From Sphingomicrobium astaxanthinifaciens (GTDB taxonomy: Bacteria; Pseudomonadota; Alphaproteobacteria; Sphingomonadales; Sphingomonadaceae): a stretch of 64,000 nt of DNA. The position numbers and the translations under genes were made by a program. The DNA is taken from NCBI RefSeq assembly GCF_022865105.1, contig NZ_JAKNYM010000001.1:1-64000 (forward strand), given 5' to 3'. Below the pieces are notes generated by a model that saw only the letters and a list, made by a program, of their open reading frames with translations, searched no databases and had not been told where the DNA came from. Positions 1-64,000 of this stretch are shown in pieces (within the stretch, counting starts at the first letter, position 1; each line of letters starts with the position of its first letter).

Positions 1-630
1 AATATCGAGTTCGGCAGCCGCAAGGAGGTCGATGCCGCCTTCATCGACATCGTCCAGGTCCAGGGCAACAAGCCCGCGTCAATGTGGATCAGCCTGATCG
101 ACGGATCTGATGGCGCCGTCACGACAGACAATCAAAGCCGTGACTTCGCCAACGGCCTCGGAGTGGGCGATAAGATAGATATAGCCAAGATCACGATTAT
201 CCGCGGCACGACCGAAATCAATGTCGCGCTGATCAAAGATGCCGAGGGCTATAGGGTCACCGGGGTCCAGCAGGGCGACCGGATTGAATTCGAGGCGGTC
301 GACGGCAAAGTCTTCGATCAAGTCCTGGTCCTTGGGCGCACTGGCAAATTCGACATAGGCGCATTCGGCACGCTGGAGCCGCCTTTGATCCCCGACCTCG
401 TCCTCGACTTTGCCGCCAAGGCGACCGATGGCGACCTCGACAGCGCGATCGCGAGCTGGTCGGTCGGGATCGACGGTACGGGCATCTTCGACGACGGCGT
501 GGTCGCGGGCATCGCCGCCCCGCTCGTCGCGAGCAGTTCGAGCTCGATGCTGGCGAGCGAGCAGCCGCTCGCGCCCGAGATGCACATTCTCGGCGAGGAC
601 TGGGTCGACCAGGATCTCATTCTCGTCTGA
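1..630 (+). CDS. C-terminal part of a large repeat-type secreted protein (probable type I secretion substrate), 5' end outside window
   Basis: The frame is open from the first base of the window to the TGA at 628-630, so only the last 209 residues are visible. The stretch DLVLDFAAKATDGDLDSAIA followed by a WSVGIDGTGIFDDG-like segment resembles the terminal unit of VCBS/DUF5801-type RTX adhesins, which carry phrases of the form D(L/F)DFTVKATDGDGDSA. The protein is acidic, has no cysteine in the visible part and ends in hydrophobic residues (DLILV), compatible with a C-terminal type I secretion signal. The type I ABC transporter and HlyD adaptor genes lie downstream, which supports export by that system. 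No GGxGxDxxx calcium repeats are visible in this fragment, so an assignment to RTX is inferred and not shown. Confidence 0.6.
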   Translation, partial: NIEFGSRKEVDAAFIDIVQVQGNKPASMWISLIDGSDGAVTTDNQSRDFANGLGVGDKIDIAKITIIRGTTEINVALIKDAEGYRVTGVQQGDRIEFEAVDGKVFDQVLVLGRTGKFDIGAFGTLEPPLIPDLVLDFAAKATDGDLDSAIASWSVGIDGTGIFDDGVVAGIAAPLVASSSSSMLASEQPLAPEMHILGEDWVDQDLILV

Positions 631-970
631 ACATGCCCCCGTTCAGGCGAGAGCCGGGGCGGCTACACCGAGTGACCCTCCTAGGGTGCCGCCCCGGCAC
701 GTCGTGCCCGGTCCATGGCGACCTTGGGCGAGCCGCCCCGCCCTCCCCCGAACGGGCTAGGTGATCGGCCCTAGGTGATATTGTCTAGGGCCGAGTGCTT
801 AGGAGATCTCGGTGGCCCGCTCGGGGCGCTCGCGAGATTGATTTTTGTTAATATTTTGTTTACTCCAAACAGGCTCGGTGGCGTCTTTGGCCAGGTGCGC
901 GGTAGGCATCCGGCGAGCGGTGGACGAAATGCCAGCAACAGGTCATGGCAACAGGAAAAGGGGGCCGACC
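631..970. other. 340-bp intergenic region upstream of the LuxR-type gene
   Basis: I find no convincing gene here. It holds a series of CTAGG-containing repeats at 757, 771 and 785 (separate entry) and an AT-rich run at about 841-866 that stands out against the GC-rich surroundings and could contain the promoter of the LuxR-type gene and secretion operon. Confidence 0.5.
757..789. repeat. Three CTAGG repeats at exact 14-bp spacing (possible operator)
   Basis: CTAGGTGAT occurs at 757-765 and again at 771-779, and CTAGGG follows at 785-790, so the CTAGG core recurs with a 14-bp period. A further CTAGGG lies at 681-686. The set is upstream of the LuxR-type gene and type I secretion operon. The repeats are directly visible; a regulatory role is inferred. 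Confidence 0.4.
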
Positions 971-1273
971 GTGAATGCCTTCGCCGATCCGCAATATGAG
1001 CCCAACTGGCACCTCACCGATCGTGAGAGCCGGATCCTCGAACTGGTCGCCCTCGGCAAGTCGTCGAAGGAAGTGGCCAAGATCCTCGCCATCTCGCCCT
1101 CGACGGTCGATACCCATCTCGAGAACGCCAAGCTCAAGCTGTGCGCGCACAATCGTGCCAGCCTGATCGCCCGCGCGATCGCTGCCGGGCTCGTCAAGTT
1201 CGACGACCGCGGGGCGATCGTCGAGCACCCGGCCCCCGACGAACCGGGCGCGGAACAGGGTCATGCGTCTTGA
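971..1273 (+). CDS. LuxR-type helix-turn-helix transcriptional regulator
   Basis: A protein of about 100 residues with a single LuxR/GerE helix-turn-helix: LTDRESRILELVALGKSSKEV, then AKILAISPSTVDTHLENAK. This domain usually binds DNA as a dimer. There is no receiver or autoinducer-binding domain, so this is a stand-alone DNA-binding module of the kind often found beside sphingomonad surface or secretion loci. I prefer the GTG at 971 because GGAAAAGGGGG lies just upstream. A longer reading from TTG at 845 or ATG at 929 exists but would add a sequence with no family resemblance. The gene overlaps the secretion ATPase start by 11 bp, so the two are probably translated together; control of the secretion operon is inferred. 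Confidence 0.8.
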   Translation: MNAFADPQYEPNWHLTDRESRILELVALGKSSKEVAKILAISPSTVDTHLENAKLKLCAHNRASLIARAIAAGLVKFDDRGAIVEHPAPDEPGAEQGHAS

Positions 1274-3032
1274 GCGCCTTGCCGGCGCGCCGCTCGCGGC
1301 ACCGGCGGGAGCGGGGCTGAGGGAAACCCTCCGGGCCGGGCGTCGCTACTGGCAATATGCAGCGCTGTTCAGTGCCGCCTTCAACCTGCTCTTCCTCGTC
1401 CCCATGCTCTACCTCCTCCAGGTCTATGACCGCGTGGTGCCGACCCGCGGCGCGCTGACGCTGGCCTTCCTCACGATCGTCCTCGTGCTGGCGCTCGGCA
1501 CGATGGCGGTGCTCGATTACGCCCGCGGGCGGATCCTCGTGCGCGCCAGCGCCCGGCTCGACCGCGACCTCGCCGCGCCGCTTTTGCGCAGCGCGATCGA
1601 GACGCGCTCGGACCGCGACGGCGGGTCGCGGCGGTTGCTGCGCGAGTTCGACACGCTGCGGCAGGCGCTGAGCGGCCCGGCGATGCTGGCGCTGTTCGAC
1701 GCGCCCTGGACCCCGCTCTACATCCTCGTATGCTTCCTCATCCATCCCGCCGTGGGCGCGCTCGCGACATTCGGCGCGCTGGTGCTGGTGCTACTGGCCT
1801 GGCGCAACGACCGGCGCACCCGCGCCCCGCTCGAGCGCGCCAATGCCGCCGCGGCCGCGACCTATGCCAGCCAGGACCAGTCGCTGCTCCAGCGCGGCAC
1901 CGTGCGCGCGCTCGGCATGCGCGAGGCGATGGTCGATCGCCACCTCGAGGAACGCGTCGCGATGCTCGGCGAGCAATCGCGCGCGAGCATGGAGGGCAGC
2001 GGCACGACCGCCTTCGCCAAGTTCCTCCGCCTCCTCCTCCAGTCGCTCGCGCTCGGGCTTGGCGCCTGGCTCGCGATCAACGACCAGGTCACCCCGGGGG
2101 CGATCTTCGCCTCGATGTTTCTCGTCGGACGGGCGCTCATGCCGATCGACCGGCTGGTCGGCAGCTGGAAGCAGCTGGTGGCCGCGCGCGATGCCTATCA
2201 CCTGATCGATCGCAGCCTCGTGGCGGCCGGCGCGCCGCTGGTCCACACCGCGCTGCCCGACCCGGTCGGGCGGCTCGCGCTCGAGAAGATCACCGTTTAC
2301 GCCAGCGGCGGGGCCGAGGAGCGCCCCATCCTCGACAAGGTCGGGTTCAAGCTCGGCGCGGGCGAGGCGGTCGCGCTGATCGGGCCGAGCGGTGCGGGCA
2401 AGACGACCCTGCTCTCGGTGGTTGCGGGCGCGCTCGAACCCGACGAGGGCACGGTCCGCTTCGACGGGGCCGAACGCGCCGATTGGGACAGCGAGCAGCT
2501 GGCGCGCTTCATCGGCTTCATGCCCCAGCATCCCACGCTGTTCGCGGGCAGCGTGCGCGACAATATCGCCCGCTTCTCAAGCCGGCAGGGCGCGGCCGAG
2601 ATCGATGCCAAGGTCGTCGCCGCGGCGCAGAAGGCGGGCGCGCACGAGCTGATCCTCGCGCTCCCCGGTGGCTATGACCATGCGCTCGGGCTGGGGGGCA
2701 GCGGGCTGTCGATGGGGCAGGCCCAGCGGATCGCGCTGGCGCGCGCGCTCTACGACGACCCGCGCTATCTCCTGCTCGACGAGCCCAACGCGCATCTCGA
2801 TGCCGAGGGCGACCTGCAACTGATCGAGGCGCTCGACGCGGCCAAGTCGGCGGGCACCACGCTGCTCATCGCGGTGCATCGCCTGAGCGTGCTGCCGGTG
2901 GTCGACCGGATCATCCTCCTGCGCGCGGGCCGGGTCGAGCTCGACGGGCCGCAGGAAGAGGTGCTCGCGCGCATCGGCAAGCCCCGCGCGCGGGTCCAGC
3001 GGCACCCCGTCCGGGCGGAGGAAGTCGGATGA
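1263..3032 (+). CDS. Type I secretion system permease/ATPase (PrtD/HlyB-like ABC transporter)
   Basis: The inner-membrane ABC exporter of a type I secretion system, 589 residues, which would couple ATP hydrolysis to export of the adjacent repeat protein. The N-terminal half carries hydrophobic helices (from about residue 38, ALFSAAFNLLFLVPMLYLL) of the type I exporter fold, with no C39 peptidase domain, which places it with PrtD-like transporters. The nucleotide-binding domain has Walker A GPSGAGKTT at about 374, a signature in the form LSMGQAQR at about 480 in place of LSGGQ, and Walker B with LLLDEPNAHLD at about 502. It overlaps the HlyD gene by 4 bp (ATGA). No TolC-like outer-membrane gene is in the window. 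Confidence 0.92.
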   Translation: MRLERLAGAPLAAPAGAGLRETLRAGRRYWQYAALFSAAFNLLFLVPMLYLLQVYDRVVPTRGALTLAFLTIVLVLALGTMAVLDYARGRILVRASARLDRDLAAPLLRSAIETRSDRDGGSRRLLREFDTLRQALSGPAMLALFDAPWTPLYILVCFLIHPAVGALATFGALVLVLLAWRNDRRTRAPLERANAAAAATYASQDQSLLQRGTVRALGMREAMVDRHLEERVAMLGEQSRASMEGSGTTAFAKFLRLLLQSLALGLGAWLAINDQVTPGAIFASMFLVGRALMPIDRLVGSWKQLVAARDAYHLIDRSLVAAGAPLVHTALPDPVGRLALEKITVYASGGAEERPILDKVGFKLGAGEAVALIGPSGAGKTTLLSVVAGALEPDEGTVRFDGAERADWDSEQLARFIGFMPQHPTLFAGSVRDNIARFSSRQGAAEIDAKVVAAAQKAGAHELILALPGGYDHALGLGGSGLSMGQAQRIALARALYDDPRYLLLDEPNAHLDAEGDLQLIEALDAAKSAGTTLLIAVHRLSVLPVVDRIILLRAGRVELDGPQEEVLARIGKPRARVQRHPVRAEEVG

Positions 3033-4411
3033 GCCACCCCGTCGTCCCCGCCGACAAGGGCAAGCTGCCGATCCCCGGCGGCGCGGTCGCCCCGCGCCCC
3101 GAGACCGACGACAATCCGCGCGGCGACATCCGCGTCGGCCTCATCGCGCTGCTCCTCTTCTTCGGGCTGTTCCTCGGCTGGGCCGCCTTCGCGCGGCTCG
3201 ATGCCGCCGCCTATGCCACCGGCGAACTCGTCGTCTCGGGCCAGCGCAAGCCGGTCCAGCATCGCGACGGCGGGGTGGTCAGCGCGCTCTACGTCACCGA
3301 GGGCCAGGACGTGCGCAAGGGCGACATCCTCGTCCGCCTCAACGCCGCCGAAGTCGCCGCGACCGAGCGCTCGCTTACCGCGCAGGAAATCGGGCTGCTC
3401 GCCCAGCGCGCGCGGCTGGTCGCCGAACAGGCGGGCGCGAGCGACCTCGTCGCGCCCGCCGAATTCGCCCGGCTCGCGCCCGAGGACCGGCCGATCGCCG
3501 CTGCCGCGCTCCAGCTCCAGCGCGCGCAGCTGCGCACGCGCGCCTCGATGCTGGCGAGCACGCAGGCGGTGCTTGGCCAGCAGGCGGCGCAGGCGGTGCA
3601 GGAGGCCGAGGGCGCGCGGCGGCAGATGCAGGCGGCGAGCGAACAGCAGCGCCTGCTCGACGAGGAACTGGCCGCGCTCGCGCCCGTCGCCGAGAAGGGG
3701 TTCGTCTCGAAGAACCGGCTGCGCGCGCTCGAACGCGCCCGCGCCGACCTCGTCGGCCAAGGCGGTGCCTATGCCGCCAGCGCGGCGCGCTCGAGCGCGG
3801 CGGTGGCGCAGGGGCAGATGCAGGCGGCGCAGGCGCTGAGCGCGCATTACGACCGCGTCGCCGAGGAATTGCGCGACGTCGAGGCCGCGCTTCGCGATGT
3901 CCAGCCCAAGGCGCGCGCCGCGCGCGAACGGCTCGCCCGCACCGAGATCCGCGCCCCCGTCAGCGGCACCGTGGTCGGGCTCGCGCTCGCCGGCCCCAGC
4001 GAGGTCATCCAGCCGGGGCAGAAACTGATGGACGTGGTCCCGCGCGCCGCGCCGCTGGTGATCGAGGCGCAGGTCGATCCCGCCGATGCCGACGACCTGT
4101 CGGTCGGCCAGGACACGCAGGTGCGTTTCTCCGCGCTCCAGGACCGCACCCTCCCCGCGCTGCGCGGCGAGGTCACCAAGCTATCGGCCGACCGGCTCGA
4201 GGACGAGCGCAGCGGCGCCGCCTTCTTCCGCGCCGAGGTCACCGTCCCCGCCGACCAGATCGCGCTCATCCGCGAACGGCGCGGGGCCGATTTCGAGCTT
4301 CGCCCCGGCATGCCCGTCGAGGTGCTCGTGCCGCTGCGTAAGCGCACCGCGCTCGAATATTTCTTCGAGCCGCTGCAGGGCGCGTTCTGGAAGTCGTTCC
4401 GCGAGCATTGA
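3029..4411 (+). CDS. HlyD family type I secretion periplasmic adaptor
   Basis: The membrane fusion protein, 460 residues, that would link the ABC exporter to an outer-membrane TolC-like channel. One transmembrane segment lies at about residues 32-54 (IRVGLIALLLFFGLFLGWAA). It is followed by a biotinyl-lipoyl-like half with KPVQHRDGGVVSALYVTEGQ, a long alanine-, glutamine- and arginine-rich coiled coil at about 105-295, the second lipoyl half (IRAPVSGTVVGL) and a C-terminal beta domain. This is the standard HlyD/PrtE layout and length. Its start overlaps the ATPase stop as ATGA. The gene converges with otsA across only 6 bp, with no obvious terminator between them. Confidence 0.92.
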   Translation: MSHPVVPADKGKLPIPGGAVAPRPETDDNPRGDIRVGLIALLLFFGLFLGWAAFARLDAAAYATGELVVSGQRKPVQHRDGGVVSALYVTEGQDVRKGDILVRLNAAEVAATERSLTAQEIGLLAQRARLVAEQAGASDLVAPAEFARLAPEDRPIAAAALQLQRAQLRTRASMLASTQAVLGQQAAQAVQEAEGARRQMQAASEQQRLLDEELAALAPVAEKGFVSKNRLRALERARADLVGQGGAYAASAARSSAAVAQGQMQAAQALSAHYDRVAEELRDVEAALRDVQPKARAARERLARTEIRAPVSGTVVGLALAGPSEVIQPGQKLMDVVPRAAPLVIEAQVDPADADDLSVGQDTQVRFSALQDRTLPALRGEVTKLSADRLEDERSGAAFFRAEVTVPADQIALIRERRGADFELRPGMPVEVLVPLRKRTALEYFFEPLQGAFWKSFREH

Positions 4412-4417
4412 GCCCGC

Positions 4418-5794
4418 TCAGTCCGCCTCGCCCCGCAGCCGGTCGAGAAACTCGGTCGCCCAATGGTGCACGTCATAGGCGTTGAGCGCGGAAAAGAGCG
4501 CCTGCCAGCGCTCCTTGCGCTCCTCCCAGCCCATCCGCAGCGCCTGGTCGAGTTTCTGCGCGATGTCGATCTGGCTGTGCGGGTTGATGATCAGCGCGCC
4601 CTCCTCCATCTGCGCGGCCGCGCCGGTGAAGCGCGAGAGCAGGAGCACGCCCGGATCGTCGGGGTCCTGCGCGGCGACATATTCCTTGGCGACGAGGTTC
4701 ATCCCGTCGCGCAGGCTGGTCACCAGCCCGACATGCGCGGCGCGAAAGATGCCCGCCAGCTCGGTGCGGTCATAGCCCTTGTTGACGTAGCGGATCGGGA
4801 CCCAGTCGACCCGCGCATGTTCGCCGTTGATCCGCCCCGAGAGCTTGTCGAGCTGGTCGCGGATCTCGGCATAGGCGGGCACCTCCCCGCGCGAGGGGGG
4901 CGCGATCTGGAGCAGCGAGACCTTGCTGTGCCATTCCTCGCGCTCGAGCAGCTTGCGATAGCCGTTGAAGCGCTCGATCAGCCCCTTCGAATAGTCGAGC
5001 CGGTCGACCCCGACGATGATCCGCCCGGTGACATTGTCGCGGGTGCGCGTGAAGCTCGCCCGCGCCTCGGGGCCGGTCGCCAGCTCGGCGAAGCCGGTGG
5101 CATCGATGCCGATCGGGAAGGTCGCGCAGCGCAGCGTCCTGTCGCCCACGGTGAGCCATTCGCCGTCGACCTTTCCGCCCAGCTCGCGCTCGCAATAATG
5201 CAGGAAGCTCTCGCGCCATTCGTCGGCCTGGAAACCGATCAGGTCATAGGCGAGCATGGTCCGCACCAGCCGGTCGTGAAAGGGCAGCGCGACCATCAGC
5301 CGATGCGGCGGCCACGGGGTATGGAGGAAGAAGCCGATCCGGTTGGCCACCCCCTCGGCGCGCAGGTCGGCGGCCATCGGCAGGAAATGGTAATCGTGGA
5401 TCCAGACGAGATCGCCGGGGTCGATCATCGGCGCCAGCGTTTGCGCCATCTTCCGGTTGACCGCCTCGTAGCGCTTGCCGAATTCGCGGTCGAAATCGGC
5501 AAGGTCGATGCGATAGTGCAGCACCGGCCACAAGGTGCGGTTGGCATAGCCGTTGTAATATTCCTCGACGTCCCTTTCATCGAGGTCGACGGTGGCGGTG
5601 GCGACCCCGCCGTGGCGCCGATAGTCGACCGCCCCCGAAAAGGACGGCGCCGACTTGCCCGACCAGCCGAACCAGATCCCTCCCGAACGCTTGAGCGCCG
5701 AGGCAAGCGCGACCGCGAGCCCGCCCTGCGCGCCGTCATTCTCGCGCCCGCGGGGCACGTTGACGCGGTTCGAGACGACGATCAGCCGGCTCAA
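4418..5794 (-). CDS. otsA: Alpha,alpha-trehalose-phosphate synthase (UDP-forming)
   Basis: Transfers glucose from UDP-glucose to glucose 6-phosphate to give trehalose 6-phosphate, a step in osmoprotectant synthesis in the cytoplasm. The 458 residues have the GT20 features: the N-terminal IVVSNRV, GGLAVAL loop at 24-30, HDYHF at 133-137, and the nucleotide-sugar site VDRLDYSKG at 263-271. The C-terminal DGMNLVAKEYVA motif is intact. It is the last gene of the otsB / GH15 / otsA operon, and its ATG overlaps the GH15 stop by 4 bp (ATGA). The length matches bacterial OtsA without a fused phosphatase. Confidence 0.95.
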   Translation of the reverse strand: MSRLIVVSNRVNVPRGRENDGAQGGLAVALASALKRSGGIWFGWSGKSAPSFSGAVDYRRHGGVATATVDLDERDVEEYYNGYANRTLWPVLHYRIDLADFDREFGKRYEAVNRKMAQTLAPMIDPGDLVWIHDYHFLPMAADLRAEGVANRIGFFLHTPWPPHRLMVALPFHDRLVRTMLAYDLIGFQADEWRESFLHYCERELGGKVDGEWLTVGDRTLRCATFPIGIDATGFAELATGPEARASFTRTRDNVTGRIIVGVDRLDYSKGLIERFNGYRKLLEREEWHSKVSLLQIAPPSRGEVPAYAEIRDQLDKLSGRINGEHARVDWVPIRYVNKGYDRTELAGIFRAAHVGLVTSLRDGMNLVAKEYVAAQDPDDPGVLLLSRFTGAAAQMEEGALIINPHSQIDIAQKLDQALRMGWEERKERWQALFSALNAYDVHHWATEFLDRLRGEAD

Positions 5795-7593
5795 CGCACG
5801 CTACTCCACGGGCGCGAGAGCAGCCCCGCACAGTTGATCAGCCCGACCAGCGAATAGGTCTGCGGATAATTGCCCCACAGCTCGCCCGTCTTGACGTCGG
5901 TGTCTTCGGACAGGAGGCAGGCCGGGGTGAGCCGCTCGAGGGTGGCCTCGAACAGGTCGCGCGCCTCGGCGTCGCGCCCGACCCGGTGGAGCGCCTCGAT
6001 CAGCCAGAAGGTGCAGAAGTTGAAGGCGGTCTCGGGCAGCCCGAAATCGTCCTCGCTGGCATAGCGCAGCATCTGGTCGCCGTGCCGCAGCCCCTCCTCG
6101 ACCGCCTCGAGGGTCGCGCGAAAGCGCGGGTCGTCGGCGGGCAGGAAGCGCATGTCGACCAGCTGGAGCAGGCTCGCATCGAGCTCGTCGCCGTCGAAGA
6201 TGGCGGAAAACCGCCCCTTGTCCTCGTTCCACGCGCGCTCCTCGATGACCGCGCGAATCTGCCGCGCATGGTCGGTCCAGTAACGCTGGCGGTCGGAAAG
6301 GCCGAGCCGCTCGGCGATATTGGCGAGCCGGTCGCACGCCGCCCAGCACATCACGCTCGAATAGGTGTGCACCGAGGCGCGGGTGCGAAACTCCCACAGC
6401 CCGGCATCGGGGCGATCGAACTTCTCGACCGCCATCTCGCCGATCGCCTCGAGCTGGTGGAAGTCGTTCTCGTCGCCGCTGCGGAACAGGCGCTGGTCGA
6501 AGAAGGCCTGCGCGTTGGACAGCACGATCTGGCCATAGGCGTCGTGCTGGGCCTGCGTGAAGGCGGCATTGCCGATGCGCACCGGCCCCATGCCGCGATA
6601 CCCCGCGAGCGCCTCGGCGATGCCCTCGTCGAGGCGCGAATTGCCCGCCACCCCGTAGAGCGGCTGGATCTCCTCCCCCTCGGCCCCGTCGACGAGGTCG
6701 CGCAAATAGTAGAGATAGCCCTCGAGCACGTCGAGCGCGCCGAGCCGGTTGAGCGCCTGCACCGTATAATAGGCATCACGGATCCAGCAGTAGCGATAGT
6801 CCCAGTTGCGCTGCGAGCCCGGGGCCTCGGGGATCGAGGTGGTCAGCGCGGCGACGATCGCCCCCGTTTCCTCGTGCTGGCACAGCTTGAGCGCGATGGC
6901 GCAGCGAATGACGATATCCTGCCAGTCGAGCGGGATGGCGAGCCCGCGCACCCAGCGCATCCAGTGCCGCTTGGTCTTGTCCATCATCCGCGCCACGGTG
7001 GGCCCGATCGCGCCCGAGAAGCTCTCGTCGGCGCCAAGGAAGAAGGCGAGGTCGCGCTCGACCCGGAAGGGGCGCCCGTCGAGCACGCGCCCGACCGGCG
7101 CGTCGGTCGACACCCGCAGCGGGGCGGGCGCGGTGAGATAGCGCACATGGTTCGACCCCCGCGTGCGGTCGGCATCCTCGGCACCCCAATGGGTCGCGGG
7201 GTTGAGCCGCACCGACAGCCGCGGCCCGCCCGTGACGGGCCGGACGATGCGCGCGAAGGCGACCGGGCGGTAGGGGCGTCCCGACTGCATGAAGCGCGGG
7301 CAGAAGTCGTAGACGTCGACCGCGCCCCCGTCGGCGTCGGTCAGCCGGGTGACGAGGATCGGGCTGTTGCCGTCGTAGCGAGGTTCGGCCGAGACCTGCT
7401 TTTCGAGCACGAACCGCCACTCGCCCCGCGGCATGCCGGGGCGCCCCTCCCCCTTGGGCTCGAGCAGGGAACAGAACAGCGGGTCGCCGTCGACCTGCGG
7501 CTGGCACCCCCAGACCATCCCCGCGGCATCGTCGACCAGCGCGCTGACTTGGCAATTGCCGATCGGCCAGAGGTTGAGATTATGCTGCCTCAT
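5791..7593 (-). CDS. Glycoside hydrolase family 15 protein (glucoamylase- or trehalase-like)
   Basis: A 600-residue GH15 protein. It has the N-terminal beta domain that begins LWPIGNCQVSALVD, then the (alpha/alpha)6 barrel with the signature NWDYRYCWIRD at about 263-273. Family members hydrolyse alpha-glucosidic bonds with inversion; some mycobacterial GH15 enzymes are trehalases. I see no signal peptide, so it should act in the cytoplasm. I chose ATG 7593 over ATG 7608 because it gives the same ATGA overlap with the otsB stop as seen elsewhere in this operon. Its position between otsB and otsA suggests that it acts on trehalose or a related glucoside; the substrate cannot be read from the sequence. 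Confidence 0.85.
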   Translation of the reverse strand: MRQHNLNLWPIGNCQVSALVDDAAGMVWGCQPQVDGDPLFCSLLEPKGEGRPGMPRGEWRFVLEKQVSAEPRYDGNSPILVTRLTDADGGAVDVYDFCPRFMQSGRPYRPVAFARIVRPVTGGPRLSVRLNPATHWGAEDADRTRGSNHVRYLTAPAPLRVSTDAPVGRVLDGRPFRVERDLAFFLGADESFSGAIGPTVARMMDKTKRHWMRWVRGLAIPLDWQDIVIRCAIALKLCQHEETGAIVAALTTSIPEAPGSQRNWDYRYCWIRDAYYTVQALNRLGALDVLEGYLYYLRDLVDGAEGEEIQPLYGVAGNSRLDEGIAEALAGYRGMGPVRIGNAAFTQAQHDAYGQIVLSNAQAFFDQRLFRSGDENDFHQLEAIGEMAVEKFDRPDAGLWEFRTRASVHTYSSVMCWAACDRLANIAERLGLSDRQRYWTDHARQIRAVIEERAWNEDKGRFSAIFDGDELDASLLQLVDMRFLPADDPRFRATLEAVEEGLRHGDQMLRYASEDDFGLPETAFNFCTFWLIEALHRVGRDAEARDLFEATLERLTPACLLSEDTDVKTGELWGNYPQTYSLVGLINCAGLLSRPWSSVR

Positions 7594-8354
7594 CCGAGCC
7601 ACTCCCATACCGCATCGACGTCGGCGAGGCGATGCCGCGCGCGGGTCGCGGCGCGCGCGCCGACGAGGATGCCCTGCCCGCCGAGCGCCTGCGCGGCGGC
7701 AAAGCCATGTTCGTCGGTCAGGTCGTCCCCGACCATCACCGGGGTGCCCGCCGAAAAGGGCGCGCGGCGCATCAGGCGGACCAGCGCATCGCCCTTGTCG
7801 CCGCCCGGGGCGCGCAACTCGGCGACCATGTCGCCCAGCTGGACATCGAGCGCATAGCGCTGCGCGAGCGCGCGCACCTCGAGCGCGGCGCGATCGCCGT
7901 GCTCGCGCCGGGTGCGCCAGTGCAGCGCCCCGCCGAAGGGCTTGCGCTCGAACAGGAGGTCCTGCGCCTCGGCAAAGGCCGCCAGCCGCGCGAGCGCTTC
8001 GTCGAGCGTGTCGGGTCGCGATGCCCAGCTTTCGCGTTGCCCGTCGATGCGCGCCTCCATCCCGTGCGACCCGACCAGCGTGATGCGCTCGTCGCCGATC
8101 CGCTCGGCCAGCCCGTCGAGCGCGCGCCCGCTCACGATCGCCAGCCGCCCCTCGAGCCGGTCGTGCACCGCGCGCAATCGCGCGCGCCGGTCCTTCTCGA
8201 GCCGGGTCGCCCGCGGATCGTCGGTGAACGCCGTGAGCGTGCCGTCGAAGTCGAGAAACAGGCTGGCGTTGTCCGGCAGGCGCTGCCCGGCGGTCGATGC
8301 GCTCGCGATGATCGGCTCCCCCGCTGTGATCGTTCGCCTGTCTCTACGCAGCAC
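7590..8354 (-). CDS. otsB: Trehalose-phosphatase
   Basis: Dephosphorylates trehalose 6-phosphate to trehalose. It is a HAD-superfamily phosphatase with motif [10 protein letters not shown] near the N-terminus, motif II in IVSGR, and motif [21 protein letters not shown] near the C-terminus, the typical OtsB arrangement. The start is uncertain. The frame is open to a GTG at 8417, only 2 bp from the start of the divergent dehydrogenase gene, which leaves no room for promoters. The GTG at 8354 is the only later start codon before the catalytic motif and is used here. It is the first gene of the otsB / GH15 / otsA operon. Confidence 0.88.
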
Positions 8355-8419
8355 GCGCGAAGGCTGTTCCCGCCGCTTTTGACTGGAACCGGCCCCCCTG
8401 CCGGGGTAAAGGGCCACCC

Positions 8420-9622
<1,203 letters not shown>

Positions 9623-9638
9623 AGCTTTGGTCGCTAGC

Positions 9639-9675
9639 TATCCTCCCTCCGGACCGTCCGGGGGGAGGATATTCA
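9639..9675 (+). promoter_or_regulatory. Long hairpin that buries the lemA ribosome binding site
   Basis: Positions 9639-9654 and 9656-9671 form an almost perfect inverted repeat: 15 of 16 pairs are Watson-Crick and the remaining one is a G-U. The right arm contains GGGGGAGGA (9661-9669), the Shine-Dalgarno sequence of lemA, and the start codon begins 4 nt after the stem. In RNA the site would be fully paired, so it could act as a translational switch or thermosensor. No U-run follows, so a terminator on the plus strand is unlikely. Confidence 0.6.
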
Positions 9676-10235
9676 TGACTACTGCCGTCATCGCCATTGT
9701 CGTTTTCGCGCTGCTGCTGTTCATCGGCATCGGCATCTACAACCGGCTCGTCCGGCTGCGCGCGCTGGTGCGCGAGGCTTTCTCGGGGATCAACGTCCAG
9801 CTGCGCCGCCGCGCCGACCTCATCCCCAACCTTGTCGAGACGGTGAAGGGCTATGCCACCCATGAGCGCGACACGCTCGAAGCGGTCATCGCCCAGCGCG
9901 GCAATGCGGTCGCGGCCCGGGGGGTCGAGGCGACCGCGGCGGCCGACGGCATCATGACCGGGCTGCTCGGCAAGCTGATGGCGGTGGTCGAGCAATATCC
10001 CGACCTCAAGGCCGACGTGAATTTCCAGAAGCTGCAGGACGAGCTGACCGCGACCGAGAACGAGCTCGAGGCGGCGCGGCGCTACTACAACGCCACCGCG
10101 CGCGACCTCAACACCCGCGTCCAGTCGGTGCCCGACAATCTGGTCGCGGGCCCCTTCGGCTTCACCACCGAGCCCTATTACGAGGACAAGGACCCGGCGA
10201 TCCAGACGGCCCCGCAGGTCGATTTCGCGAGCTAG
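9675..10235 (+). CDS. lemA: LemA family protein
   Basis: A 186-residue LemA-family membrane-anchored protein of unknown biochemical function. One N-terminal transmembrane segment (TAVIAIVVFALLLFIGIGIY, about residues 3-22) is followed by the family signature YNRLVRLRALVREAFSGINV, then QLRRRADLIPNLVETVKGYA. The second half has the helical FQKLQDELTATENELEAARRYYN segment. The start at ATG 9675 is supported by GGGGGAGGA a few bases upstream, although that site lies in a strong hairpin. It sits 4 bp ahead of a DUF2207 gene, a pairing frequent in proteobacteria, and the two probably act together at the membrane. Confidence 0.93.
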   Translation: MTTAVIAIVVFALLLFIGIGIYNRLVRLRALVREAFSGINVQLRRRADLIPNLVETVKGYATHERDTLEAVIAQRGNAVAARGVEATAAADGIMTGLLGKLMAVVEQYPDLKADVNFQKLQDELTATENELEAARRYYNATARDLNTRVQSVPDNLVAGPFGFTTEPYYEDKDPAIQTAPQVDFAS

Positions 10236-10239
10236 CGTC

Positions 10240-12165
10240 ATGCGCTTTTGGGGGTTGCTCGCGGCGTTTTTCGCGCTGCTTGTCACCGCGAGCCCGTCCG
10301 CGGCGCGCGAGGTCATCCGCCATTTCCACGCCCATGCGGCGGTGCAGAAGGACGGCTCGGTGGTCATCACCGAAACGATCCGCGTGCGCGCCGAGCGGCG
10401 CGAGATCAAGCGCGGCATCTATCGCACCATCCCCACCCGTTATCGCGGCGATGCCGGGGAGACCTTCAACCTCGGCTTCGAATTCCTCGAGGCCACCCGC
10501 AACGGGCACACCGAGGAAAGCCGCGTCGAGCGGCAGGCCAATGGCGTCAACATCCGTCTCGGCAGCGCCGCCTCGCTGCTCGCGCGCGGCGAGCACACCT
10601 ACCGCCTGCGCTACCGCCTCGCGCGCGGAGTGGCCCGCTTCGACACCTTCGACGAGCTCTACTGGAACGTCACCGGCAACGGCTGGGACTTCCCGATCGA
10701 ACGCGCCAGCGCGACCATCCGCCTCCCCGAGGCGGGGGGCTTCACGCAGGTCGCTTCCTATTCGGGGCCGCAGGGCGAGCGCGGCGTTCCCGCGCGCATC
10801 GCGCGCCAGGACGCGCGCGAGATCCGCGTCGAGGCCGCGCGCCGCCTCGCCCCGCGCGAGGGGCTCACCGTCGCCGTCGGCTTCCCCAAGGGGGTGATCA
10901 CGCCGCTGAGCGAGGCCGAGAAGCTCGAACGCAAGATCGCCGACCTCGCCCCGCCGATCGCGGGCCTGATCGGCTTCCTCGTCATCGCCGCTTATTATTA
11001 TCACGCGTGGCGCACGGTCGGGCGCGATCCGCGCAGCGGCACCGTCGTCCCCCTCTTCGCCCCGCCCGACGACCTCTCCCCCGCCGCGATGCGCTACCTC
11101 ACCCGGCAGCAGATGGATCATCGCGGGCTCACCGCCGCGCTCGTCGACAGCGCGATCAAGGGGCATGTCGAGCTGCGCGAGGACGGCGGCGGCTTCTTCA
11201 CCGGCACGACCATGGAGATCGTGCGCCTGCCCGACACCCGGCAGCTCCGACCGCTCGACGCGGGCGAGCAGGCGATGCTGGGCGCCCTCGCCCTGCCCGG
11301 CGGCTCGGTCGAGATGAAGAACGAGAACCACGCGAGATTCCGCGCCGCGCGCAAGGCGCTCGAGCAACCCTACAAGGACCGCTACGAGGGGCAGGCCTTC
11401 CATCGCAACCTCGGCTGGGCCTTCGCCGGGCTGCTCTTCCTGCTCGCCGGGGTGTGGATCGCGGCGGCGGGGGTCGTGTGGGCCGAGGACCTGGCCTCAC
11501 CCACCCAGCTCCTCCTCTCGGTCGCCGGCGTGAGCGTCGGCGCGCTCTTCTTCTTCGGGCGTCCCGAACAGGGCGAGCCCCTGCGCTGGCCGGTCATCAC
11601 CATCGCGCTCATTGCCGGGCTCGCGGGTTTCCTCCTCGGCATCGCCTTCATCCCCGAGGCCTTCGCCAGCGGCAACATCGTCCCGCTCCTCCTGCCGCTG
11701 GTCGGCGGCGGGCTCCTCGCGCTCTCGGGCTTCTTCTGGATGGACGCGCCGACGCTCAAGGGACGCGCGCTGCTCGACCGGATCGCCGGGTTCAAGCAAT
11801 ATCTCGCGACCACCGAACAGCAGCGCTTCGACCGCCTGCAGCCGCCGCGCGAACAGCTCCGATTGTTCGAACGCTACCTCCCCCACGCCATCGCGCTGGG
11901 GGTGGAGAACCGCTGGGCGGCGCGCTTCGAAGGCGTGCTCGCCGCCGCCGCGCAGGCCCCCGCCGAGCGCGACAACCACGCCTTTGCCTGGTATTCGGGC
12001 GGCCGCAGCGCCTGGTCCAACCCGACCGGTTTCGCCACCGCGATCGGCGCCTCGATGACCTCGACCATCGCCTCGGCCTCTTCGCCCCCCGGCACCTCGA
12101 GCGGGTCGGGCGGCGGCGGCTTTTCGGGCGGCGGGATCGGCGGTGGCGGCGGCGGCGGCTGGTAG
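10240..12165 (+). CDS. DUF2207 domain-containing membrane protein
   Basis: A 641-residue predicted membrane protein. It starts with a signal peptide (LLAAFFALLVTASPSAAREV). A periplasmic DUF2207 domain follows, with FHAHAAVQKDGSVVITETIR and YWNVTGNGWDFPI, then a transmembrane segment near 240-260 and a further hydrophobic pair at about 390-490. The C-terminus is a glycine- and serine-rich tail (SGSGGGGFSGGGIGGGGGGGW), which is common in this family. The role is unknown; the pairing with LemA is conserved. Its stop is 3 bp from the convergent GNAT gene end, and I see no terminator in between. Confidence 0.9.
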   Translation: MRFWGLLAAFFALLVTASPSAAREVIRHFHAHAAVQKDGSVVITETIRVRAERREIKRGIYRTIPTRYRGDAGETFNLGFEFLEATRNGHTEESRVERQANGVNIRLGSAASLLARGEHTYRLRYRLARGVARFDTFDELYWNVTGNGWDFPIERASATIRLPEAGGFTQVASYSGPQGERGVPARIARQDAREIRVEAARRLAPREGLTVAVGFPKGVITPLSEAEKLERKIADLAPPIAGLIGFLVIAAYYYHAWRTVGRDPRSGTVVPLFAPPDDLSPAAMRYLTRQQMDHRGLTAALVDSAIKGHVELREDGGGFFTGTTMEIVRLPDTRQLRPLDAGEQAMLGALALPGGSVEMKNENHARFRAARKALEQPYKDRYEGQAFHRNLGWAFAGLLFLLAGVWIAAAGVVWAEDLASPTQLLLSVAGVSVGALFFFGRPEQGEPLRWPVITIALIAGLAGFLLGIAFIPEAFASGNIVPLLLPLVGGGLLALSGFFWMDAPTLKGRALLDRIAGFKQYLATTEQQRFDRLQPPREQLRLFERYLPHAIALGVENRWAARFEGVLAAAAQAPAERDNHAFAWYSGGRSAWSNPTGFATAIGASMTSTIASASSPPGTSSGSGGGGFSGGGIGGGGGGGW

Positions 12166-12167
12166 GC

Positions 12168-12725
12168 TCAGCCGCGCGGCGCGGGTCGGCGCCACACGTC
12201 GATCGGCTCCTCGCCGTACATCCTCGGCCCGAGGTTCTCGAACCCGAGCTTGGTGGCGAGCCTCTTGGACGGCGCGTTGCCCGCCTCGATGATCGCCCAG
12301 ATCGGCACGCCATGCTCGGCATCGAGCCAGTCGAGCGCGGCGCGGCACGCCTCGTGCGCCAGCCCCTTGCCGCGCCCGTCCTTGCCGAAGATGTACCCCA
12401 GTTCGGGATCGGGCTCGAACCCGCCGTCGATCGCGCGCCAGCCATGGAAGATGCCGCACATGCCGATGACCGCGCCGTCGCCCTTGCGGGTCACCGCCCA
12501 GCCGCCGAAGCCCGAGATCTGCCAGCTGCCGATCGAGGCGAGCCAGCGGCGCCAGCCGTCCTCGCGCCCGATCCCGCTGCCGCCGACGTAGCGCATGGTC
12601 TCGTCATCGGCGATGATCGGATAATAAGCGTCCCAGTCGGCCGCCTGCCAGTGCCGCAGCACCAAGCGCTCGGTCTCCAGCGTGGGAGCCGAGCGCAAGG
12701 TCGATGGGGGCGCGCCCGCGTCCAC
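12168..12725 (-). CDS. GNAT family N-acetyltransferase (RimJ/RimL-like)
   Basis: A 185-residue acetyltransferase of the RimJ/RimL type, using acetyl-CoA on an unknown amine. The N-terminal LETERLVLRHWQAADWDAYY is typical, and the acetyl-CoA loop is seen in GYIFGKDGRGKGLAHEA, followed by ALDWLDAEHGVPIWAIIEAGNAPS and KRLATKLGFE. The start used is GTG 12725; a TTG at 12698 is also possible and lies closer to the conserved N-terminus. The gene follows rpmE on the same strand with a 12-bp gap, so the two may be co-transcribed. Confidence 0.85.
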   Translation of the reverse strand: MDAGAPPSTLRSAPTLETERLVLRHWQAADWDAYYPIIADDETMRYVGGSGIGREDGWRRWLASIGSWQISGFGGWAVTRKGDGAVIGMCGIFHGWRAIDGGFEPDPELGYIFGKDGRGKGLAHEACRAALDWLDAEHGVPIWAIIEAGNAPSKRLATKLGFENLGPRMYGEEPIDVWRRPAPRG

Positions 12726-12737
12726 GGGCGCCGCGCC

Positions 12738-12968
12738 TTACTTCTTCTTCGAGAGCGACAGGCCGCCGAAGCGCTTGTTGAAGCGTTCGACCTGCCCGCC
12801 CTGCGCCGCCTTGCGGCTGCCGCCGGTCCACGCCGGGTGCGTCTTGGGGTCGATGTCGAGGGCGAGCGTGTCGCCTTCCTTGCCCCAGGTCGAACGGGTC
12901 TGGAACTTGGTCCCGTCGGTCATTTCGACGGTGATCATGTGATAGTCGGGATGGGTATCGTTTTTCAT
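12738..12968 (-). CDS. rpmE: 50S ribosomal protein L31
   Basis: A 76-residue ribosomal protein of the large subunit. The N-terminus [20 protein letters not shown] and the [10 protein letters not shown] segment are characteristic of alphaproteobacterial L31. The CxxC zinc motif of the C+ type is missing, so this is the zinc-free form. The ATG at 12968 is chosen because the upstream extension does not look like L31. It is divergent from the riboswitch-led B12 operon. Confidence 0.95.
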
Positions 12969-13077
12969 TGTCTTTTCCGATTGTTGGGCCGGTTTCCGAC
13001 CGGCCTTGGGAAAGGGTCGCGGCTGCCTAGCCAAAAGCGGCTTGCGGCGCAAGAAAAACCAGCCTAGCCCCGAAAAC

Positions 13078-13207
13078 GGATCACCGAGGCTCCGCGACCG
13101 TAATGGCCGCGGCGAAGAGGGAAGCCGGCGAACATCCGGCGCTGTGCCCGCAACTGTGAGCGACCGCCACCTCGGTCGCCAAGCCAGATACCGGCCTCAA
13201 CCGATCC
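13078..13207 (+). ncRNA. Cobalamin riboswitch
   Basis: The conserved B12-box elements occur in order: GAAGAGGGAAGCCGGCG, then CCGGCGCTGTGCCCGCAACTG, and later GCCAAGCCAGATACC. The closing helix P1 is visible as GGATC (13078-13082) with GATCC (13203-13207), extended by GAGG with CCTC. It sits about 110 bp ahead of a TonB-dependent receptor gene and BtuF-BtuC-BtuD, so it should repress uptake when cobalamin is plentiful. The sequence downstream, with CCCCCCTGCCGGGGT at 13217-13231 and a GCGGGAGGG stretch, may form the expression platform; this part is inferred. Confidence 0.92.
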
Positions 13208-13314
13208 ATCGTCCGTCCCCCCTGCCGGGGTCAGCGGGAGGGCGCGAGCAAGGTCGTGGCGTATCTGCATGTCCGTCCTTTCCGTCGTGGCGAACCGACG
13301 AGAAGGAGACATGC

Positions 13315-15219
13315 ATGCTGTTCCAGGACCTCCCCCCGCCCCCGCCCGAAGACGATCAGGCCTATGAAGAGGTCGCGCCGATCGACGATCGCGCGCCCGA
13401 CGAGCACATCCTCGTCACCGCCGCGCGCACCCCGCGGCTGCGCACCCGCGCCAGCGACGCGGCGACCGTGATCGCCGCCGAGCGGATCGAGCGCGCCGCC
13501 CCCGCGCGCCTGCTGCCGCTGCTGCGCCGGGTCCCCGCCGCCGCGCTCGCCGAGGCCGGCCCCGCGGGCAGCCAGGCCCAGTTGCGGCTGCGCGGCGCCG
13601 AGGCCAACCACAGCCTGCTCTTCATCGACGGTATCAAGGCCAACGACCCCGCCGCCGCCAACGAGGCCCGCTTCGAACTGCTGTCCACCGGGCTTGCCGA
13701 CAGCATCGAGGTGCTGCGCGGGCCGCAGTCCGCCCTGTGGGGCCCCGAGGCGCTCGGCGGCGTGGTCGCGCTGCGCAGCGCGCGCCCGTCGACCCGCGCG
13801 CCCGAATGGCGCCTCTTCACCGAGACCGGGCGCTACGGCTTCGGCCGGCTGGCCGCCGACCTCGCCAGCGGGGACGAGCGGGCCTCGCTCCGCCTCAGCG
13901 CGGGCGCGCAGCGCGCCGAGGGCTTCGACGCGCTCGGGGGCGATGGCGACAAGGACGGCTATTCGCTGCTCAACGGGCGCCTTGCCGCGCGGCTCGCGCT
14001 CGCCCCCGCCACCCATGTCGAGACCGCCGCGTTCGGCATCCTCGGCAAGAGCGAATTCGACGGGCTCGACCCCGCCACCTTCACCCGCGCCGACACGGCG
14101 GACGAGACCCGTCATCGCCTCGGCGCGGTCCGCCTCGGCCTCGTCCACGCCCCCGGCGACTGGCGCCTGCGGGCGGGCGGCAGCCTCCTCGCCTCGTCGA
14201 ACCGCAACGCGCTGGACGCGGCGGAACGCAACCGCACCGCCGCCGAGCGCCTGTCGCTGGACGCGCAGGCGACCCGCCGGTGGGGCGGCGGCCCGCTGGT
14301 CCATCAGTTCACCGTCGCGATCGAGCATGAGACCGAGCGGTTCCGCGCCGATGACCGCGACTTTGGCGGCGCCACCCGCCAGTCGGCCGAACGCGATCGT
14401 TCGAGCCTCATCGCCGAGTGGCGCGGCGACCATGAAGTCTTCGCGCTCGACCTCGCGCTGCGCCGCGACCTGTTCGGCCAGTTCGCCGACACCAGCAGCC
14501 TGTCGGCGGGCGCGCTCGTGCGCCTCGATGACCGCTGGTCGCTGCGCGCCAACTACGGCGAAGGCATCGCCCAGCCCAATTTCTACGAGCTGTTCGGCTT
14601 CTTCCCCGAGAATTTTCGCGGCAACCCCGATCTCGCGCCCGAGCGCAGTCGCGGCGGCGATGTCGGCATCGCCTATGACGACGGCCGCTTCAGCGCGGCG
14701 TTGACGCTGTTCGAGCAGCGGCTCGAGGACGAGATCGTCAGCGTCTTCGACCCCGCGACCTTCACCACCGGCGCCGCCAACCGCGAGGGCGACAGCCGCC
14801 GCCGCGGGGCCGAGGTCGAAGGGCGCGCCCGCCTCTCGCCGGGGCTCGGGCTCGGCGCGAGCTATGCCTATGTCGATGCCGGCGAGGAGCTGGCCCCCGG
14901 CGGCCTCCTGTTGCGCGAGACGCGTCGCCCCGAACATCAGGCCGCAATCTGGCTCGACGGCGCCGCCGAGGGCTGGAGCTGGTCGGTCGCGCTCAACTAC
15001 ACGGGGGCGCGCGAGGACCTCGATTTCGACCGCTTCCCCGCCGCGCGCGTGCGGCTGGGGGACCATGTCCTCGCCGATGCCCGCCTCGCCCGCGCGATCG
15101 GGCGGGGGATCGAGGTCAGCGTGCGCGGTGCGAACCTCTTCGATACCGCCTATCAGGACGTGATCGGCTATGCGACCGCGGGAAGGAGCCTCTTTGTCGG
15201 CCTTGCCCTTTCTCGCTAG
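13315..15219 (+). CDS. btuB: TonB-dependent receptor, probable vitamin B12 outer-membrane transporter
   Basis: A 634-residue outer-membrane receptor for energy-dependent uptake. A TonB box-like DEHILVTAAR is at about 33-42. The plug domain shows AQLRLRGAEANHSLLFIDGIK and IEVLRGPQSALWGPEALGGVV, and a beta-barrel with alternating patterns runs to the end, including PNFYELFGFFPENFRGNPDL. The cobalamin riboswitch and BtuFCD-type genes identify the likely substrate. The start ATG 13315 follows AGAAGGAGAC; another ATG at 13311 is out of frame. It is odd that no Sec signal peptide is visible: residues 1-32 are acidic and proline-rich, and no upstream frame supplies a hydrophobic segment. Confidence 0.88.
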   Translation: MLFQDLPPPPPEDDQAYEEVAPIDDRAPDEHILVTAARTPRLRTRASDAATVIAAERIERAAPARLLPLLRRVPAAALAEAGPAGSQAQLRLRGAEANHSLLFIDGIKANDPAAANEARFELLSTGLADSIEVLRGPQSALWGPEALGGVVALRSARPSTRAPEWRLFTETGRYGFGRLAADLASGDERASLRLSAGAQRAEGFDALGGDGDKDGYSLLNGRLAARLALAPATHVETAAFGILGKSEFDGLDPATFTRADTADETRHRLGAVRLGLVHAPGDWRLRAGGSLLASSNRNALDAAERNRTAAERLSLDAQATRRWGGGPLVHQFTVAIEHETERFRADDRDFGGATRQSAERDRSSLIAEWRGDHEVFALDLALRRDLFGQFADTSSLSAGALVRLDDRWSLRANYGEGIAQPNFYELFGFFPENFRGNPDLAPERSRGGDVGIAYDDGRFSAALTLFEQRLEDEIVSVFDPATFTTGAANREGDSRRRGAEVEGRARLSPGLGLGASYAYVDAGEELAPGGLLLRETRRPEHQAAIWLDGAAEGWSWSVALNYTGAREDLDFDRFPAARVRLGDHVLADARLARAIGRGIEVSVRGANLFDTAYQDVIGYATAGRSLFVGLALSR

Positions 15220-15940
15220 CGCCGCGCTCCGGGTCGCGAGCCTCGACCTGTGCGCCGACGAATATGCGTTGCTGCTCGCGCGCGAGGGGCAGCTCGTCAG
15301 TGTCAGCCACCTCGGCCGCGATGCACAGGAAAATGTCCTCGCGGCGCGCGCTGCCGATCTTCCCGGCAACGACGGGCGGATCGTCGATGTCGCGCGGCTC
15401 GAGCCCGAGCTGGTGCTCACCAGTCGGCCGGTCGGCAATGGCGCGCGCCGACTCGCCGAGCGCCTCGGCATCGAGATCGTCACCCTCCCCTATGCCGCCA
15501 GCCCGCGAGAGGTCCGCCGCACGGTCGCGCGGCTCGGCCGGCTGTTCGGCACGCCGACGCGCGCGCGCCACTGGCTCGACCGCTTCGATCGCCTCGCGCG
15601 CGCGCCGCGCCGCCCCGCGCAGCGCGCGCTCTTCATCGGTCCCGGCGGTACCGACCCCGGTACGCTCGCCTCGGGCTGGCTCGCGCTCGCGGGGGTCGAC
15701 CCGATGACGATCGACACCGCGCGCGGCAGGGTCGAGGCGGTCGTCGAGGCGCGCCCCGAACTCATCCTCGAGAGCCGCTATCGCGAAGGCCAGTGGCACC
15801 GCGGCGGGCGCTGGCGCGAGCACCCGCTGGTGCGCCGGATCGACGCCCCCCGCCACCGCGTCGATGGCCGCCCCTTCATCTGCGGCGGCCCGCTGATGCT
15901 CGACGTCGTCGAGCGGCTCGGGCAGCGTGCGCGCCCATGA
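15194..15940 (+). CDS. btuF: Cobalamin ABC transporter substrate-binding protein (BtuF-like)
   Basis: A periplasmic binding protein of the BtuF/FepB fold, 248 residues, that would deliver cobalamin to BtuC. It contains RVASLDLCADEYALLLAREG near the N-terminus, typical of BtuF-like proteins (RIVSLNPCTDE), then VDVARLEPELVLTSR and GIEIVTLPYAASPREVRRTV. I chose the TTG at 15194 because GGAAGGAG lies 5 bp upstream and the resulting N-terminus (SALPFLASAALRVASLD) could be a short signal peptide. It overlaps the end of the receptor gene by 26 bp and ends in an ATGA overlap with btuC. Confidence 0.85.
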   Translation: MSALPFLASAALRVASLDLCADEYALLLAREGQLVSVSHLGRDAQENVLAARAADLPGNDGRIVDVARLEPELVLTSRPVGNGARRLAERLGIEIVTLPYAASPREVRRTVARLGRLFGTPTRARHWLDRFDRLARAPRRPAQRALFIGPGGTDPGTLASGWLALAGVDPMTIDTARGRVEAVVEARPELILESRYREGQWHRGGRWREHPLVRRIDAPRHRVDGRPFICGGPLMLDVVERLGQRARP

Positions 15941-16881
15941 TCCGCCTTGCTCCCTTCCTGCTGCTGTGGCTGATGGCGCTGCTCCACCTTTTGCTGCCGT
16001 TCGACCTGTTCGCGCTCGACGACGAGGTGGCGCGCGCCATCATGCTCGAGTTGCGCGCCCCGCGCACGCTGCTCGCGGTCGGCTATGGCGCCGCGCTCGG
16101 CATCACCGGCGCCGCGCTCCAGGCGGTGTTCGCCAACCCGCTCGCCTCCCCCGACATCACCGGCGCCGCTTCCGGCGGGGCGCTCGGCGCGGTCGCCACC
16201 GCGCATTTCTTCCTCCTCACCAGCCCGCTCGCGCTCGCCATCGGCGGCGCGGCGGGATCGGGGCTGGCGCTCGTCGGGCTGTTCGCCATCGCCGGGCGCG
16301 GCGCCGACCCCGCGCGGCTCCTGCTCGCGGGGCTGTCGATCGCGCTCGCCGCCGGGGCGGCGACCTCGCTGCTCCTCGCGCTCGCGCCCTCCCCCTTCGC
16401 CTTCTACGACCAGTGGCGCTGGCTGATGGGCAGCCTCGTCGACAGCGGCTGGCCCGACGCCGCCGCGGCGCTGGTTCCTGCCGGGATCGCGGGGCTGTTG
16501 CTGTGGCGGATGCGCCGCAGCTACGACCTCGCGGCGCTGGGCGAAGACGTCGCCGCCTCCTACGGGGTCGAGGCCCGCCCGCTTGCCCGCCGCACCATCC
16601 TGTTGTCGGCGATCGCCATCGGCGCGTGCGTCGCCGCGTGCGGCGCGATCGGCTTCGTCGGGCTGATCGCGCCGATCGCCGCGCGCGCGCTCAGCCGCGG
16701 CCACCCCGGGCGCGCGCTCCTGCCCGCCGCGATCCTCGGCGCCGCGCTGCTGCTCGCCGCCGACCTCGCGGTGCGCGCCGCGCCCGCGGGGCGCCCGATC
16801 CCGATCGGGGTGGTGACCGCGCTGATCGGGACCCCGCTGTTCATCCTCCTGCTGATGCGGATGCGGAGCGTGAGCGCATGA
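15937..16881 (+). CDS. btuC: Cobalamin ABC transporter permease (BtuC/FecCD family)
   Basis: A 314-residue inner-membrane permease with about nine to ten hydrophobic helices. Family motifs are RAPRTLLAVGYGAALGITGA, LQAVFANPLASPDITGAASG and WLMGSLVDSGW. CGAIGFVGLIAPIAARAL is the helical coupling segment that contacts the ATPase. The C-terminus PAGRPIPIGVVTALIGTPLF is also typical of FecCD/BtuC. It starts in an ATGA overlap with btuF and ends in another with btuD, so the three are translationally coupled under the B12 riboswitch. Confidence 0.92.
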   Translation: MIRLAPFLLLWLMALLHLLLPFDLFALDDEVARAIMLELRAPRTLLAVGYGAALGITGAALQAVFANPLASPDITGAASGGALGAVATAHFFLLTSPLALAIGGAAGSGLALVGLFAIAGRGADPARLLLAGLSIALAAGAATSLLLALAPSPFAFYDQWRWLMGSLVDSGWPDAAAALVPAGIAGLLLWRMRRSYDLAALGEDVAASYGVEARPLARRTILLSAIAIGACVAACGAIGFVGLIAPIAARALSRGHPGRALLPAAILGAALLLAADLAVRAAPAGRPIPIGVVTALIGTPLFILLLMRMRSVSA

Positions 16882-17576
16882 CCCTCGACGCTCGTGCCCT
16901 CGCCTTCCCGCCCCGGCTCGCCCCTACCGACCTGCGGGTCGACCCGGGCGAACTGGTCGCGCTGATCGGGCCCAACGGCAGCGGCAAGACCAGCCTCCTG
17001 CGCGCGCTCGCGGGGATCGTCGGCACGCATGCGGCGCTGCGCGTGGACGGCGAGGCGATCGCGGCGGCCGCGCCGGCGCGGCGTGCCCGCCTGTTCGGGT
17101 TCCTGCCCGCCTCGCGGCTGATCCACTGGGCGATCCCGGTGCGCGACCTGCTCACCCTGAGCCCCGTCGCCCCCGATGCCGAGCGTCTCGAGGCGTTGAT
17201 CGAGCGATTGTCGCTGGGCGACCTGCTCGACCGCGCCGCCAACCAGCTCTCGACCGGCGAGCGCGCGCGCGTGCTGTTTGCCCGCACGCTCGCCACCAGC
17301 CCGCGCTACCTGCTGCTCGACGAGCCGCTCGCCAACCTCGACCCCTTCTGGGTGCTGACCATGCGCGACATGCTGCGCGAAGAAGCCACCGCGGGTACCG
17401 GCGTGGTGGTCGCGCTCCACGACCTCCAGCTCCTCGGCGCCTTCGACCGCCTCGTGCTGATGCGCGAAGGGCGCGTCGTTGCCGACGCGCCCCGGTTCGA
17501 ACTCGAGCATAGTGACGAGATCGCGCAACTGTTCGACCTGCGGCGCGAGCCCGACGGGACGATGGTCCTAGACTAG
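16878..17576 (+). CDS. btuD: Cobalamin ABC transporter ATP-binding protein (BtuD-like)
   Basis: The 232-residue ATPase of the uptake system. Walker A is GPNGSGKTS at 31-39, the signature is degenerate (LSTGERARV), Walker B with the D-loop is [13 protein letters not shown], and the switch histidine is in [11 protein letters not shown]. The ATPase is slightly shorter than FecE-type ATPases (about 250). It is the last gene of the receptor-BtuF-BtuC-BtuD operon and its stop overlaps the convergent fabZ stop by 4 bp. Confidence 0.9.
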
Positions 17577-18052
17577 GCGTCCGCGGGCGGGTCGGCGATC
17601 ATCGCGGTGAAGCTGGTCTGGCAGGTCACCTCGCCGTCGACCGAAGCCTTGCCCTCGAACTTGCAGATGTTGCGTCGCATCTGCACGATCTCGACCTCGA
17701 GCGTGAGCAGGCAGCCCGGCTCGACCGGCTTGCGGAACTTGGTGTCGCCGATCGCCATGAAATAGACGAGCTTGTTCGAGCCCGCGAGATCCATGCTCTC
17801 GACCGCGAGCACGCCCGCGGCCTGCGCGAGCGCCTCGACCTGGAGGACGCCGGGCATGATCGGGCGGCCGGGGAAATGCCCCTGAAAGAACTGCTCGTTC
17901 ATGCTCACCGCCTTGATCGCGGTGATCGACTTGTCCTTCTCGATCCGCTTGACCCGGTCGACGAGCAGGAGCGGATAGCGATGCGGCAGCGCCGCCATCA
18001 CCCGGCGGATGTCGAGCGGGCCGATGACGGCGCTGCTGTGGCTATCCCCCAT
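17573..18052 (-). CDS. fabZ: 3-hydroxyacyl-[acyl-carrier-protein] dehydratase FabZ
   Basis: Removes water from 3-hydroxyacyl-ACP in fatty acid elongation. The 159 residues form a hot-dog fold with [12 protein letters not shown] and the catalytic block [19 protein letters not shown], in which His59 and Glu73 are the catalytic pair. It lies 5 bp after the Skp-like gene. In most LPS-making alphaproteobacteria lpxD precedes and lpxA follows fabZ; neither is here, which fits a sphingomonad that uses glycosphingolipids in place of lipid A. Confidence 0.96.
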
Positions 18053-18057
18053 GTGAC

Positions 18058-18660
18058 TTAGCGGGTCTGCTGCGGGGTGGTCTGCGCGGCGGGCTGCTGC
18101 GGCGCCGGCGCGTTGACGTTGACCTGCGTCAGCGTGCGGTTGACCTCGGCGAGCACGTCGCCGGTGAGGTCGACCGCGGGCTGGTGCGCGAGGGTCGATT
18201 CGACCGGCAAGATGATGTGCACGCCGCGCCGCGCGACGACCTGCTGATAGGCGGGTTCGATCGCCGCACCGATCTGCTGGAGGATGTAGTTGCGATTGCG
18301 CGCGACCACCGCCTGGCGCTGCTGGAGTTCCTGCGCGGCGGCCTGCTGCTGCTGCTGAAAGGCCGTGGCGCGCTGCTGGAGGTCGGCCGAGGGCTGGGCA
18401 TCGCCGAGCGCCTCGATTTCGGCCTGCAGCGCCTGCCCGGTCGCCTGCAGCGGCTGCCGCAGCTGGGCTTCGCGCGCGCGCACCGCCTGAGCCTGCTGCT
18501 CGAGCGCCTGCAGCGCGGTGGCGCAGGCAGTGCAGGTGGTGGCGACGCGGTTGACGTCGACGACGCCGATCTTGGCGTCGGGGAGCGCCTGCGCCGAAGC
18601 GGCGGCGGCGGGCAGGACGGTCGCGGCGGCAAGGCCGGCGGCGGCAAGAAGATGCTTCAT
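18058..18660 (-). CDS. OmpH/Skp family periplasmic chaperone
   Basis: A 200-residue protein with a clear signal peptide ([20 protein letters not shown]). The mature start [14 protein letters not shown] matches the OmpH/Skp family, which chaperones unfolded outer-membrane proteins. The central region, about residues 50-125, is a glutamine- and alanine-rich coiled coil, the tentacle part of Skp. The C-terminal tail is rich in proline and glutamine. Its ATG overlaps the bamA stop by 1 nt, consistent with coupled expression with the beta-barrel assembly machinery. Confidence 0.9.
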
Positions 18661-21281
18661 CAGAATTGGGTTCCTACGTTGAATGAAAAGAGGCGGGTAT
18701 CATCGCCTTCCTGCTTGATCAGCGCGTGCGCCAGGTCGAGGCGCAGCGGACCGAAGGGCGAGACCCAGTTGGCCCCGATCCCGACCGTGAGGCGCGGGTT
18801 CGGGCTGTTGCCGACGAACGTCTCCTGGTAGCCCGGCGTCTGCGAATAGCCCGGCGCGATGTCGCCGCACGAGGTGATGGGGCTGCCATCGGGGAGCGTA
18901 TCGCCCGGCTCGACGCGACGGAATTCGGGTCCGTCGGCGGTCGCGGGGGTACAGAAGAAGAGGAAGTCGTCGACGTCGGGCGCGGTCAGGTCCCAGACCG
19001 AACCGATGTCCACGAAGGCCGAGGGCCGCACGCCGAAGTTGCGCAGCGCTGCCGACGTCGGGAACTCGAGTTCGAGGCGACCGAAATAATAGGCCTTGCC
19101 GCCGAGCGCGTTGGAGGTGCGCGTCGCATCTTCCGACAACACCCCGTCGTTGTCGTAATTGCGCCGCAGCACGCGCGGGCCGATGCCGCGGATATCGAAG
19201 CCGCGGAACGAGGGGCCGAAGAAGCGGTCCGAGATGCGGATCGGATCGCGGAAGGCGATCTCGTCGTCCTCGAGCGGGTAGACGTAGCCGCCCTGCGCGT
19301 TGACCGAGAGCACGAAATCGGCGGGCATGCGGAAATAGCGCGTCACGTCGCCGATCGTGCGCAGATATTTGACGTCCCCGCCCAGCCCCGCGAAATCCTG
19401 CCGCAGGCTGGCGCGGATGCCGCGCGTGGCGCGCAGCCCGTTGGTGTTGTTGAACGCCAGCGTATAGCCGAGCGAGGAGGTCAGCCGCTCGCCCAGCTCG
19501 TTGCACAGGTACGTCCCCGCCTTGACCGGATCGCACTCGTCGTCGTCGAGCGACCCGCTGTTGTCGAAGTCGGTGTAGAAGGTGCCGCGATCGAGCGTGA
19601 TGTCGTCGAGCACGAGGTTGTATCGCAGCCCCGCCGACAGGAATTCGGTCACCGGGAAGCCGAGCCGCAGCCCGCCGCCGGTCGACAGCTGGCTGTAGGT
19701 CGAGCGGCGGTCGCTGCCGACGAAGTTGAAGCTGTTGAAGTCGCGGCGATAGAGGTCGGCGCCGAGCAGGATCGGGCGCCCGAGGAAGAAGGGCTCGGTG
19801 AAGCCGAACTGGACGCTGCGCGAATAGCGCGACCAGTTGACCCCGGCGAGCAGCGTCTGCCCCTTGCCCATGAAGTTGTTCTGGCTGATCTGCGCCGACA
19901 GGAGGAAGCGCTCGAGGCTCGAGAAGCCCGCCGAGAAGGTCAACTGGCCGGTCGGGCGTTCCTCGACGTCGAGGGTCAGCGCAACGCGGTCGTCACCGAC
20001 CGGCACCTGCTTGATCTCGAGTTCCTCGTTGAAATAGCCGAGGCTGCGGATGCGGTCTTCCGAACGGCGCAGCAGCGTGGCGTTGAAGGCATCGCCCTCG
20101 AACAGCCGGAACTCGCGGCGGATGACATTGTCACGCGTCACCGTGTTGCCGTTGATGTCGACCCGGTCGATGTAGACCCGCTGCGCCTCGTTGGTGCGGA
20201 AGGTGATGTCCATCGTCAGGTCGTCGGGGTTGCGCGAGATCGCGGGGCTGATGTCGGCGAAGGCATAGCCGACGAGGCCCGCCGCCTCGTTGAGCGCGGT
20301 GACCGTATCCTCGACCTTCTTGGCATCGAACCAGTCGCCGGATTCGATATTGATGAAGGCCTGCATCGTCTCTTCGTTGAAGTCGCGCAGCGCGCTGTCG
20401 GCCTCGACCACCCCGAACTTGTAGCGCGGGCCTTCCTCGATCACGTAGGTGATGACGAAGTCCTCGCGATCGGGGGTCAGCTCGGCCAGCGCGCTGACCA
20501 CGCGGAAATCGGCATAGCCCTCGGTCAGGTAGAACAGGCGCAGCATCTGCTGGTCGGCCCCGAGGCGATCGGGGTCGTAGCTGGTGTTCGACTTGAGGAA
20601 GCCGAGGATGCCGCCGGTTTCACGGCTGTACATCTGCTTGATCAGCTTGCCGTCGGAAAACTGCTCGTTGCCGATGATGTTGATCGAGCGGATCTTGGAC
20701 TTGGGCCCCTCGCTGATCTCGAAGATCAGGTCGACGCGGTTCTGGTCGAGTTCGACGATCTTGGGCTCGACCACCGCGGCGAAGCGGCCCTCGCGCTTGT
20801 ACAGTTCGATGATGCGGTCGACGTCGGCGCGCACCTTCGAGCGGGTGTAGATGCGGCGCGGGGCGAGCCGGATCTCGGGCGCGATCTTGTCGTCCTTGAG
20901 GCGCTTGTTGCCCTCGAGCACGATGCGGTTGATGATCGGGTTTTCTTTGACCGCGATGACGATGTTGCCGGTGTCGGCGCCGGTGATCACCACGTCTGCG
21001 AACAGCTCGGTCTCGTAGAGCGCGCGCAGCGCCTGGTCGAGCGTGGCGGCGGTATAGGTCTGCCCCGGGGTCAACGTGGAATAGGCAAGCACGGTCTCGC
21101 GTTCGATGCGCTCGGCACCGGTGACCTGGAGCGAGCGGATCATGCCCTCGCGGACCGGCTGCGCGGGCGCGGTGGCGGCGGTCGGCTCGGCCGCGTCCTG
21201 CGCCGCCGCAAGCGCCGGCATCGCCATCCCCGACAAACAGGTTCCGACCAGCAATGCGGCCCCGTGGCGTTTCGCCATCAT
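18660..21281 (-). CDS. bamA: Outer membrane protein assembly factor BamA
   Basis: The core of the beta-barrel assembly machine. A signal peptide ([22 protein letters not shown]) is followed by five POTRA domains (for example [20 protein letters not shown] and [16 protein letters not shown]), then the 16-strand barrel. Loop 6 shows the conserved [15 protein letters not shown] motif. The chain ends in NVGTQF, with the terminal aromatic expected for outer-membrane proteins. Length is about 873 residues from ATG 21281; a GTG at 21296 in the same frame would add five residues. It lies 81 bp after rseP. Confidence 0.96.
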
Positions 21282-21377
21282 GCTTTTCACTTTCACGCGT
21301 CCCCGCCCTTTTTCAACGATTTAGCGACCTTGGCTGTCGCCTCCATGAACCATGCGCGCCTGACTGCCCTAGTCGGC

Positions 21378-22496
21378 CTATCCAATCAAGCGCCCAATCC
21401 GCTCGACCAGCCCGATCGAGGCGAGGTCGTTGAGCGTCACGAACAGGAAGAAGGCCGCCAGCAGCGCGAGCCCGCCGCGAAAAGCCCATTCCTGCGCGGC
21501 ATCGCTTACCGGACGCCGGCGGATCGCCTCGATGGCGTAGAACAACAGGTGTCCGCCATCGAGCATCGGGATTGGCAACAGGTTGATGAAGCCCAGATTA
21601 ATCGAGATGAGCGCGGCCAGCCCGACCGCAGCTTCCCACCCCAGCGCGGCCTGCTGCCCCGACACTTGCGCCATCTTGATCGGCCCGCCCAGTTGCTCGA
21701 CCGACAGCGTGCCGAAGATGATCTGCCCGAGCCCGTCGACCATCCAGCCCAGCAACACCCAGACCCGCTCGGCCCCGAGCACCAGCGCCGCGAGCGGCCC
21801 CATCGTCCGCCGTTCGCCGAGCGCCTGCGTGATGCCGAGCCGCCCGATCTCATGCTCCTGCCCGTAGGCGTCGGTCTCGATGTGCGCGTCGAGCCGCACG
21901 GTGCGCTCGAACACCGCGCCGTCGCGCTCGAAGGCGATCGGCACCTCGGCGCCGGGGCGCAGGATGACGGTGCGCGTGATCGCGTTGAAGTCGACCGTCT
22001 CGCGCCCGTCGATCGACAGGATGCGGTCGCCTTCCTCGAGCCCCACGCTCGCCGCCGGCGTGTCGGGCTCGACCCCGCCGACCACCGCGGGCGCCGGCTG
22101 CAGCGTGCCGATGGTGGCGAAGAAGGCCGCGAAGATGAGGATCGCGATAAGGAAATTGGCCATCGGCCCGGCGAGCACGACAAGGAAGCGCTGCCACACC
22201 GGGCGGTTGTGGAAATGATCGGGGTCGGTGTCGCCCCGCTCGGGGCGGCTCGCCGCATCGGCATCGCCCGCAAACTTGACATAGCCGCCCAGCGGCAGCC
22301 AGCCGACCTTCCAGCGCGTGCCGCGCCGGTCGTTCCAGCCGACGATCTCGCGGCCGAAACCGATCGAGAAGGCCTCGGCCTTGATCCCGAACAGTCGCGC
22401 CACGCCATAATGGCCGAGCTCGTGGAAGAAGACGAGCGGGCCGAGCACCGCGACGAAGGCGACGAGGATGAACAGCAGGGAGGGCTGCTCCATCAT
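21378..22496 (-). CDS. rseP: RIP metalloprotease RseP
   Basis: A 372-residue site-2 intramembrane zinc protease that cleaves transmembrane anti-sigma factors or signal peptides. The zinc site HELGH is at residues 25-29 in the first membrane helix. The second metal motif appears near the C-terminus as LLPIPMLDGGH. One PDZ domain is visible (VVGGVEPDTPAASVGLEEGD, then RILSIDGRETVDF). Start ATG 22496 overlaps the dxr stop as ATGA. Location between dxr and bamA is the usual alphaproteobacterial order. Confidence 0.95.
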   Translation of the reverse strand: MMEQPSLLFILVAFVAVLGPLVFFHELGHYGVARLFGIKAEAFSIGFGREIVGWNDRRGTRWKVGWLPLGGYVKFAGDADAASRPERGDTDPDHFHNRPVWQRFLVVLAGPMANFLIAILIFAAFFATIGTLQPAPAVVGGVEPDTPAASVGLEEGDRILSIDGRETVDFNAITRTVILRPGAEVPIAFERDGAVFERTVRLDAHIETDAYGQEHEIGRLGITQALGERRTMGPLAALVLGAERVWVLLGWMVDGLGQIIFGTLSVEQLGGPIKMAQVSGQQAALGWEAAVGLAALISINLGFINLLPIPMLDGGHLLFYAIEAIRRRPVSDAAQEWAFRGGLALLAAFFLFVTLNDLASIGLVERIGRLIG

Positions 22497-23650
22497 GCCG
22501 CCAGCCTCGCCACGCGCTCGCGCGTCATCGCCCGCGTCGCGGCGTCGATCTCGAGCAGCTGCTCGATCGATTGCGGCGCCCCCGGGTCGCTCGCCGCGAG
22601 CACCGCCTCGACGGTCGCGGCGATGTCGGCAAAGCCGATGCGCTCGTCGAGGAAGGCGGCGACCGCGACCTCGTTGGCCGCGTTGAGCCGCGCCGGCGCG
22701 CTGCCCCCCGCCTCGAGCGCCGCGCGGGCAAGGCGCAGCGCCGGGAACCGCTCGGGATCGGGCGCCTCGAAATCGAGCCGCGCGATCGTCGGCAGGTCGA
22801 GCCGCTCGATCGCCGTTTCCATCCGCTCGGGCCACGCGAGGCAATGCGCGATCGGCACGCGCATGTCGGAAGGCCCCATCTGCGCGAGGATCGAGCCGTC
22901 CTGATATTCGACGCAGCTGTGCACCACCGACTGCGGGTGGACGACGATGTCGATCCGCTCGCTCGGCAGCCCGAACAGGTGGTGCGCCTCGATCAGCTCG
23001 AGCCCCTTGTTCATCATCGTCGCGCTGTCGACGCTGATCTTGGCGCCCATCGACCAGTTGGGATGCGCGACCGCCTGCGCCGGCGTCTTCACCGCCATTT
23101 CGGCTGCCGACAAGGTGCGGAACGGCCCCCCGCTGGCGGTCAGGATTAGCCGCTCGACATGGTCACAGCGACCATCGCCAAGACATTGGAAAATCGCATT
23201 GTGTTCGCTGTCGACGGGCAGGATGGTGGCGTTGGCGCGGCGCGCCGCGCGCATCATCAGTTCGCCCGCGCTGACGAGGCTTTCCTTGTTCGCGAGCCCC
23301 ACCGTGACCCCGGCCTCGAGCGCCGCCATCACCGGCTTCAGCCCCGCGGTGCCGACGATCGCGGCGATCACCAGGTCGGCCTCGCGCGCCGCCTCGCACA
23401 ATGCGTCCTCGCCCGCCTCGGGTCGGCAGTCGCTGCCCTCGAGCGCCTGCGCCAGCGCGGGCCGGAGCGCCGGGTCGGCGATGACCGCGCGCGCGGCCCC
23501 GGTGCGCCGCGCGATGGCCGCCAACTGCTCGACATTGGACGCCGCGGTCACCGCGACCACGTCGAAGCGGTCGGGGGCGGCCTCGACGAGGTCGAGCGTG
23601 GAGGAGCCGACCGACCCGGTGGCGCCGAGAATCGCGATGCGTTTGGTCAC
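22493..23650 (-). CDS. dxr: 1-deoxy-D-xylulose-5-phosphate reductoisomerase
   Basis: Second step of the MEP isoprenoid pathway, converting DXP to MEP with NADPH. It has the nucleotide-binding ILGATGSVGSSTLDLVE at the N-terminus, ANKESLVSAGELMM, VDSEHNAIFQCL (metal and substrate) and HPNWSMGAKISVDSATMMNK. Length 385 is normal. The start is GTG 23650, which overlaps the cdsA stop as GTGA, in line with the translational coupling along this operon. Confidence 0.96.
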   Translation of the reverse strand: MTKRIAILGATGSVGSSTLDLVEAAPDRFDVVAVTAASNVEQLAAIARRTGAARAVIADPALRPALAQALEGSDCRPEAGEDALCEAAREADLVIAAIVGTAGLKPVMAALEAGVTVGLANKESLVSAGELMMRAARRANATILPVDSEHNAIFQCLGDGRCDHVERLILTASGGPFRTLSAAEMAVKTPAQAVAHPNWSMGAKISVDSATMMNKGLELIEAHHLFGLPSERIDIVVHPQSVVHSCVEYQDGSILAQMGPSDMRVPIAHCLAWPERMETAIERLDLPTIARLDFEAPDPERFPALRLARAALEAGGSAPARLNAANEVAVAAFLDERIGFADIAATVEAVLAASDPGAPQSIEQLLEIDAATRAMTRERVARLAA

Positions 23651-24279
23651 AACCACCCCATATACACGGCAACGCCGGTCAGTGTCGCCACCACCAGCAA
23701 TCCGTCGAGCCGGTCGAACACCCCGCCGTGCCCCGGCAGCAGCGTGCCGCTGTCCTTGACCCCGGCGCGCCGCTTCATCGCGCTTTCGAACAGGTCGCCT
23801 GCCTGCGCCGCCACCGCCATCGGCGGGCCGAGCCAGTAAAGGAGCGATGCCAGCCCCTGCGACCAGGCCCACAGGCCGCCGAGCAGGCCTGCGGCCAGCA
23901 TGCCGCCGAGCAGTCCTTCCCACGTCTTGTTGGGGCTGATCGCCGGCGCCAGCTTGGTCCGCCCCATCGTCTTGCCGAAGGCATAGCCGCCGATGTCGGT
24001 GGCCCAGGTGACGATAAACACCCAGATCAGCAGCGCGAGCCCGATCCCCGACTGCTCGCGGATCAGCAGCAGCGCGAGCGCGGGAATGAGGCAATAGAAG
24101 AACCCGCCGATCTTCCAGCCGACGGACCAGCCGGTCACGATCCGCGACCATTCCCAATAGACCGCCGTCGCCGCCGCCGCGACCAGCAGCGCGAAGGGCA
24201 TGCCCCCGACCCACGCCACCCCGAGCGTGATCAGGATCATCGCCACCCCGGCGATGGTGCGGACCACCAGCTCGTTCAT
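23647..24279 (-). CDS. cdsA: Phosphatidate cytidylyltransferase
   Basis: Makes CDP-diacylglycerol from phosphatidate and CTP, the branch point for membrane phospholipids. It is a 210-residue, multi-pass membrane protein, somewhat short for the family (usually about 260-285). It keeps the C-terminal signature region: KTWEGLLGGMLAAGL, DLFESAMKRRAGVKDSG and LPGHGGVFDRLDGLL. ATG 24279 is chosen because it gives an ATGA overlap with the uppS stop; the longer upstream reading is not family-like. Confidence 0.93.
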   Translation of the reverse strand: MNELVVRTIAGVAMILITLGVAWVGGMPFALLVAAAATAVYWEWSRIVTGWSVGWKIGGFFYCLIPALALLLIREQSGIGLALLIWVFIVTWATDIGGYAFGKTMGRTKLAPAISPNKTWEGLLGGMLAAGLLGGLWAWSQGLASLLYWLGPPMAVAAQAGDLFESAMKRRAGVKDSGTLLPGHGGVFDRLDGLLVVATLTGVAVYMGWL

Positions 24280-25022
24280 CGCCCGCCGAACCGGCGTTGG
24301 CGCCCGGCGAACTGGTCGAGCGCGCCGTTGAAGGCGTCGGCATCGAAATCGGGCCACAGGAGGTCGAGGAACACCAGCTCGGCATAGGCTGCCTGCCACA
24401 GCAGGAAGTTGGACAGCCGCATCTCGCCCGAGGTGCGCACGAGCAGGTCGAGCGGCGGCAACTCGGCCGTCTGCAGCACCTTCTCCACCGCCGCGACATC
24501 GATCGCCGCCGAGTCGATCACCCCGTCGACCGCCTCCTGCGCGAGGATCTGCGCGGCGCGCGCGATTTCCTGCTGGCTGCCATAGTTGAGCGCCACGTTG
24601 AGCGTCAGCTTGTCATTGTCGGCGGTCTTCGCGGCGGCGAGCTGGAGCCGCTCCCACAGCTCGGGCCCGAAGGCGCTCGGCTCGCCGATGAAGCGCAGCT
24701 TCACCCCCTCGCGCGCCAGCTCGTCGAGCTCGCGCTCGAGGTAGAAGCGCATCAACCCCTTGAGGTCGGTGACCTCTTCCTCGCTGCGTCGCCAATTCTC
24801 CGAGGAGAAGGCATAGAGCGTCAGGCACTCGACCCCCGCGACCACCGCCGCCTTGAGGGTGCGCCGCACCGCCTCGGCGCCCTCGCGGTGACCGGCGACG
24901 CGGGGCAGCCCCCGCTTCTTCGCCCAGCGCCCGTTGCCGTCCATGATGATGGCGACATGGCGCGGCACGGCGCCGCCCCCGCGAGCGGTGGCGGCAGCAT
25001 CGGGGGCGATCGCCTCGCTCAC
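24276..25022 (-). CDS. uppS: Isoprenyl transferase (undecaprenyl diphosphate synthase)
   Basis: A 248-residue cis-prenyltransferase making undecaprenyl diphosphate, the lipid carrier of peptidoglycan precursors. It shows the five conserved regions: [17 protein letters not shown] (catalytic Asp28), [36 protein letters not shown], and [18 protein letters not shown]. It overlaps frr by 4 bp and cdsA by 4 bp. Confidence 0.96.
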
Positions 25023-25576
25023 TGCTTGAGGATTTCCGCTTCCTTGTCGGCGGCGACCTTGTCGATCTCGGCGATCTTGTCGTCGGTCAGCTTCTGCACC
25101 TCGGTCTCGTGGCGCTTGCGCTCGTCCTCGCCGAACTCGCCGCCCTTTTCGTCGGCCTTCAGGGCGTCCATCCCGTCACGGCGCACGTTACGCACCGCGA
25201 TTTTGGCCTTCTCGGCATATTGGCCGACCAGCTTGGCGAGCTCCTTGCGGCGCTCCTCGGTGAGGTCGGGGAGCGGCAGCCGGATGAGCTGCCCGTCGAC
25301 CACCGGATTGACGCCGAGGCCCGCCGCGCGGATCGCCTTCTCGACATTGCCGATGTTCGACTTGTCCCACACCTGCACCGAGATGAGGCGCGGCTCGGGG
25401 ACCGAGACGGTCGCGACCTGGTTCAAGGGCATGTTGGCGCCATAGACCTCGACCTGCACCGGATCGAGCAGCGCGGTCGAGGCGCGCCCGGTGCGCAGCC
25501 CCGACAGGTCGCTCCTGAGATTGTCGACCGCGCCCTGCATGCGGCGCGTCAGGTCGCCCTTGTCATATTGTGCCAT
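25019..25576 (-). CDS. frr: Ribosome recycling factor
   Basis: Splits post-termination ribosomes with EF-G. The 185 residues match the family: [20 protein letters not shown] near the N-terminus, [20 protein letters not shown], and the C-terminal half with [20 protein letters not shown] and [20 protein letters not shown]. It is 3 bp from pyrH and overlaps uppS. Confidence 0.97.
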
Positions 25577-25579
25577 GTT

Positions 25580-26302
25580 CTACTCCTCGTTCTTGACGAT
25601 CGTCGCGGTCCCGCCGCCATCGAGCACCTTGGTCAGGTTGCCCTCGTCGCGGATGTTGAAGACGACGATCGGAATGTCATTGTCGCGGCACAGCGCCACC
25701 GCGCTGGCGTCCATCACCCGCAGGTTGTCGGCGAGGACGCGGTTGAAGCTGAGGCTGTCGTAGCGGCTCGCGCCCTCGACCTTCTTGGGATCGGCATCGT
25801 AGACGCCATCGACGCTGGTGCCCTTGAACAATGCATCGCAGTTCATCTCGGCAGCGCGCAGCGCGGCGGTGGTGTCGGTGGTGAAGAAGGGGCTGCCGGT
25901 GCCGGCGGCGAAGATCACCACCCGGCCCTTTTCCATGTGGCGCACCGCGCGGCGGCGGATATAGGGTTCGCACACGGAGGCCATCGGGATCGCCGACTGG
26001 ACCCGCGTGTCGACCCCGACCTGCTCGAGCGCGTTCTGCATGGCGAGCGCGTTCATCACCGTCGCCAGCATCCCCATGTAATCGGCGCTGGCGCGATCGA
26101 TCCCCTGCGCGGCGCCCGCGATCCCGCGAAAGATATTGCCCCCGCCGACCACGATGCACAGCTCGTAGCCCTGTTCGCGCGCCCGCTTGATCTCGCCCGC
26201 GACGCGGCCGGTGGTCGCGGGATCGATCCCGAACTGCCCCTTCCCCATCAGCACCTCGCCCGACAGCTTGAGCAGAATGCGGTTGAATTTGGGGCGGGAC
26301 AT
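25580..26302 (-). CDS. pyrH: UMP kinase
   Basis: Phosphorylates UMP to UDP in pyrimidine synthesis. The 240 residues belong to the amino acid kinase fold, with [20 protein letters not shown], the nucleotide loop [10 protein letters not shown] and the C-terminal [20 protein letters not shown]. It starts 136 bp after tsf, beyond an intrinsic terminator, so it likely has its own promoter or depends on read-through. Confidence 0.97.
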
Positions 26303-26380
26303 GAAGGCTCCTCTCGCGGCGCGTGTTGGGGAAGGCTCTTAAGGGGCCGGGCAGCCCAAGCCAAGTCTTTTGCGGGCATC

Positions 26381-26414
26381 AAAAAGGGCGGGAAGCCGGA
26401 GCCTCCCGCCCTTT
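26381..26414 (-). terminator. Rho-independent terminator downstream of tsf
   Basis: A perfect 11-bp stem (AAAGGGCGGGA at 26383-26393 with TCCCGCCCTTT at 26404-26414) has a 10-nt loop. On the minus strand it is followed by a run of five T (26385-26381). It begins 25 bp after the tsf stop, so it should end the rpsB-tsf transcript and separate it from pyrH. Confidence 0.85.
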
Positions 26415-26438
26415 GACTGGTCATCGAAAACGAACGGC

Positions 26439-27359
26439 TCAGGCGCCGGCGGCCGCGGCCACTTCGGCGGCGAAGTCCGATTCTTCCTTCTCGATGCCCT
26501 CGCCGAGCTGGAAGCGCTCGAAAGCGACGAGCTTGATCTCGCTGCCCGCTTCCTTGCCCGCGCTCGCGACCACGTCGGCGACCGGGGTCTTGTTGTCCAT
26601 CACGAACAGCTGCGACAGGAGCGCGTTTTCCTTGGCGAACTTCTTGATCGAGCCCTCGACCATCTTCTCGGCGATATTCTCGGGCTTGCCGCTTTCCATC
26701 GCCTTGGCCTTGGCGATCTCGCGTTCGCGCGCGATCATCTCGGGGTCGAGATCCTCGGCGGTCAGCGCCAGCGGGTTGGCCGCCGCGATGTGCATCGCGA
26801 TCTGCTTGCCCAGCGCTTCGAGCGTGGCGGTGTCGGCAGCGCTCTCGAGCGCGACCAGCACGCCGATCTTGCCCAGACCCGGCGCGGCAGCGTTATGGAC
26901 ATAGCTGACGACGGCGCCCTGCGGGACCGAGACCGAGGCGGTGCGACGCAGCGACTGGTTCTCGCCGATGGTGGCGATGTTGCTGGTCAGCTTTTCCTCG
27001 ACGGTGCCACCACCCGGGTAGCTCATGCCCTTGACCTTCTCGATGTCGCCATCGGCGTCGAGCGCGAGGACGGCGACGTCCTTGACGAAGGCCTGGAAGG
27101 TGTCGTTCTTGGCGACGAAGTCGGTTTCCGAGTTGACCTCGATGACCGCCCCCTTGGTGCCGTCGACGGCGACGCCGACGAGGCCCTCGGCGGCGGTGCG
27201 TCCCGACTTCTTGGCGGCGGCGGCAAGACCCTTGGTGCGCAGCCAGTCGACCGCGGCTTCCATGTCGCCATCGGTCTCGGCGAGCGCCTTCTTGCAGTCC
27301 ATCATGCCCGCGTTGGTGCGGTCGCGAAGTTCTTTCACCTGGGCGGCGGTAACGGCCAT
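26439..27359 (-). CDS. tsf: Translation elongation factor Ts
   Basis: The nucleotide exchange factor for EF-Tu, 306 residues. The N-terminal UBA-like domain reads [20 protein letters not shown] and is followed by the conserved [13 protein letters not shown] and the core domains to [11 protein letters not shown]. It lies 111 bp after rpsB, the usual order, and is followed by a strong terminator. Confidence 0.97.
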
Positions 27360-27470
27360 GGGAAACGTCCTTTCAGTAGCTGAAGCAAGGGGGAAGGATC
27401 GGCGATGCCGGCCCCTCCCCCGAGTTGTGTCGGCCGCCGGCGCACGCAGCGCGCGCCAGCGACGAAATCG

Positions 27471-28223
27471 TTACGCGGTCGCGTTCTCGACCGGCGGATT
27501 TTCCATCGCGCCGACGTCGACGCCGCTGTTGGCGACCTCTTCGCCGCGGCCCGCATTGGCGGCGGCCGCGACGGCGTCGCAGTAGAGACGGATGGCGCGG
27601 CTGGCGTCATCGTTGCCCGGAACCGGGAAGGCGATGCCGCTCGGGTCCGAGTTGCTATCGAGGATCGCGATCACCGGGATGCCGAGCACGTTGGCTTCCT
27701 TGATGGCGAGGTCTTCCTTGTTGGTGTCGACCACGAACATCACGTCGGGCAGCCCGCCCATGTCGCGGATGCCGCCGAGGCTCTTCTCGAGCTTGTCGCG
27801 CTCGCGGGTGAGCTGGAGGACTTCCTTCTTGGTCAGCCCGGCGGTGTCGCCCGACAGCTTTTCCTCGAGGCTCTTGAAGCGCTTGATCGAGTTGGAGATG
27901 GTCTTCCAGTTGGTCAGCATGCCGCCGAGCCAGCGGTGGTTGACATAGTGCTGGCCGCACGCGGCGGCGGCTTCGGCGATCGGCTCCGAGGCCTGCCGCT
28001 TGGTGCCGACGAACAGCACCTTGCCGCCACGCTCGGTGGTCGCCTTGACGAAGTCGAGCGCGCGCGCGAACAGCGGGACGCTCTGCGACAGGTCGATGAT
28101 GTGGACGCCGTTGCGCGCGCCGAAGATGTACGGCTTCATGCGCGGGTTCCAACGGTGGGTCTGGTGGCCGAAGTGCGATCCGGCTTCAAGCAACTGCTGC
28201 ATGGTGACGACGGGGGCCGTCAT
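27471..28223 (-). CDS. rpsB: 30S ribosomal protein S2
   Basis: A 250-residue small-subunit protein. It shows [50 protein letters not shown] and [18 protein letters not shown]. The ATG at 28223 follows GGAGAAGAG, an excellent ribosome binding site, so the longer upstream reading is rejected. The C-terminus has a short alanine- and asparagine-rich extension. Confidence 0.97.
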
Positions 28224-28310
28224 ATCTCTTCTCCTATCCGGTTGTGCCTCGGTGGGTCCTGTCACTCTTGCGAGCACCGGTATGGTGGTCCCACCTGCGA
28301 GATGGGGCGC

Positions 28311-28339
28311 GGACTAGGCGAAAAAGCGTCCCCGATCAA
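28311..28339 (-). promoter_or_regulatory. Candidate sigma-70 type promoter for rpsB-tsf
   Basis: On the minus strand TTGATC (28339-28334) and TAGTCC (28316-28311) are separated by 17 bp. The rpsB start is 88 bp downstream of the -10. The -35 is good and the -10 is weak; no experimental support. Confidence 0.4.
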
Positions 28340-28391
28340 CCCCCTAGGCGCGGCCCCGCGCGGCGCGAGAACAAAAAGGGGCCAAAGGGTA

Positions 28392-28420
28392 TTGACTTGG
28401 CCGGAACAAAAGGTGATCTA
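28392..28420 (+). promoter_or_regulatory. Candidate promoter for the 68-residue small ORF
   Basis: TTGACT (28392-28397) and GATCTA (28415-28420) are separated by 17 bp, ahead of the small gene at 28470. It is divergent from the rpsB promoter about 55 bp away. Confidence 0.45.
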
Positions 28421-28469
28421 GGCACGAGAACGGAGCGAGAACAGCGCGCCGAGCAACAGGGGAAACGCC

Positions 28470-28676
28470 ATGATCGTCGGACTTTTCTTCGCCGCCCTCC
28501 TCGCCGCCTTCGCGGCGGGCGTGCGCCATGTCGCCGCCACCGACGGCGGCAAGATCGTCGCCGCCTTGTCGGGGCACAGCCGGCCCGACCCGGTCGCGCT
28601 GCCCCCCGCGCGCGTCGTGACGATCAGCTGGCAGCGTCCGCGGCGCCCGCGCTCGTCGCTCGCCGCCGCCGCTTGA
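28470..28676 (+). CDS. Hypothetical small protein with one hydrophobic segment
   Basis: A 68-residue protein that I do not recognise. The N-terminus MIVGLFFAALLAAFAAGVRH is a plausible membrane anchor or signal segment, followed by a basic, proline- and arginine-rich tail. ATG 28470 is preceded by CAACAGGGGAAACGCC, an adequate ribosome binding site, and by a fair promoter. Its last 53 bp overlap the 3' end of pssA on the other strand. The same 15-nt leader (AGCAACAGGGGAAAC) precedes the 89-residue gene at 46744, which favours a real gene. Confidence 0.45.
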   Translation: MIVGLFFAALLAAFAAGVRHVAATDGGKIVAALSGHSRPDPVALPPARVVTISWQRPRRPRSSLAAAA

Positions 28677-29436
28677 CCCGCGCGTAGCTGGCGATGCTGA
28701 AGGGCACCAGCAGCAGGTAGCCCGCGCAGATCACGAGCAGCGTGAACCACGGGTTGGTGATCAGCGCCGCGGCGAGCAGCCCGACCCCAGCCAGCGCGAC
28801 GATCCGATAGCTCGGCTTGAGGCGCAGCGAGGACCAGCTGTAGGTCGCCACGTTGGAGATCATCAGCATGGCGATGAACAGCGCCCAGGGCATCACCACC
28901 ACCCAGTCGCGAAAGATTTCCTGCCCGCTGACCAGCCACAGGTAGATCGGCACGAAGGCGAGCCCCGCCCCCGCGGGCGCGGGCACCCCGGTGAGGAAGC
29001 CCGCCGACTTGTGCGGCTGCTCGTCGGCGTCGATCCGCGCGTTGAAGCGCGCCAGCCGCAGCGCGCAGCAGACCGCCAGCGCGAGCGCGGCGATCCAGCC
29101 GAAGCGCGGCGCATATTGCAGGCTCCACAGGAACAGGATCAGCGCGGGCGCGACCCCGAAGGCGATATTGTCGGACAGGCTGTCGAGTTCGGCGCCGAAC
29201 TTGCTCTGCGCGCGCAGCAGCCGGGCGATCCGCCCGTCCATCCCGTCGAGCACCCCGGCGATGATGATGCAGGCGAGCGCGATCTCCCAATGCGCGATCG
29301 GCCCCGCGCCCGCCGCGCTGATCGCATAGCGCACCCCGGTCAACCCGAAGCACAGCGCCATCGCGGTGATCGCATTGGGGGCGAGCGCGCGGAAGGGGAG
29401 CCCGCCGTGGCGGGCGGTCACGGGTTCGCCGCTCAC
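28624..29436 (-). CDS. pssA: CDP-diacylglycerol--serine O-phosphatidyltransferase
   Basis: Makes phosphatidylserine from CDP-diacylglycerol and serine. This 270-residue integral membrane protein has the CDP-alcohol phosphotransferase motif spread over [20 protein letters not shown] and [11 protein letters not shown] (DGxxDGxxAR, then G, D and D at the set spacing). Several transmembrane helices follow, and the C-terminus is basic. It overlaps psd by 4 bp (ATGA), and the two enzymes act in sequence towards phosphatidylethanolamine. Confidence 0.95.
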
Positions 29437-30176
29437 TGCGCGCGACCCTCGAGTGCCGGATCGCTGCCGAGCCGCCCGAGCACGGTCTCGCCCGCGATGG
29501 TGCGCTGGCCGAGCAGCACGTTCGGCCCCGTGCCCGCGGGCAGGTAGACATCGACGCGGCTGCCGAAGCGGATCAGCCCGACACGCTCGCCCTTGTCGAC
29601 GATGTCGCCCTCCTCGACATGGGTGAGGATGCGCCGCGCGACGAGCCCGGCGATCTGGGTAAAGCCGATCTTGACCCCGTCGTCGCGCGCGACGAGGATG
29701 TGGTTGCGCTCGTTATCCTCGCTCGCCTTGTCGAGATCGGCGTTGAGGAACTTGCCCCGCACATAGGCGATCTTAGCGATCCGCCCGGCGATGGGGGCGC
29801 GATTGATGTGGACGTCGAACACGCTCATGAAGATCGACACCCGGGTGTAGTCTCCCGCCTCGAGCAGCCCCTCGCCCGTCAGCTCGGGCGGCGGCGGTCC
29901 CTGCTTGATCATCGTCACCAGCCCGTCGGCGGGGGCAATCACCAGCGCGGGGTCGGTCGGCGCGACGCGCACCGGGTCGCGGAAGAAGGCCGCGACCCAC
30001 ACGGTCAGCCCGACGAACAGCCAGGCGAGCACGTCCCACACCCAGCCATCGAACAGGAACAGGAGCAGCGTGACCGCGCCCGCGATGAAGACGAACTTGC
30101 GTCCCTCGGGGTGCACTTCGGGAAAGCGCCACTTGACCGCGGTCAGCTGGCTGTCGGGATTTTCGATTTGTGCCAT
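29433..30176 (-). CDS. psd: Phosphatidylserine decarboxylase proenzyme
   Basis: Converts phosphatidylserine to phosphatidylethanolamine. The 247-residue proenzyme has a hydrophobic N-terminus, the conserved [17 protein letters not shown], and the self-cleavage site [14 protein letters not shown], in which cleavage at the Gly-Ser bond gives the pyruvoyl cofactor. The short length and the FGSR form (not LGST) are typical of alphaproteobacterial Psd. It precedes pssA. Confidence 0.94.
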
Positions 30177-30312
30177 GCAGGCTCCCCTAGGGCCGATTCC
30201 TCACCGAAACAATCCCGTCATCAATGCCTGAACCGCGGGCGCGGTTGCCTATTGGGGCCGAGCGCCTTAGAGCCAGCGCCAAATCCTACCCGCACATCCA
30301 ACAGGAGCTCCC

Positions 30313-31533
30313 ATGCAGAAGATCAAGGTCAAGAACCCCGTCGTCGAGCTCGATGGCGATGAAATGACCCAAATCATCTGGAAGTGGATCCGCGAACGGC
30401 TGATCCTTCCCTATCTCGACATCGACCTCAAATATTACGACCTGTCGGTGACCAAGCGCGACGAGACCGAAGACCAGATCACCGTCGATGCCGCCAACGC
30501 CATCAAGAAATATGGCGTCGGCGTGAAGTGCGCGACCATCACCCCCGACGAGCAGCGCGTCGAGGAATTCGGCCTCAAGAAGATGTGGCGCTCGCCCAAC
30601 GGCACCATCCGCAACATCCTCGGCGGCGTCGTCTTCCGCGAACCCATCGTCATCGATAATGTCCCGCGCCTCGTCCCGGGCTGGACCGATCCCATCGTGG
30701 TGGGCCGTCACGCCTTCGGCGACCAGTATCGCGCCACCGACTTCCTCGTCCCGGGCCCCGGTACGCTCACCATGAAGTTCGTCGGCGAGGACGGCGAGGT
30801 CATCGAGCAGGAAGTCCACCAGTTCCCGTCCTCGGGCGTCGCCATGGGCATGTACAACCATGACGACAGCATCCGCGACTTCGCGCGCGCCTGCATGAAC
30901 TACGGGCTCGACCGCGGCTGGCCGGTCTACCTGTCGACCAAGAACACCATCCTCAAGGCCTATGACGGCCGCTTCAAGGACCTGTTCCAGGAAGTGTTCG
31001 ACAACGAATTCGCCGACAAGTTCGCCGAAGCCGGGATCGAATATCAGCACCGCCTGATCGACGACATGGTCGCCTCGGCGCTCAAGTGGAACGGCAAGTT
31101 CATCTGGGCCTGCAAGAACTATGACGGCGACGTCCAGTCGGACACGGTCGCGCAGGGGTTCGGCTCGCTCGGCCTCATGACCAGCGTGCTGATGACCCCC
31201 GACGGCAAGACCGTCGAGGCCGAGGCCGCGCACGGCACCGTCACCCGCCACTATCGCCAGCACCAGGAAGGTCGCGCCACCTCGACCAACCCGATCGCCT
31301 CGATCTTCGCCTGGACCCGCGGCCTCATGTATCGCGGCAAGTTCGACGACACCCCCGATGTCGTGCGCTTCGCCCAGACGCTCGAGGACGTCATCATCAA
31401 GACCGTCGAGGGCGGCCAGATGACCAAGGACCTCGCCATCCTCATCGGCCCCGACCAGAGCTGGATGACCACCGAGCAGTTCTTCGAGGCGATCGTGCAG
31501 AATTTCGAAGAACGCATGAAAAGCTGGAGCTAA
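30313..31533 (+). CDS. icd: NADP-dependent isocitrate dehydrogenase (eukaryote-like, homodimeric type)
   Basis: TCA-cycle oxidation of isocitrate to 2-oxoglutarate. The 406-residue protein matches the type II IDH shared with eukaryotes, not the E. coli type: [54 protein letters not shown], and the NADP region [20 protein letters not shown] with [14 protein letters not shown]. An AGGAG sequence precedes the ATG. It stands alone, with a 136-bp upstream region. Confidence 0.96.
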
Positions 31534-31561
31534 AGGCGAGTTCGGGCGTAAGCCAAGGCTG

Positions 31562-33172
<1,611 letters not shown>

Positions 33173-33245
33173 TCGCGCTGGAACAATAGGATTTGCGCTG
33201 TCACACTCGGCGCGCAAAGCCCCCTCGAGCGACCTGAAGTTCCGC

Positions 33246-33263
33246 AAGTGGACAAAGTGGACA
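33246..33263. repeat. Tandem 9-bp repeat AAGTGGACA x2
   Basis: Two adjacent copies of AAGTGGACA (33246-33254 and 33255-33263) lie in the 152-bp gap before the antiporter gene and are followed by C-rich sequence. This might be a regulator site; no other evidence. Confidence 0.35.
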
Positions 33264-33324
33264 ATACCCCCCCTCCCCCCGCATCGCTGGTGACAGCGCA
33301 CCGCTCTTGCGGCACAAGCGGCTG

Positions 33325-35076
33325 ATGGCGGGCGAACTCCAACTCGATGGCCTCGGCAACGCGCTGGTGATCCTCGGCGCGGCGGGGATCGTCATCCCCG
33401 CCTTCGCCCGCTTCAAGGTCAACCCGGTCATCGGCTTCATCCTCGTCGGGATCATCACCGGCCCCTTCGCGCTGGGCGCGATGTCCGACGAGATCCGCTG
33501 GCTGCGCCACTTCACCATCGACGATCCCGAGGCCATTCGCCCCTTCGCCGACTTCGGGGTCATCCTCCTGCTGTTCGCGATCGGGCTCGAACTCAGCTTC
33601 CGGCGGCTGTGGGCGCTGCGGCGCATGGTGTTCGGCATCGGCGCGGCCGAACTCATCATCACCGCCTCGATCTTCGGCGCGGTGCTGCTCTTCGCGATCG
33701 GCTGGGAGCTCAAGAGCGCGGCCGCGCTCGGGCTCGCGCTCGCCATGTCCTCGACCGCGCTCGTCCTGCCCATCTCGGGTACGCAGAGCGCCGTCGGGCG
33801 CGCCGCGCTCGCCATGCTGCTGTTCGAGGATGTCGCGCTGGTGCCGATGCTGTTCGTCTTCGGCACCGTCGGCGGCGCCGATGTCGACGGGCTGCGCAGC
33901 GTCCTCATCAGTGGCTCCATCGCGGTGGTCGGCATCCTCGTCGTCGGGCGCTTCGCACTCCCCGCGCTGTTCGCGCAGGCCGCGCGCGCCAAGAGCCCCG
34001 AGGGCTTCTTCGCCATCTCGCTGCTCACCGTCATCCTCGCGGCGGTCGCCACCTCGGTCGCGGGCCTGTCGCCGATCATGGGCGCGCTGCTCGCGGGCAT
34101 GCTGATCGCCGAAACCGAATATCATTCGGAGGTCGAGGTCGTGATAGCGCCGCTGCGCGGGCTCGGCCTCGGCGTCTTCCTCATCTCGATCGGCATGCTC
34201 ATCAACGTGCCCGAGATCCTCCAGCAATGGCCGTTGCTGGTCACCGGGCTGGCCAGCGTGATCGGGGTCAAGGCGCTGGTCACCGGCTCGCTGCTGCGCA
34301 TCGCCGGGGCGCGGCGCGGGGTGGCGGCCGAGACGGGCATCCTGATGGCCAGCCCGTCGGAGACCACGCTGATCCTCCTCGGCGCGGCGGGCACCGCGGG
34401 GGTGTTGGCGATGGATACGGTGAGTTTCTGGTCGGCGGTGACCGCGCTGGGGCTGACGATCACCCCCTTCCTCGCCGACCTCGGTCGCGTCGCCGGTCGG
34501 CGGGTCGAGAAGGGCGCCACCGCGACCGAGCTCGAGGAGGATCCGGCGATGGGCCGCACGGTGGTCTTCGGCTTCGGGCGCGTCGGGCAGATGATCGTCG
34601 AGATGCTCAAGGAGCATGACCGCCCCTATCTGGCGATCGACAATGACATCGACGCGGTCCGCCTCAACCGGCGCCGCGGGTTCGACGTCCTCTATGGCGA
34701 CGTGGCGCGTCCCGACATGCTCGAAAAACTCAAGCTGGGTCACGCCGCCGCGCTGGTACTCACGATGGACGATCCGGTGCTGACCGCGCGGCTCACCAAG
34801 GCGATCCGTCACGACCACCCCGACCTGCCGATCATCGCCCGCGCCCGCGACAGCGAGCATGCCGCGCGGCTCTACAAGGCCGGGGTGACCGATGCGGTGC
34901 CCGAGGCGCTCGAGGCCTCGCTGCAATTGTCCGAGGCGGTGCTGGTCGACATCGGGCTGGCGATGGGCCCGGTGATCGCGAGCATCCACGAGAAGCGCAG
35001 CGTGCTGCGCGAACGGATCATGCAGGCCGGCGGGCTCGACGAGGCACCGAGCCTCGGCAAGCGCCGCGAGACCTGA
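33325..35076 (+). CDS. Monovalent cation:proton antiporter, KefB/CPA2 family, with RCK (TrkA-N) domain
   Basis: A 583-residue CPA2 antiporter or potassium efflux protein. It has about twelve hydrophobic segments, including VNPVIGFILVGIITGPFALG and FADFGVILLLFAIGLELSF typical of Kef/CPA2. The cytosolic TrkA-N NAD-binding domain begins at about residue 405 with RTVVFGFGRVGQMIVEML and ends in a conserved region with ARARDSEHAARLYKAGVTDA. I chose ATG 33325 over TTG 33307. A KefF-like partner is not adjacent, so glutathione gating is unproven. Confidence 0.88.
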   Translation: MAGELQLDGLGNALVILGAAGIVIPAFARFKVNPVIGFILVGIITGPFALGAMSDEIRWLRHFTIDDPEAIRPFADFGVILLLFAIGLELSFRRLWALRRMVFGIGAAELIITASIFGAVLLFAIGWELKSAAALGLALAMSSTALVLPISGTQSAVGRAALAMLLFEDVALVPMLFVFGTVGGADVDGLRSVLISGSIAVVGILVVGRFALPALFAQAARAKSPEGFFAISLLTVILAAVATSVAGLSPIMGALLAGMLIAETEYHSEVEVVIAPLRGLGLGVFLISIGMLINVPEILQQWPLLVTGLASVIGVKALVTGSLLRIAGARRGVAAETGILMASPSETTLILLGAAGTAGVLAMDTVSFWSAVTALGLTITPFLADLGRVAGRRVEKGATATELEEDPAMGRTVVFGFGRVGQMIVEMLKEHDRPYLAIDNDIDAVRLNRRRGFDVLYGDVARPDMLEKLKLGHAAALVLTMDDPVLTARLTKAIRHDHPDLPIIARARDSEHAARLYKAGVTDAVPEALEASLQLSEAVLVDIGLAMGPVIASIHEKRSVLRERIMQAGGLDEAPSLGKRRET

Positions 35077-35083
35077 GCCGCGT

Positions 35084-37738
<2,655 letters not shown>

Positions 37739-37790
37739 GGGGCCGATCTATGCATCTTGCTGCATTGCGGCAAGCGATTAAGAAGGAGGC

Positions 37791-38678
37791 ATGGTACGCA
37801 AGCTGTTCACATGGCTGCTCTGGCTCGGCCTGTTCCTCTTCGTCTCCAGCCTCGCGCTGGTCGGCTTCTACCGCTTCGTCCCGCCCTATTGGACGATCAC
37901 CATGCTCGGCGATGCCAATGGCATCGCCCGCGACTGGGAACCGCTCGAGGCGATCGACCGCGACATGGTCCGCGCGGTGATCGCGGCCGAGGACAGCAAG
38001 TTCTGCCAGCACGCCGGGTTCGACTGGGAAGCGATGCGCGAGGCCGCCGAGCAGAATGCGCGCGGCGGGCGGATCCGCGGCGGTTCGACGATCTCGCAGC
38101 AGACCGCCAAGAACGTCTTCCTGTGGCAAGGCGGCGGCTATGTCCGCAAGGGGCTCGAGGCCTATTATACCTTCCTGGTCGAACGGCTCTGGGGCAAGCG
38201 GCGGATCATGGAGGTCTATCTCAACGTCGCCGAGACGGGGATCGGCACCTACGGAGTGACCGAGGGGGCGCGGCGCTATTTCGGCAAGGACGCCTCGAGC
38301 CTGTCGCGACGCGAGGCGGCGGCGATCGCGGCGGTGCTGCCATTGCCCAAGGAACGACCGGGGCGCAACCCGACCGGCTTCACCGCGCGTTATGGTTCCA
38401 CGATCGCCGCGCGCATGGACGTGGTCGAACGCGACCGCCTCGATGCCTGCGTCTATGAAGGAGTTGCCCCGATGAGCCAAGAAACGCCCGAACAGCCGCA
38501 ACCCGACCCCGCGCCGGTGCCGCAGCCGAGCCGCCCCTCGACGCCCGAACCGGCGCCGCTCGACGTGCCCCCCGTGCCCGACGAGCCGGTGCCCGACCCG
38601 ATCGAGCCGAGCCCCGACGAGACCCCGGGCATCGACCCCGTCGAAGCGCCGCCCTCGACGACGCCCGACGAGTTCTAG
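37791..38678 (+). CDS. mtgA: Monofunctional biosynthetic peptidoglycan transglycosylase with proline-rich tail
   Basis: Polymerises lipid II into glycan strands outside the inner membrane. One transmembrane anchor lies at residues 7-27, followed by a GT51 domain with AAEDSKFCQHAGFDWEAM (catalytic Glu67), RGGSTISQQTAKNVFLW and VYLNVAETGIGTYGV. The family domain ends near residue 228. After it there is an acidic, proline-rich extension of about 65 residues (for example PDPAPVPQPSRPSTPEPAP), not present in typical MtgA of about 230-240 residues. It shares the last 4 bp with the convergent dnaE stop. Confidence 0.93.
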   Translation: MVRKLFTWLLWLGLFLFVSSLALVGFYRFVPPYWTITMLGDANGIARDWEPLEAIDRDMVRAVIAAEDSKFCQHAGFDWEAMREAAEQNARGGRIRGGSTISQQTAKNVFLWQGGGYVRKGLEAYYTFLVERLWGKRRIMEVYLNVAETGIGTYGVTEGARRYFGKDASSLSRREAAAIAAVLPLPKERPGRNPTGFTARYGSTIAARMDVVERDRLDACVYEGVAPMSQETPEQPQPDPAPVPQPSRPSTPEPAPLDVPPVPDEPVPDPIEPSPDETPGIDPVEAPPSTTPDEF

Positions 38679-41600
38679 CCGGCGGCCGAATAGGCCAGCC
38701 GCGGTCCCTCGTTGATGGCCGCCGAGAGCTTGACCTTGTCCTCGCCGAGCTGGCGCTGGAGGCGGTCGGCGAGGTCGGGATCGAGCCTGTACTCGCGCCC
38801 GAGCAGCAACATGGCCTCGCGCCCGTCGGCGACCCTCACCGTGACATAGACCGCGCCGCGATCGCCCGTCGTCAGCGCCTGCGCGAGCAGCGCCGCCTGC
38901 GCGGCATCGGTCAGCGTGACGTCGAGCCGCAGGCGGTTGTTGGTTTCCAGTTTGGAGAAGGGCTTGAACGCCTTGACCGTGACGCGGACCTCCTCCTCGC
39001 CCTCGCGGCGGTCGAGCTCGGCGGTGATCAGCCCGGGCTCGCCCGACTTGGCGGCCTCCTCGATCGCGGCCGAGGCTTCCTCGTCGAAGCACATCGAGGT
39101 GAACTGCCCCGAGGGGTCGGACAGCGTCATCATGAGGTAGCGCCGCCCGCGCTGCGAGGTGCGCCAGCGCGCCTCCTCGACGAGCCCCGCCATGCGTACG
39201 TTGGCGCGGCTGCCGGGCTCGACCTTGAGGCCGGCAAGCTCGGCGTGCCGCTTGACCTTGTGCGCGGCGAGCAGGTGCGCATGCGCCTCGACGGGGTGCG
39301 AGGAGAAATAGAATCCGAAGGCATCGCGCTCGGCGTTCATCCGCTCGGCGAGGTTCCACTCGGCGTGCGGCAGCCGGATCGCGGCGACCTCGGGCTCGGC
39401 ATCGGCGCCGCCGAACAGCCCCCCCTGCCCGCTCTCGCGCTCGCCCGCCGCCTGCTGCGCGTGCTTGAGGATGGTCTCGGCGCCGGCATGGACGCTGGCG
39501 CGGTCATCGTTGAGCGCATCGAAACTGCCCGCGCTTGCGAGCGCCTCCAATTGGCGGCGGTTGAGGAGCCGCGGGTCGATGCGGCCGGCGAAATCCTCGA
39601 GGCTCTCGAACTTGCCATTGGCGTCGCGCTCTTGCGTGAGCTGCTCCATCGCCTTCTCGCCCACGCCCTTCAAGGCGCCGAGGGCATAGCGAACCTTGCC
39701 GTCCTGGACGTCGAATTCGGCCATCGCCTCGTTGATCGCGGGCGGGGTGACATCGATGCCCGAGCGGCGGCAATCGTCGACGAACAGCGCGAGCTTGTCG
39801 GTCAGGTTCATGTCGTAGGTCATCGAGGCGGCGTAGAATTCGGCCGGGTGATGCACCTTGAGCCAGGCGGTGTGATAGGCGACCAGCGCGTAAGCGGCGG
39901 CGTGCGATTTGTTGAAGCCGTAGCCAGCGAACTTGTCGATGATGTCGAACAATTCGTTGGCCTTGGCGGCCGAGATGTCGTTCTTCGCGGCGCCCTCGAC
40001 GAAGCGGGCGCGCTGCTTGTCCATCTCGGCCTGGATCTTCTTGCCCATCGCGCGGCGAAGCAGGTCGGCGTCGCCGAGGCTGTAGCCGGCGAGCACCTGC
40101 GCGGCCTGCATCACCTGTTCCTGGTAGACGAAGATGCCGTAGGTCTCGGCCAGCACGTCCTTCAGGAGCGGGTGCGGATATTCGATCTCGGCGCGCCCGT
40201 TCTTGCGGTCGCCGAACAGCGGGATGTTGTCCATCGGCCCCGGGCGATAGAGCGAAACGAGTGCGATGATGTCGCCGAAATTGGTCGGGCGGACGGCGGC
40301 GAGCGTGCGCCGCATGCCCTCCGATTCGAGCTGGAACACCCCGACCGTGTCGCCCCGCTGGAGCAGCTTGTAGACTTCCTCGTCGTCCCACGGGAGGGTG
40401 GAATAGTCGACCTCGACGCCCTTCTTGGCGCACAGCCGCGCGCCTTCCTTGAGCACCGACAGCGTCTTGAGCCCGAGGAAGTCGAATTTGACGAGCCCGG
40501 CCTGCTCGACATGCTTCATGTCGAACTGGGTCACCGGCATGTCCGAGCGCGGGTCGCGGTAGAGCGGGACGAGGCGATCGAGCGGGCGATCGCCGATGAC
40601 GACGCCCGCGGCGTGGGTTGAGGAGTGGCGCGGCAGCCCCTCGAGCTTGGTCGCGAGGTCGAACAGGCGCTTGACGTCGCTGTCCGATTTGACCTCGGCG
40701 GCCAGCTCGCTGACCCCGTTGAGCGCGCGCTTCAGGTCCCACGGGTCGGCAGGCAGGTTGGGCACCAGCTTGGCGAGCCGGTCGATCTGCCCATAGGGCA
40801 TCTGCAGGACCCGCCCCGTGTCCTTGAGCACCGCGCGCGCCTTCAGCCGCCCGAAGGTGATGATCTGCGCCACCTTGTCGCGCCCGTATTTCTGCTGGAC
40901 GTAGGCGATCACCTTGTCGCGGTGGGTTTCGCAGAAATCGATGTCGAAGTCGGGCATCGACACGCGTTCGGGGTTGAGGAAGCGTTCGAACAGCAGCTTC
41001 AATTCGAGCGGGTCGAGGTCGGTGATGAGCAACGCCCAGGCCACCGCCGAGCCCGCGCCCGAACCGCGCCCCGGCCCCACCGGGATGTCGTTGTCCTTGG
41101 CCCATTGGATGAAGTCGGCAACGATCAGGAAGTAGCCCGAAAAGCCCATGTTGGCGATGATGTCGAGCTCGTAGTCGAGCCGCTTCACATAGGGCTCGCG
41201 CCAGCCCTCGGGCTGGGGCCCGCGCACCGCCTCGATGGCCTCGAGCCGCGCGGTGAGGCCGTCGTGCGCGGCCTTGCGCAGCGCCTCGTCCTCGTCGTGG
41301 CTCATCTTGGGCAGGATCGGGCGGCGGGTGGGAGCGGCGACCGCGCAGCGCTGCGCGATCACGCCGGCATTGGCGAGCGCCTCGGGCAGGTCGGCGAACA
41401 GTTCGGCCATCGTCGCGGCGGGCTTGAGCCACGCCTCGGGCGAGGAGGTCGGGCGGTCGGGATTGTCGACCTGCGAGGAGTTGGCGATGCACAGCATCGC
41501 GTCGTGCGCGGCGTGGAAGTCGGGGGTGTCATATTGCGCCGGGTTGGTCGCGACGATCGGCCAGTCGCGCGCATAGGCAAGCTCGAGGAGCTTCTCTTCG

Positions 41601-42142
41601 GCCGCCTGCTCGATCGGGTCGCCGCGGCGCGACAGCTCGATATAGAAGCGCCCCTCAAACAGGCTCGACAGCTGGTCGGCGAGCGCCTTGGCCTTGTCGT
41701 CCTGTCCCTCTGCGAAGAGGCGGGCGATCCCCCCTTCCCCGCCCCCCGACAGCGCGATCAGCCCCTCGGTCCGCTCGGCGAGCAGTTCGAAGGTGACATG
41801 CGCATCCTGTTCGACCGGGCGGTCGAGGTGCGCGGCCGAGACCAGGCGGCACAGGTTGTCGTAGCCCGCCTCGTCCTGCGCGAACAGCGGCAGCCAGTCG
41901 ATCGTCCCCGCGGGCCCCAGCCCCTCGGGACGCAAGACCGCGAGCAGCGTGCCGATGACCGGCTGGACCCCCGCATCCATCGCCGCCTTCGAAAAGCCCA
42001 TCGCCGCATAGAGGCCGTTGCGATCGCACAGCCCCGCCGCGGGGAAACCGAGCGCCTTGGCCCGGGCAGCCAGATCCTTGGGTTCGATCGCGCCCTCGAG
42101 CATGGTGAAACTCGAGAAGTTGCGCAGCGGGACATAGACCAT
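38675..42142 (-). CDS. dnaE: DNA polymerase III subunit alpha
   Basis: The replicative polymerase, 1155 residues. An N-terminal PHP domain is followed by the C-family polymerase core with PGRGSGAGSAVAWAL, SMPDFDIDFCETHRDKVIAY (catalytic aspartates near 398-400), helix-hairpin-helix and OB-fold regions (RANVRMAGLVEEARWRTSQR). The PHP metal sites are degenerate: VPLRNFSSFTML replaces the HxHS motif and LCDRNGL the TDH motif, so phosphoesterase activity is unlikely. ATG 42142 is chosen because VYVPLRNFSSFTMLEGA is the family N-terminus. Confidence 0.96.
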   Translation of the reverse strand: MVYVPLRNFSSFTMLEGAIEPKDLAARAKALGFPAAGLCDRNGLYAAMGFSKAAMDAGVQPVIGTLLAVLRPEGLGPAGTIDWLPLFAQDEAGYDNLCRLVSAAHLDRPVEQDAHVTFELLAERTEGLIALSGGGEGGIARLFAEGQDDKAKALADQLSSLFEGRFYIELSRRGDPIEQAAEEKLLELAYARDWPIVATNPAQYDTPDFHAAHDAMLCIANSSQVDNPDRPTSSPEAWLKPAATMAELFADLPEALANAGVIAQRCAVAAPTRRPILPKMSHDEDEALRKAAHDGLTARLEAIEAVRGPQPEGWREPYVKRLDYELDIIANMGFSGYFLIVADFIQWAKDNDIPVGPGRGSGAGSAVAWALLITDLDPLELKLLFERFLNPERVSMPDFDIDFCETHRDKVIAYVQQKYGRDKVAQIITFGRLKARAVLKDTGRVLQMPYGQIDRLAKLVPNLPADPWDLKRALNGVSELAAEVKSDSDVKRLFDLATKLEGLPRHSSTHAAGVVIGDRPLDRLVPLYRDPRSDMPVTQFDMKHVEQAGLVKFDFLGLKTLSVLKEGARLCAKKGVEVDYSTLPWDDEEVYKLLQRGDTVGVFQLESEGMRRTLAAVRPTNFGDIIALVSLYRPGPMDNIPLFGDRKNGRAEIEYPHPLLKDVLAETYGIFVYQEQVMQAAQVLAGYSLGDADLLRRAMGKKIQAEMDKQRARFVEGAAKNDISAAKANELFDIIDKFAGYGFNKSHAAAYALVAYHTAWLKVHHPAEFYAASMTYDMNLTDKLALFVDDCRRSGIDVTPPAINEAMAEFDVQDGKVRYALGALKGVGEKAMEQLTQERDANGKFESLEDFAGRIDPRLLNRRQLEALASAGSFDALNDDRASVHAGAETILKHAQQAAGERESGQGGLFGGADAEPEVAAIRLPHAEWNLAERMNAERDAFGFYFSSHPVEAHAHLLAAHKVKRHAELAGLKVEPGSRANVRMAGLVEEARWRTSQRGRRYLMMTLSDPSGQFTSMCFDEEASAAIEEAAKSGEPGLITAELDRREGEEEVRVTVKAFKPFSKLETNNRLRLDVTLTDAAQAALLAQALTTGDRGAVYVTVRVADGREAMLLLGREYRLDPDLADRLQRQLGEDKVKLSAAINEGPRLAYSAAG

Positions 42143-42202
42143 CGCCGCACTATGCCGAAGAGGGCCGCGCGCGCCAAGCGGGGCCGCCGCGCTTATCCAC
42201 AA

Positions 42203-42721
42203 CTAATTGCGGGGGCGGTAGGTCAGGTCGTAGCCGCTGGTATAGCTGGCCCCGTGGTCGGTGCTGATCTCGCCCAGCTGGCGCACCGACCCGTCGTCCT
42301 GCCGCAGGAAGCTCATCCGCACGAAGCGATGCTGCCCCGGACCGCCATAATCGGCCCACCAGCCGGTCATCACCATGTCGCCCGAGGCGTCGGGGCCGCC
42401 GACGAAATCCACGGTCTCGCCGTTGGCGCCGATCCAGCGCTGGTGCCAGCGCCCGTCGGCGCGCAGGCTGTTGAGGCTGCCGCCCCCCTTGCCCGTCAGC
42501 GGCATCCAGTTCTCGCGCACCGCGCACCCGCCGTAGAGCCGCTCGATCCGGCTGTCGGCGATCTTCTGCTCCGGCCGGGCGGTGGCGTACACCTCCCATT
42601 CGCCGAGCCAATAGTCGAAGGCGGCGTGCGCCTCGCTCGCGCAAGGTTGCGGGGGCGGCGGCGGCGATGCGGGCGGTGCCCCTTCCTGCCAGATCAAGAG
42701 CAGCGCGAGCATCATCCCCAT
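42203..42721 (-). CDS. Hypothetical DUF1579-like protein
   Basis: A 172-residue protein. The N-terminus is hydrophobic (GMMLALLLIWQEGAPP) and may be a signal peptide, followed by a proline run. Then comes HAAFDYWLGEWEVYATARPE with ADSRIERLYGGCAVRENW, a pattern shared by small DUF1579-type lipocalin-like proteins. It has two conserved-looking cysteines. The function is unknown. It lies 11 bp after lolD on the same strand, so it may belong to the proS-lolC-lolD operon. Confidence 0.7.
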   Translation of the reverse strand: MGMMLALLLIWQEGAPPASPPPPPQPCASEAHAAFDYWLGEWEVYATARPEQKIADSRIERLYGGCAVRENWMPLTGKGGGSLNSLRADGRWHQRWIGANGETVDFVGGPDASGDMVMTGWWADYGGPGQHRFVRMSFLRQDDGSVRQLGEISTDHGASYTSGYDLTYRPRN

Positions 42722-42732
42722 CGTCCGTCTCC

Positions 42733-43422
42733 CTAGAAGGTCAGTCCCGGTCCCAGCTTGCCGTCGTGCAACCGTACCACGCGGTCCATCCGCGCCGCCA
42801 GCGCCTCGTTATGGGTGGCCACCAGCGCCGCCGAGCCTTCGGCGCGGGTGAGCTCGAGGAAGGCCGCGAAGACGCGCTCGCTGGTCGCCTCGTCAAGGTT
42901 GCCGGTGGGCTCGTCGGCGAGGATCAGCGGCGGGCGGTTGGCCAGCGCGCGCGCCACCGCGACGCGCTGCTGCTCGCCCCCCGACAGCCTGGACGGGCGA
43001 TGGTCGAGCCGCTCGCCGAGCCCGAGGCGCTCGAGCAGTTCGCGGGTGCGCGCCTCGGCGTCGGCGCGGCTGGCGCCGCGGATGAGCTGGGGGAGGATGA
43101 CGTTCTCGGCCGCGTCGAAATCGGGCAGCAGGTGGTGGAACTGGTAGACGAATCCGAGCGTGTCGCGGCGCATCGCGGTGCGCCGCGACTGCGACAGCCG
43201 CGACACTTCCTGCCCGTTGAGCCGGATCGAGCCGCGAAACCCGCCCTCGAGCAGCCCGACCGCCTGCAGCAGCGTCGACTTGCCCGCCCCCGAGGGGCCG
43301 AGCAGCCCGACGATCTCCCCCGGCTCGATCACGAGGTCGACCCCGCGCAGGACGTGGATGGTGACATCGCCCTGCGTGAAGCTGCGTTGCAGGTCGGTGG
43401 TCTGGAGGACGGGGTTACTCAT
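42733..43422 (-). CDS. lolD: Lipoprotein-releasing ABC transporter ATP-binding protein LolD
   Basis: The ATPase of the complex that releases lipoproteins from the inner membrane to the chaperone LolA. The 229 residues have Walker [10 protein letters not shown] (42-50), the MacB/LolD-type [18 protein letters not shown], signature [15 protein letters not shown] and Walker [13 protein letters not shown]. Its ATG overlaps the lolC stop by 8 bp, which shows direct coupling with the permease. Confidence 0.93.
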
Positions 43423-44665
43423 ATCGCAGCACCTCGACGGGATCGGTCGCCGCCGCCTTGCGCGCGGGGAACAGGGTGGCAAGGAAGACCAGCACGATCG
43501 TCACCAGGATGATCGCGGCCACCTCGAACGGGTCGGTCTTCGAGGGCAGTTCGGAGAGGAAGCGGACGCTGGGATCCCACAGCTCGGCGCCCGACACGAG
43601 CTGGATGAAGTCGACCACCGCCTGGCGGAAGAAGAGGAAGATCGCGGCGAGGATCGCCCCGAAGATGATCCCGACCAGCCCGATGATCAGCCCCACGCTC
43701 ATGAAGATTCGCGTCATCCCCGCGCGGCTCGCGCCCATGGTCCGCAGGATCGCGATGTCGCGCCGCTTGGCGCGCACCAGCATGATCAACGAGGAGGCGA
43801 TGTTGAACGCGGCCACGAGGATGATGATCGACAGCACGACGAACATCACCACGCGTTCGACCTCGAGCGCCTCGAACAGCGCCGAATTCATCTGCCGCCA
43901 GTCGACCAGCACCCCCTTGCCGTTGATGACCGGGCGGAGCGGGGCGAGGATCGCCTCGACCCGGTCGGGCTCGCTCACCTCGACTTCGACCATCGCCACC
44001 GCATCGCCGAGCATCAGGAGCGTCTGCGCATCCTCGATCGGCATGACGACGAAGGCCTTGTCGTAATCATAGACCCCGACCTCGAAGATCGCGGCGACCC
44101 GATAGGTGACGATGCGCGGCACCGTGCCCACCGGGGTGGGGCGCCCGTCGGGGCTGATCAGCGAGATTTCCGCCCCCGGATAGGCGCCGAGCGCGTTAGC
44201 GAGGCGAGCGCCGATCGCGACATTGTTGCTGCCGGGCGACAGCTCGGCGATGCTGCCCGCGGTGATATTCTGGGTGATGAGCGGGTTGGAGCGAATGTCA
44301 TCGAGGCGAACCCCGCGCAGGAGGATGCCTTCGACGCGCCCGTTGGACGAGGCCATCAGCGGCTGTTCGATCAGCGGGGTCGCCTCGACCACCCCGGGGA
44401 TCGCGCGCGCCTCGTCGGCGATCGCGCGCCAGTCGTCGAGCCGCCCGTCGTAGCCCTGCACGATGGCATGGCCGTTGAGCCCGACGATGCGGTCGAACAG
44501 GTCGGCGCGAAAGCCGTTCATGACGCTCATCACGCTGATCAGCGCGAACACCCCGAGCGCCACCGCCACGACCGAGAAGCCCGCGACCAGGAAGATGAAG
44601 CCCTCGCCCTTGTGCGGCAAGAGGTAGCGGCGAGCGATCATGCGCTCATGGGCGGACAGGATCAT
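43415..44665 (-). CDS. lolC: Lipoprotein-releasing ABC transporter permease (LolC/LolE family)
   Basis: A 416-residue inner-membrane permease. A first transmembrane helix ([20 protein letters not shown]) is followed by the start of a large periplasmic domain with [20 protein letters not shown]. Three helices follow at the C-terminus, with [20 protein letters not shown], the coupling region that contacts LolD. It ends in [11 protein letters not shown], the usual family end. As in many alphaproteobacteria a single LolC/E gene is present. It overlaps proS as ATGA. Confidence 0.93.
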
Positions 44666-45981
44666 GCGGAAAGCTTGGCGATGGCGTCCTCGATGGTCAA
44701 TTGCTCGCGCTCCCCGCTCTTGCGGTTCTTGACCTCGACCACGCCGTCCTTGAGCCCCCGCGGGCCGATCACCACCTGCCAGGGCAGCCCCATCAGGTCC
44801 ATCCCCCCGAGCTTGACCCCGCCGCGCTCGTCGCGGTCGTCGTAGAGCGCCTCGACCCCCGCCTCGCCGAGCGCGGCATAGATCCTCTCGGCGGCAGCCA
44901 CCGTGTCCGCGTCGTCGGCGCGCATCGTCACGATCCCGACCTTGTAGGGCGCGACCGCCTCGGGCCAGACGATGCCATTGTCGTCGTGGCTCGCCTCGAT
45001 GATCGCGCCGACGAGCCGGCTGACGCCGATCCCGTAGCTGCCCATGTGCGGCACCAGCATGGTGCCATCGGGGCCCGAGACCTTGAGCCCCATCGCCTCC
45101 GAATATCGGATGCCGAAATAAAAGATGTGCCCGACCTCGATCCCGCGCCCGGTCCGCTGGCGTTCGGCGGGCACCGCGTCCCAGTAGCGCTCCTCGTGGG
45201 TCTCGTCGGTGCGGGCATAGACGCCGGTCGCCTCGCGGAACAGCGCCTCGAGCGCCTCGGCATCGTCGTAGGACAGCCCCTCGCGCTCTAGGTCGACCTC
45301 CTCGATCTTGCCGTCGTAGAAGACCTCGCTCTCGCCCGAGGGGGCGAGGACCACGAACTCGTGGCTCAGCTTGCCGCCGATCGGGCCGCTGTCGGCCTGC
45401 ATCGGTACCGCCCTGATCCCCATCCGCCGGAAGGTGCGCAGGTAGGCGAGCAGCTGGCGGTAATAGCTGATCTTGGCGCCCGCCTCGTCGAGATCGAAGC
45501 TGTAGGCGTCCTTCATTAGGAACTCGCGACCGCGCATCACCCCGAAGCGGGGACGCACCTCGTCGCGGAACTTCCACTGGATGTGGTAGAGCATCCGCGG
45601 CAGCTCGCGGTAGCTCTTGACGTCGTCGCGAAAGAGCGCGGTGACCATGTCCTCGTTGGTCGGGCCGTAGAGCATCTCGCGCCCGTGGCGGTCGTTGATG
45701 CGGAGCATCTCGGGGCCGTAGGCGTCGTAGCGGCCGCTTTCCTTCCACAGGTCGGCGGGCTGGATCGTGGGCATCAGGATTTCCTGCCCGACCCGGTCCT
45801 GCTCCTCGCGCACGATCTGCTCGATCTTGCGCAGCACGCGGTTGCCGAGCGGGAGCCACGCGTAGATCCCGCTCGAGGTCTGGCGGATGAGCCCGGCCTG
45901 CAACATCAGCTTGTGGCTGGCGACTTCGGCCCCGGCGGGGCTTTCCTTGAGGACGGGGAGAAAGGATTGGGAGAGGCGCAC
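44662..45981 (-). CDS. proS: Proline--tRNA ligase (short alphaproteobacterial form)
   Basis: Charges tRNA-Pro. The 439-residue class II synthetase has [57 protein letters not shown], the motif 3 region [20 protein letters not shown], and the anticodon-binding C-terminal domain. It lacks the inserted editing domain of the E. coli enzyme (about 570 residues), as is normal in alphaproteobacteria. It leads the proS-lolC-lolD operon. Confidence 0.96.
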
Positions 45982-46054
45982 GGCGACGGGTCTTTCTGTG
46001 ATGGGTCGGCATCGCTCTAGGGGGGCGGCGAGCGCTTTTCAATCGCACGATGCA

Positions 46055-46240
46055 GCGTGGCGTGGTTACAACAACCTCGGGCAAACTGATGCAGGAACGA
46101 CATTGGGGGGTGACAGAAGCGCCGCCGGGGGCCTAGCCAATGGAGGTCGGTTCGAACTCGCTCTTCCGATCGGCACACGGGGGCTGACGAGCAATCGTCA
46201 CGCAAGGACGCCCGGGCACTCCACTGCCCGGGCGTTTTTC
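46055..46240 (+). ncRNA. Candidate structured small RNA or riboswitch leader, terminator-ended
   Basis: Several stems are visible on the plus strand: GGTT/AACC (46064-46067 with 46073-46076), CATTGG/CCAATG (46101-46106 with 46137-46142), a 6-bp hairpin TGACGA-GCAA-TCGTCA with a GNRA tetraloop (46185-46200), and a perfect 11-bp terminator with T-run (46208-46239). It lies upstream of the DUF1622 gene, so it is either a stand-alone sRNA or a leader that ends transcription conditionally. I cannot assign a family. The 5' end is estimated. Confidence 0.45.
46208..46239 (+). terminator. Rho-independent terminator
   Basis: ACGCCCGGGCA (46208-46218) pairs perfectly with TGCCCGGGCGT (46225-46235) around a 6-nt loop and is followed by TTTT (46236-46239). 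It lies 54 bp before the DUF1622 start. Confidence 0.85.
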
Positions 46241-46292
46241 GTCGGGGCCGCCGCGATGCAACCCGGCGCGCGCGCGCCGCGTTCGGGGCGGG

Positions 46293-46661
46293 ATGCAATG
46301 GGACCTCCTCTTCATAATGCTGGCCGAGGCGATCGAGGTGCTCGGCGTGGCGGTGATCTGTGGCGGCATCCTCGTCGCCGCCTTCTTCTTCGTGCGGCGC
46401 ACGCTGCGCGAGGGGGCGACCCGGCAGGCCTATGAAGCGCTGCGCGCCGACCTTGGCCGCGGCATCCTGCTCGGGCTCGAACTGCTGGTCGCCGCCGACA
46501 TCATCTTCACGATCACCGCGCCGCTCAGCTTCCGTTCGGTCGGGCTGCTCGGGCTCGTCATCCTGATCCGCACCTTCCTGTCGTTCAGCCTCGAAACTGA
46601 GATCACGGGGGTGGTGCCGTGGCGCCGCGGCGCCGCAAGCGACGAGCGATCGGTGCGCTGA
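46293..46661 (+). CDS. DUF1622 domain-containing membrane protein
   Basis: A 122-residue membrane protein of the DUF1622 family, function unknown. Hydrophobic segments appear at about 7-30 (FIMLAEAIEVLGVAVICGGI), 52-76 and 80-95. The family core is GRGILLGLELLVAADIIFTI followed by VGLLGLVILIRTFLSFSLET with E-I near the end. It starts 54 bp after the strong terminator and ends 82 bp before the 89-residue gene of the YcaO-TfuA cluster. A link to that cluster is possible but not shown. Confidence 0.85.
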   Translation: MQWDLLFIMLAEAIEVLGVAVICGGILVAAFFFVRRTLREGATRQAYEALRADLGRGILLGLELLVAADIIFTITAPLSFRSVGLLGLVILIRTFLSFSLETEITGVVPWRRGAASDERSVR

Positions 46662-46743
46662 AAAGGCCGACCTTTGTGGCTAACCGCGGGCTCATAAAGC
46701 TGATACAGTCCCCGACTGCGAGCGACAGCAACAGGGGAAACAC

Positions 46744-47013
46744 ATGGTCCAGGAACAGGAAAAACCGAAGAAGAAGACGTTCGTCATCCTCGTCGACGGG
46801 GTCTTCTACATGACCGACGGCAAGCTCTTGACCTACGACAAGAAGGCCGCCGGCGCCGAGCCCGACCCGGTCAAGCGCAAGGAAAAGGAAGAGGGGGTCG
46901 AGAAGGTCAAGAAGAAGTTCCAGGAGGAGGTCGTCAGCGACCATACCGCCTATGTCGCGGTCGGGTTCGATGATCCCCACTTCAAGCCCGTCAATACCGG
47001 CGAGAGCGCCTAG
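46744..47013 (+). CDS. Hypothetical 89-residue protein, candidate substrate of the YcaO-TfuA pair
   Basis: A small protein that I do not recognise. The N-terminal part has a short hydrophobic strand (KTFVILVDGVFYMTDGKLLT), the middle (residues 40-63) is very rich in Lys and Glu, and the end reads TAYVAVGFDDPHFKPVNTGE. There is no cysteine. ATG 46744 follows CAACAGGGGAAAC, a good binding site. The stop is only 12 bp from the ycaO start, so it is almost certainly in the same operon. Size and position fit a RiPP precursor, but it lacks known leader motifs, so it might instead be a partner protein. Confidence 0.65.
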   Translation: MVQEQEKPKKKTFVILVDGVFYMTDGKLLTYDKKAAGAEPDPVKRKEKEEGVEKVKKKFQEEVVSDHTAYVAVGFDDPHFKPVNTGESA

Positions 47014-47025
47014 CCCCGCCCGCGC

Positions 47026-48153
47026 ATGACCTACCCGATCGACCGGCAGCGCGCCGCCGATGCGGGCGCGCTGCTCGGTGCGGCGCGCCGGGCGGCCGCG
47101 CTTGCCGGGGTGACCCGGCTCGCCGACATCACCCGGCTCGACCGGATCGGCCTGCCCGTCTGGCAGGCCGTGCGCCCCGCCTCGCGCGCGCTCTCGGTCC
47201 ACCAGGGCAAGGGCGCCAGCATCGCGGCGGCGCAGCTCGGCGCGCTGCTCGAGGCGGTCGAGAGCGACGCCGCCGAGCGGTTCGATGCCCCGACCATCGC
47301 GGCGAGCTGGCGCGCGCTCGCGCCGCGTCAACGCGTCCGCCAGCTCGCCGATTTCGGGCATGATCGTGCGCGCCCGCCCGCGCCCGACAGGGCGGGGCGC
47401 TGGCTGCCCGCCGAGCGGATCGAGGGCGGCACGCTGCTGGTGCCCTTCGAATGCGTCTCGCTCGATTTCACCCGTCTCATCGGCACCCCGTTCGAACGCG
47501 CCAGCGCCGGGCTGGCGACCGGCTGGGGCCGCGAGGAGGCGCAGCGCTCGGCGCTGCACGAATTGATCGAACGCGATGCCTTCGCCGCCTTCGAGGCGGC
47601 CGATTTCAGCACCCGGCTCGGCTGCGAGATCCGCCCCGAGAGCATCGCGGCGGACTGGTTCGCGGCCTTAAGGGAGGTGCTCGAGGCGATCGGCGCGCGG
47701 TTGCGGCTGTTCCACTTTCCCAGCCTGACCGGGACCCCCGTCATCGGTGCCTCGATCGAGCAGGACGACCGGGGCGCGCGGCCCTATCATGCGATCGTCG
47801 GGCACGCCGCCCATCCCGAGCCCGAGCAGGCGCTGTTCCAGGCGATCGCCGAGGCGGCCCAGGGGCGCCTCACCTACATCGCCGGCGCGCGCGACGATTG
47901 CTACCCGTGGCACTATCGCGAGGGCACCGCGGCCATCGCCGCGCTGGCGCCGCCGCCGGTGGTCGGGATCGACGGGATGGACTTTGCCCAAATCCCTCCC
48001 GGCCCGCGCGATCTTGCCACGCTGGCGGCGCGGCTCGCGGCCAAGGGGTTCGACGAGCTGGCCTTCCTCCCGATCAAGCAGGTCGAGGGGTTCGCGATCG
48101 AGCGAGCCTTCGCGCCGGGGCTCGGCAGCCTCGCTAAGGCGCGACGCGCATGA
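47026..48153 (+). CDS. YcaO-like family protein
   Basis: A 375-residue YcaO-domain enzyme, a family that uses ATP to activate peptide amide bonds for heterocycle, amidine or thioamide formation. The ATP/Mg sites are visible: SVHQGKGASIAAAQLGALLE (GKG at 61-63, Glu76) and GLATGWGREEAQRSALHELI with ERD (residues 182-184). There is no fused E1-like or flavin domain and no separate dehydrogenase nearby, which argues against an azole pathway. It is followed, with an ATGA overlap, by a TfuA-like gene, the partner found with thioamide-forming YcaO proteins. The product chemistry is inferred. Confidence 0.88.
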   Translation: MTYPIDRQRAADAGALLGAARRAAALAGVTRLADITRLDRIGLPVWQAVRPASRALSVHQGKGASIAAAQLGALLEAVESDAAERFDAPTIAASWRALAPRQRVRQLADFGHDRARPPAPDRAGRWLPAERIEGGTLLVPFECVSLDFTRLIGTPFERASAGLATGWGREEAQRSALHELIERDAFAAFEAADFSTRLGCEIRPESIAADWFAALREVLEAIGARLRLFHFPSLTGTPVIGASIEQDDRGARPYHAIVGHAAHPEPEQALFQAIAEAAQGRLTYIAGARDDCYPWHYREGTAAIAALAPPPVVGIDGMDFAQIPPGPRDLATLAARLAAKGFDELAFLPIKQVEGFAIERAFAPGLGSLAKARRA

Positions 48154-48854
48154 TCGTCTTCGCCGGCCCCTCGCTCGCGCCCGCCGACCGGGAAGGCTGG
48201 CCGGCGATCGACTGGCGCCCCCCCGCGATGGCCGGCGACCTGATCGGGCTGGTCGAGCGCGCGCCCGCCAAGGTGCTGCTGCTCGACGGGCTGTTCGACA
48301 CGGTGGCGGCGGTCATGCACAAGGAAGCGCTCGCGCTGATGGCCGCGGGGACGCGGCTCTACGGTGCCGCGAGCATGGGCGCGCTGCGCGCGGCCGAACT
48401 CGCGCCCTTCGGGATGCGCCCGCTCGGGCGGATCGCGGCCGCCTATCGCTCAGGGCTTCTGGTCGGCGATGACGAGGTCGCGCTGGTGCACGGCGATGCG
48501 CGGCTCGGCTGGCGTCCGGCCAGCGTGCCGATGGTCGAGGTCCGCGCCACGCTGGTCGCCGCGGTGCGCGCGCGGCGGCTCGACGCGCCGACCGCGCGCC
48601 GCCTGCGCGCCGCCTTCCATGCCATCCATTATGTCGATCGAGAATGGCCGGTGATGCGGCGGGCCGCCGCCGCGATCGCGCCCGAGGCGATGCCCGCGCT
48701 CGAACGGCGCCACCTGCGGCTCAAGCAGGTCGATGCCCGCCACGCGGTCGCCGCCGCGCTGGCCGACGAGACCCCCGCGCCCGTCGCGCCGCCGCCGCCG
48801 CCGCCGACGCTGTTCCTCGAGCGGCTGCGCGAGGGGCTCGCTAGGCGTCGGTGA
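48150..48854 (+). CDS. TfuA-like protein
   Basis: A 234-residue TfuA-family protein, named after trifolitoxin biosynthesis and known as the partner of YcaO in thioamidation. Family blocks are FAGPSL (4-9), the loop VLLLDGLFDTVAAVMHKEAL (HKE at 57-59), YGAASMGALRAAEL (71-84) and GDDEVALVHGDARLGW (106-121). The C-terminus has a run of six prolines before TLFLERLREGL. The ATG overlaps the ycaO stop (ATGA). It converges with the winged-helix regulator gene and overlaps it by 14 bp. Confidence 0.9.
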   Translation: MIVFAGPSLAPADREGWPAIDWRPPAMAGDLIGLVERAPAKVLLLDGLFDTVAAVMHKEALALMAAGTRLYGAASMGALRAAELAPFGMRPLGRIAAAYRSGLLVGDDEVALVHGDARLGWRPASVPMVEVRATLVAAVRARRLDAPTARRLRAAFHAIHYVDREWPVMRRAAAAIAPEAMPALERRHLRLKQVDARHAVAAALADETPAPVAPPPPPPTLFLERLREGLARRR

Positions 48855-50448
48855 GCGCCGCGGTCACCAGCTCGACATAGGGCTTGCCGGCATCGTCGCG
48901 GAACGGGTGGTGGAACCGGAACCAGGCGACGATTTCCTCGTCGCTCGGGGGGATCGGGCGGTGCCAGCCCTCGTGAACCCGCGTCTTCCAGCGCGCGACC
49001 GCCTTGCGCCCACGCTTGGCGTCCTTGTCCCACGCGGTCACCGCGCTGCACAATTGCGACCAGAGCGAGGCCATCGTCACCCGCGCGAAATATTTGCGCG
49101 CGCCGTCCATGTCGCCCTCGAGCAGCGCCAGCCGCCCGAGGTCTTCCTGGCTGTTGTCATCGGCGAAGGGCTGGATCCCGTCGGACTGTTCGAACAGTGC
49201 GCGCGCGCGTTCGAAGTCGCCGAGATAGGTCAGCCCCGTCGCCACCTCGTTGAGCCGGTCGGGGTTGAACGGGTTGCGCTTGAGCGCATGTTCAAAGCAG
49301 CTCAGCGCCTGGTCGAATTCGGCGTGGTAGAGGTGGCAGAAGCCGAGCACCGTATAGGCGTGGACGTGGCTGCGATCGGCGGCCAGCCCGGCCTTCGCCA
49401 GCTCGAGCGCGCGCTTGCGCTCGACCGGACCCGAGGCGCCGAGCGCGTTGTACCCGTAATCGATGTTGTAGAGCCGCACGAGCGGCGGATAGGCGAGCGC
49501 GAAATCGGGCTTTTCGGCGACGATCGCCTCGAGCTTGCGCGCCGCATCCTCGGCCGTGGCGCGATCCTGCGCCTCGACGCTTAGTCGCTTGGCCGCGAGG
49601 TAACGGTCGAACAGCGTGCCGGTGGTGCCGCCGATCCCGATCGAGATGTCCTGGTCGAGCGCGGGCAGCACGGCGGCGACGATCTGGCGCACGATCGCCT
49701 CGACCCCTGCGCCGACCCCCTCGTCCTCGATCAGCATCATCTCGGCCCAGACGATGCCGCCGTCCTGCGCGCGCTGCAGCCGGACATTGGCCTTCGAGCC
49801 CTGCGGCGCGGGCAGGAAGTTGACATCGAGCCGATAGTCGCGCCGCCGCGCTGGACCCGGGTCCATATGCTTGGCATCGACCGCCTGGATCTCGCGAAAC
49901 CGCGACAGGCCGAGCAGCACTTCCTCGCGCATCGAGGCGCCGATATAGGGGTGCCGCTTGGCGACCGCCTCGTCGCTGAAATCGCCCACCGCGATGCGCG
50001 GCGGGCGTCCCGCCTCGAGCCCCTTGACCTCGGCATCGGCACGCGTCTGGGTCCGCGCCGGGACGGGGGGCGGCGCGGGCGCGCCGTCGCGCACGACCGC
50101 CATGTCCTCGCGCGCGGCGGCCTCGTGCCGGACGTCGGCGACGAGCCGGTAGCCGCGGCCATAGACGCTCTCGATATAGCGCGGGTGGCGGGGATCATCG
50201 CCGAGCGCGCGGCGCAATTCGCGGATCGTCGTGGTCAGCGCCGATTCGGACACCGCCATCCCGTCCCAAACCGTCTCGAACAAGGCGTCCTTGGTCAGCA
50301 GGCGCCCCTCGCGCTCGGCCAGCGCGCACAACACGCGGAACGCCTTGTTGCCCAGCTTGACCGGACCGCTCGGCCCCGTGACGCGCTCGTCACCGGGGTC
50401 GATCCGATATTCGCCGATCGCGATCGTGGGACGTGGCCCCGCAGTCAT
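48841..50448 (-). CDS. Winged-helix (OmpR/CadC-type) transcriptional regulator with TPR region
   Basis: A 535-residue regulator. Residues 8-105 form an OmpR-type winged helix (GNKAFRVLCALAEREGRLLT, SALTTTIRELRRALGDDPRH, IESVYGRGYRLVADV). The central part resembles the adenylate-cyclase-like or TolB-N-type module often found in this group (VGDFSDEAVAKRHPYIGASM). From about 270 there are TPR-like helices (AKAGLAADRSHVHAYTVLGF, CFEHALKRNPFNPDRLNEVA). No transmembrane helix is evident. A 25-bp palindrome lies 56 bp upstream of its start. It is convergent with tfuA. Targets are unknown. Confidence 0.85.
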   Translation of the reverse strand: MTAGPRPTIAIGEYRIDPGDERVTGPSGPVKLGNKAFRVLCALAEREGRLLTKDALFETVWDGMAVSESALTTTIRELRRALGDDPRHPRYIESVYGRGYRLVADVRHEAAAREDMAVVRDGAPAPPPVPARTQTRADAEVKGLEAGRPPRIAVGDFSDEAVAKRHPYIGASMREEVLLGLSRFREIQAVDAKHMDPGPARRRDYRLDVNFLPAPQGSKANVRLQRAQDGGIVWAEMMLIEDEGVGAGVEAIVRQIVAAVLPALDQDISIGIGGTTGTLFDRYLAAKRLSVEAQDRATAEDAARKLEAIVAEKPDFALAYPPLVRLYNIDYGYNALGASGPVERKRALELAKAGLAADRSHVHAYTVLGFCHLYHAEFDQALSCFEHALKRNPFNPDRLNEVATGLTYLGDFERARALFEQSDGIQPFADDNSQEDLGRLALLEGDMDGARKYFARVTMASLWSQLCSAVTAWDKDAKRGRKAVARWKTRVHEGWHRPIPPSDEEIVAWFRFHHPFRDDAGKPYVELVTAALTDA

Positions 50449-50503
50449 TGGTTAACGATTCCCCCGAGCAAAGACCGTTTCTTAGAGCGTTCCGCCAACT
50501 CTG

Positions 50504-50528
50504 AAAAGATTCTGAGTCAGATTCTTTT
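50504..50528. promoter_or_regulatory. 25-bp palindrome, likely operator
   Basis: The site is symmetric around 50516: left arm AAAAGATTCTGA, centre G, right arm TCAGATTCTTTT. Eleven of twelve positions pair. It lies in the region between the winged-helix regulator (start 50448, minus) and the 39-residue gene (start 50632, plus). The one-base centre argues for a DNA-binding dimer site rather than an RNA hairpin. Confidence 0.6.
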
Positions 50529-50631
50529 GGCGACCCGCTCAAGAAGTCGGCTGCCCGACACCCTAGAAGGAAATGGTCGAGACCGAGCCGGCACCCGGCC
50601 CCCGGATCGAGACAGAAAAGGGAGACGCGAC

Positions 50632-50751
50632 ATGTTCAACCAAGCCTTCATCGGCCTTCTCGCCATCGTTCTGACCGCCAGCACCTTCGGCGGCACCATC
50701 AGCCTCATGGGCGCCCAGCCGCCCGCCGCGCAGGACGTGCTCGTTGCGTGA
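50632..50751 (+). CDS. Hypothetical 39-residue hydrophobic peptide
   Basis: An unrecognised peptide. Residues 5-27 are hydrophobic (AFIGLLAIVLTASTFGGTIS), followed by a short tail QPPAAQDVLVA, so it could be a membrane peptide or a signal-type small protein. ATG 50632 follows AAAAGGGAGACGCGAC, a good binding site. It is divergent from the winged-helix/TPR regulator, with the 25-bp palindrome in between, and is followed by a hairpin and a GNAT gene. Confidence 0.6.
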   Translation: MFNQAFIGLLAIVLTASTFGGTISLMGAQPPAAQDVLVA

Positions 50752-50761
50752 GCCGGACCGG

Positions 50762-50795
50762 AGCGGACGAGCCCCGTTTTCCCGGTTCGTCCGCT
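50762..50795 (+). other. Hairpin between the 39-residue gene and the GNAT gene
   Basis: AGCGGACGA (50762-50770) pairs with TCGTCCGCT (50787-50795). No T-run follows, so it may be an mRNA processing or stability element, or a weak terminator. Confidence 0.45.
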
Positions 50796-50825
50796 TCGAC
50801 TGACCGACAGTGAAGGAGCCGAACG

Positions 50826-51455
50826 ATGTTCGACACCCAAGAGATCAACGAGGCCGTCGAGGGCAAGGTGAGCCACATGCTCGCCCATGCCGCGATGCGC
50901 GACATCTCAAAGGATGTCGCCAAGGACCTCATCTTCGCCGAATGTTTCGTCGAGACCGAGCGGCTGCAATTGCGCCCCGTCACGATCGATGACCTTCCCG
51001 CCTATGCGGCGATGCTCGCCGACCCCGACGCCTTCACCTACTCGGACCGCGGCCCGATGGGCTCCGACGAGGCCTTCACCCGGCTGTGCAGGCAGGTCGG
51101 TCACTGGACGCTGCTCGACTATGGCCTGTTCGCGGTGTTCGAGAAATTTACGGGTCACTTCGTCGGCGAAGTGGGGTTCGGCAACTTCAACCGCGAGATC
51201 GGGTCCGGCTTCGACGGCCATCCCGAGGCGTGCTGGACCATCCGCAAGCCCTTCCAAGGCAAGGGCTATGCGCATGAGGCCGCGCTGGCCGCGCTGCAAT
51301 TCACCGAGGACCGCCTGATCGCCACCCGGACCGTGGCGATGATCCACCACAAGAACATGGCCTCGATCCATATCGCCCGCAAGCTGGGGTTCCGCGCCTA
51401 TGACGAGCGCATCTACCGCGGCTATCGGGCCATCCTCTTCGCGCGCGAATATTAG
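50826..51455 (+). CDS. GNAT family N-acetyltransferase
   Basis: A 209-residue protein of the RimJ/RimL acetyltransferase type. After an N-terminal helical extension of about 42 residues (MFDTQEINEAVEGKVSHMLA), the domain begins with FVETERLQLRPVTIDDLPAY. It continues with FVGEVGFGNFNREIGSGFDG and the acetyl-CoA loop WTIRKPFQGKGYAHEAALAA, ending with NMASIHIARKLGFRAYDERI. The substrate is unknown. AAGGAG precedes the ATG. It is followed by a terminator at 51501-51533. Confidence 0.88.
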   Translation: MFDTQEINEAVEGKVSHMLAHAAMRDISKDVAKDLIFAECFVETERLQLRPVTIDDLPAYAAMLADPDAFTYSDRGPMGSDEAFTRLCRQVGHWTLLDYGLFAVFEKFTGHFVGEVGFGNFNREIGSGFDGHPEACWTIRKPFQGKGYAHEAALAALQFTEDRLIATRTVAMIHHKNMASIHIARKLGFRAYDERIYRGYRAILFAREY

Positions 51456-51500
51456 GAGGCAACCGCTCGCAGCTTCCTGTTCGGGCGCGAAGAACGGGGG

Positions 51501-51533
51501 TGGGGCAGCTCTGGGTGAGGGCTGCCCCATTTT
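51501..51533 (+). terminator. Rho-independent terminator after the GNAT gene
   Basis: TGGGGCAGC (51501-51509) pairs perfectly with GCTGCCCCA (51521-51529), 11-nt loop, followed by TTTT (51530-51533). It ends the plus-strand transcript before the convergent proA gene. Confidence 0.82.
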
Positions 51534-51644
51534 CGTGACCGAAGACGATTGGCGGGCGCACCCTTCGCCTTGGCGATGGCGTCAGTCCCGACATCGCAGC
51601 CGGGGCCCTTCCTGGTCGGTATGGCGAACGCCTATGCCGAACGC

Positions 51645-52925
51645 CTAGGCCGGACGCGTCTGCCCGTCGCCATGGACGCGGTAGTGGAAGCTGCACAATT
51701 GCTCGAGCCCGACGGGGCCGCGCGCGTGCATCTTGCCGGTGGCGATGCCGATCTCGGCGCCCATGCCGAACTCGCCGCCGTCCGAAAATTGCGTCGAGGC
51801 ATTGTGCATCACGACCGCGCTGTCGACCCGGGTCAGAAAGGCCGTTGCCGCTTGATCGTCCTCGGTCAGGATCGCATCGGTGTGACCGGAGTGATGCGCC
51901 GAGACGAAGTCGATCGCTTCATCGAGGTCGCCGACCACCTTCACCGACAGGATATTGTCGAGATATTCGGTGTCCCAGTCGGCCTCGCTCGCAGGCGCAA
52001 TGCCGGGGAGGATACGTTGTGCTTCCTCGTCGCCGCGCAATTCGCAGTCCCCGAGCGCCTCGCGCAGCTTGGGCAAGAATTCCGTCGCAATGTCGCGGTC
52101 GACGACGAGGCTTTCGGTTGCACCGCAGACCCCGAGGCGGCGTTGCTTGGCATTCTGCACGACGCGCACGGCCTTCTCGAGATCGGCGGCCGCATGAACG
52201 TAACTGTGGCAGTTGCCGTCGAGGTGGAGCAGCGTCGGCACCTTGGCCTGGTCGCGCACCCGCTCGACCAGCGACTTGCCGCCGCGCGGGATGATGAGGT
52301 CGATCTTGCCGACCGCCTCGAGCATGGCGCCGACCGCGGCGCGGTCGGTGGTGCCGACCACCTGGACCGCCTCTCTGGGCAGCCCCGCCGCGGCCAGGCC
52401 CTGCGCGATCGCGGCGTTGATCTCGCGCGCGCTGTGCTGGCTGTCCGATCCACCGCGCAGGATCACCGCATTGCCGCTCTTGAGACAGAGCGCGCTGGCG
52501 TCGGCACCGACGTTGGGGCGCGATTCGTAAATCATGCCGATCACCCCGATCGGCACCGCGACCCGCTCGATCCGGAGCCCGTTGGGGCGGTCGAAGCGGG
52601 CCAGCACGCGCCCCACCGGGTCGTCGAGATCGGCGACCGTGCGCATGCCCTCGGCCATCGCGTCGATGCGATCGGCGTCGAGCGCGAGACGGTCGATGAA
52701 GGCCTCGTTCTTCCCGGCATTGCGGGCATTGTCGACATCGCGGGCATTGGCGCGCAGGATCGCGTCGCGGCGCTCGACGAGCGCATCGGCGCCCTCGCGA
52801 ATGGCGCGGTTCTTTTCCTCGGTGGTCGCGGTGGCGAGACGCGCGGCGGCGCGCTTGGCGCGGCGCGCCAGCTCGCCGACATAGGTGGTGGGATTGGTCG
52901 GCTCGATATCGGCCATGTCTGTCAT
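51645..52925 (-). CDS. proA: Glutamate-5-semialdehyde dehydrogenase (gamma-glutamyl phosphate reductase)
   Basis: Second step of proline synthesis from glutamate: NADPH reduction of gamma-glutamyl phosphate. The 426 residues carry the aldehyde dehydrogenase fold with [57 protein letters not shown] and the catalytic cysteine in [15 protein letters not shown]. It follows proC on the same strand, 44 bp away; the kinase gene proB is divergent about 1.1 kb upstream. Confidence 0.96.
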
Positions 52926-52969
52926 TCTCCGTATTCTAAACCTGTCGGAAGTGGTCGTGAAGGCGCGCG

Positions 52970-53749
52970 TCAGCGCAGCTCGACCGCACGATCGAAGGCG
53001 GCATCGACCGTGTCCTCGAGCAGCCCCCGCACCCCGCGATCGCGGCGCAGCACGGTCAGCCCGGCGTCGGTCGTGCCGCCGGGGCTGGTCACGTCGTCGC
53101 GCAGCTGTTCGAGCGAGCGCGCGTCGCGCCGCGCCAGTTCGCCCGCGCCGGCCACGGTCTCGACCGCGATCTGGCGCGCCTCGATGGGGGTGAACCCCCG
53201 TTCCTCGGCGATCTGCTGGAGCGCGCGCATGATCTCGAACACATAGCCCGGCCCCGAGCCGGCGAGCGCGGTGAACATGTCGATCCGCGCCTCGTCTTCG
53301 ATCCAGGCGATCTCTCCCGTCGCCGAGACGAGCTTACCGACGAGGACCTTCTGGGTGGCGGTCACCCCGTCCTGCGCGAACAGCGCGCTCATCCCCTGCC
53401 CGCAGGCCGCGGGGAGGTTGGGCATCACTCGCGCCACCGGCACCTTGCCGAGCAGGCGCGAGACGCGCTCCGCCGGCACGCCCGCCGCGATCGACAACGC
53501 GAAGGCGCCGGGTCGCAGCAGCCGCGCATAGGGCGGCAGCACGTCTTCCATCATCTGCGGCTTCACCGCGACGATGAGCGCGTCATATTTCTCGCCCTTC
53601 AGCGCCTCGATCGAGCGCACGTGGCGGATGCGGTTGGGGGTGTCGACATCGGCGGGATCGACGACCGTGATCGCGGGCATCTCGCCCCCCGTCCAGCGCG
53701 ACAGCATCGCCCCGCCCATCTTGCCGCAGCCCGCCATCAGGATCTTCAT
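52970..53749 (-). CDS. proC: Pyrroline-5-carboxylate reductase
   Basis: Last step of proline synthesis. The 259 residues begin with the NAD(P)H-binding [18 protein letters not shown]. They show the conserved [40 protein letters not shown], the C-terminal [20 protein letters not shown] and [16 protein letters not shown]. It sits upstream of proA on the same strand, so proC-proA are probably co-transcribed. Confidence 0.95.
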
Positions 53750-53884
53750 CGCTCGTCATCCTCCCCCGCAACCGATGTTGCGTATCGTTCTCGTTTCAAC
53801 TTCTCCCTTACAGTAAAGGCCAAAATCATAGGTTTCAACCGCAGCCGACGGTGAAATGGAGCGAGTGAAGTCAATCAAAGTCGT

Positions 53885-53926
53885 GATGTAAAATTTTCAC
53901 ATCCCGACTTACTATCTATTACATCA
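53885..53926. promoter_or_regulatory. Palindromes in the AT-rich region upstream of proB
   Basis: A 19-bp palindrome lies at 53885-53903 (arms GATGT...ACATC, AT-rich centre, 8 of 9 pairs). In addition TGATGTAA (53884-53891) is repeated in inverted form as TTACATCA (53919-53926). The region is between the divergent proC and proB genes, so it could be a shared operator. The promoter cannot be fixed; TTGTTC (53931) with GATACG (53953) is one option for proB. Confidence 0.4.
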
Positions 53927-54028
53927 GGACTTGTTCGCGTGATAGGTTACTTGATACGCCTCGCAGGGCCCTTTGAAATTGGTGCGGAGATCATCTAACT
54001 TTCCGGCAAATGGAATTTGGAGGGTTTC

Positions 54029-55186
54029 TTGAGCAAGAACAAGCGTATCGTCATCAAGGTCGGCAGCGGGCTCGTCGTCAGCGAGGAGACGCGCGCGCCG
54101 CGGTTCGCCTTCCTGCACGGGCTCATGGCCGATATCGCCGAGCTTCGCGCCAAAGGTCATGAGGTCGTGCTGACCTCGTCGGGCGCGGCGGCGATCGGGC
54201 TCGACATGATCGGGATCGAACCGGCGGACGCAGGGCTGCAGGACAAGCAGGCCGCCGCCGCCTGCGGCCAACCGCTGATCATCAACGCCTACAAGCAGGT
54301 CGCGCTCGAGTTCGGGATCGGGATCGCGCAGGTGCTCCTCACCTCGGAGGAGATGGAGAACCGTCGCCGCTACCTCAACACCAAGAACACGATCGAGCGC
54401 CTGCTCAAGAACGGCATCCTGCCGATCGTCAACGAGAATGACACGGTGACGACCAAGGAGATCCGGGTCGGCGACAACGATCGGCTCGCCGCCAAGGTCG
54501 CGCAGATGATCCATGCCGAGGAATTCGTGATGCTGACCGACATCGACGGGCTCTACGATCGCCCGCCGCACGAGCCGGGCGCGCGCTTCGTTCCCGAAGT
54601 CACCGATGTCGCCGACTTCCTCGATGCCACCACCGGCAAGGGGCTGCTCGGGTCGGGCGGCATGCTGACCAAGATGCAGGCGGCCAACATGGCGCAGAAT
54701 GCGGGCGCCAGCGCGCGCATCGCCGAGGGGATCATCGAGGCCCCGATCAGCTCGGTGCTGTCGGGCCGGCGCCGCCACACCCACTGCCTCGCACATGGCG
54801 ACCCGCAGTCGGCCTGGCGCGTCTGGCTCACCGACCGGCTGCAGATGGCGGGCAGCGTGACGGTGACCGCCGCCGCCGCCGCGGGGCTGCGCGCGGGCAC
54901 GCAGGGGATCGGCACCGCCGACCTCGTGGCCACCAGCGGCGAATATCAGAAGGGCGACGTGCTCCACGTCTATGACGAGCAGGGCACCGAGATCGGTCGC
55001 GGGCTGACCAATTTCTCGTCCAACGAAACCATGCTGCTGGTGCGCTGCAGCGAGGAGGAAGTGAGCGACGTGCTCGGCTACGACAGCCATTCGGACATCA
55101 TCGCCGACCGCGACTTCGCGCTGCTCGGCGAGCACAACCTGTCATGGGACCGACCCGCCGAAAGCGAACTGGCCAGCATGGGTTGA
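54029..55186 (+). CDS. proB: Glutamate 5-kinase
   Basis: First step of proline synthesis: ATP-dependent phosphorylation of glutamate. The 385 residues have the amino acid kinase domain (RIVIKVGSGLVVSEETRAPR, EVVLTSSGAAAIGLDMI, PIVNENDTVTTKEIRVGDND, SGGMLTKMQAANMAQNAGA). A C-terminal PUA domain begins at about residue 280. I chose TTG 54029, with GGAGGG just upstream, although TTG 54017 is also open. It is divergent from proC-proA, so control by the region between them is likely. Confidence 0.93.
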   Translation: MSKNKRIVIKVGSGLVVSEETRAPRFAFLHGLMADIAELRAKGHEVVLTSSGAAAIGLDMIGIEPADAGLQDKQAAAACGQPLIINAYKQVALEFGIGIAQVLLTSEEMENRRRYLNTKNTIERLLKNGILPIVNENDTVTTKEIRVGDNDRLAAKVAQMIHAEEFVMLTDIDGLYDRPPHEPGARFVPEVTDVADFLDATTGKGLLGSGGMLTKMQAANMAQNAGASARIAEGIIEAPISSVLSGRRRHTHCLAHGDPQSAWRVWLTDRLQMAGSVTVTAAAAAGLRAGTQGIGTADLVATSGEYQKGDVLHVYDEQGTEIGRGLTNFSSNETMLLVRCSEEEVSDVLGYDSHSDIIADRDFALLGEHNLSWDRPAESELASMG

Positions 55187-55224
55187 GCGCGGCGGGCGCG
55201 TCCAGGGTTACGCGGTCACCGCGT

Positions 55225-56820
55225 TCAGGGGCGCGCGCCGCACCGGCGCTGGTAGACGCCGTATCCCAGCGCGTCGCCGACCTTGCGATAGCAGGCGCGG
55301 ATCGGCGCGAAGCGCGGGTCCTGCGACAGAAACTCGAAATGGTCGAACCCCGGATCCCGGAAATAGGCCTTGCGGGGCCGCTCGTCGACATAGACGAGAT
55401 GCGGCTCGAACCGTTCGAGATCGGTGATGATCGTGTCGCGGGCGAAGGCCGCGATGGCGCGCGCCTCGGCGCAACTCGCCCCATCCCCCGCGCAGCCCTG
55501 CGCGAGCCGATCGGTCGCGCCCGGGATTAGCCAGTGCGCCGAATAACGGCTCGCCCATCCCCCCCCGACCTCGTTGACGAAGGGGAAAGCCGCCGAGACG
55601 TTGGTGCTGAGGACGAGGATGGCACGCCCCTCGCGATCGACGAAGGGGGCGAAGCGCGCGGTGGTCGCGCTCTCATAGGGGCCGCGCCACAGCTGCGGCC
55701 CGAGCGTCATCAGCGTGATCATCAGCACCAGCGCCAGCCCGAGCGGTTCGCGCCGGCCCTGCCGCGCCGCGGCCACGCCCCACCAGCCCGCGCTCATGAG
55801 CAGGAAGGCGGCGAGTGGCAGCACTTGGTAGTTCCACCCCTTGAACTGGAGGAGATAGGCGAGCCCCGCGCCGGCGGTGGCACCGAGCAGGACCGGCAGG
55901 CCCGGGCGCGAGCAGCCACGATCGCGCAGCAGCAGGCTGGCGAGCAGCGCCACCGCGGCCAGCTCGGGACGCACCAGCACCCCCGCCATCGGCATGCCGT
56001 AGGAGGCGTAGACCGCGACCCCGAGCGGCACGATGCGGTCGAGGTAGGTCGGATGCATCCCCCAGATGAAGAGGAGGTAGCCGATCGCCGCTGCGGCCAG
56101 CGCGAGATAGGCCGGATCGCGGGCCACCGCCGCGTCGCGTTCGCGCAGCAGCCGGGCGAGCCCCATGATGGCGGGAATCGCGAGAAAATGCGGCTTGAGG
56201 AGGAAACCGAGCGCGCCGAACAGGCCGAGCGCGACCTGTTCGCCGATGCCCGGTGCGCGCCCTTCGCCGCGCAGCATCTGCGCCAGCACGAAGGGCATGG
56301 CGAACAGGAGCGTCAGGTGCTCGCGCTGGCCGAATTCGGCGATCGGCAGCACGAACAGCACCGCCAGCACGAGGAGGAACAGCCCGCGTCGCTCGCCCGC
56401 GGCAAGCCCGGCACGGGCGATGATCCGCAGCGACCACAGCCCCGCGAGCAGGCCGAGCGCGGCGCAGTGGAGGAAGTAGGATAGCGTGGGATCGATCCCG
56501 AGTGCACGCGCCGACGCGACCGGCACCACGGTCAGGTAGAAGGCCAGCGGCGGGTTGATCTCGAGGATCTCGCTGTACAGCCCGGCGCCATCGAGGAACT
56601 TGGCGGTGGCGACGAGATACCAGCTGGCATCGTGGTTGAGCGAGTAGAGCGGCAGGACGAGGACGACCGCAAGGCTGGCCGCGAGCAGCAGCGCCACGCC
56701 CGCGATCCGTTCGCCCGGAAGGAGCGAAGGCGGCGTGGCGGCCACCGCCGCGCCCGCCCGCTCGCGCCCGCACGCGTGGCCCGAGGCAGAAGGACGCGCT
56801 GCTCGATCGGACCGGGACAT
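55225..56820 (-). CDS. Multi-spanning membrane protein resembling GT-C glycosyltransferases
   Basis: A 531-residue membrane protein with about ten to twelve hydrophobic helices. The first extracytoplasmic loop contains NHDASWYLVATAKFLDGAGL and EILEINPPLAFYLTVVP, a layout seen in GT-C (PMT/ArnT-like) glycosyltransferases, in which an acidic residue after the first helix is catalytic. A C-terminal soluble domain follows (DTIITDLERFEPHLVYVDER). I cannot name the donor or the acceptor; polyprenyl-linked sugars are usual. ATG 56820 lacks a good binding site, so the start is uncertain. It is head-to-head with a VanZ-like gene. Confidence 0.7.
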   Translation of the reverse strand: MSRSDRAARPSASGHACGRERAGAAVAATPPSLLPGERIAGVALLLAASLAVVLVLPLYSLNHDASWYLVATAKFLDGAGLYSEILEINPPLAFYLTVVPVASARALGIDPTLSYFLHCAALGLLAGLWSLRIIARAGLAAGERRGLFLLVLAVLFVLPIAEFGQREHLTLLFAMPFVLAQMLRGEGRAPGIGEQVALGLFGALGFLLKPHFLAIPAIMGLARLLRERDAAVARDPAYLALAAAAIGYLLFIWGMHPTYLDRIVPLGVAVYASYGMPMAGVLVRPELAAVALLASLLLRDRGCSRPGLPVLLGATAGAGLAYLLQFKGWNYQVLPLAAFLLMSAGWWGVAAARQGRREPLGLALVLMITLMTLGPQLWRGPYESATTARFAPFVDREGRAILVLSTNVSAAFPFVNEVGGGWASRYSAHWLIPGATDRLAQGCAGDGASCAEARAIAAFARDTIITDLERFEPHLVYVDERPRKAYFRDPGFDHFEFLSQDPRFAPIRACYRKVGDALGYGVYQRRCGARP

Positions 56821-56940
56821 GGGGCCAGCAGTAAGGCAAGTCGGCGCCCGCGGCCAGCACCAATGGCGCGCCGGCGGGGGTTCGGTGCCTGCCGGCCCGC
56901 GGCCGCGTACATCGCGCGACATCGGTGGTATGAAGCGGGA

Positions 56941-57561
56941 ATGATCGACGCTGCATCGCCCCCGACCGCGCTCGCGCGGCGTGAACGACGGCTCTGGGCG
57001 AGCCTCGCCCTCCTCGTGGCGCTGATCCTGTCGACGATCTGGACCTCGGGCGCCTTTCCCGCCCCCGCCCTTCCCTATCTCTTCGCGATCTTCGGGCTTG
57101 CCCTCGTCGCCGTGACGGGGCTGATCGCGCGCGGCGGGGCGCGCGATGACCGCGCGCTGGCGATCGCCTTCGCCCTCGCGCTCGCGTTCCTCGTCCTGAT
57201 GATGCCGCTGCGGCTGGTCTCCACCGCCGAGCGGTCGCACCTGATCGAATATTGCGCCGTCGCCGTCCTGCTGCGCGAGGCGCTGCGCGTGCGCGGCATG
57301 CGCGGCCGCGCCGTCGCCCGGCCAGGGCTGGTCACGCTGGTCGCGGTCGTGCTGGTCGGGTTGGTCGATGAAGTCCTTCAGGAGACCGTGGCGACGCGCC
57401 ACTTCGACTGGCGCGACATCGTCGTCGACGCGTGCGCCGCGGTGCTGGGGCTGGTCTTCTACCGGCTGGGCAGGATCGTGGCGCGGCGATGGCGATCGCG
57501 CCGGTCGGCGAGGAAGATGGTAGCGGAGGAGGGACTTGAACCCCCGACACGCGGATTATGA
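56941..57561 (+). CDS. VanZ-like family membrane protein
   Basis: A VanZ-type membrane protein, 206 residues as read. Hydrophobic helices lie at about 22-37, 45-63, 75-92 and 120-135. The family pattern SHLIEYCAVAVLLREALRVR and LVDEVLQETVATRHFDWRDI, with VVDACAAVLGLVFYRLG, corresponds to the conserved region around the VanZ D/E residues. The frame continues through the 3' part of the oppositely oriented tRNA-Met gene and stops inside it, so the last 15 or so residues (VAEEGLEPPTRGL) are encoded by tRNA antisense sequence. Confidence 0.8.
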   Translation: MIDAASPPTALARRERRLWASLALLVALILSTIWTSGAFPAPALPYLFAIFGLALVAVTGLIARGGARDDRALAIAFALALAFLVLMMPLRLVSTAERSHLIEYCAVAVLLREALRVRGMRGRAVARPGLVTLVAVVLVGLVDEVLQETVATRHFDWRDIVVDACAAVLGLVFYRLGRIVARRWRSRRSARKMVAEEGLEPPTRGL

Positions 57562-57594
57562 TTCCGCTGCTCTAACCAGCTGAGCTACTCCGCC
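57518..57594 (-). tRNA. tRNA-Met (CAT), elongator type
   Basis: On the minus strand the 77-nt gene starts GGCGGAGTAGCTCAGCTGG and ends in the CTCCGCTACCA region with an encoded CCA. The D-loop, the anticodon stem GCGGA/TCCGC, a loop ATCATAA with anticodon CAT, and the T-arm GGGGGTTCAAGTCCC are all intact. The acceptor stem pairs GCGGAG with CTCCGC. The overall form matches alphaproteobacterial elongator tRNA-Met; an Ile2 (lysidine) tRNA is less likely. Confidence 0.93.
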
Positions 57595-57734
57595 CCAAAG
57601 AGGCTGCCGACGGCTTTCGGTCGGCGCGGATGCGAGCCTATAGTGACGGCTTCGGGCTTCGTCAATCGCTTTGGAACCGGGGGGGATACGCCTCGTTGGA
57701 TGGGCAATCCGCTCACAGTGAAAGTGGCTGCCTC

Positions 57735-58148
57735 ATGGAACCCGCAACCCCGATCGACACGCTCTGCCGGATCATCATTCGCGCCCGCGAATATGAAGCG
57801 CAGATCCCGACCGACTATGGCAGCGACGAGTCCGCCGACAATATCGACGGTGACGATGACGACGAGGCCTTCTCGGTCCTCGACGACGACATCAACACCA
57901 GCGTCGAGGAGGAATTGAGCGGGGTGATCGAGGACCTCGCCGACGACCAGCAGGCCGAGGTCCTCGCCTTCGTGATGGTCGGGCGCGGCGACTATGACGC
58001 GAGCGAATGGAAGGACGCGCTCGAGACCGCGGCCGAGGAAAGCGACATCGTCGAGACGCTGCTCGAGACGCCGATGCTCGCCTCGATGCTCGAGCAGGGG
58101 ATGGCCGCCTTCGACCTCGACTGCGACAATGTCGGCTCGGTCACCTGA
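57735..58148 (+). CDS. DUF3775 domain-containing protein
   Basis: A very acidic 137-residue protein of the DUF3775 family, function unknown. Family features are LCRIIIRAREYEAQIPTDYG, ESADNIDGDDDDEAFSVLDD, and EDLADDQQAEVLAFVMVGRG followed by DY. ATG 57735 is chosen because it begins the family N-terminus; the longer reading upstream has no similarity. It lies downstream of the tRNA on the opposite strand and converges with the 2H phosphoesterase gene with no gap. Confidence 0.85.
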   Translation: MEPATPIDTLCRIIIRAREYEAQIPTDYGSDESADNIDGDDDDEAFSVLDDDINTSVEEELSGVIEDLADDQQAEVLAFVMVGRGDYDASEWKDALETAAEESDIVETLLETPMLASMLEQGMAAFDLDCDNVGSVT

Positions 58149-58667
58149 CTAGGCGGGCGCGCGCCCGGAAAAGGACCAGCGCCCGAGGGGGCCCCACGGC
58201 CCGTCCATGTAGTAATGCAGCGCCAGCCCCGCGATCGCCAGCGGGCGCGGGTTGAAGCCGGCCTGCTTGGCGGCGAGCAGCGCCTTGGCCTCGCGCGGCG
58301 CCACCTTGTTCTGGATCGTCACATGTGCGCGCCAGCCGCCGGCGTCCTGCGCGCTGAGCAGCCCGTGGAAGCGCTCGGCGATCGCGGTGCGAAGCCGGGC
58401 CAGTTCCTCGCTCTCGACGCGATAGGCGACGCCGCGGCCGAGCGACATCAGCCCCGCCAGTCGCGCCCGCGGCGGGCGGTGCATCCGCGCCAGCCCGGCG
58501 AGCAAGGCGCTCGCCTCGGCCTCGCAGCTCGGCGGCAGCGCGTGGAACATGGTCAGGTGCGCATCGAGATGGTTGCGCTCGGGCGGGAAATGCGCGGTCC
58601 GTTCGGCGGTCAGCCGCGCGTGGTCGGCCGCCCCCATGGCGGCGGTGATGATCAGCGCCCCGCTCAC
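58149..58667 (-). CDS. 2'-5' RNA ligase family (2H phosphoesterase) protein
   Basis: A 172-residue protein with the two HxT motifs of the 2H superfamily, HLTMFHALP near residue 37 and HVTIQNKV near residue 115, so it probably hydrolyses cyclic phosphodiester bonds in RNA or nucleotides. There is no signal peptide. Its ATG overlaps the stop of the PRC-barrel gene (ATGA), so the two are co-expressed. The substrate cannot be predicted. Confidence 0.85.
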   Translation of the reverse strand: MSGALIITAAMGAADHARLTAERTAHFPPERNHLDAHLTMFHALPPSCEAEASALLAGLARMHRPPRARLAGLMSLGRGVAYRVESEELARLRTAIAERFHGLLSAQDAGGWRAHVTIQNKVAPREAKALLAAKQAGFNPRPLAIAGLALHYYMDGPWGPLGRWSFSGRAPA

Positions 58668-59230
58668 CGGCTCGGCCAGTCGTCGCGCTCGACTTGCGGG
58701 CGCGCCTCGAAGCGCGCGCGCGTCTCCGCGAGCCGGAGCGCATCATCCTCGACCCGCAGCCCCGCCCAGTCGACCCGGCGCAGGTGTTCGCCCGCACCCG
58801 CGACCCCGCCCGAGGAGGCGAGGCCATAGACGAGCCGCCCGCCCCGCTCGCCCACCATTGCGTCGGCCAGCTTGCCCACTTCCTCCCCGCGCGAATCGCG
58901 CATCGGCATCCCCACCAGCGCCGACAGCGGCACCAGCCCCTCGCCGCCCCCCTTCTCGCTCTCCTCGTGCGCGCGCCGTCCGCCCGCCTCCATCGCCGCG
59001 CGCCGCCCGAGCCAGCGCCACACCCCGAACAGATTGATGAAGAAGAGGATGACGTTCTGCCACATCAGCCCCGCCTGCCCGCTCTCCAGCCCGACAATGA
59101 ACCAGGCGACCGAGCCGATGGTGAAGATGACAAAGCCGAGCCCCGTGATCCGCGCCCCGAGGTTGGAGGCGGTGACGAGCGCGGCGACGGTTATCGCGAC
59201 GGGCGCGACGGTGCGGGCGATCTCTTCCAT
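58664..59230 (-). CDS. Membrane protein with PRC-barrel-like domain
   Basis: A 188-residue protein. The N-terminal 80 residues contain three hydrophobic segments (VAPVAITVAALVTASNLGAR, GFVIFTIGSVAWFIVGLESG, WQNVILFFINLFGVWRWLG). The C-terminal half (LVPLSALVGMPMRDSRGEEV, GKLADAMVGERGGRLVYGLA) has the PRC-barrel pattern. The function is unknown; PRC barrels often bind small ligands or RNA-processing partners. ATG 59230 is preferred to a longer reading that is not family-like. It is divergent from ald. Confidence 0.78.
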   Translation of the reverse strand: MEEIARTVAPVAITVAALVTASNLGARITGLGFVIFTIGSVAWFIVGLESGQAGLMWQNVILFFINLFGVWRWLGRRAAMEAGGRRAHEESEKGGGEGLVPLSALVGMPMRDSRGEEVGKLADAMVGERGGRLVYGLASSGGVAGAGEHLRRVDWAGLRVEDDALRLAETRARFEARPQVERDDWPSR

Positions 59231-59397
59231 CCCGCGACAATGCACGAGGGGCGAGCCGCGTTCAGATCGCCCGGCGCCCGGCGCGTGCGCGGGGCGCCCC
59301 GCGCGCGGCGCGCCCGGTGCGCGCATCTTTCGCGCAATCGGCGCGACAAATGCGATCAGCGGGTCTATAGGCGCGGCGACAAGTCAGTAGAGGAGAC

Positions 59398-60513
59398 ATG
59401 AGCATGCGCATCGGCGTGCCCAAGGAAATCAAGAATCACGAATATCGCGTGGGGCTCACGCCCTCGTCGGTCGCCCATCTCGCCGCGCGCGGGCACGAGC
59501 TGTTCGTCGAGACGCAGGCGGGCAGCGGCATCGACTTCAGCGACGACGACTATATCGCCGCCGGCGCCCAGATCATGCCCGACGCCAAGTCGGTGTTCGA
59601 GGCCGCCGACATGATCGTCAAGGTGAAGGAACCGCAGCCGCAGGAAGTGGCCATGCTCGAGCCGCGGCACATCCTCTACACCTACCTCCACCTCGCCGCC
59701 GACCGGCCGCAGACCGAGGGGCTGATCCAGTCGGGCGCGACCTGCATCGCCTATGAGACGGTGACCAGCCCCGCGGGCACGCTGCCGCTCCTCAAGCCGA
59801 TGAGCGAGGTCGCGGGCCGCCTGTCGATCCAGGCGGGCGCGCATTATCTCGAAAAGGAAAAGGGTGGCCGCGGCGTGCTGCTCGGCGGCGTGCCGGGGGT
59901 GAACCCGGGCAAGGTCGCGATCATCGGTGGCGGCGTGGCCGGCATCAACGCGGCGATGATGGCAACCGGCATGCGCGCCGATGTCACCATCTACGATATC
60001 AACCCCGACCGCCTCGCCGAACTCGACCTGCACTTCGGCTCGACCATCAAGACGCAATATGCCTCCAAGCCGATGATCGAGCGCGCGCTCGAGGAAAGCC
60101 ACCTCGTCATCGGCGCGGTGCTGGTGCCGGGGGCGGCGGCGCCCAAGCTGGTGACCCGCGAGATGCTCAAGAAAATGAAGCGCGGCTGCGTCATCGTCGA
60201 CATCGCGATCGATCAGGGCGGCTGCTTCGAGACCTCGCGCCCGACCACCCATGACGATCCCGTCTACGAGGTCGACGGCATCATCCATTATTGCGTGGCG
60301 AACATGCCGGGCGCGGTGGCGCGCACCTCGACCTTCGCGCTCAACAACGCGACGCTGCCGGGGGCGGTGGCGATCGCCGACAAGGGCGCCGAGCTGGCGA
60401 TGGCGACCGACGAGCATCTCGCCAACGGGCTCAACGTCTCGGACGGGAAGCTGCGCCACGGCGCGGTGGCCGAGGCCTTCCCCGACCTGCCCTACGAGCC
60501 GCTCGAGGGCTGA
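59398..60513 (+). CDS. ald: Alanine dehydrogenase
   Basis: NAD-dependent conversion between alanine and pyruvate plus ammonia. The 371 residues match the family: RIGVPKEIKNHEYRVGLTPS, ADMIVKVKEPQPQE, SQ-type SIQAGAHYLEKEKGGRGVLL, the NAD loop VAIIGGGVAGINAAMMATGM, and HYCVANMPGAVARTSTFALN with the conserved binding residues. AGAGGAG precedes the ATG. Its last 22 bp overlap the end of the convergent ccmI-like gene. Confidence 0.96.
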   Translation: MSMRIGVPKEIKNHEYRVGLTPSSVAHLAARGHELFVETQAGSGIDFSDDDYIAAGAQIMPDAKSVFEAADMIVKVKEPQPQEVAMLEPRHILYTYLHLAADRPQTEGLIQSGATCIAYETVTSPAGTLPLLKPMSEVAGRLSIQAGAHYLEKEKGGRGVLLGGVPGVNPGKVAIIGGGVAGINAAMMATGMRADVTIYDINPDRLAELDLHFGSTIKTQYASKPMIERALEESHLVIGAVLVPGAAAPKLVTREMLKKMKRGCVIVDIAIDQGGCFETSRPTTHDDPVYEVDGIIHYCVANMPGAVARTSTFALNNATLPGAVAIADKGAELAMATDEHLANGLNVSDGKLRHGAVAEAFPDLPYEPLEG

Positions 60514-61127
60514 GCCGGCGGGACGTCCTGCCGGGCCAGCGCCAGCGCCCCCTCGACGAGGGGGCGCCAGTCGGCCTCGGCGGGCGCCTCCTGCTCGAGC
60601 GCCTCGAGCAGCGGCAGCGCGGCCTCGCGCTCGCCGCTGCGCAGCAGCGCGAGCGCCTTGAAGAAGCGCGGCCCGGGGTGGTCGGGCGCGAGCGCGATGC
60701 CGCGATCATAGGCCAGTTCGGCCGCGGGCGAGACGGTGCCGGCATGGTCGGCCAGCGCGTTGCCGTAGAGCGACCACAGCGCGCCGCTGCCGGGATGCTC
60801 GCGCAGCCCCGAGCGCAGCAATCGCGCGGCCTCGCCGGTGCGGCCCCGCGCGGCATAGCTTTCGGACAGCACCGCCCAGCGGTCGAGCCAGGTGAAGCGC
60901 CCGTAGAAGGCCTCGCGCGCGCCCTTGAGCGACATCGGCGCGGGCAAGGCGGGGCGGCCCGCGACCGGGCGCGATTCGAGCCACGGCTTGCCCGACAGCG
61001 CATAGCCCGCGCCGCCGAACAGCAGCGCCGCCGCCGCCAGCGTGAGGTGCGGCCCGCGCAGCCGGCGCCAGTAGAGGAACGCGAGGCAGGCGGCCCCGAG
61101 CCCGAGCAGGAGGAGGTAGCCGGTCAT
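60492..61127 (-). CDS. Cytochrome c biogenesis TPR protein, CcmI/CcmH C-terminal type
   Basis: A 211-residue membrane-bound TPR protein at the end of the ccm operon. Two hydrophobic segments (YLLLLGLGAACLAFLYW, LTLAAAALLFGGAGYALSG) are followed by TPR helices (WAVLSESYAARGRTGEAARL, RGIALAPDHPGPRFFKALAL). Proteins of this kind (CcmI, or the C-terminal half of E. coli CcmH) bind apocytochrome c for heme attachment. It is shorter than typical CcmI (about 380). The start overlaps the ccmH stop as ATGA. Confidence 0.82.
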   Translation of the reverse strand: MTGYLLLLGLGAACLAFLYWRRLRGPHLTLAAAALLFGGAGYALSGKPWLESRPVAGRPALPAPMSLKGAREAFYGRFTWLDRWAVLSESYAARGRTGEAARLLRSGLREHPGSGALWSLYGNALADHAGTVSPAAELAYDRGIALAPDHPGPRFFKALALLRSGEREAALPLLEALEQEAPAEADWRPLVEGALALARQDVPPAQPSSGS

Positions 61128-61507
61128 GCCCCGCCGTCCCGGCGGAAGCGACCGCGCACCATCCAGCCGGCCAGCAGGAGGAGCAGCACGGGCACCGCGA
61201 ACAATGGCCACGACACCGGGTCGCTGCCGACCGGGCGATAGCTGACCGCGCCGCCGTAGCGATCGACGAGCCAGCCGCGCACCTCCTCGGGGCGCTCGCC
61301 CGCGGCGATCCGCGCGCGCACGAGGCGGCGCATGTCGGCGGCCATGTCGGCATCGCTGTCGGCGATCGACTGTCCCTCGCAGGTCAGGCAGCGCAATTCG
61401 CGCATCAGCGCGACCGCGGCGGCCTCGCGCGCCGGATCCTCGAGCTGGGCGTAGGCGTAATCGGGGGTCGCGGCGGCGAGCAGCAGCGGCACGAGCAAGG
61501 CCATCAT
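61124..61507 (-). CDS. ccmH: Cytochrome c-type biogenesis protein CcmH
   Basis: A 127-residue thiol-redox protein that reduces apocytochrome c before heme ligation. It has a signal peptide or anchor (ALLVPLLLAAATPDYAYA), the signature LMRELRCLTCEGQSIADSDA with redox Cys40 and Cys43 (LRCxxC), RRLVRARIAAGERPEEVRG, and a C-terminal transmembrane helix. It overlaps both neighbours by ATGA. Confidence 0.94.
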   Translation of the reverse strand: MMALLVPLLLAAATPDYAYAQLEDPAREAAAVALMRELRCLTCEGQSIADSDADMAADMRRLVRARIAAGERPEEVRGWLVDRYGGAVSYRPVGSDPVSWPLFAVPVLLLLLAGWMVRGRFRRDGGA

Positions 61508-62022
61508 CGCAACGCCTCCCACGCGGCGGCGAGCCGATCGACGTCGCCGGGCGCGAGCGGCCCCTGGACATGCGCGCGGATCACCCCCTCGGCGTCGACG
61601 AGGAAGGTTTCGGGCACCCCGGTGGCCCCGAGCGCGAACACCGCCTCGCTCTGCGGATCGCTCCCGATCACCGCGAACGGGTCGCCATGCTCCTCGAGGA
61701 AGCGGGTCACCGCCTGCGGCTCGTCGCGCACTGCGATGCCGGTGATCGGCACCCCGCGCGCGGCGAGCGCGTCGAGCAGCGGAGCCTCGGCGATGCACGG
61801 GTTGCACCAGCTGCCGAACAGGTTGACGAGGTGCGGCTCGCCGGTCGCCAGCCCGGTCACCCCGGGCCTGTCCGCCAGCATCGGCGCGAGCGTGAGATCG
61901 GGCGCGGGGGCGCCGACGAGGCGGCTCGAGATGTCGGGCTGGTCGGAGGGATCGGCGAGCCGCCAGCCGATGAAGGCGAAGACGAGCAGGCCGACGGCCA
62001 GCGGCAGGTAGCGGGCTACCAT
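61504..62022 (-). CDS. ccmG: Thiol:disulfide interchange protein DsbE/CcmG
   Basis: A 172-residue membrane-anchored thioredoxin-like protein of cytochrome c maturation. An N-terminal helix (YLPLAVGLLVFAFIGW) is followed by the thioredoxin domain with VNLFGSWCNPCIAEAPLLDA (Cys73, Cys76) and the specific GVPITGIAVRDEPQ and GATGVPETFLVDAEGVIRA. The WCNPC form is a variant of the usual WCxxC. Its start lies inside the ccmF end (7-bp overlap). Confidence 0.94.
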   Translation of the reverse strand: MVARYLPLAVGLLVFAFIGWRLADPSDQPDISSRLVGAPAPDLTLAPMLADRPGVTGLATGEPHLVNLFGSWCNPCIAEAPLLDALAARGVPITGIAVRDEPQAVTRFLEEHGDPFAVIGSDPQSEAVFALGATGVPETFLVDAEGVIRAHVQGPLAPGDVDRLAAAWEALR

Positions 62023-63956
62023 GAACGTTGCTCCCGGTATCGCGCGCTCGCTCGGGCGGGCCGCGCCTCGCGCAGCGCGCGCACGATCCGCCCGACCAGC
62101 GAGACCAGCCCGCCGAGCGCGATCAGCAGCCCGCCCGCCCAGATGAAGGTGACGAACGGCTTCCACCACAGCCGCAGCTGCCAGCCCTCGGCAGCGCTCC
62201 CCTGCCCCACGGTGGCGTAGAGCTGCCCGTCCCAACGTGTCAGGAGCGCGCTCTCGCTGGTGCTGGTGGCGGGTTGGTTGAACAGCCGCTGCTGGGGGGC
62301 GAGCCGCGCCGCGCCGGCCCCGCGCGAGGCGAGCAGGTCGGCCTCGATCGCGGTCCAGTTGGGCCCGGCGACCGGGACCGCGGCGCGAAACTCGACGAGC
62401 CACGGCCCGACACTGGCCTGGTCGCCCGGCTGGACGATGGCGAGCCGTTCCTTGGTGAAGGCGCTCTCGCTGGCGATTCCGACGGTCAGCAGCCCGACCC
62501 CGAGATGCGCGAGCACCATCCCCCAGACGGGCGCGGGCGCGCGCCAGGGCTTGCGGGTGAGCAGCGGCACGAGGCTGGCGATCACCAGCCCCGCGCCCAG
62601 CGCTAGCCCGAGCCGCTCGAGCAGGCTCATCGACCAGCCCAGCGCGATGGTGGCGACCAGCATCGCGAGCGCGCCGCAGCCGGCCAGCGCGGCGCCCTTC
62701 GACAGCGGCCGGAACTGGCGCTTCCAGCTCAGGAGAGGCCCGACGAACAGCAGCGCGACGAGGAGCAGCGCGAGCGGGCCGGCCACCAGGTTGAAATAGG
62801 GCGGGCCGACCGAGATCGAGGCCCCGAACGCCTCGGCCACGAGCGGGTAGAAGGTGCCGAACAGCACCAGCGCGAGGATGACCGAAAGCAGGAGGTTGTT
62901 GGCCACCAGCGCGCCCTCGCGGCTGGCGGGCGCGAACGGGGCGCCCTCGCGGACCTGCGCGATGCGCGCGCCGAACAGCGCGAGCGCGCCGCCGACATAG
63001 AGCGCCATCAGCACGAGGATGAAGGTGCCGCGCTCGGGGTCGACCGCGAAGGCATGGACCGAGGTCAGCAGCCCCGAGCGCACGAGGAAGGTGCCGAGCA
63101 TCGACATGGCGAAGCCGATCAGCGCGAGCGCCATCGTCCAGGCGCGCAGCGCCTCGCGCGCGGCGAGCACCGAGACCGAATGCAGCAGCGCGGTGGCGGC
63201 GAGCCACGGCAGGAGCGAGGCATTCTCCACCGGGTCCCAGAACCAGTAGCCGCCCCAGCCGAGCTCGTAATAGGCCCAGTAGGAGCCGCCGAGGATGCCC
63301 GCGGTGAGGAAGGTCCACGACAACAGCACCCACGGGCGCATCGCCCGCGCCAGCGCCGCGTCGACTCGCCCGCCGAGCATCGCCCCGATGGCGAGGCTGA
63401 AGGCGACCGACAGCCCGACATAGCCGACGTAGAGGGTGGGCGGATGGAAGACGAGGCCGGGATCCTGCAGCAGCGGGTTCAGCCCGCGTCCCTCGAGCGC
63501 GGGCGGGTCGAGCCGCGCGAAGGGGTTGGAGGACAGGAGGAGGAAGGCGTAGAAACCGAGCGCCAGCGCGCCCTGCATCCCCAGCGCCCCGCGCATCACC
63601 GCGGGCTCGAGCGCGCGGGCGAAGCGCGCCATCAGCGCGCCGAACCCCGACAGGAGCAGCACCCAGAGCAGCATCGAGCCTTCATGGTTCCCCCATGCGG
63701 CGGCGAGCTTGTAGAAGGGCAGCTTGTCGCCGTGGCTGTGGGTCGCGACCAGCGCGACCGACAGGTCGGTGACCCAGAACAGGTGCAGCAGCGCGGCGAA
63801 GGCGAGCAGCGCGAGCAGTGCCTGCGCCCCGGCGATGGCGCGGATCGCGGGGAGCGCGGCGGCGCCGGCCTGCCCGCGCAGCAGCGCAAACACGACCTGC
63901 AGCCCCGCCAGCGCCGCCGCGAGCCAGAGCGCGGCATGGCCGAGTTCGGCGATCAT
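62016..63956 (-). CDS. ccmF: Heme lyase CcmF/NrfE family subunit
   Basis: The 646-residue membrane subunit of the heme lyase complex. It has multiple helices, the WGNHEGSMLLWVLLLSGFGA region, and the tryptophan-rich WD segment LGWGGYWFWDPVENASLLPW, followed by LAATALLHSVSVLA with a conserved heme-ligand histidine. The large periplasmic domain near the C-terminus begins at about WLVEFRAAVPVAGPNWTAIE. Full length. It overlaps the upstream ccmE end by ATGA. Confidence 0.95.
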   Translation of the reverse strand: MIAELGHAALWLAAALAGLQVVFALLRGQAGAAALPAIRAIAGAQALLALLAFAALLHLFWVTDLSVALVATHSHGDKLPFYKLAAAWGNHEGSMLLWVLLLSGFGALMARFARALEPAVMRGALGMQGALALGFYAFLLLSSNPFARLDPPALEGRGLNPLLQDPGLVFHPPTLYVGYVGLSVAFSLAIGAMLGGRVDAALARAMRPWVLLSWTFLTAGILGGSYWAYYELGWGGYWFWDPVENASLLPWLAATALLHSVSVLAAREALRAWTMALALIGFAMSMLGTFLVRSGLLTSVHAFAVDPERGTFILVLMALYVGGALALFGARIAQVREGAPFAPASREGALVANNLLLSVILALVLFGTFYPLVAEAFGASISVGPPYFNLVAGPLALLLVALLFVGPLLSWKRQFRPLSKGAALAGCGALAMLVATIALGWSMSLLERLGLALGAGLVIASLVPLLTRKPWRAPAPVWGMVLAHLGVGLLTVGIASESAFTKERLAIVQPGDQASVGPWLVEFRAAVPVAGPNWTAIEADLLASRGAGAARLAPQQRLFNQPATSTSESALLTRWDGQLYATVGQGSAAEGWQLRLWWKPFVTFIWAGGLLIALGGLVSLVGRIVRALREARPARASARYREQRSW

Positions 63957-64000
63957 GGGGCCGCGACCGTCTCGGCGGTCGCCCGTTCGGCGCGCTCGGC
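63953..64000 (-). CDS. ccmE: C-terminal end of the gene upstream of ccmF, probably ccmE (partial)
   Basis: The last 15 codons of an open frame (AERAERATAETVAAP) end in a TGA that overlaps the ccmF start as ATGA. The frame is open to the window edge. The ccm operon order makes ccmE, the heme chaperone, the likely identity, and alanine- and glutamate-rich tails are usual there, but no catalytic motif is in the window. Confidence 0.5.
   Translation of the reverse strand, partial: AERAERATAETVAAP

Follow-up and report, generated by a model that had tools for sequence, protein, structure and literature searches.

The window, by which we mean the whole 64,000-nucleotide stretch that was analysed, carries three closely spaced plus-strand genes at 46744-48854. 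They encode an 89-residue protein, a YcaO protein and a TfuA protein, and the locus raises the question of whether the small protein is what the other two modify. The explanation that we consider quite probable is a compact RiPP-like cassette, in which the 89-residue protein would undergo leader-guided backbone thioamidation near a C-terminal Asn-Thr pair. The features of the locus are as follows.

46744-47013, plus strand: precursor-like small protein; ORF of 89 residues with an ATG start and no cysteine
46780-46842, plus strand: conserved N-terminal leader block of the small protein, residues 13-33, predicted beta strands
46942-47010, plus strand: variable C-terminal tail or putative core, residues 67-89, HTAYVAVGFDDPHFKPVNTGESA, which carries N84-T85-G86
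47026-48153, plus strand: YcaO; ORF of 375 residues, Pfam and NCBIfam matches, closest solved relative MJ1094
48150-48854, plus strand: TfuA; ORF of 234 residues, Pfam and NCBIfam matches, solved relative 6xp8
48841-50448, minus strand: regulator with an OmpR/CadC-type winged helix and TPR, convergent with tfuA (Pfam, locus comparison)
50632-50751, plus strand: small hydrophobic protein of 39 residues between the regulator and GNAT genes, recognisable in six of the nine genus loci; doubtful as a cassette member
50826-51455, plus strand: GNAT acetyltransferase, with close orthologues in the genus only in cassette carriers

The ORF coordinates agree with the tight operon of the preliminary description. 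The small-protein gene is separated from ycaO by 12 bp (47014-47025), ycaO and tfuA share an ATGA overlap at 48150, and the translation of the small protein is indeed free of cysteine and rich in Lys and Glu in its middle part. The order of ycaO, tfuA and the small-protein homologue is identical in all nine loci known from the genus and thus the arrangement is not due to chance. The limit of three genes did not hold, however, because the regulator and, in the genus, the GNAT gene belong to the same unit (see below). A promoter scan at the cassette found none, terminator predictions were no better than the chance level, and no tRNA is present within 40000-56000 of the window. The gene immediately upstream, at 46293-46661, encodes a DUF1622 membrane protein. 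It is found in three of the nine cassette loci of the genus and also near proS in two of ten cassette-free genomes (L177 and L185), and with this patchy occurrence in carriers and non-carriers alike it seems to be a neighbouring gene and not part of the cassette. In a search for the empty site, proA was absent from the proS-side stretches fetched from ten genus genomes without a small-protein match.

Both enzymes are clear members of their Pfam families: PF02624 for YcaO (E 1e-39, 137.2 bits, cut-off 25.7) and PF07812 for TfuA (E 3.2e-36, 124.2 bits, cut-off 30). The YcaO protein, the source of the only YcaO match in this genome, aligns with the solved structure of MJ1094 from M. jannaschii, presumably a thioamide-forming YcaO, through the GKGA, ElIERDA and aEaaQgRl segments, which we take to be the site of the ATP motifs. 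In a second listing of structures most rows covered residues 99-469 and scarcely reached the precursor part. The top NCBIfam matches are the two equivalog models for McrA-glycine thioamidation, TIGR03266 and NF033432, and both fall below their cut-offs (124 against 365 for the YcaO model, and 131.1 against 235.2), so that the proteins are not assigned to that group. The YcaO protein falls still further short of the uL16-type model NF040716, named YcaO_for_S12 (10.9 against 700). A different YcaO is encoded in two other genus members (G007:C6:19160-20221 and G016:C1:539399-540460), in neither of which a TfuA homologous to that of the window was detected.

Family membership makes thioamidation the likely chemistry. 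Clusters for thioamidated RiPPs of the YcaO-TfuA type require adjacent ycaO and tfuA genes, and the two are adjacent in nine of nine genus loci. Furthermore, five loci of the family (L159, L160, L161, L162 and L163) have YcaO and TfuA in one ORF, an apparent fusion that supports the two acting jointly. It is very unlikely, in our estimate, that the YcaO protein instead forms a methyloxazoline (-18 Da) by cyclodehydration of the conserved Thr, even though Thr recurs in the putative core and YcaO proteins were known first for oxazolines and thiazolines (PMC6511847). TfuA accompanies YcaO in every family locus, albeit by construction of the locus set. The azoline-type SagD model TIGR03604 gives 72.1, below its cut-off of 219.25, whereas the McrA-thioamide YcaO model scores higher, although it too stays below its cut-off. 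Among gene clusters shared by at least two genera, judged by eye from one example each, there is no gene for a cyclodehydratase partner or a dehydrogenase.

Homologues of the small protein are present in four of the 61 genomes that were searched as a set of relatives, which includes the own genome, and the same four have a TfuA homologue; in the genus they occur in nine of 71 genomes and always adjoin ycaO-tfuA. A scan of a genome collection gave a single locus, in the MAG Sphingomonas sp. isolate SS_bin_122 and on the same contig as G001; it was too narrow and was replaced by whole-genome searches. TfuA was found in 30 of 397 family genomes, in 16 of 96 genera, and a four-row profile of the genus proteins run against the same 397 genomes matched four, all genus members and none of another genus. 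Small ORFs precede ycaO in most family loci. The nine-protein genus profile was run on six-frame ORFs of at least 40 codons from 59 loci, 35 of the family (26 TfuA loci outside the genus and the nine within it) and 24 from elsewhere in the class. The first round recovered eight ORFs of other genera. Iteration raised this to 25 ORFs from 24 loci. Every one lies on the ycaO strand, upstream of the start of the ycaO ORF or overlapping it, and none belongs to the 24 class loci. Among the fetched family loci, L155 stops at a contig end and L165 (4886-6990) holds a decayed cassette, with precursor, ycaO and tfuA matches in several overlapping frames.

A profile of 21 proteins matched 20 of the 397 family genomes (21 places, E 0.01), all of them TfuA carriers; the 367 genomes that lack TfuA gave no match. 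Matches in carriers were expected, because carriers supplied most of the profile rows, and the informative part is the absence from the 367. The co-occurrence gives a Fisher P of ~1e-26, which is overstated on account of the training rows and the relatedness of the genomes. In G144 the small-protein match lies near the start of one contig and TfuA at the end of another, as a broken assembly would give. Ten of the 30 TfuA carriers lack a small protein that the profile recognises; by eye, eight of them have a different small ORF before ycaO and two (L140 and L145) have none evident. The idea that the small protein might mostly live apart from YcaO-TfuA is thus contradicted by its distribution, and from its sequence relatives it is almost certainly a partner of the pair and most likely its substrate. 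On plasmids, tblastn with TfuA matched 353 of 72,556 records, mostly of Rhizobium and Sinorhizobium, and four of these cover 80% of TfuA.

The 89-residue protein has no match to a Pfam or NCBIfam family at E 1 or better. Its build was examined on 22 of the 25 profile matches, omitting L164 (near-identical to L153), a truncated paralogue in L146 and the broken L165; alignment A6, with 21 rows, omits L152 as well, and alignment A5 is A4 minus five precursor-only rows badly placed by MAFFT, with one YcaO row shortened. Twenty of the 22 proteins are free of cysteine. The first third follows the consensus FxIxxGxxYYxTxxxLxYD, and the prediction gives beta strands over residues 12-31, followed by a helix from about 42 to 60. 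When group representatives are compared in pairs (91 pairs from 14 of the 15, L146b being absent from the alignment), identity averages 0.40 for the leader at residues 13-33, 0.19 for the middle and 0.16 for the tail, figures that lean on one alignment. No leader motif had been recognised in the preliminary description; one is present, at the N-terminus, and is conserved across sphingomonad genera. The protein modelled alone reaches a pLDDT of 52.4 and a pTM of 0.39; a rise in model confidence may come from a deeper alignment. The model has no match in the PDB at E 0.001 (best E 3.6).

The tail is the least conserved part of the protein, but it usually keeps an [N/Q]-T pair, seen as VNTG, VQTG, FQQTW, YQQTG, AQTNP, VQTQP and FAQTDPP. 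The pair was first spotted by eye and then tested as the best two-letter-by-one class in the last 20 residues; it is present in 11 of 15 groups, a count reached by one of 500 shuffles, and absent from four. Locus L146 (4250-5434) has three consecutive precursor-like ORFs. Two bear the leader, one of them apparently truncated, and the third has no leader and repeats FANTE six times. Leader and core may therefore be located on different proteins. The second leader protein of L146 ends in a FAQTDPP tail of its own.

A linked short ORF with a conserved leader and a variable tail is the layout of a RiPP cluster, with the tail as putative core. It could also be imagined that the small protein is an adaptor, which would bring another substrate to YcaO-TfuA for recognition and remain unmodified itself. 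The conserved part being the N-terminal strands and helix agrees with such a role, as does the position of the leaderless repeat ORF of L146 next to two leader-bearing ones. We regard it as unlikely, because an adaptor would give no reason for an N/Q-T pair to be kept on an otherwise fast-turning tail, and because the second leader protein of L146 carries such a tail itself. Furthermore, when closed ORFs of 40-140 codons from the 35 family loci were clustered (clusters being placed by the coordinates of the members shown), the sole cluster of at least three genera lying off ycaO, tfuA and the regulator was the small protein. The earlier proposal that the small protein is the substrate is thus strengthened by its behaviour as a cognate partner and its precursor-like layout; its role as substrate and the thioamide would follow from these and from the enzyme families.

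Clustering of ORFs of at least 100 codons over the 35 loci revealed what else travels with the pair. Apart from ycaO/tfuA (35 loci, 16 genera), only the winged-helix/TPR regulator is widespread, with 32 loci and 14 of the 16 genera; it is missing in L145, L158 and the decayed L165. In the next cluster (20 loci, five genera) the members checked overlie the regulator on the opposite strand, and the cluster is taken for its antisense shadow, and all remaining clusters span at most three genera. The DNA-binding part of the regulator is OmpR-type (Trans_reg_C, PF00486, E 2.9e-19), and no strong transmembrane stretch was found in the protein. The coding ends of the regulator and tfuA overlap by 14 bp in the window and by 11-26 bp in the nine genus loci. 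In 22 of the 23 non-genus loci with the regulator the two genes converge; in the remaining locus they share a strand. Full-length matches within the genus are confined to the nine carriers, the best other match being 36% over ~300 residues. The GNAT gene lies beyond the regulator in nine of nine genus loci, and also in L146 at 46%. Some GNAT match exists in 69 of 71 genus genomes; the carriers have versions at the cassette that match at 52-100%, and matches elsewhere, among them an additional copy in carriers, reach 38% at most.

No exporter or protease gene is common to most of the 35 loci, in agreement with what had been noted for this window, although a few recur in small subsets. An ABC ATPase (PF00005) is found in eight loci of three genera, namely six genus loci, where it adjoins proS (42733-43482 in the window), L145 and L148. 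A beta-lactamase-family hydrolase (PF00144) is present in five loci of two genera (L025, L036, L037 and L038 of the genus, and L143) and is a possible local peptide-processing neighbour; a DUF885 protein (PF05960) occurs in two loci of two genera. The rarity of such clusters places any exporter or hydrolase outside the shared cassette, and single loci may have one. The lack of a common exporter or protease, together with the absence of a strongly hydrophobic segment from the small protein, would suit a product that stays whole as a standing thioamide protein, like McrA or uL16, instead of being released as a peptide. This shares its chemistry with the preferred explanation and differs in the fate of the product. 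We consider it possible, if somewhat unlikely: uL16 is highly conserved (PMC13063428), whereas the tail here is the least conserved part, thiovarsolins manage without a protease in the cluster (PMC6511847), and the hydrolase near five of the cassettes could supply one.

In the preferred explanation, leader-guided thioamidation, the N-terminal block of strands and helix would be the leader recognised by YcaO; no RRE Pfam match was found in any cassette protein. Using ATP, YcaO would activate an amide of the peptide backbone within the flexible tail at the C-terminus, to which TfuA would bring sulfur from a housekeeping sulfur carrier. Delivery by TfuA together with a thiocarboxylated ThiS-like carrier has been described (PMC13063428). 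A search of the window for such a carrier among short ORFs ending in GG gave three, none gene-like by eye. The thioamide would arise at the recurring N/Q-T pair, here N84-T85, or beside it. Leader removal, if any, would be carried out by general peptidases, and the GNAT protein of the genus may acetylate the freed peptide or a partner. The regulator probably controls the operon and may sense the product of the cassette.

Several of the 24 loci from elsewhere in the class, contributed by 20 of the 21 TfuA-bearing genomes among 385 (the remaining one being our own), have other small ORFs before ycaO. By eye, those of L088, L091, L099 and L101 contain repeats with the motifs AANFIG (five times in L088), DAGRWAITP and GGKQRFA, and are candidate multi-core precursors. 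When the genus alignment was compared, profile against profile, with five other sets of alphaproteobacterial upstream ORFs (1-4 rows each), no similarity emerged, and a single leader superfamily across the Alphaproteobacteria is therefore not claimed. The class ORFs are not demonstrably related in sequence to the sphingomonad family; their layout agrees with it. The regulator profile matches inside the fetched stretch in six of the 24 loci, possibly through mere common winged-helix or TPR sequence.

Two of the closest described systems are from Streptomyces. Thiovarsolin clusters have a YcaO-TfuA pair and a predicted leader with a repeated short core; like the sphingomonad cassette they contain no specific protease, and N-acetylation of the product has been proposed to involve an acetyltransferase outside the cluster (PMC6511847). 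They differ in their APR/GPR cores and in genes for a heme oxygenase, an amidinotransferase and an MFS protein, and a winged-helix/TPR partner is not mentioned for them in the available part of that paper. In the std cluster, StdGH (YcaO-TfuA) thioamidates an Asn at a conserved C-terminal motif; the motif is SNKEWQE, however, the partner is an RRE-MNIO protein, and a peptidase/carbamoyltransferase fusion and an MFS permease are also encoded (PMC13174530, a preprint). The McrA system, to which MJ1094 as best solved sequence relative of the cassette YcaO links it, differs in that its substrate is a large enzyme. The uL16 enzymes differ from the adjacent pair described here in that none of the suspected ones has a tfuA gene nearby, according to the available part of PMC13063428.

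The preliminary description proposed the system as a candidate undescribed one. That holds only in part, as TfuA-type clusters of Proteobacteria were surveyed in bulk by Malit et al. in 2021 (PMC8120280), and in these short precursor ORFs lie together with ycaO and tfuA as here. Proteobacteria supplied 70% of the filtered clusters, and the YcaO-TfuA thioamidated RiPPs known by then were all from Actinobacteria (PMC8120280). What stands is that the main text of the survey contains no word with 'sphing' and names no TPR protein; it is on this main text alone that the cassette is set apart from the survey's 797 peptide families. A literature search, outside which most subscription papers lie, gave nothing related by title for TfuA with Sphingomonas, only the deadwood topic for TfuA with YcaO and Alphaproteobacteria, and no match for YcaO with RiPP and Sphingomonadaceae or for TfuA-like with tetratricopeptide and winged helix. 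As far as this search extends, the kind of system is known, and the precursor family and its partnership with the regulator are new.

The partnership with the regulator is the most novel part. RRNPP peptide-sensing regulators combine a TPR domain with a DNA-binding domain of the Xre-like HTH type. The cassette regulator likewise joins TPR to a DNA-binding domain, but this is of the OmpR type, and the analogy is one of working only. A bolder and rather unlikely idea is that the cassette is a Gram-negative intracellular peptide-signalling circuit, whose co-inherited regulator binds the thioamidated tail peptide as its ligand. The thioamide would protect this peptide, perhaps aided here by acetylation. 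The linkage of the regulator in 14 of 16 genera, as other neighbours change, is compatible with this idea, as is the absence of an exporter common to most loci. If true, it would follow the logic of RRNPP systems with unrelated components, and the sulfur mark on the backbone would serve as the password. With its precursor, YcaO and TfuA, a defined leader, a predicted site and a co-travelling regulator, the cassette represents a minimal Gram-negative case. It would offer a small test bed both for substrate choice by a YcaO protein without a recognisable RRE and for the role of a thioamide peptide within the cell.
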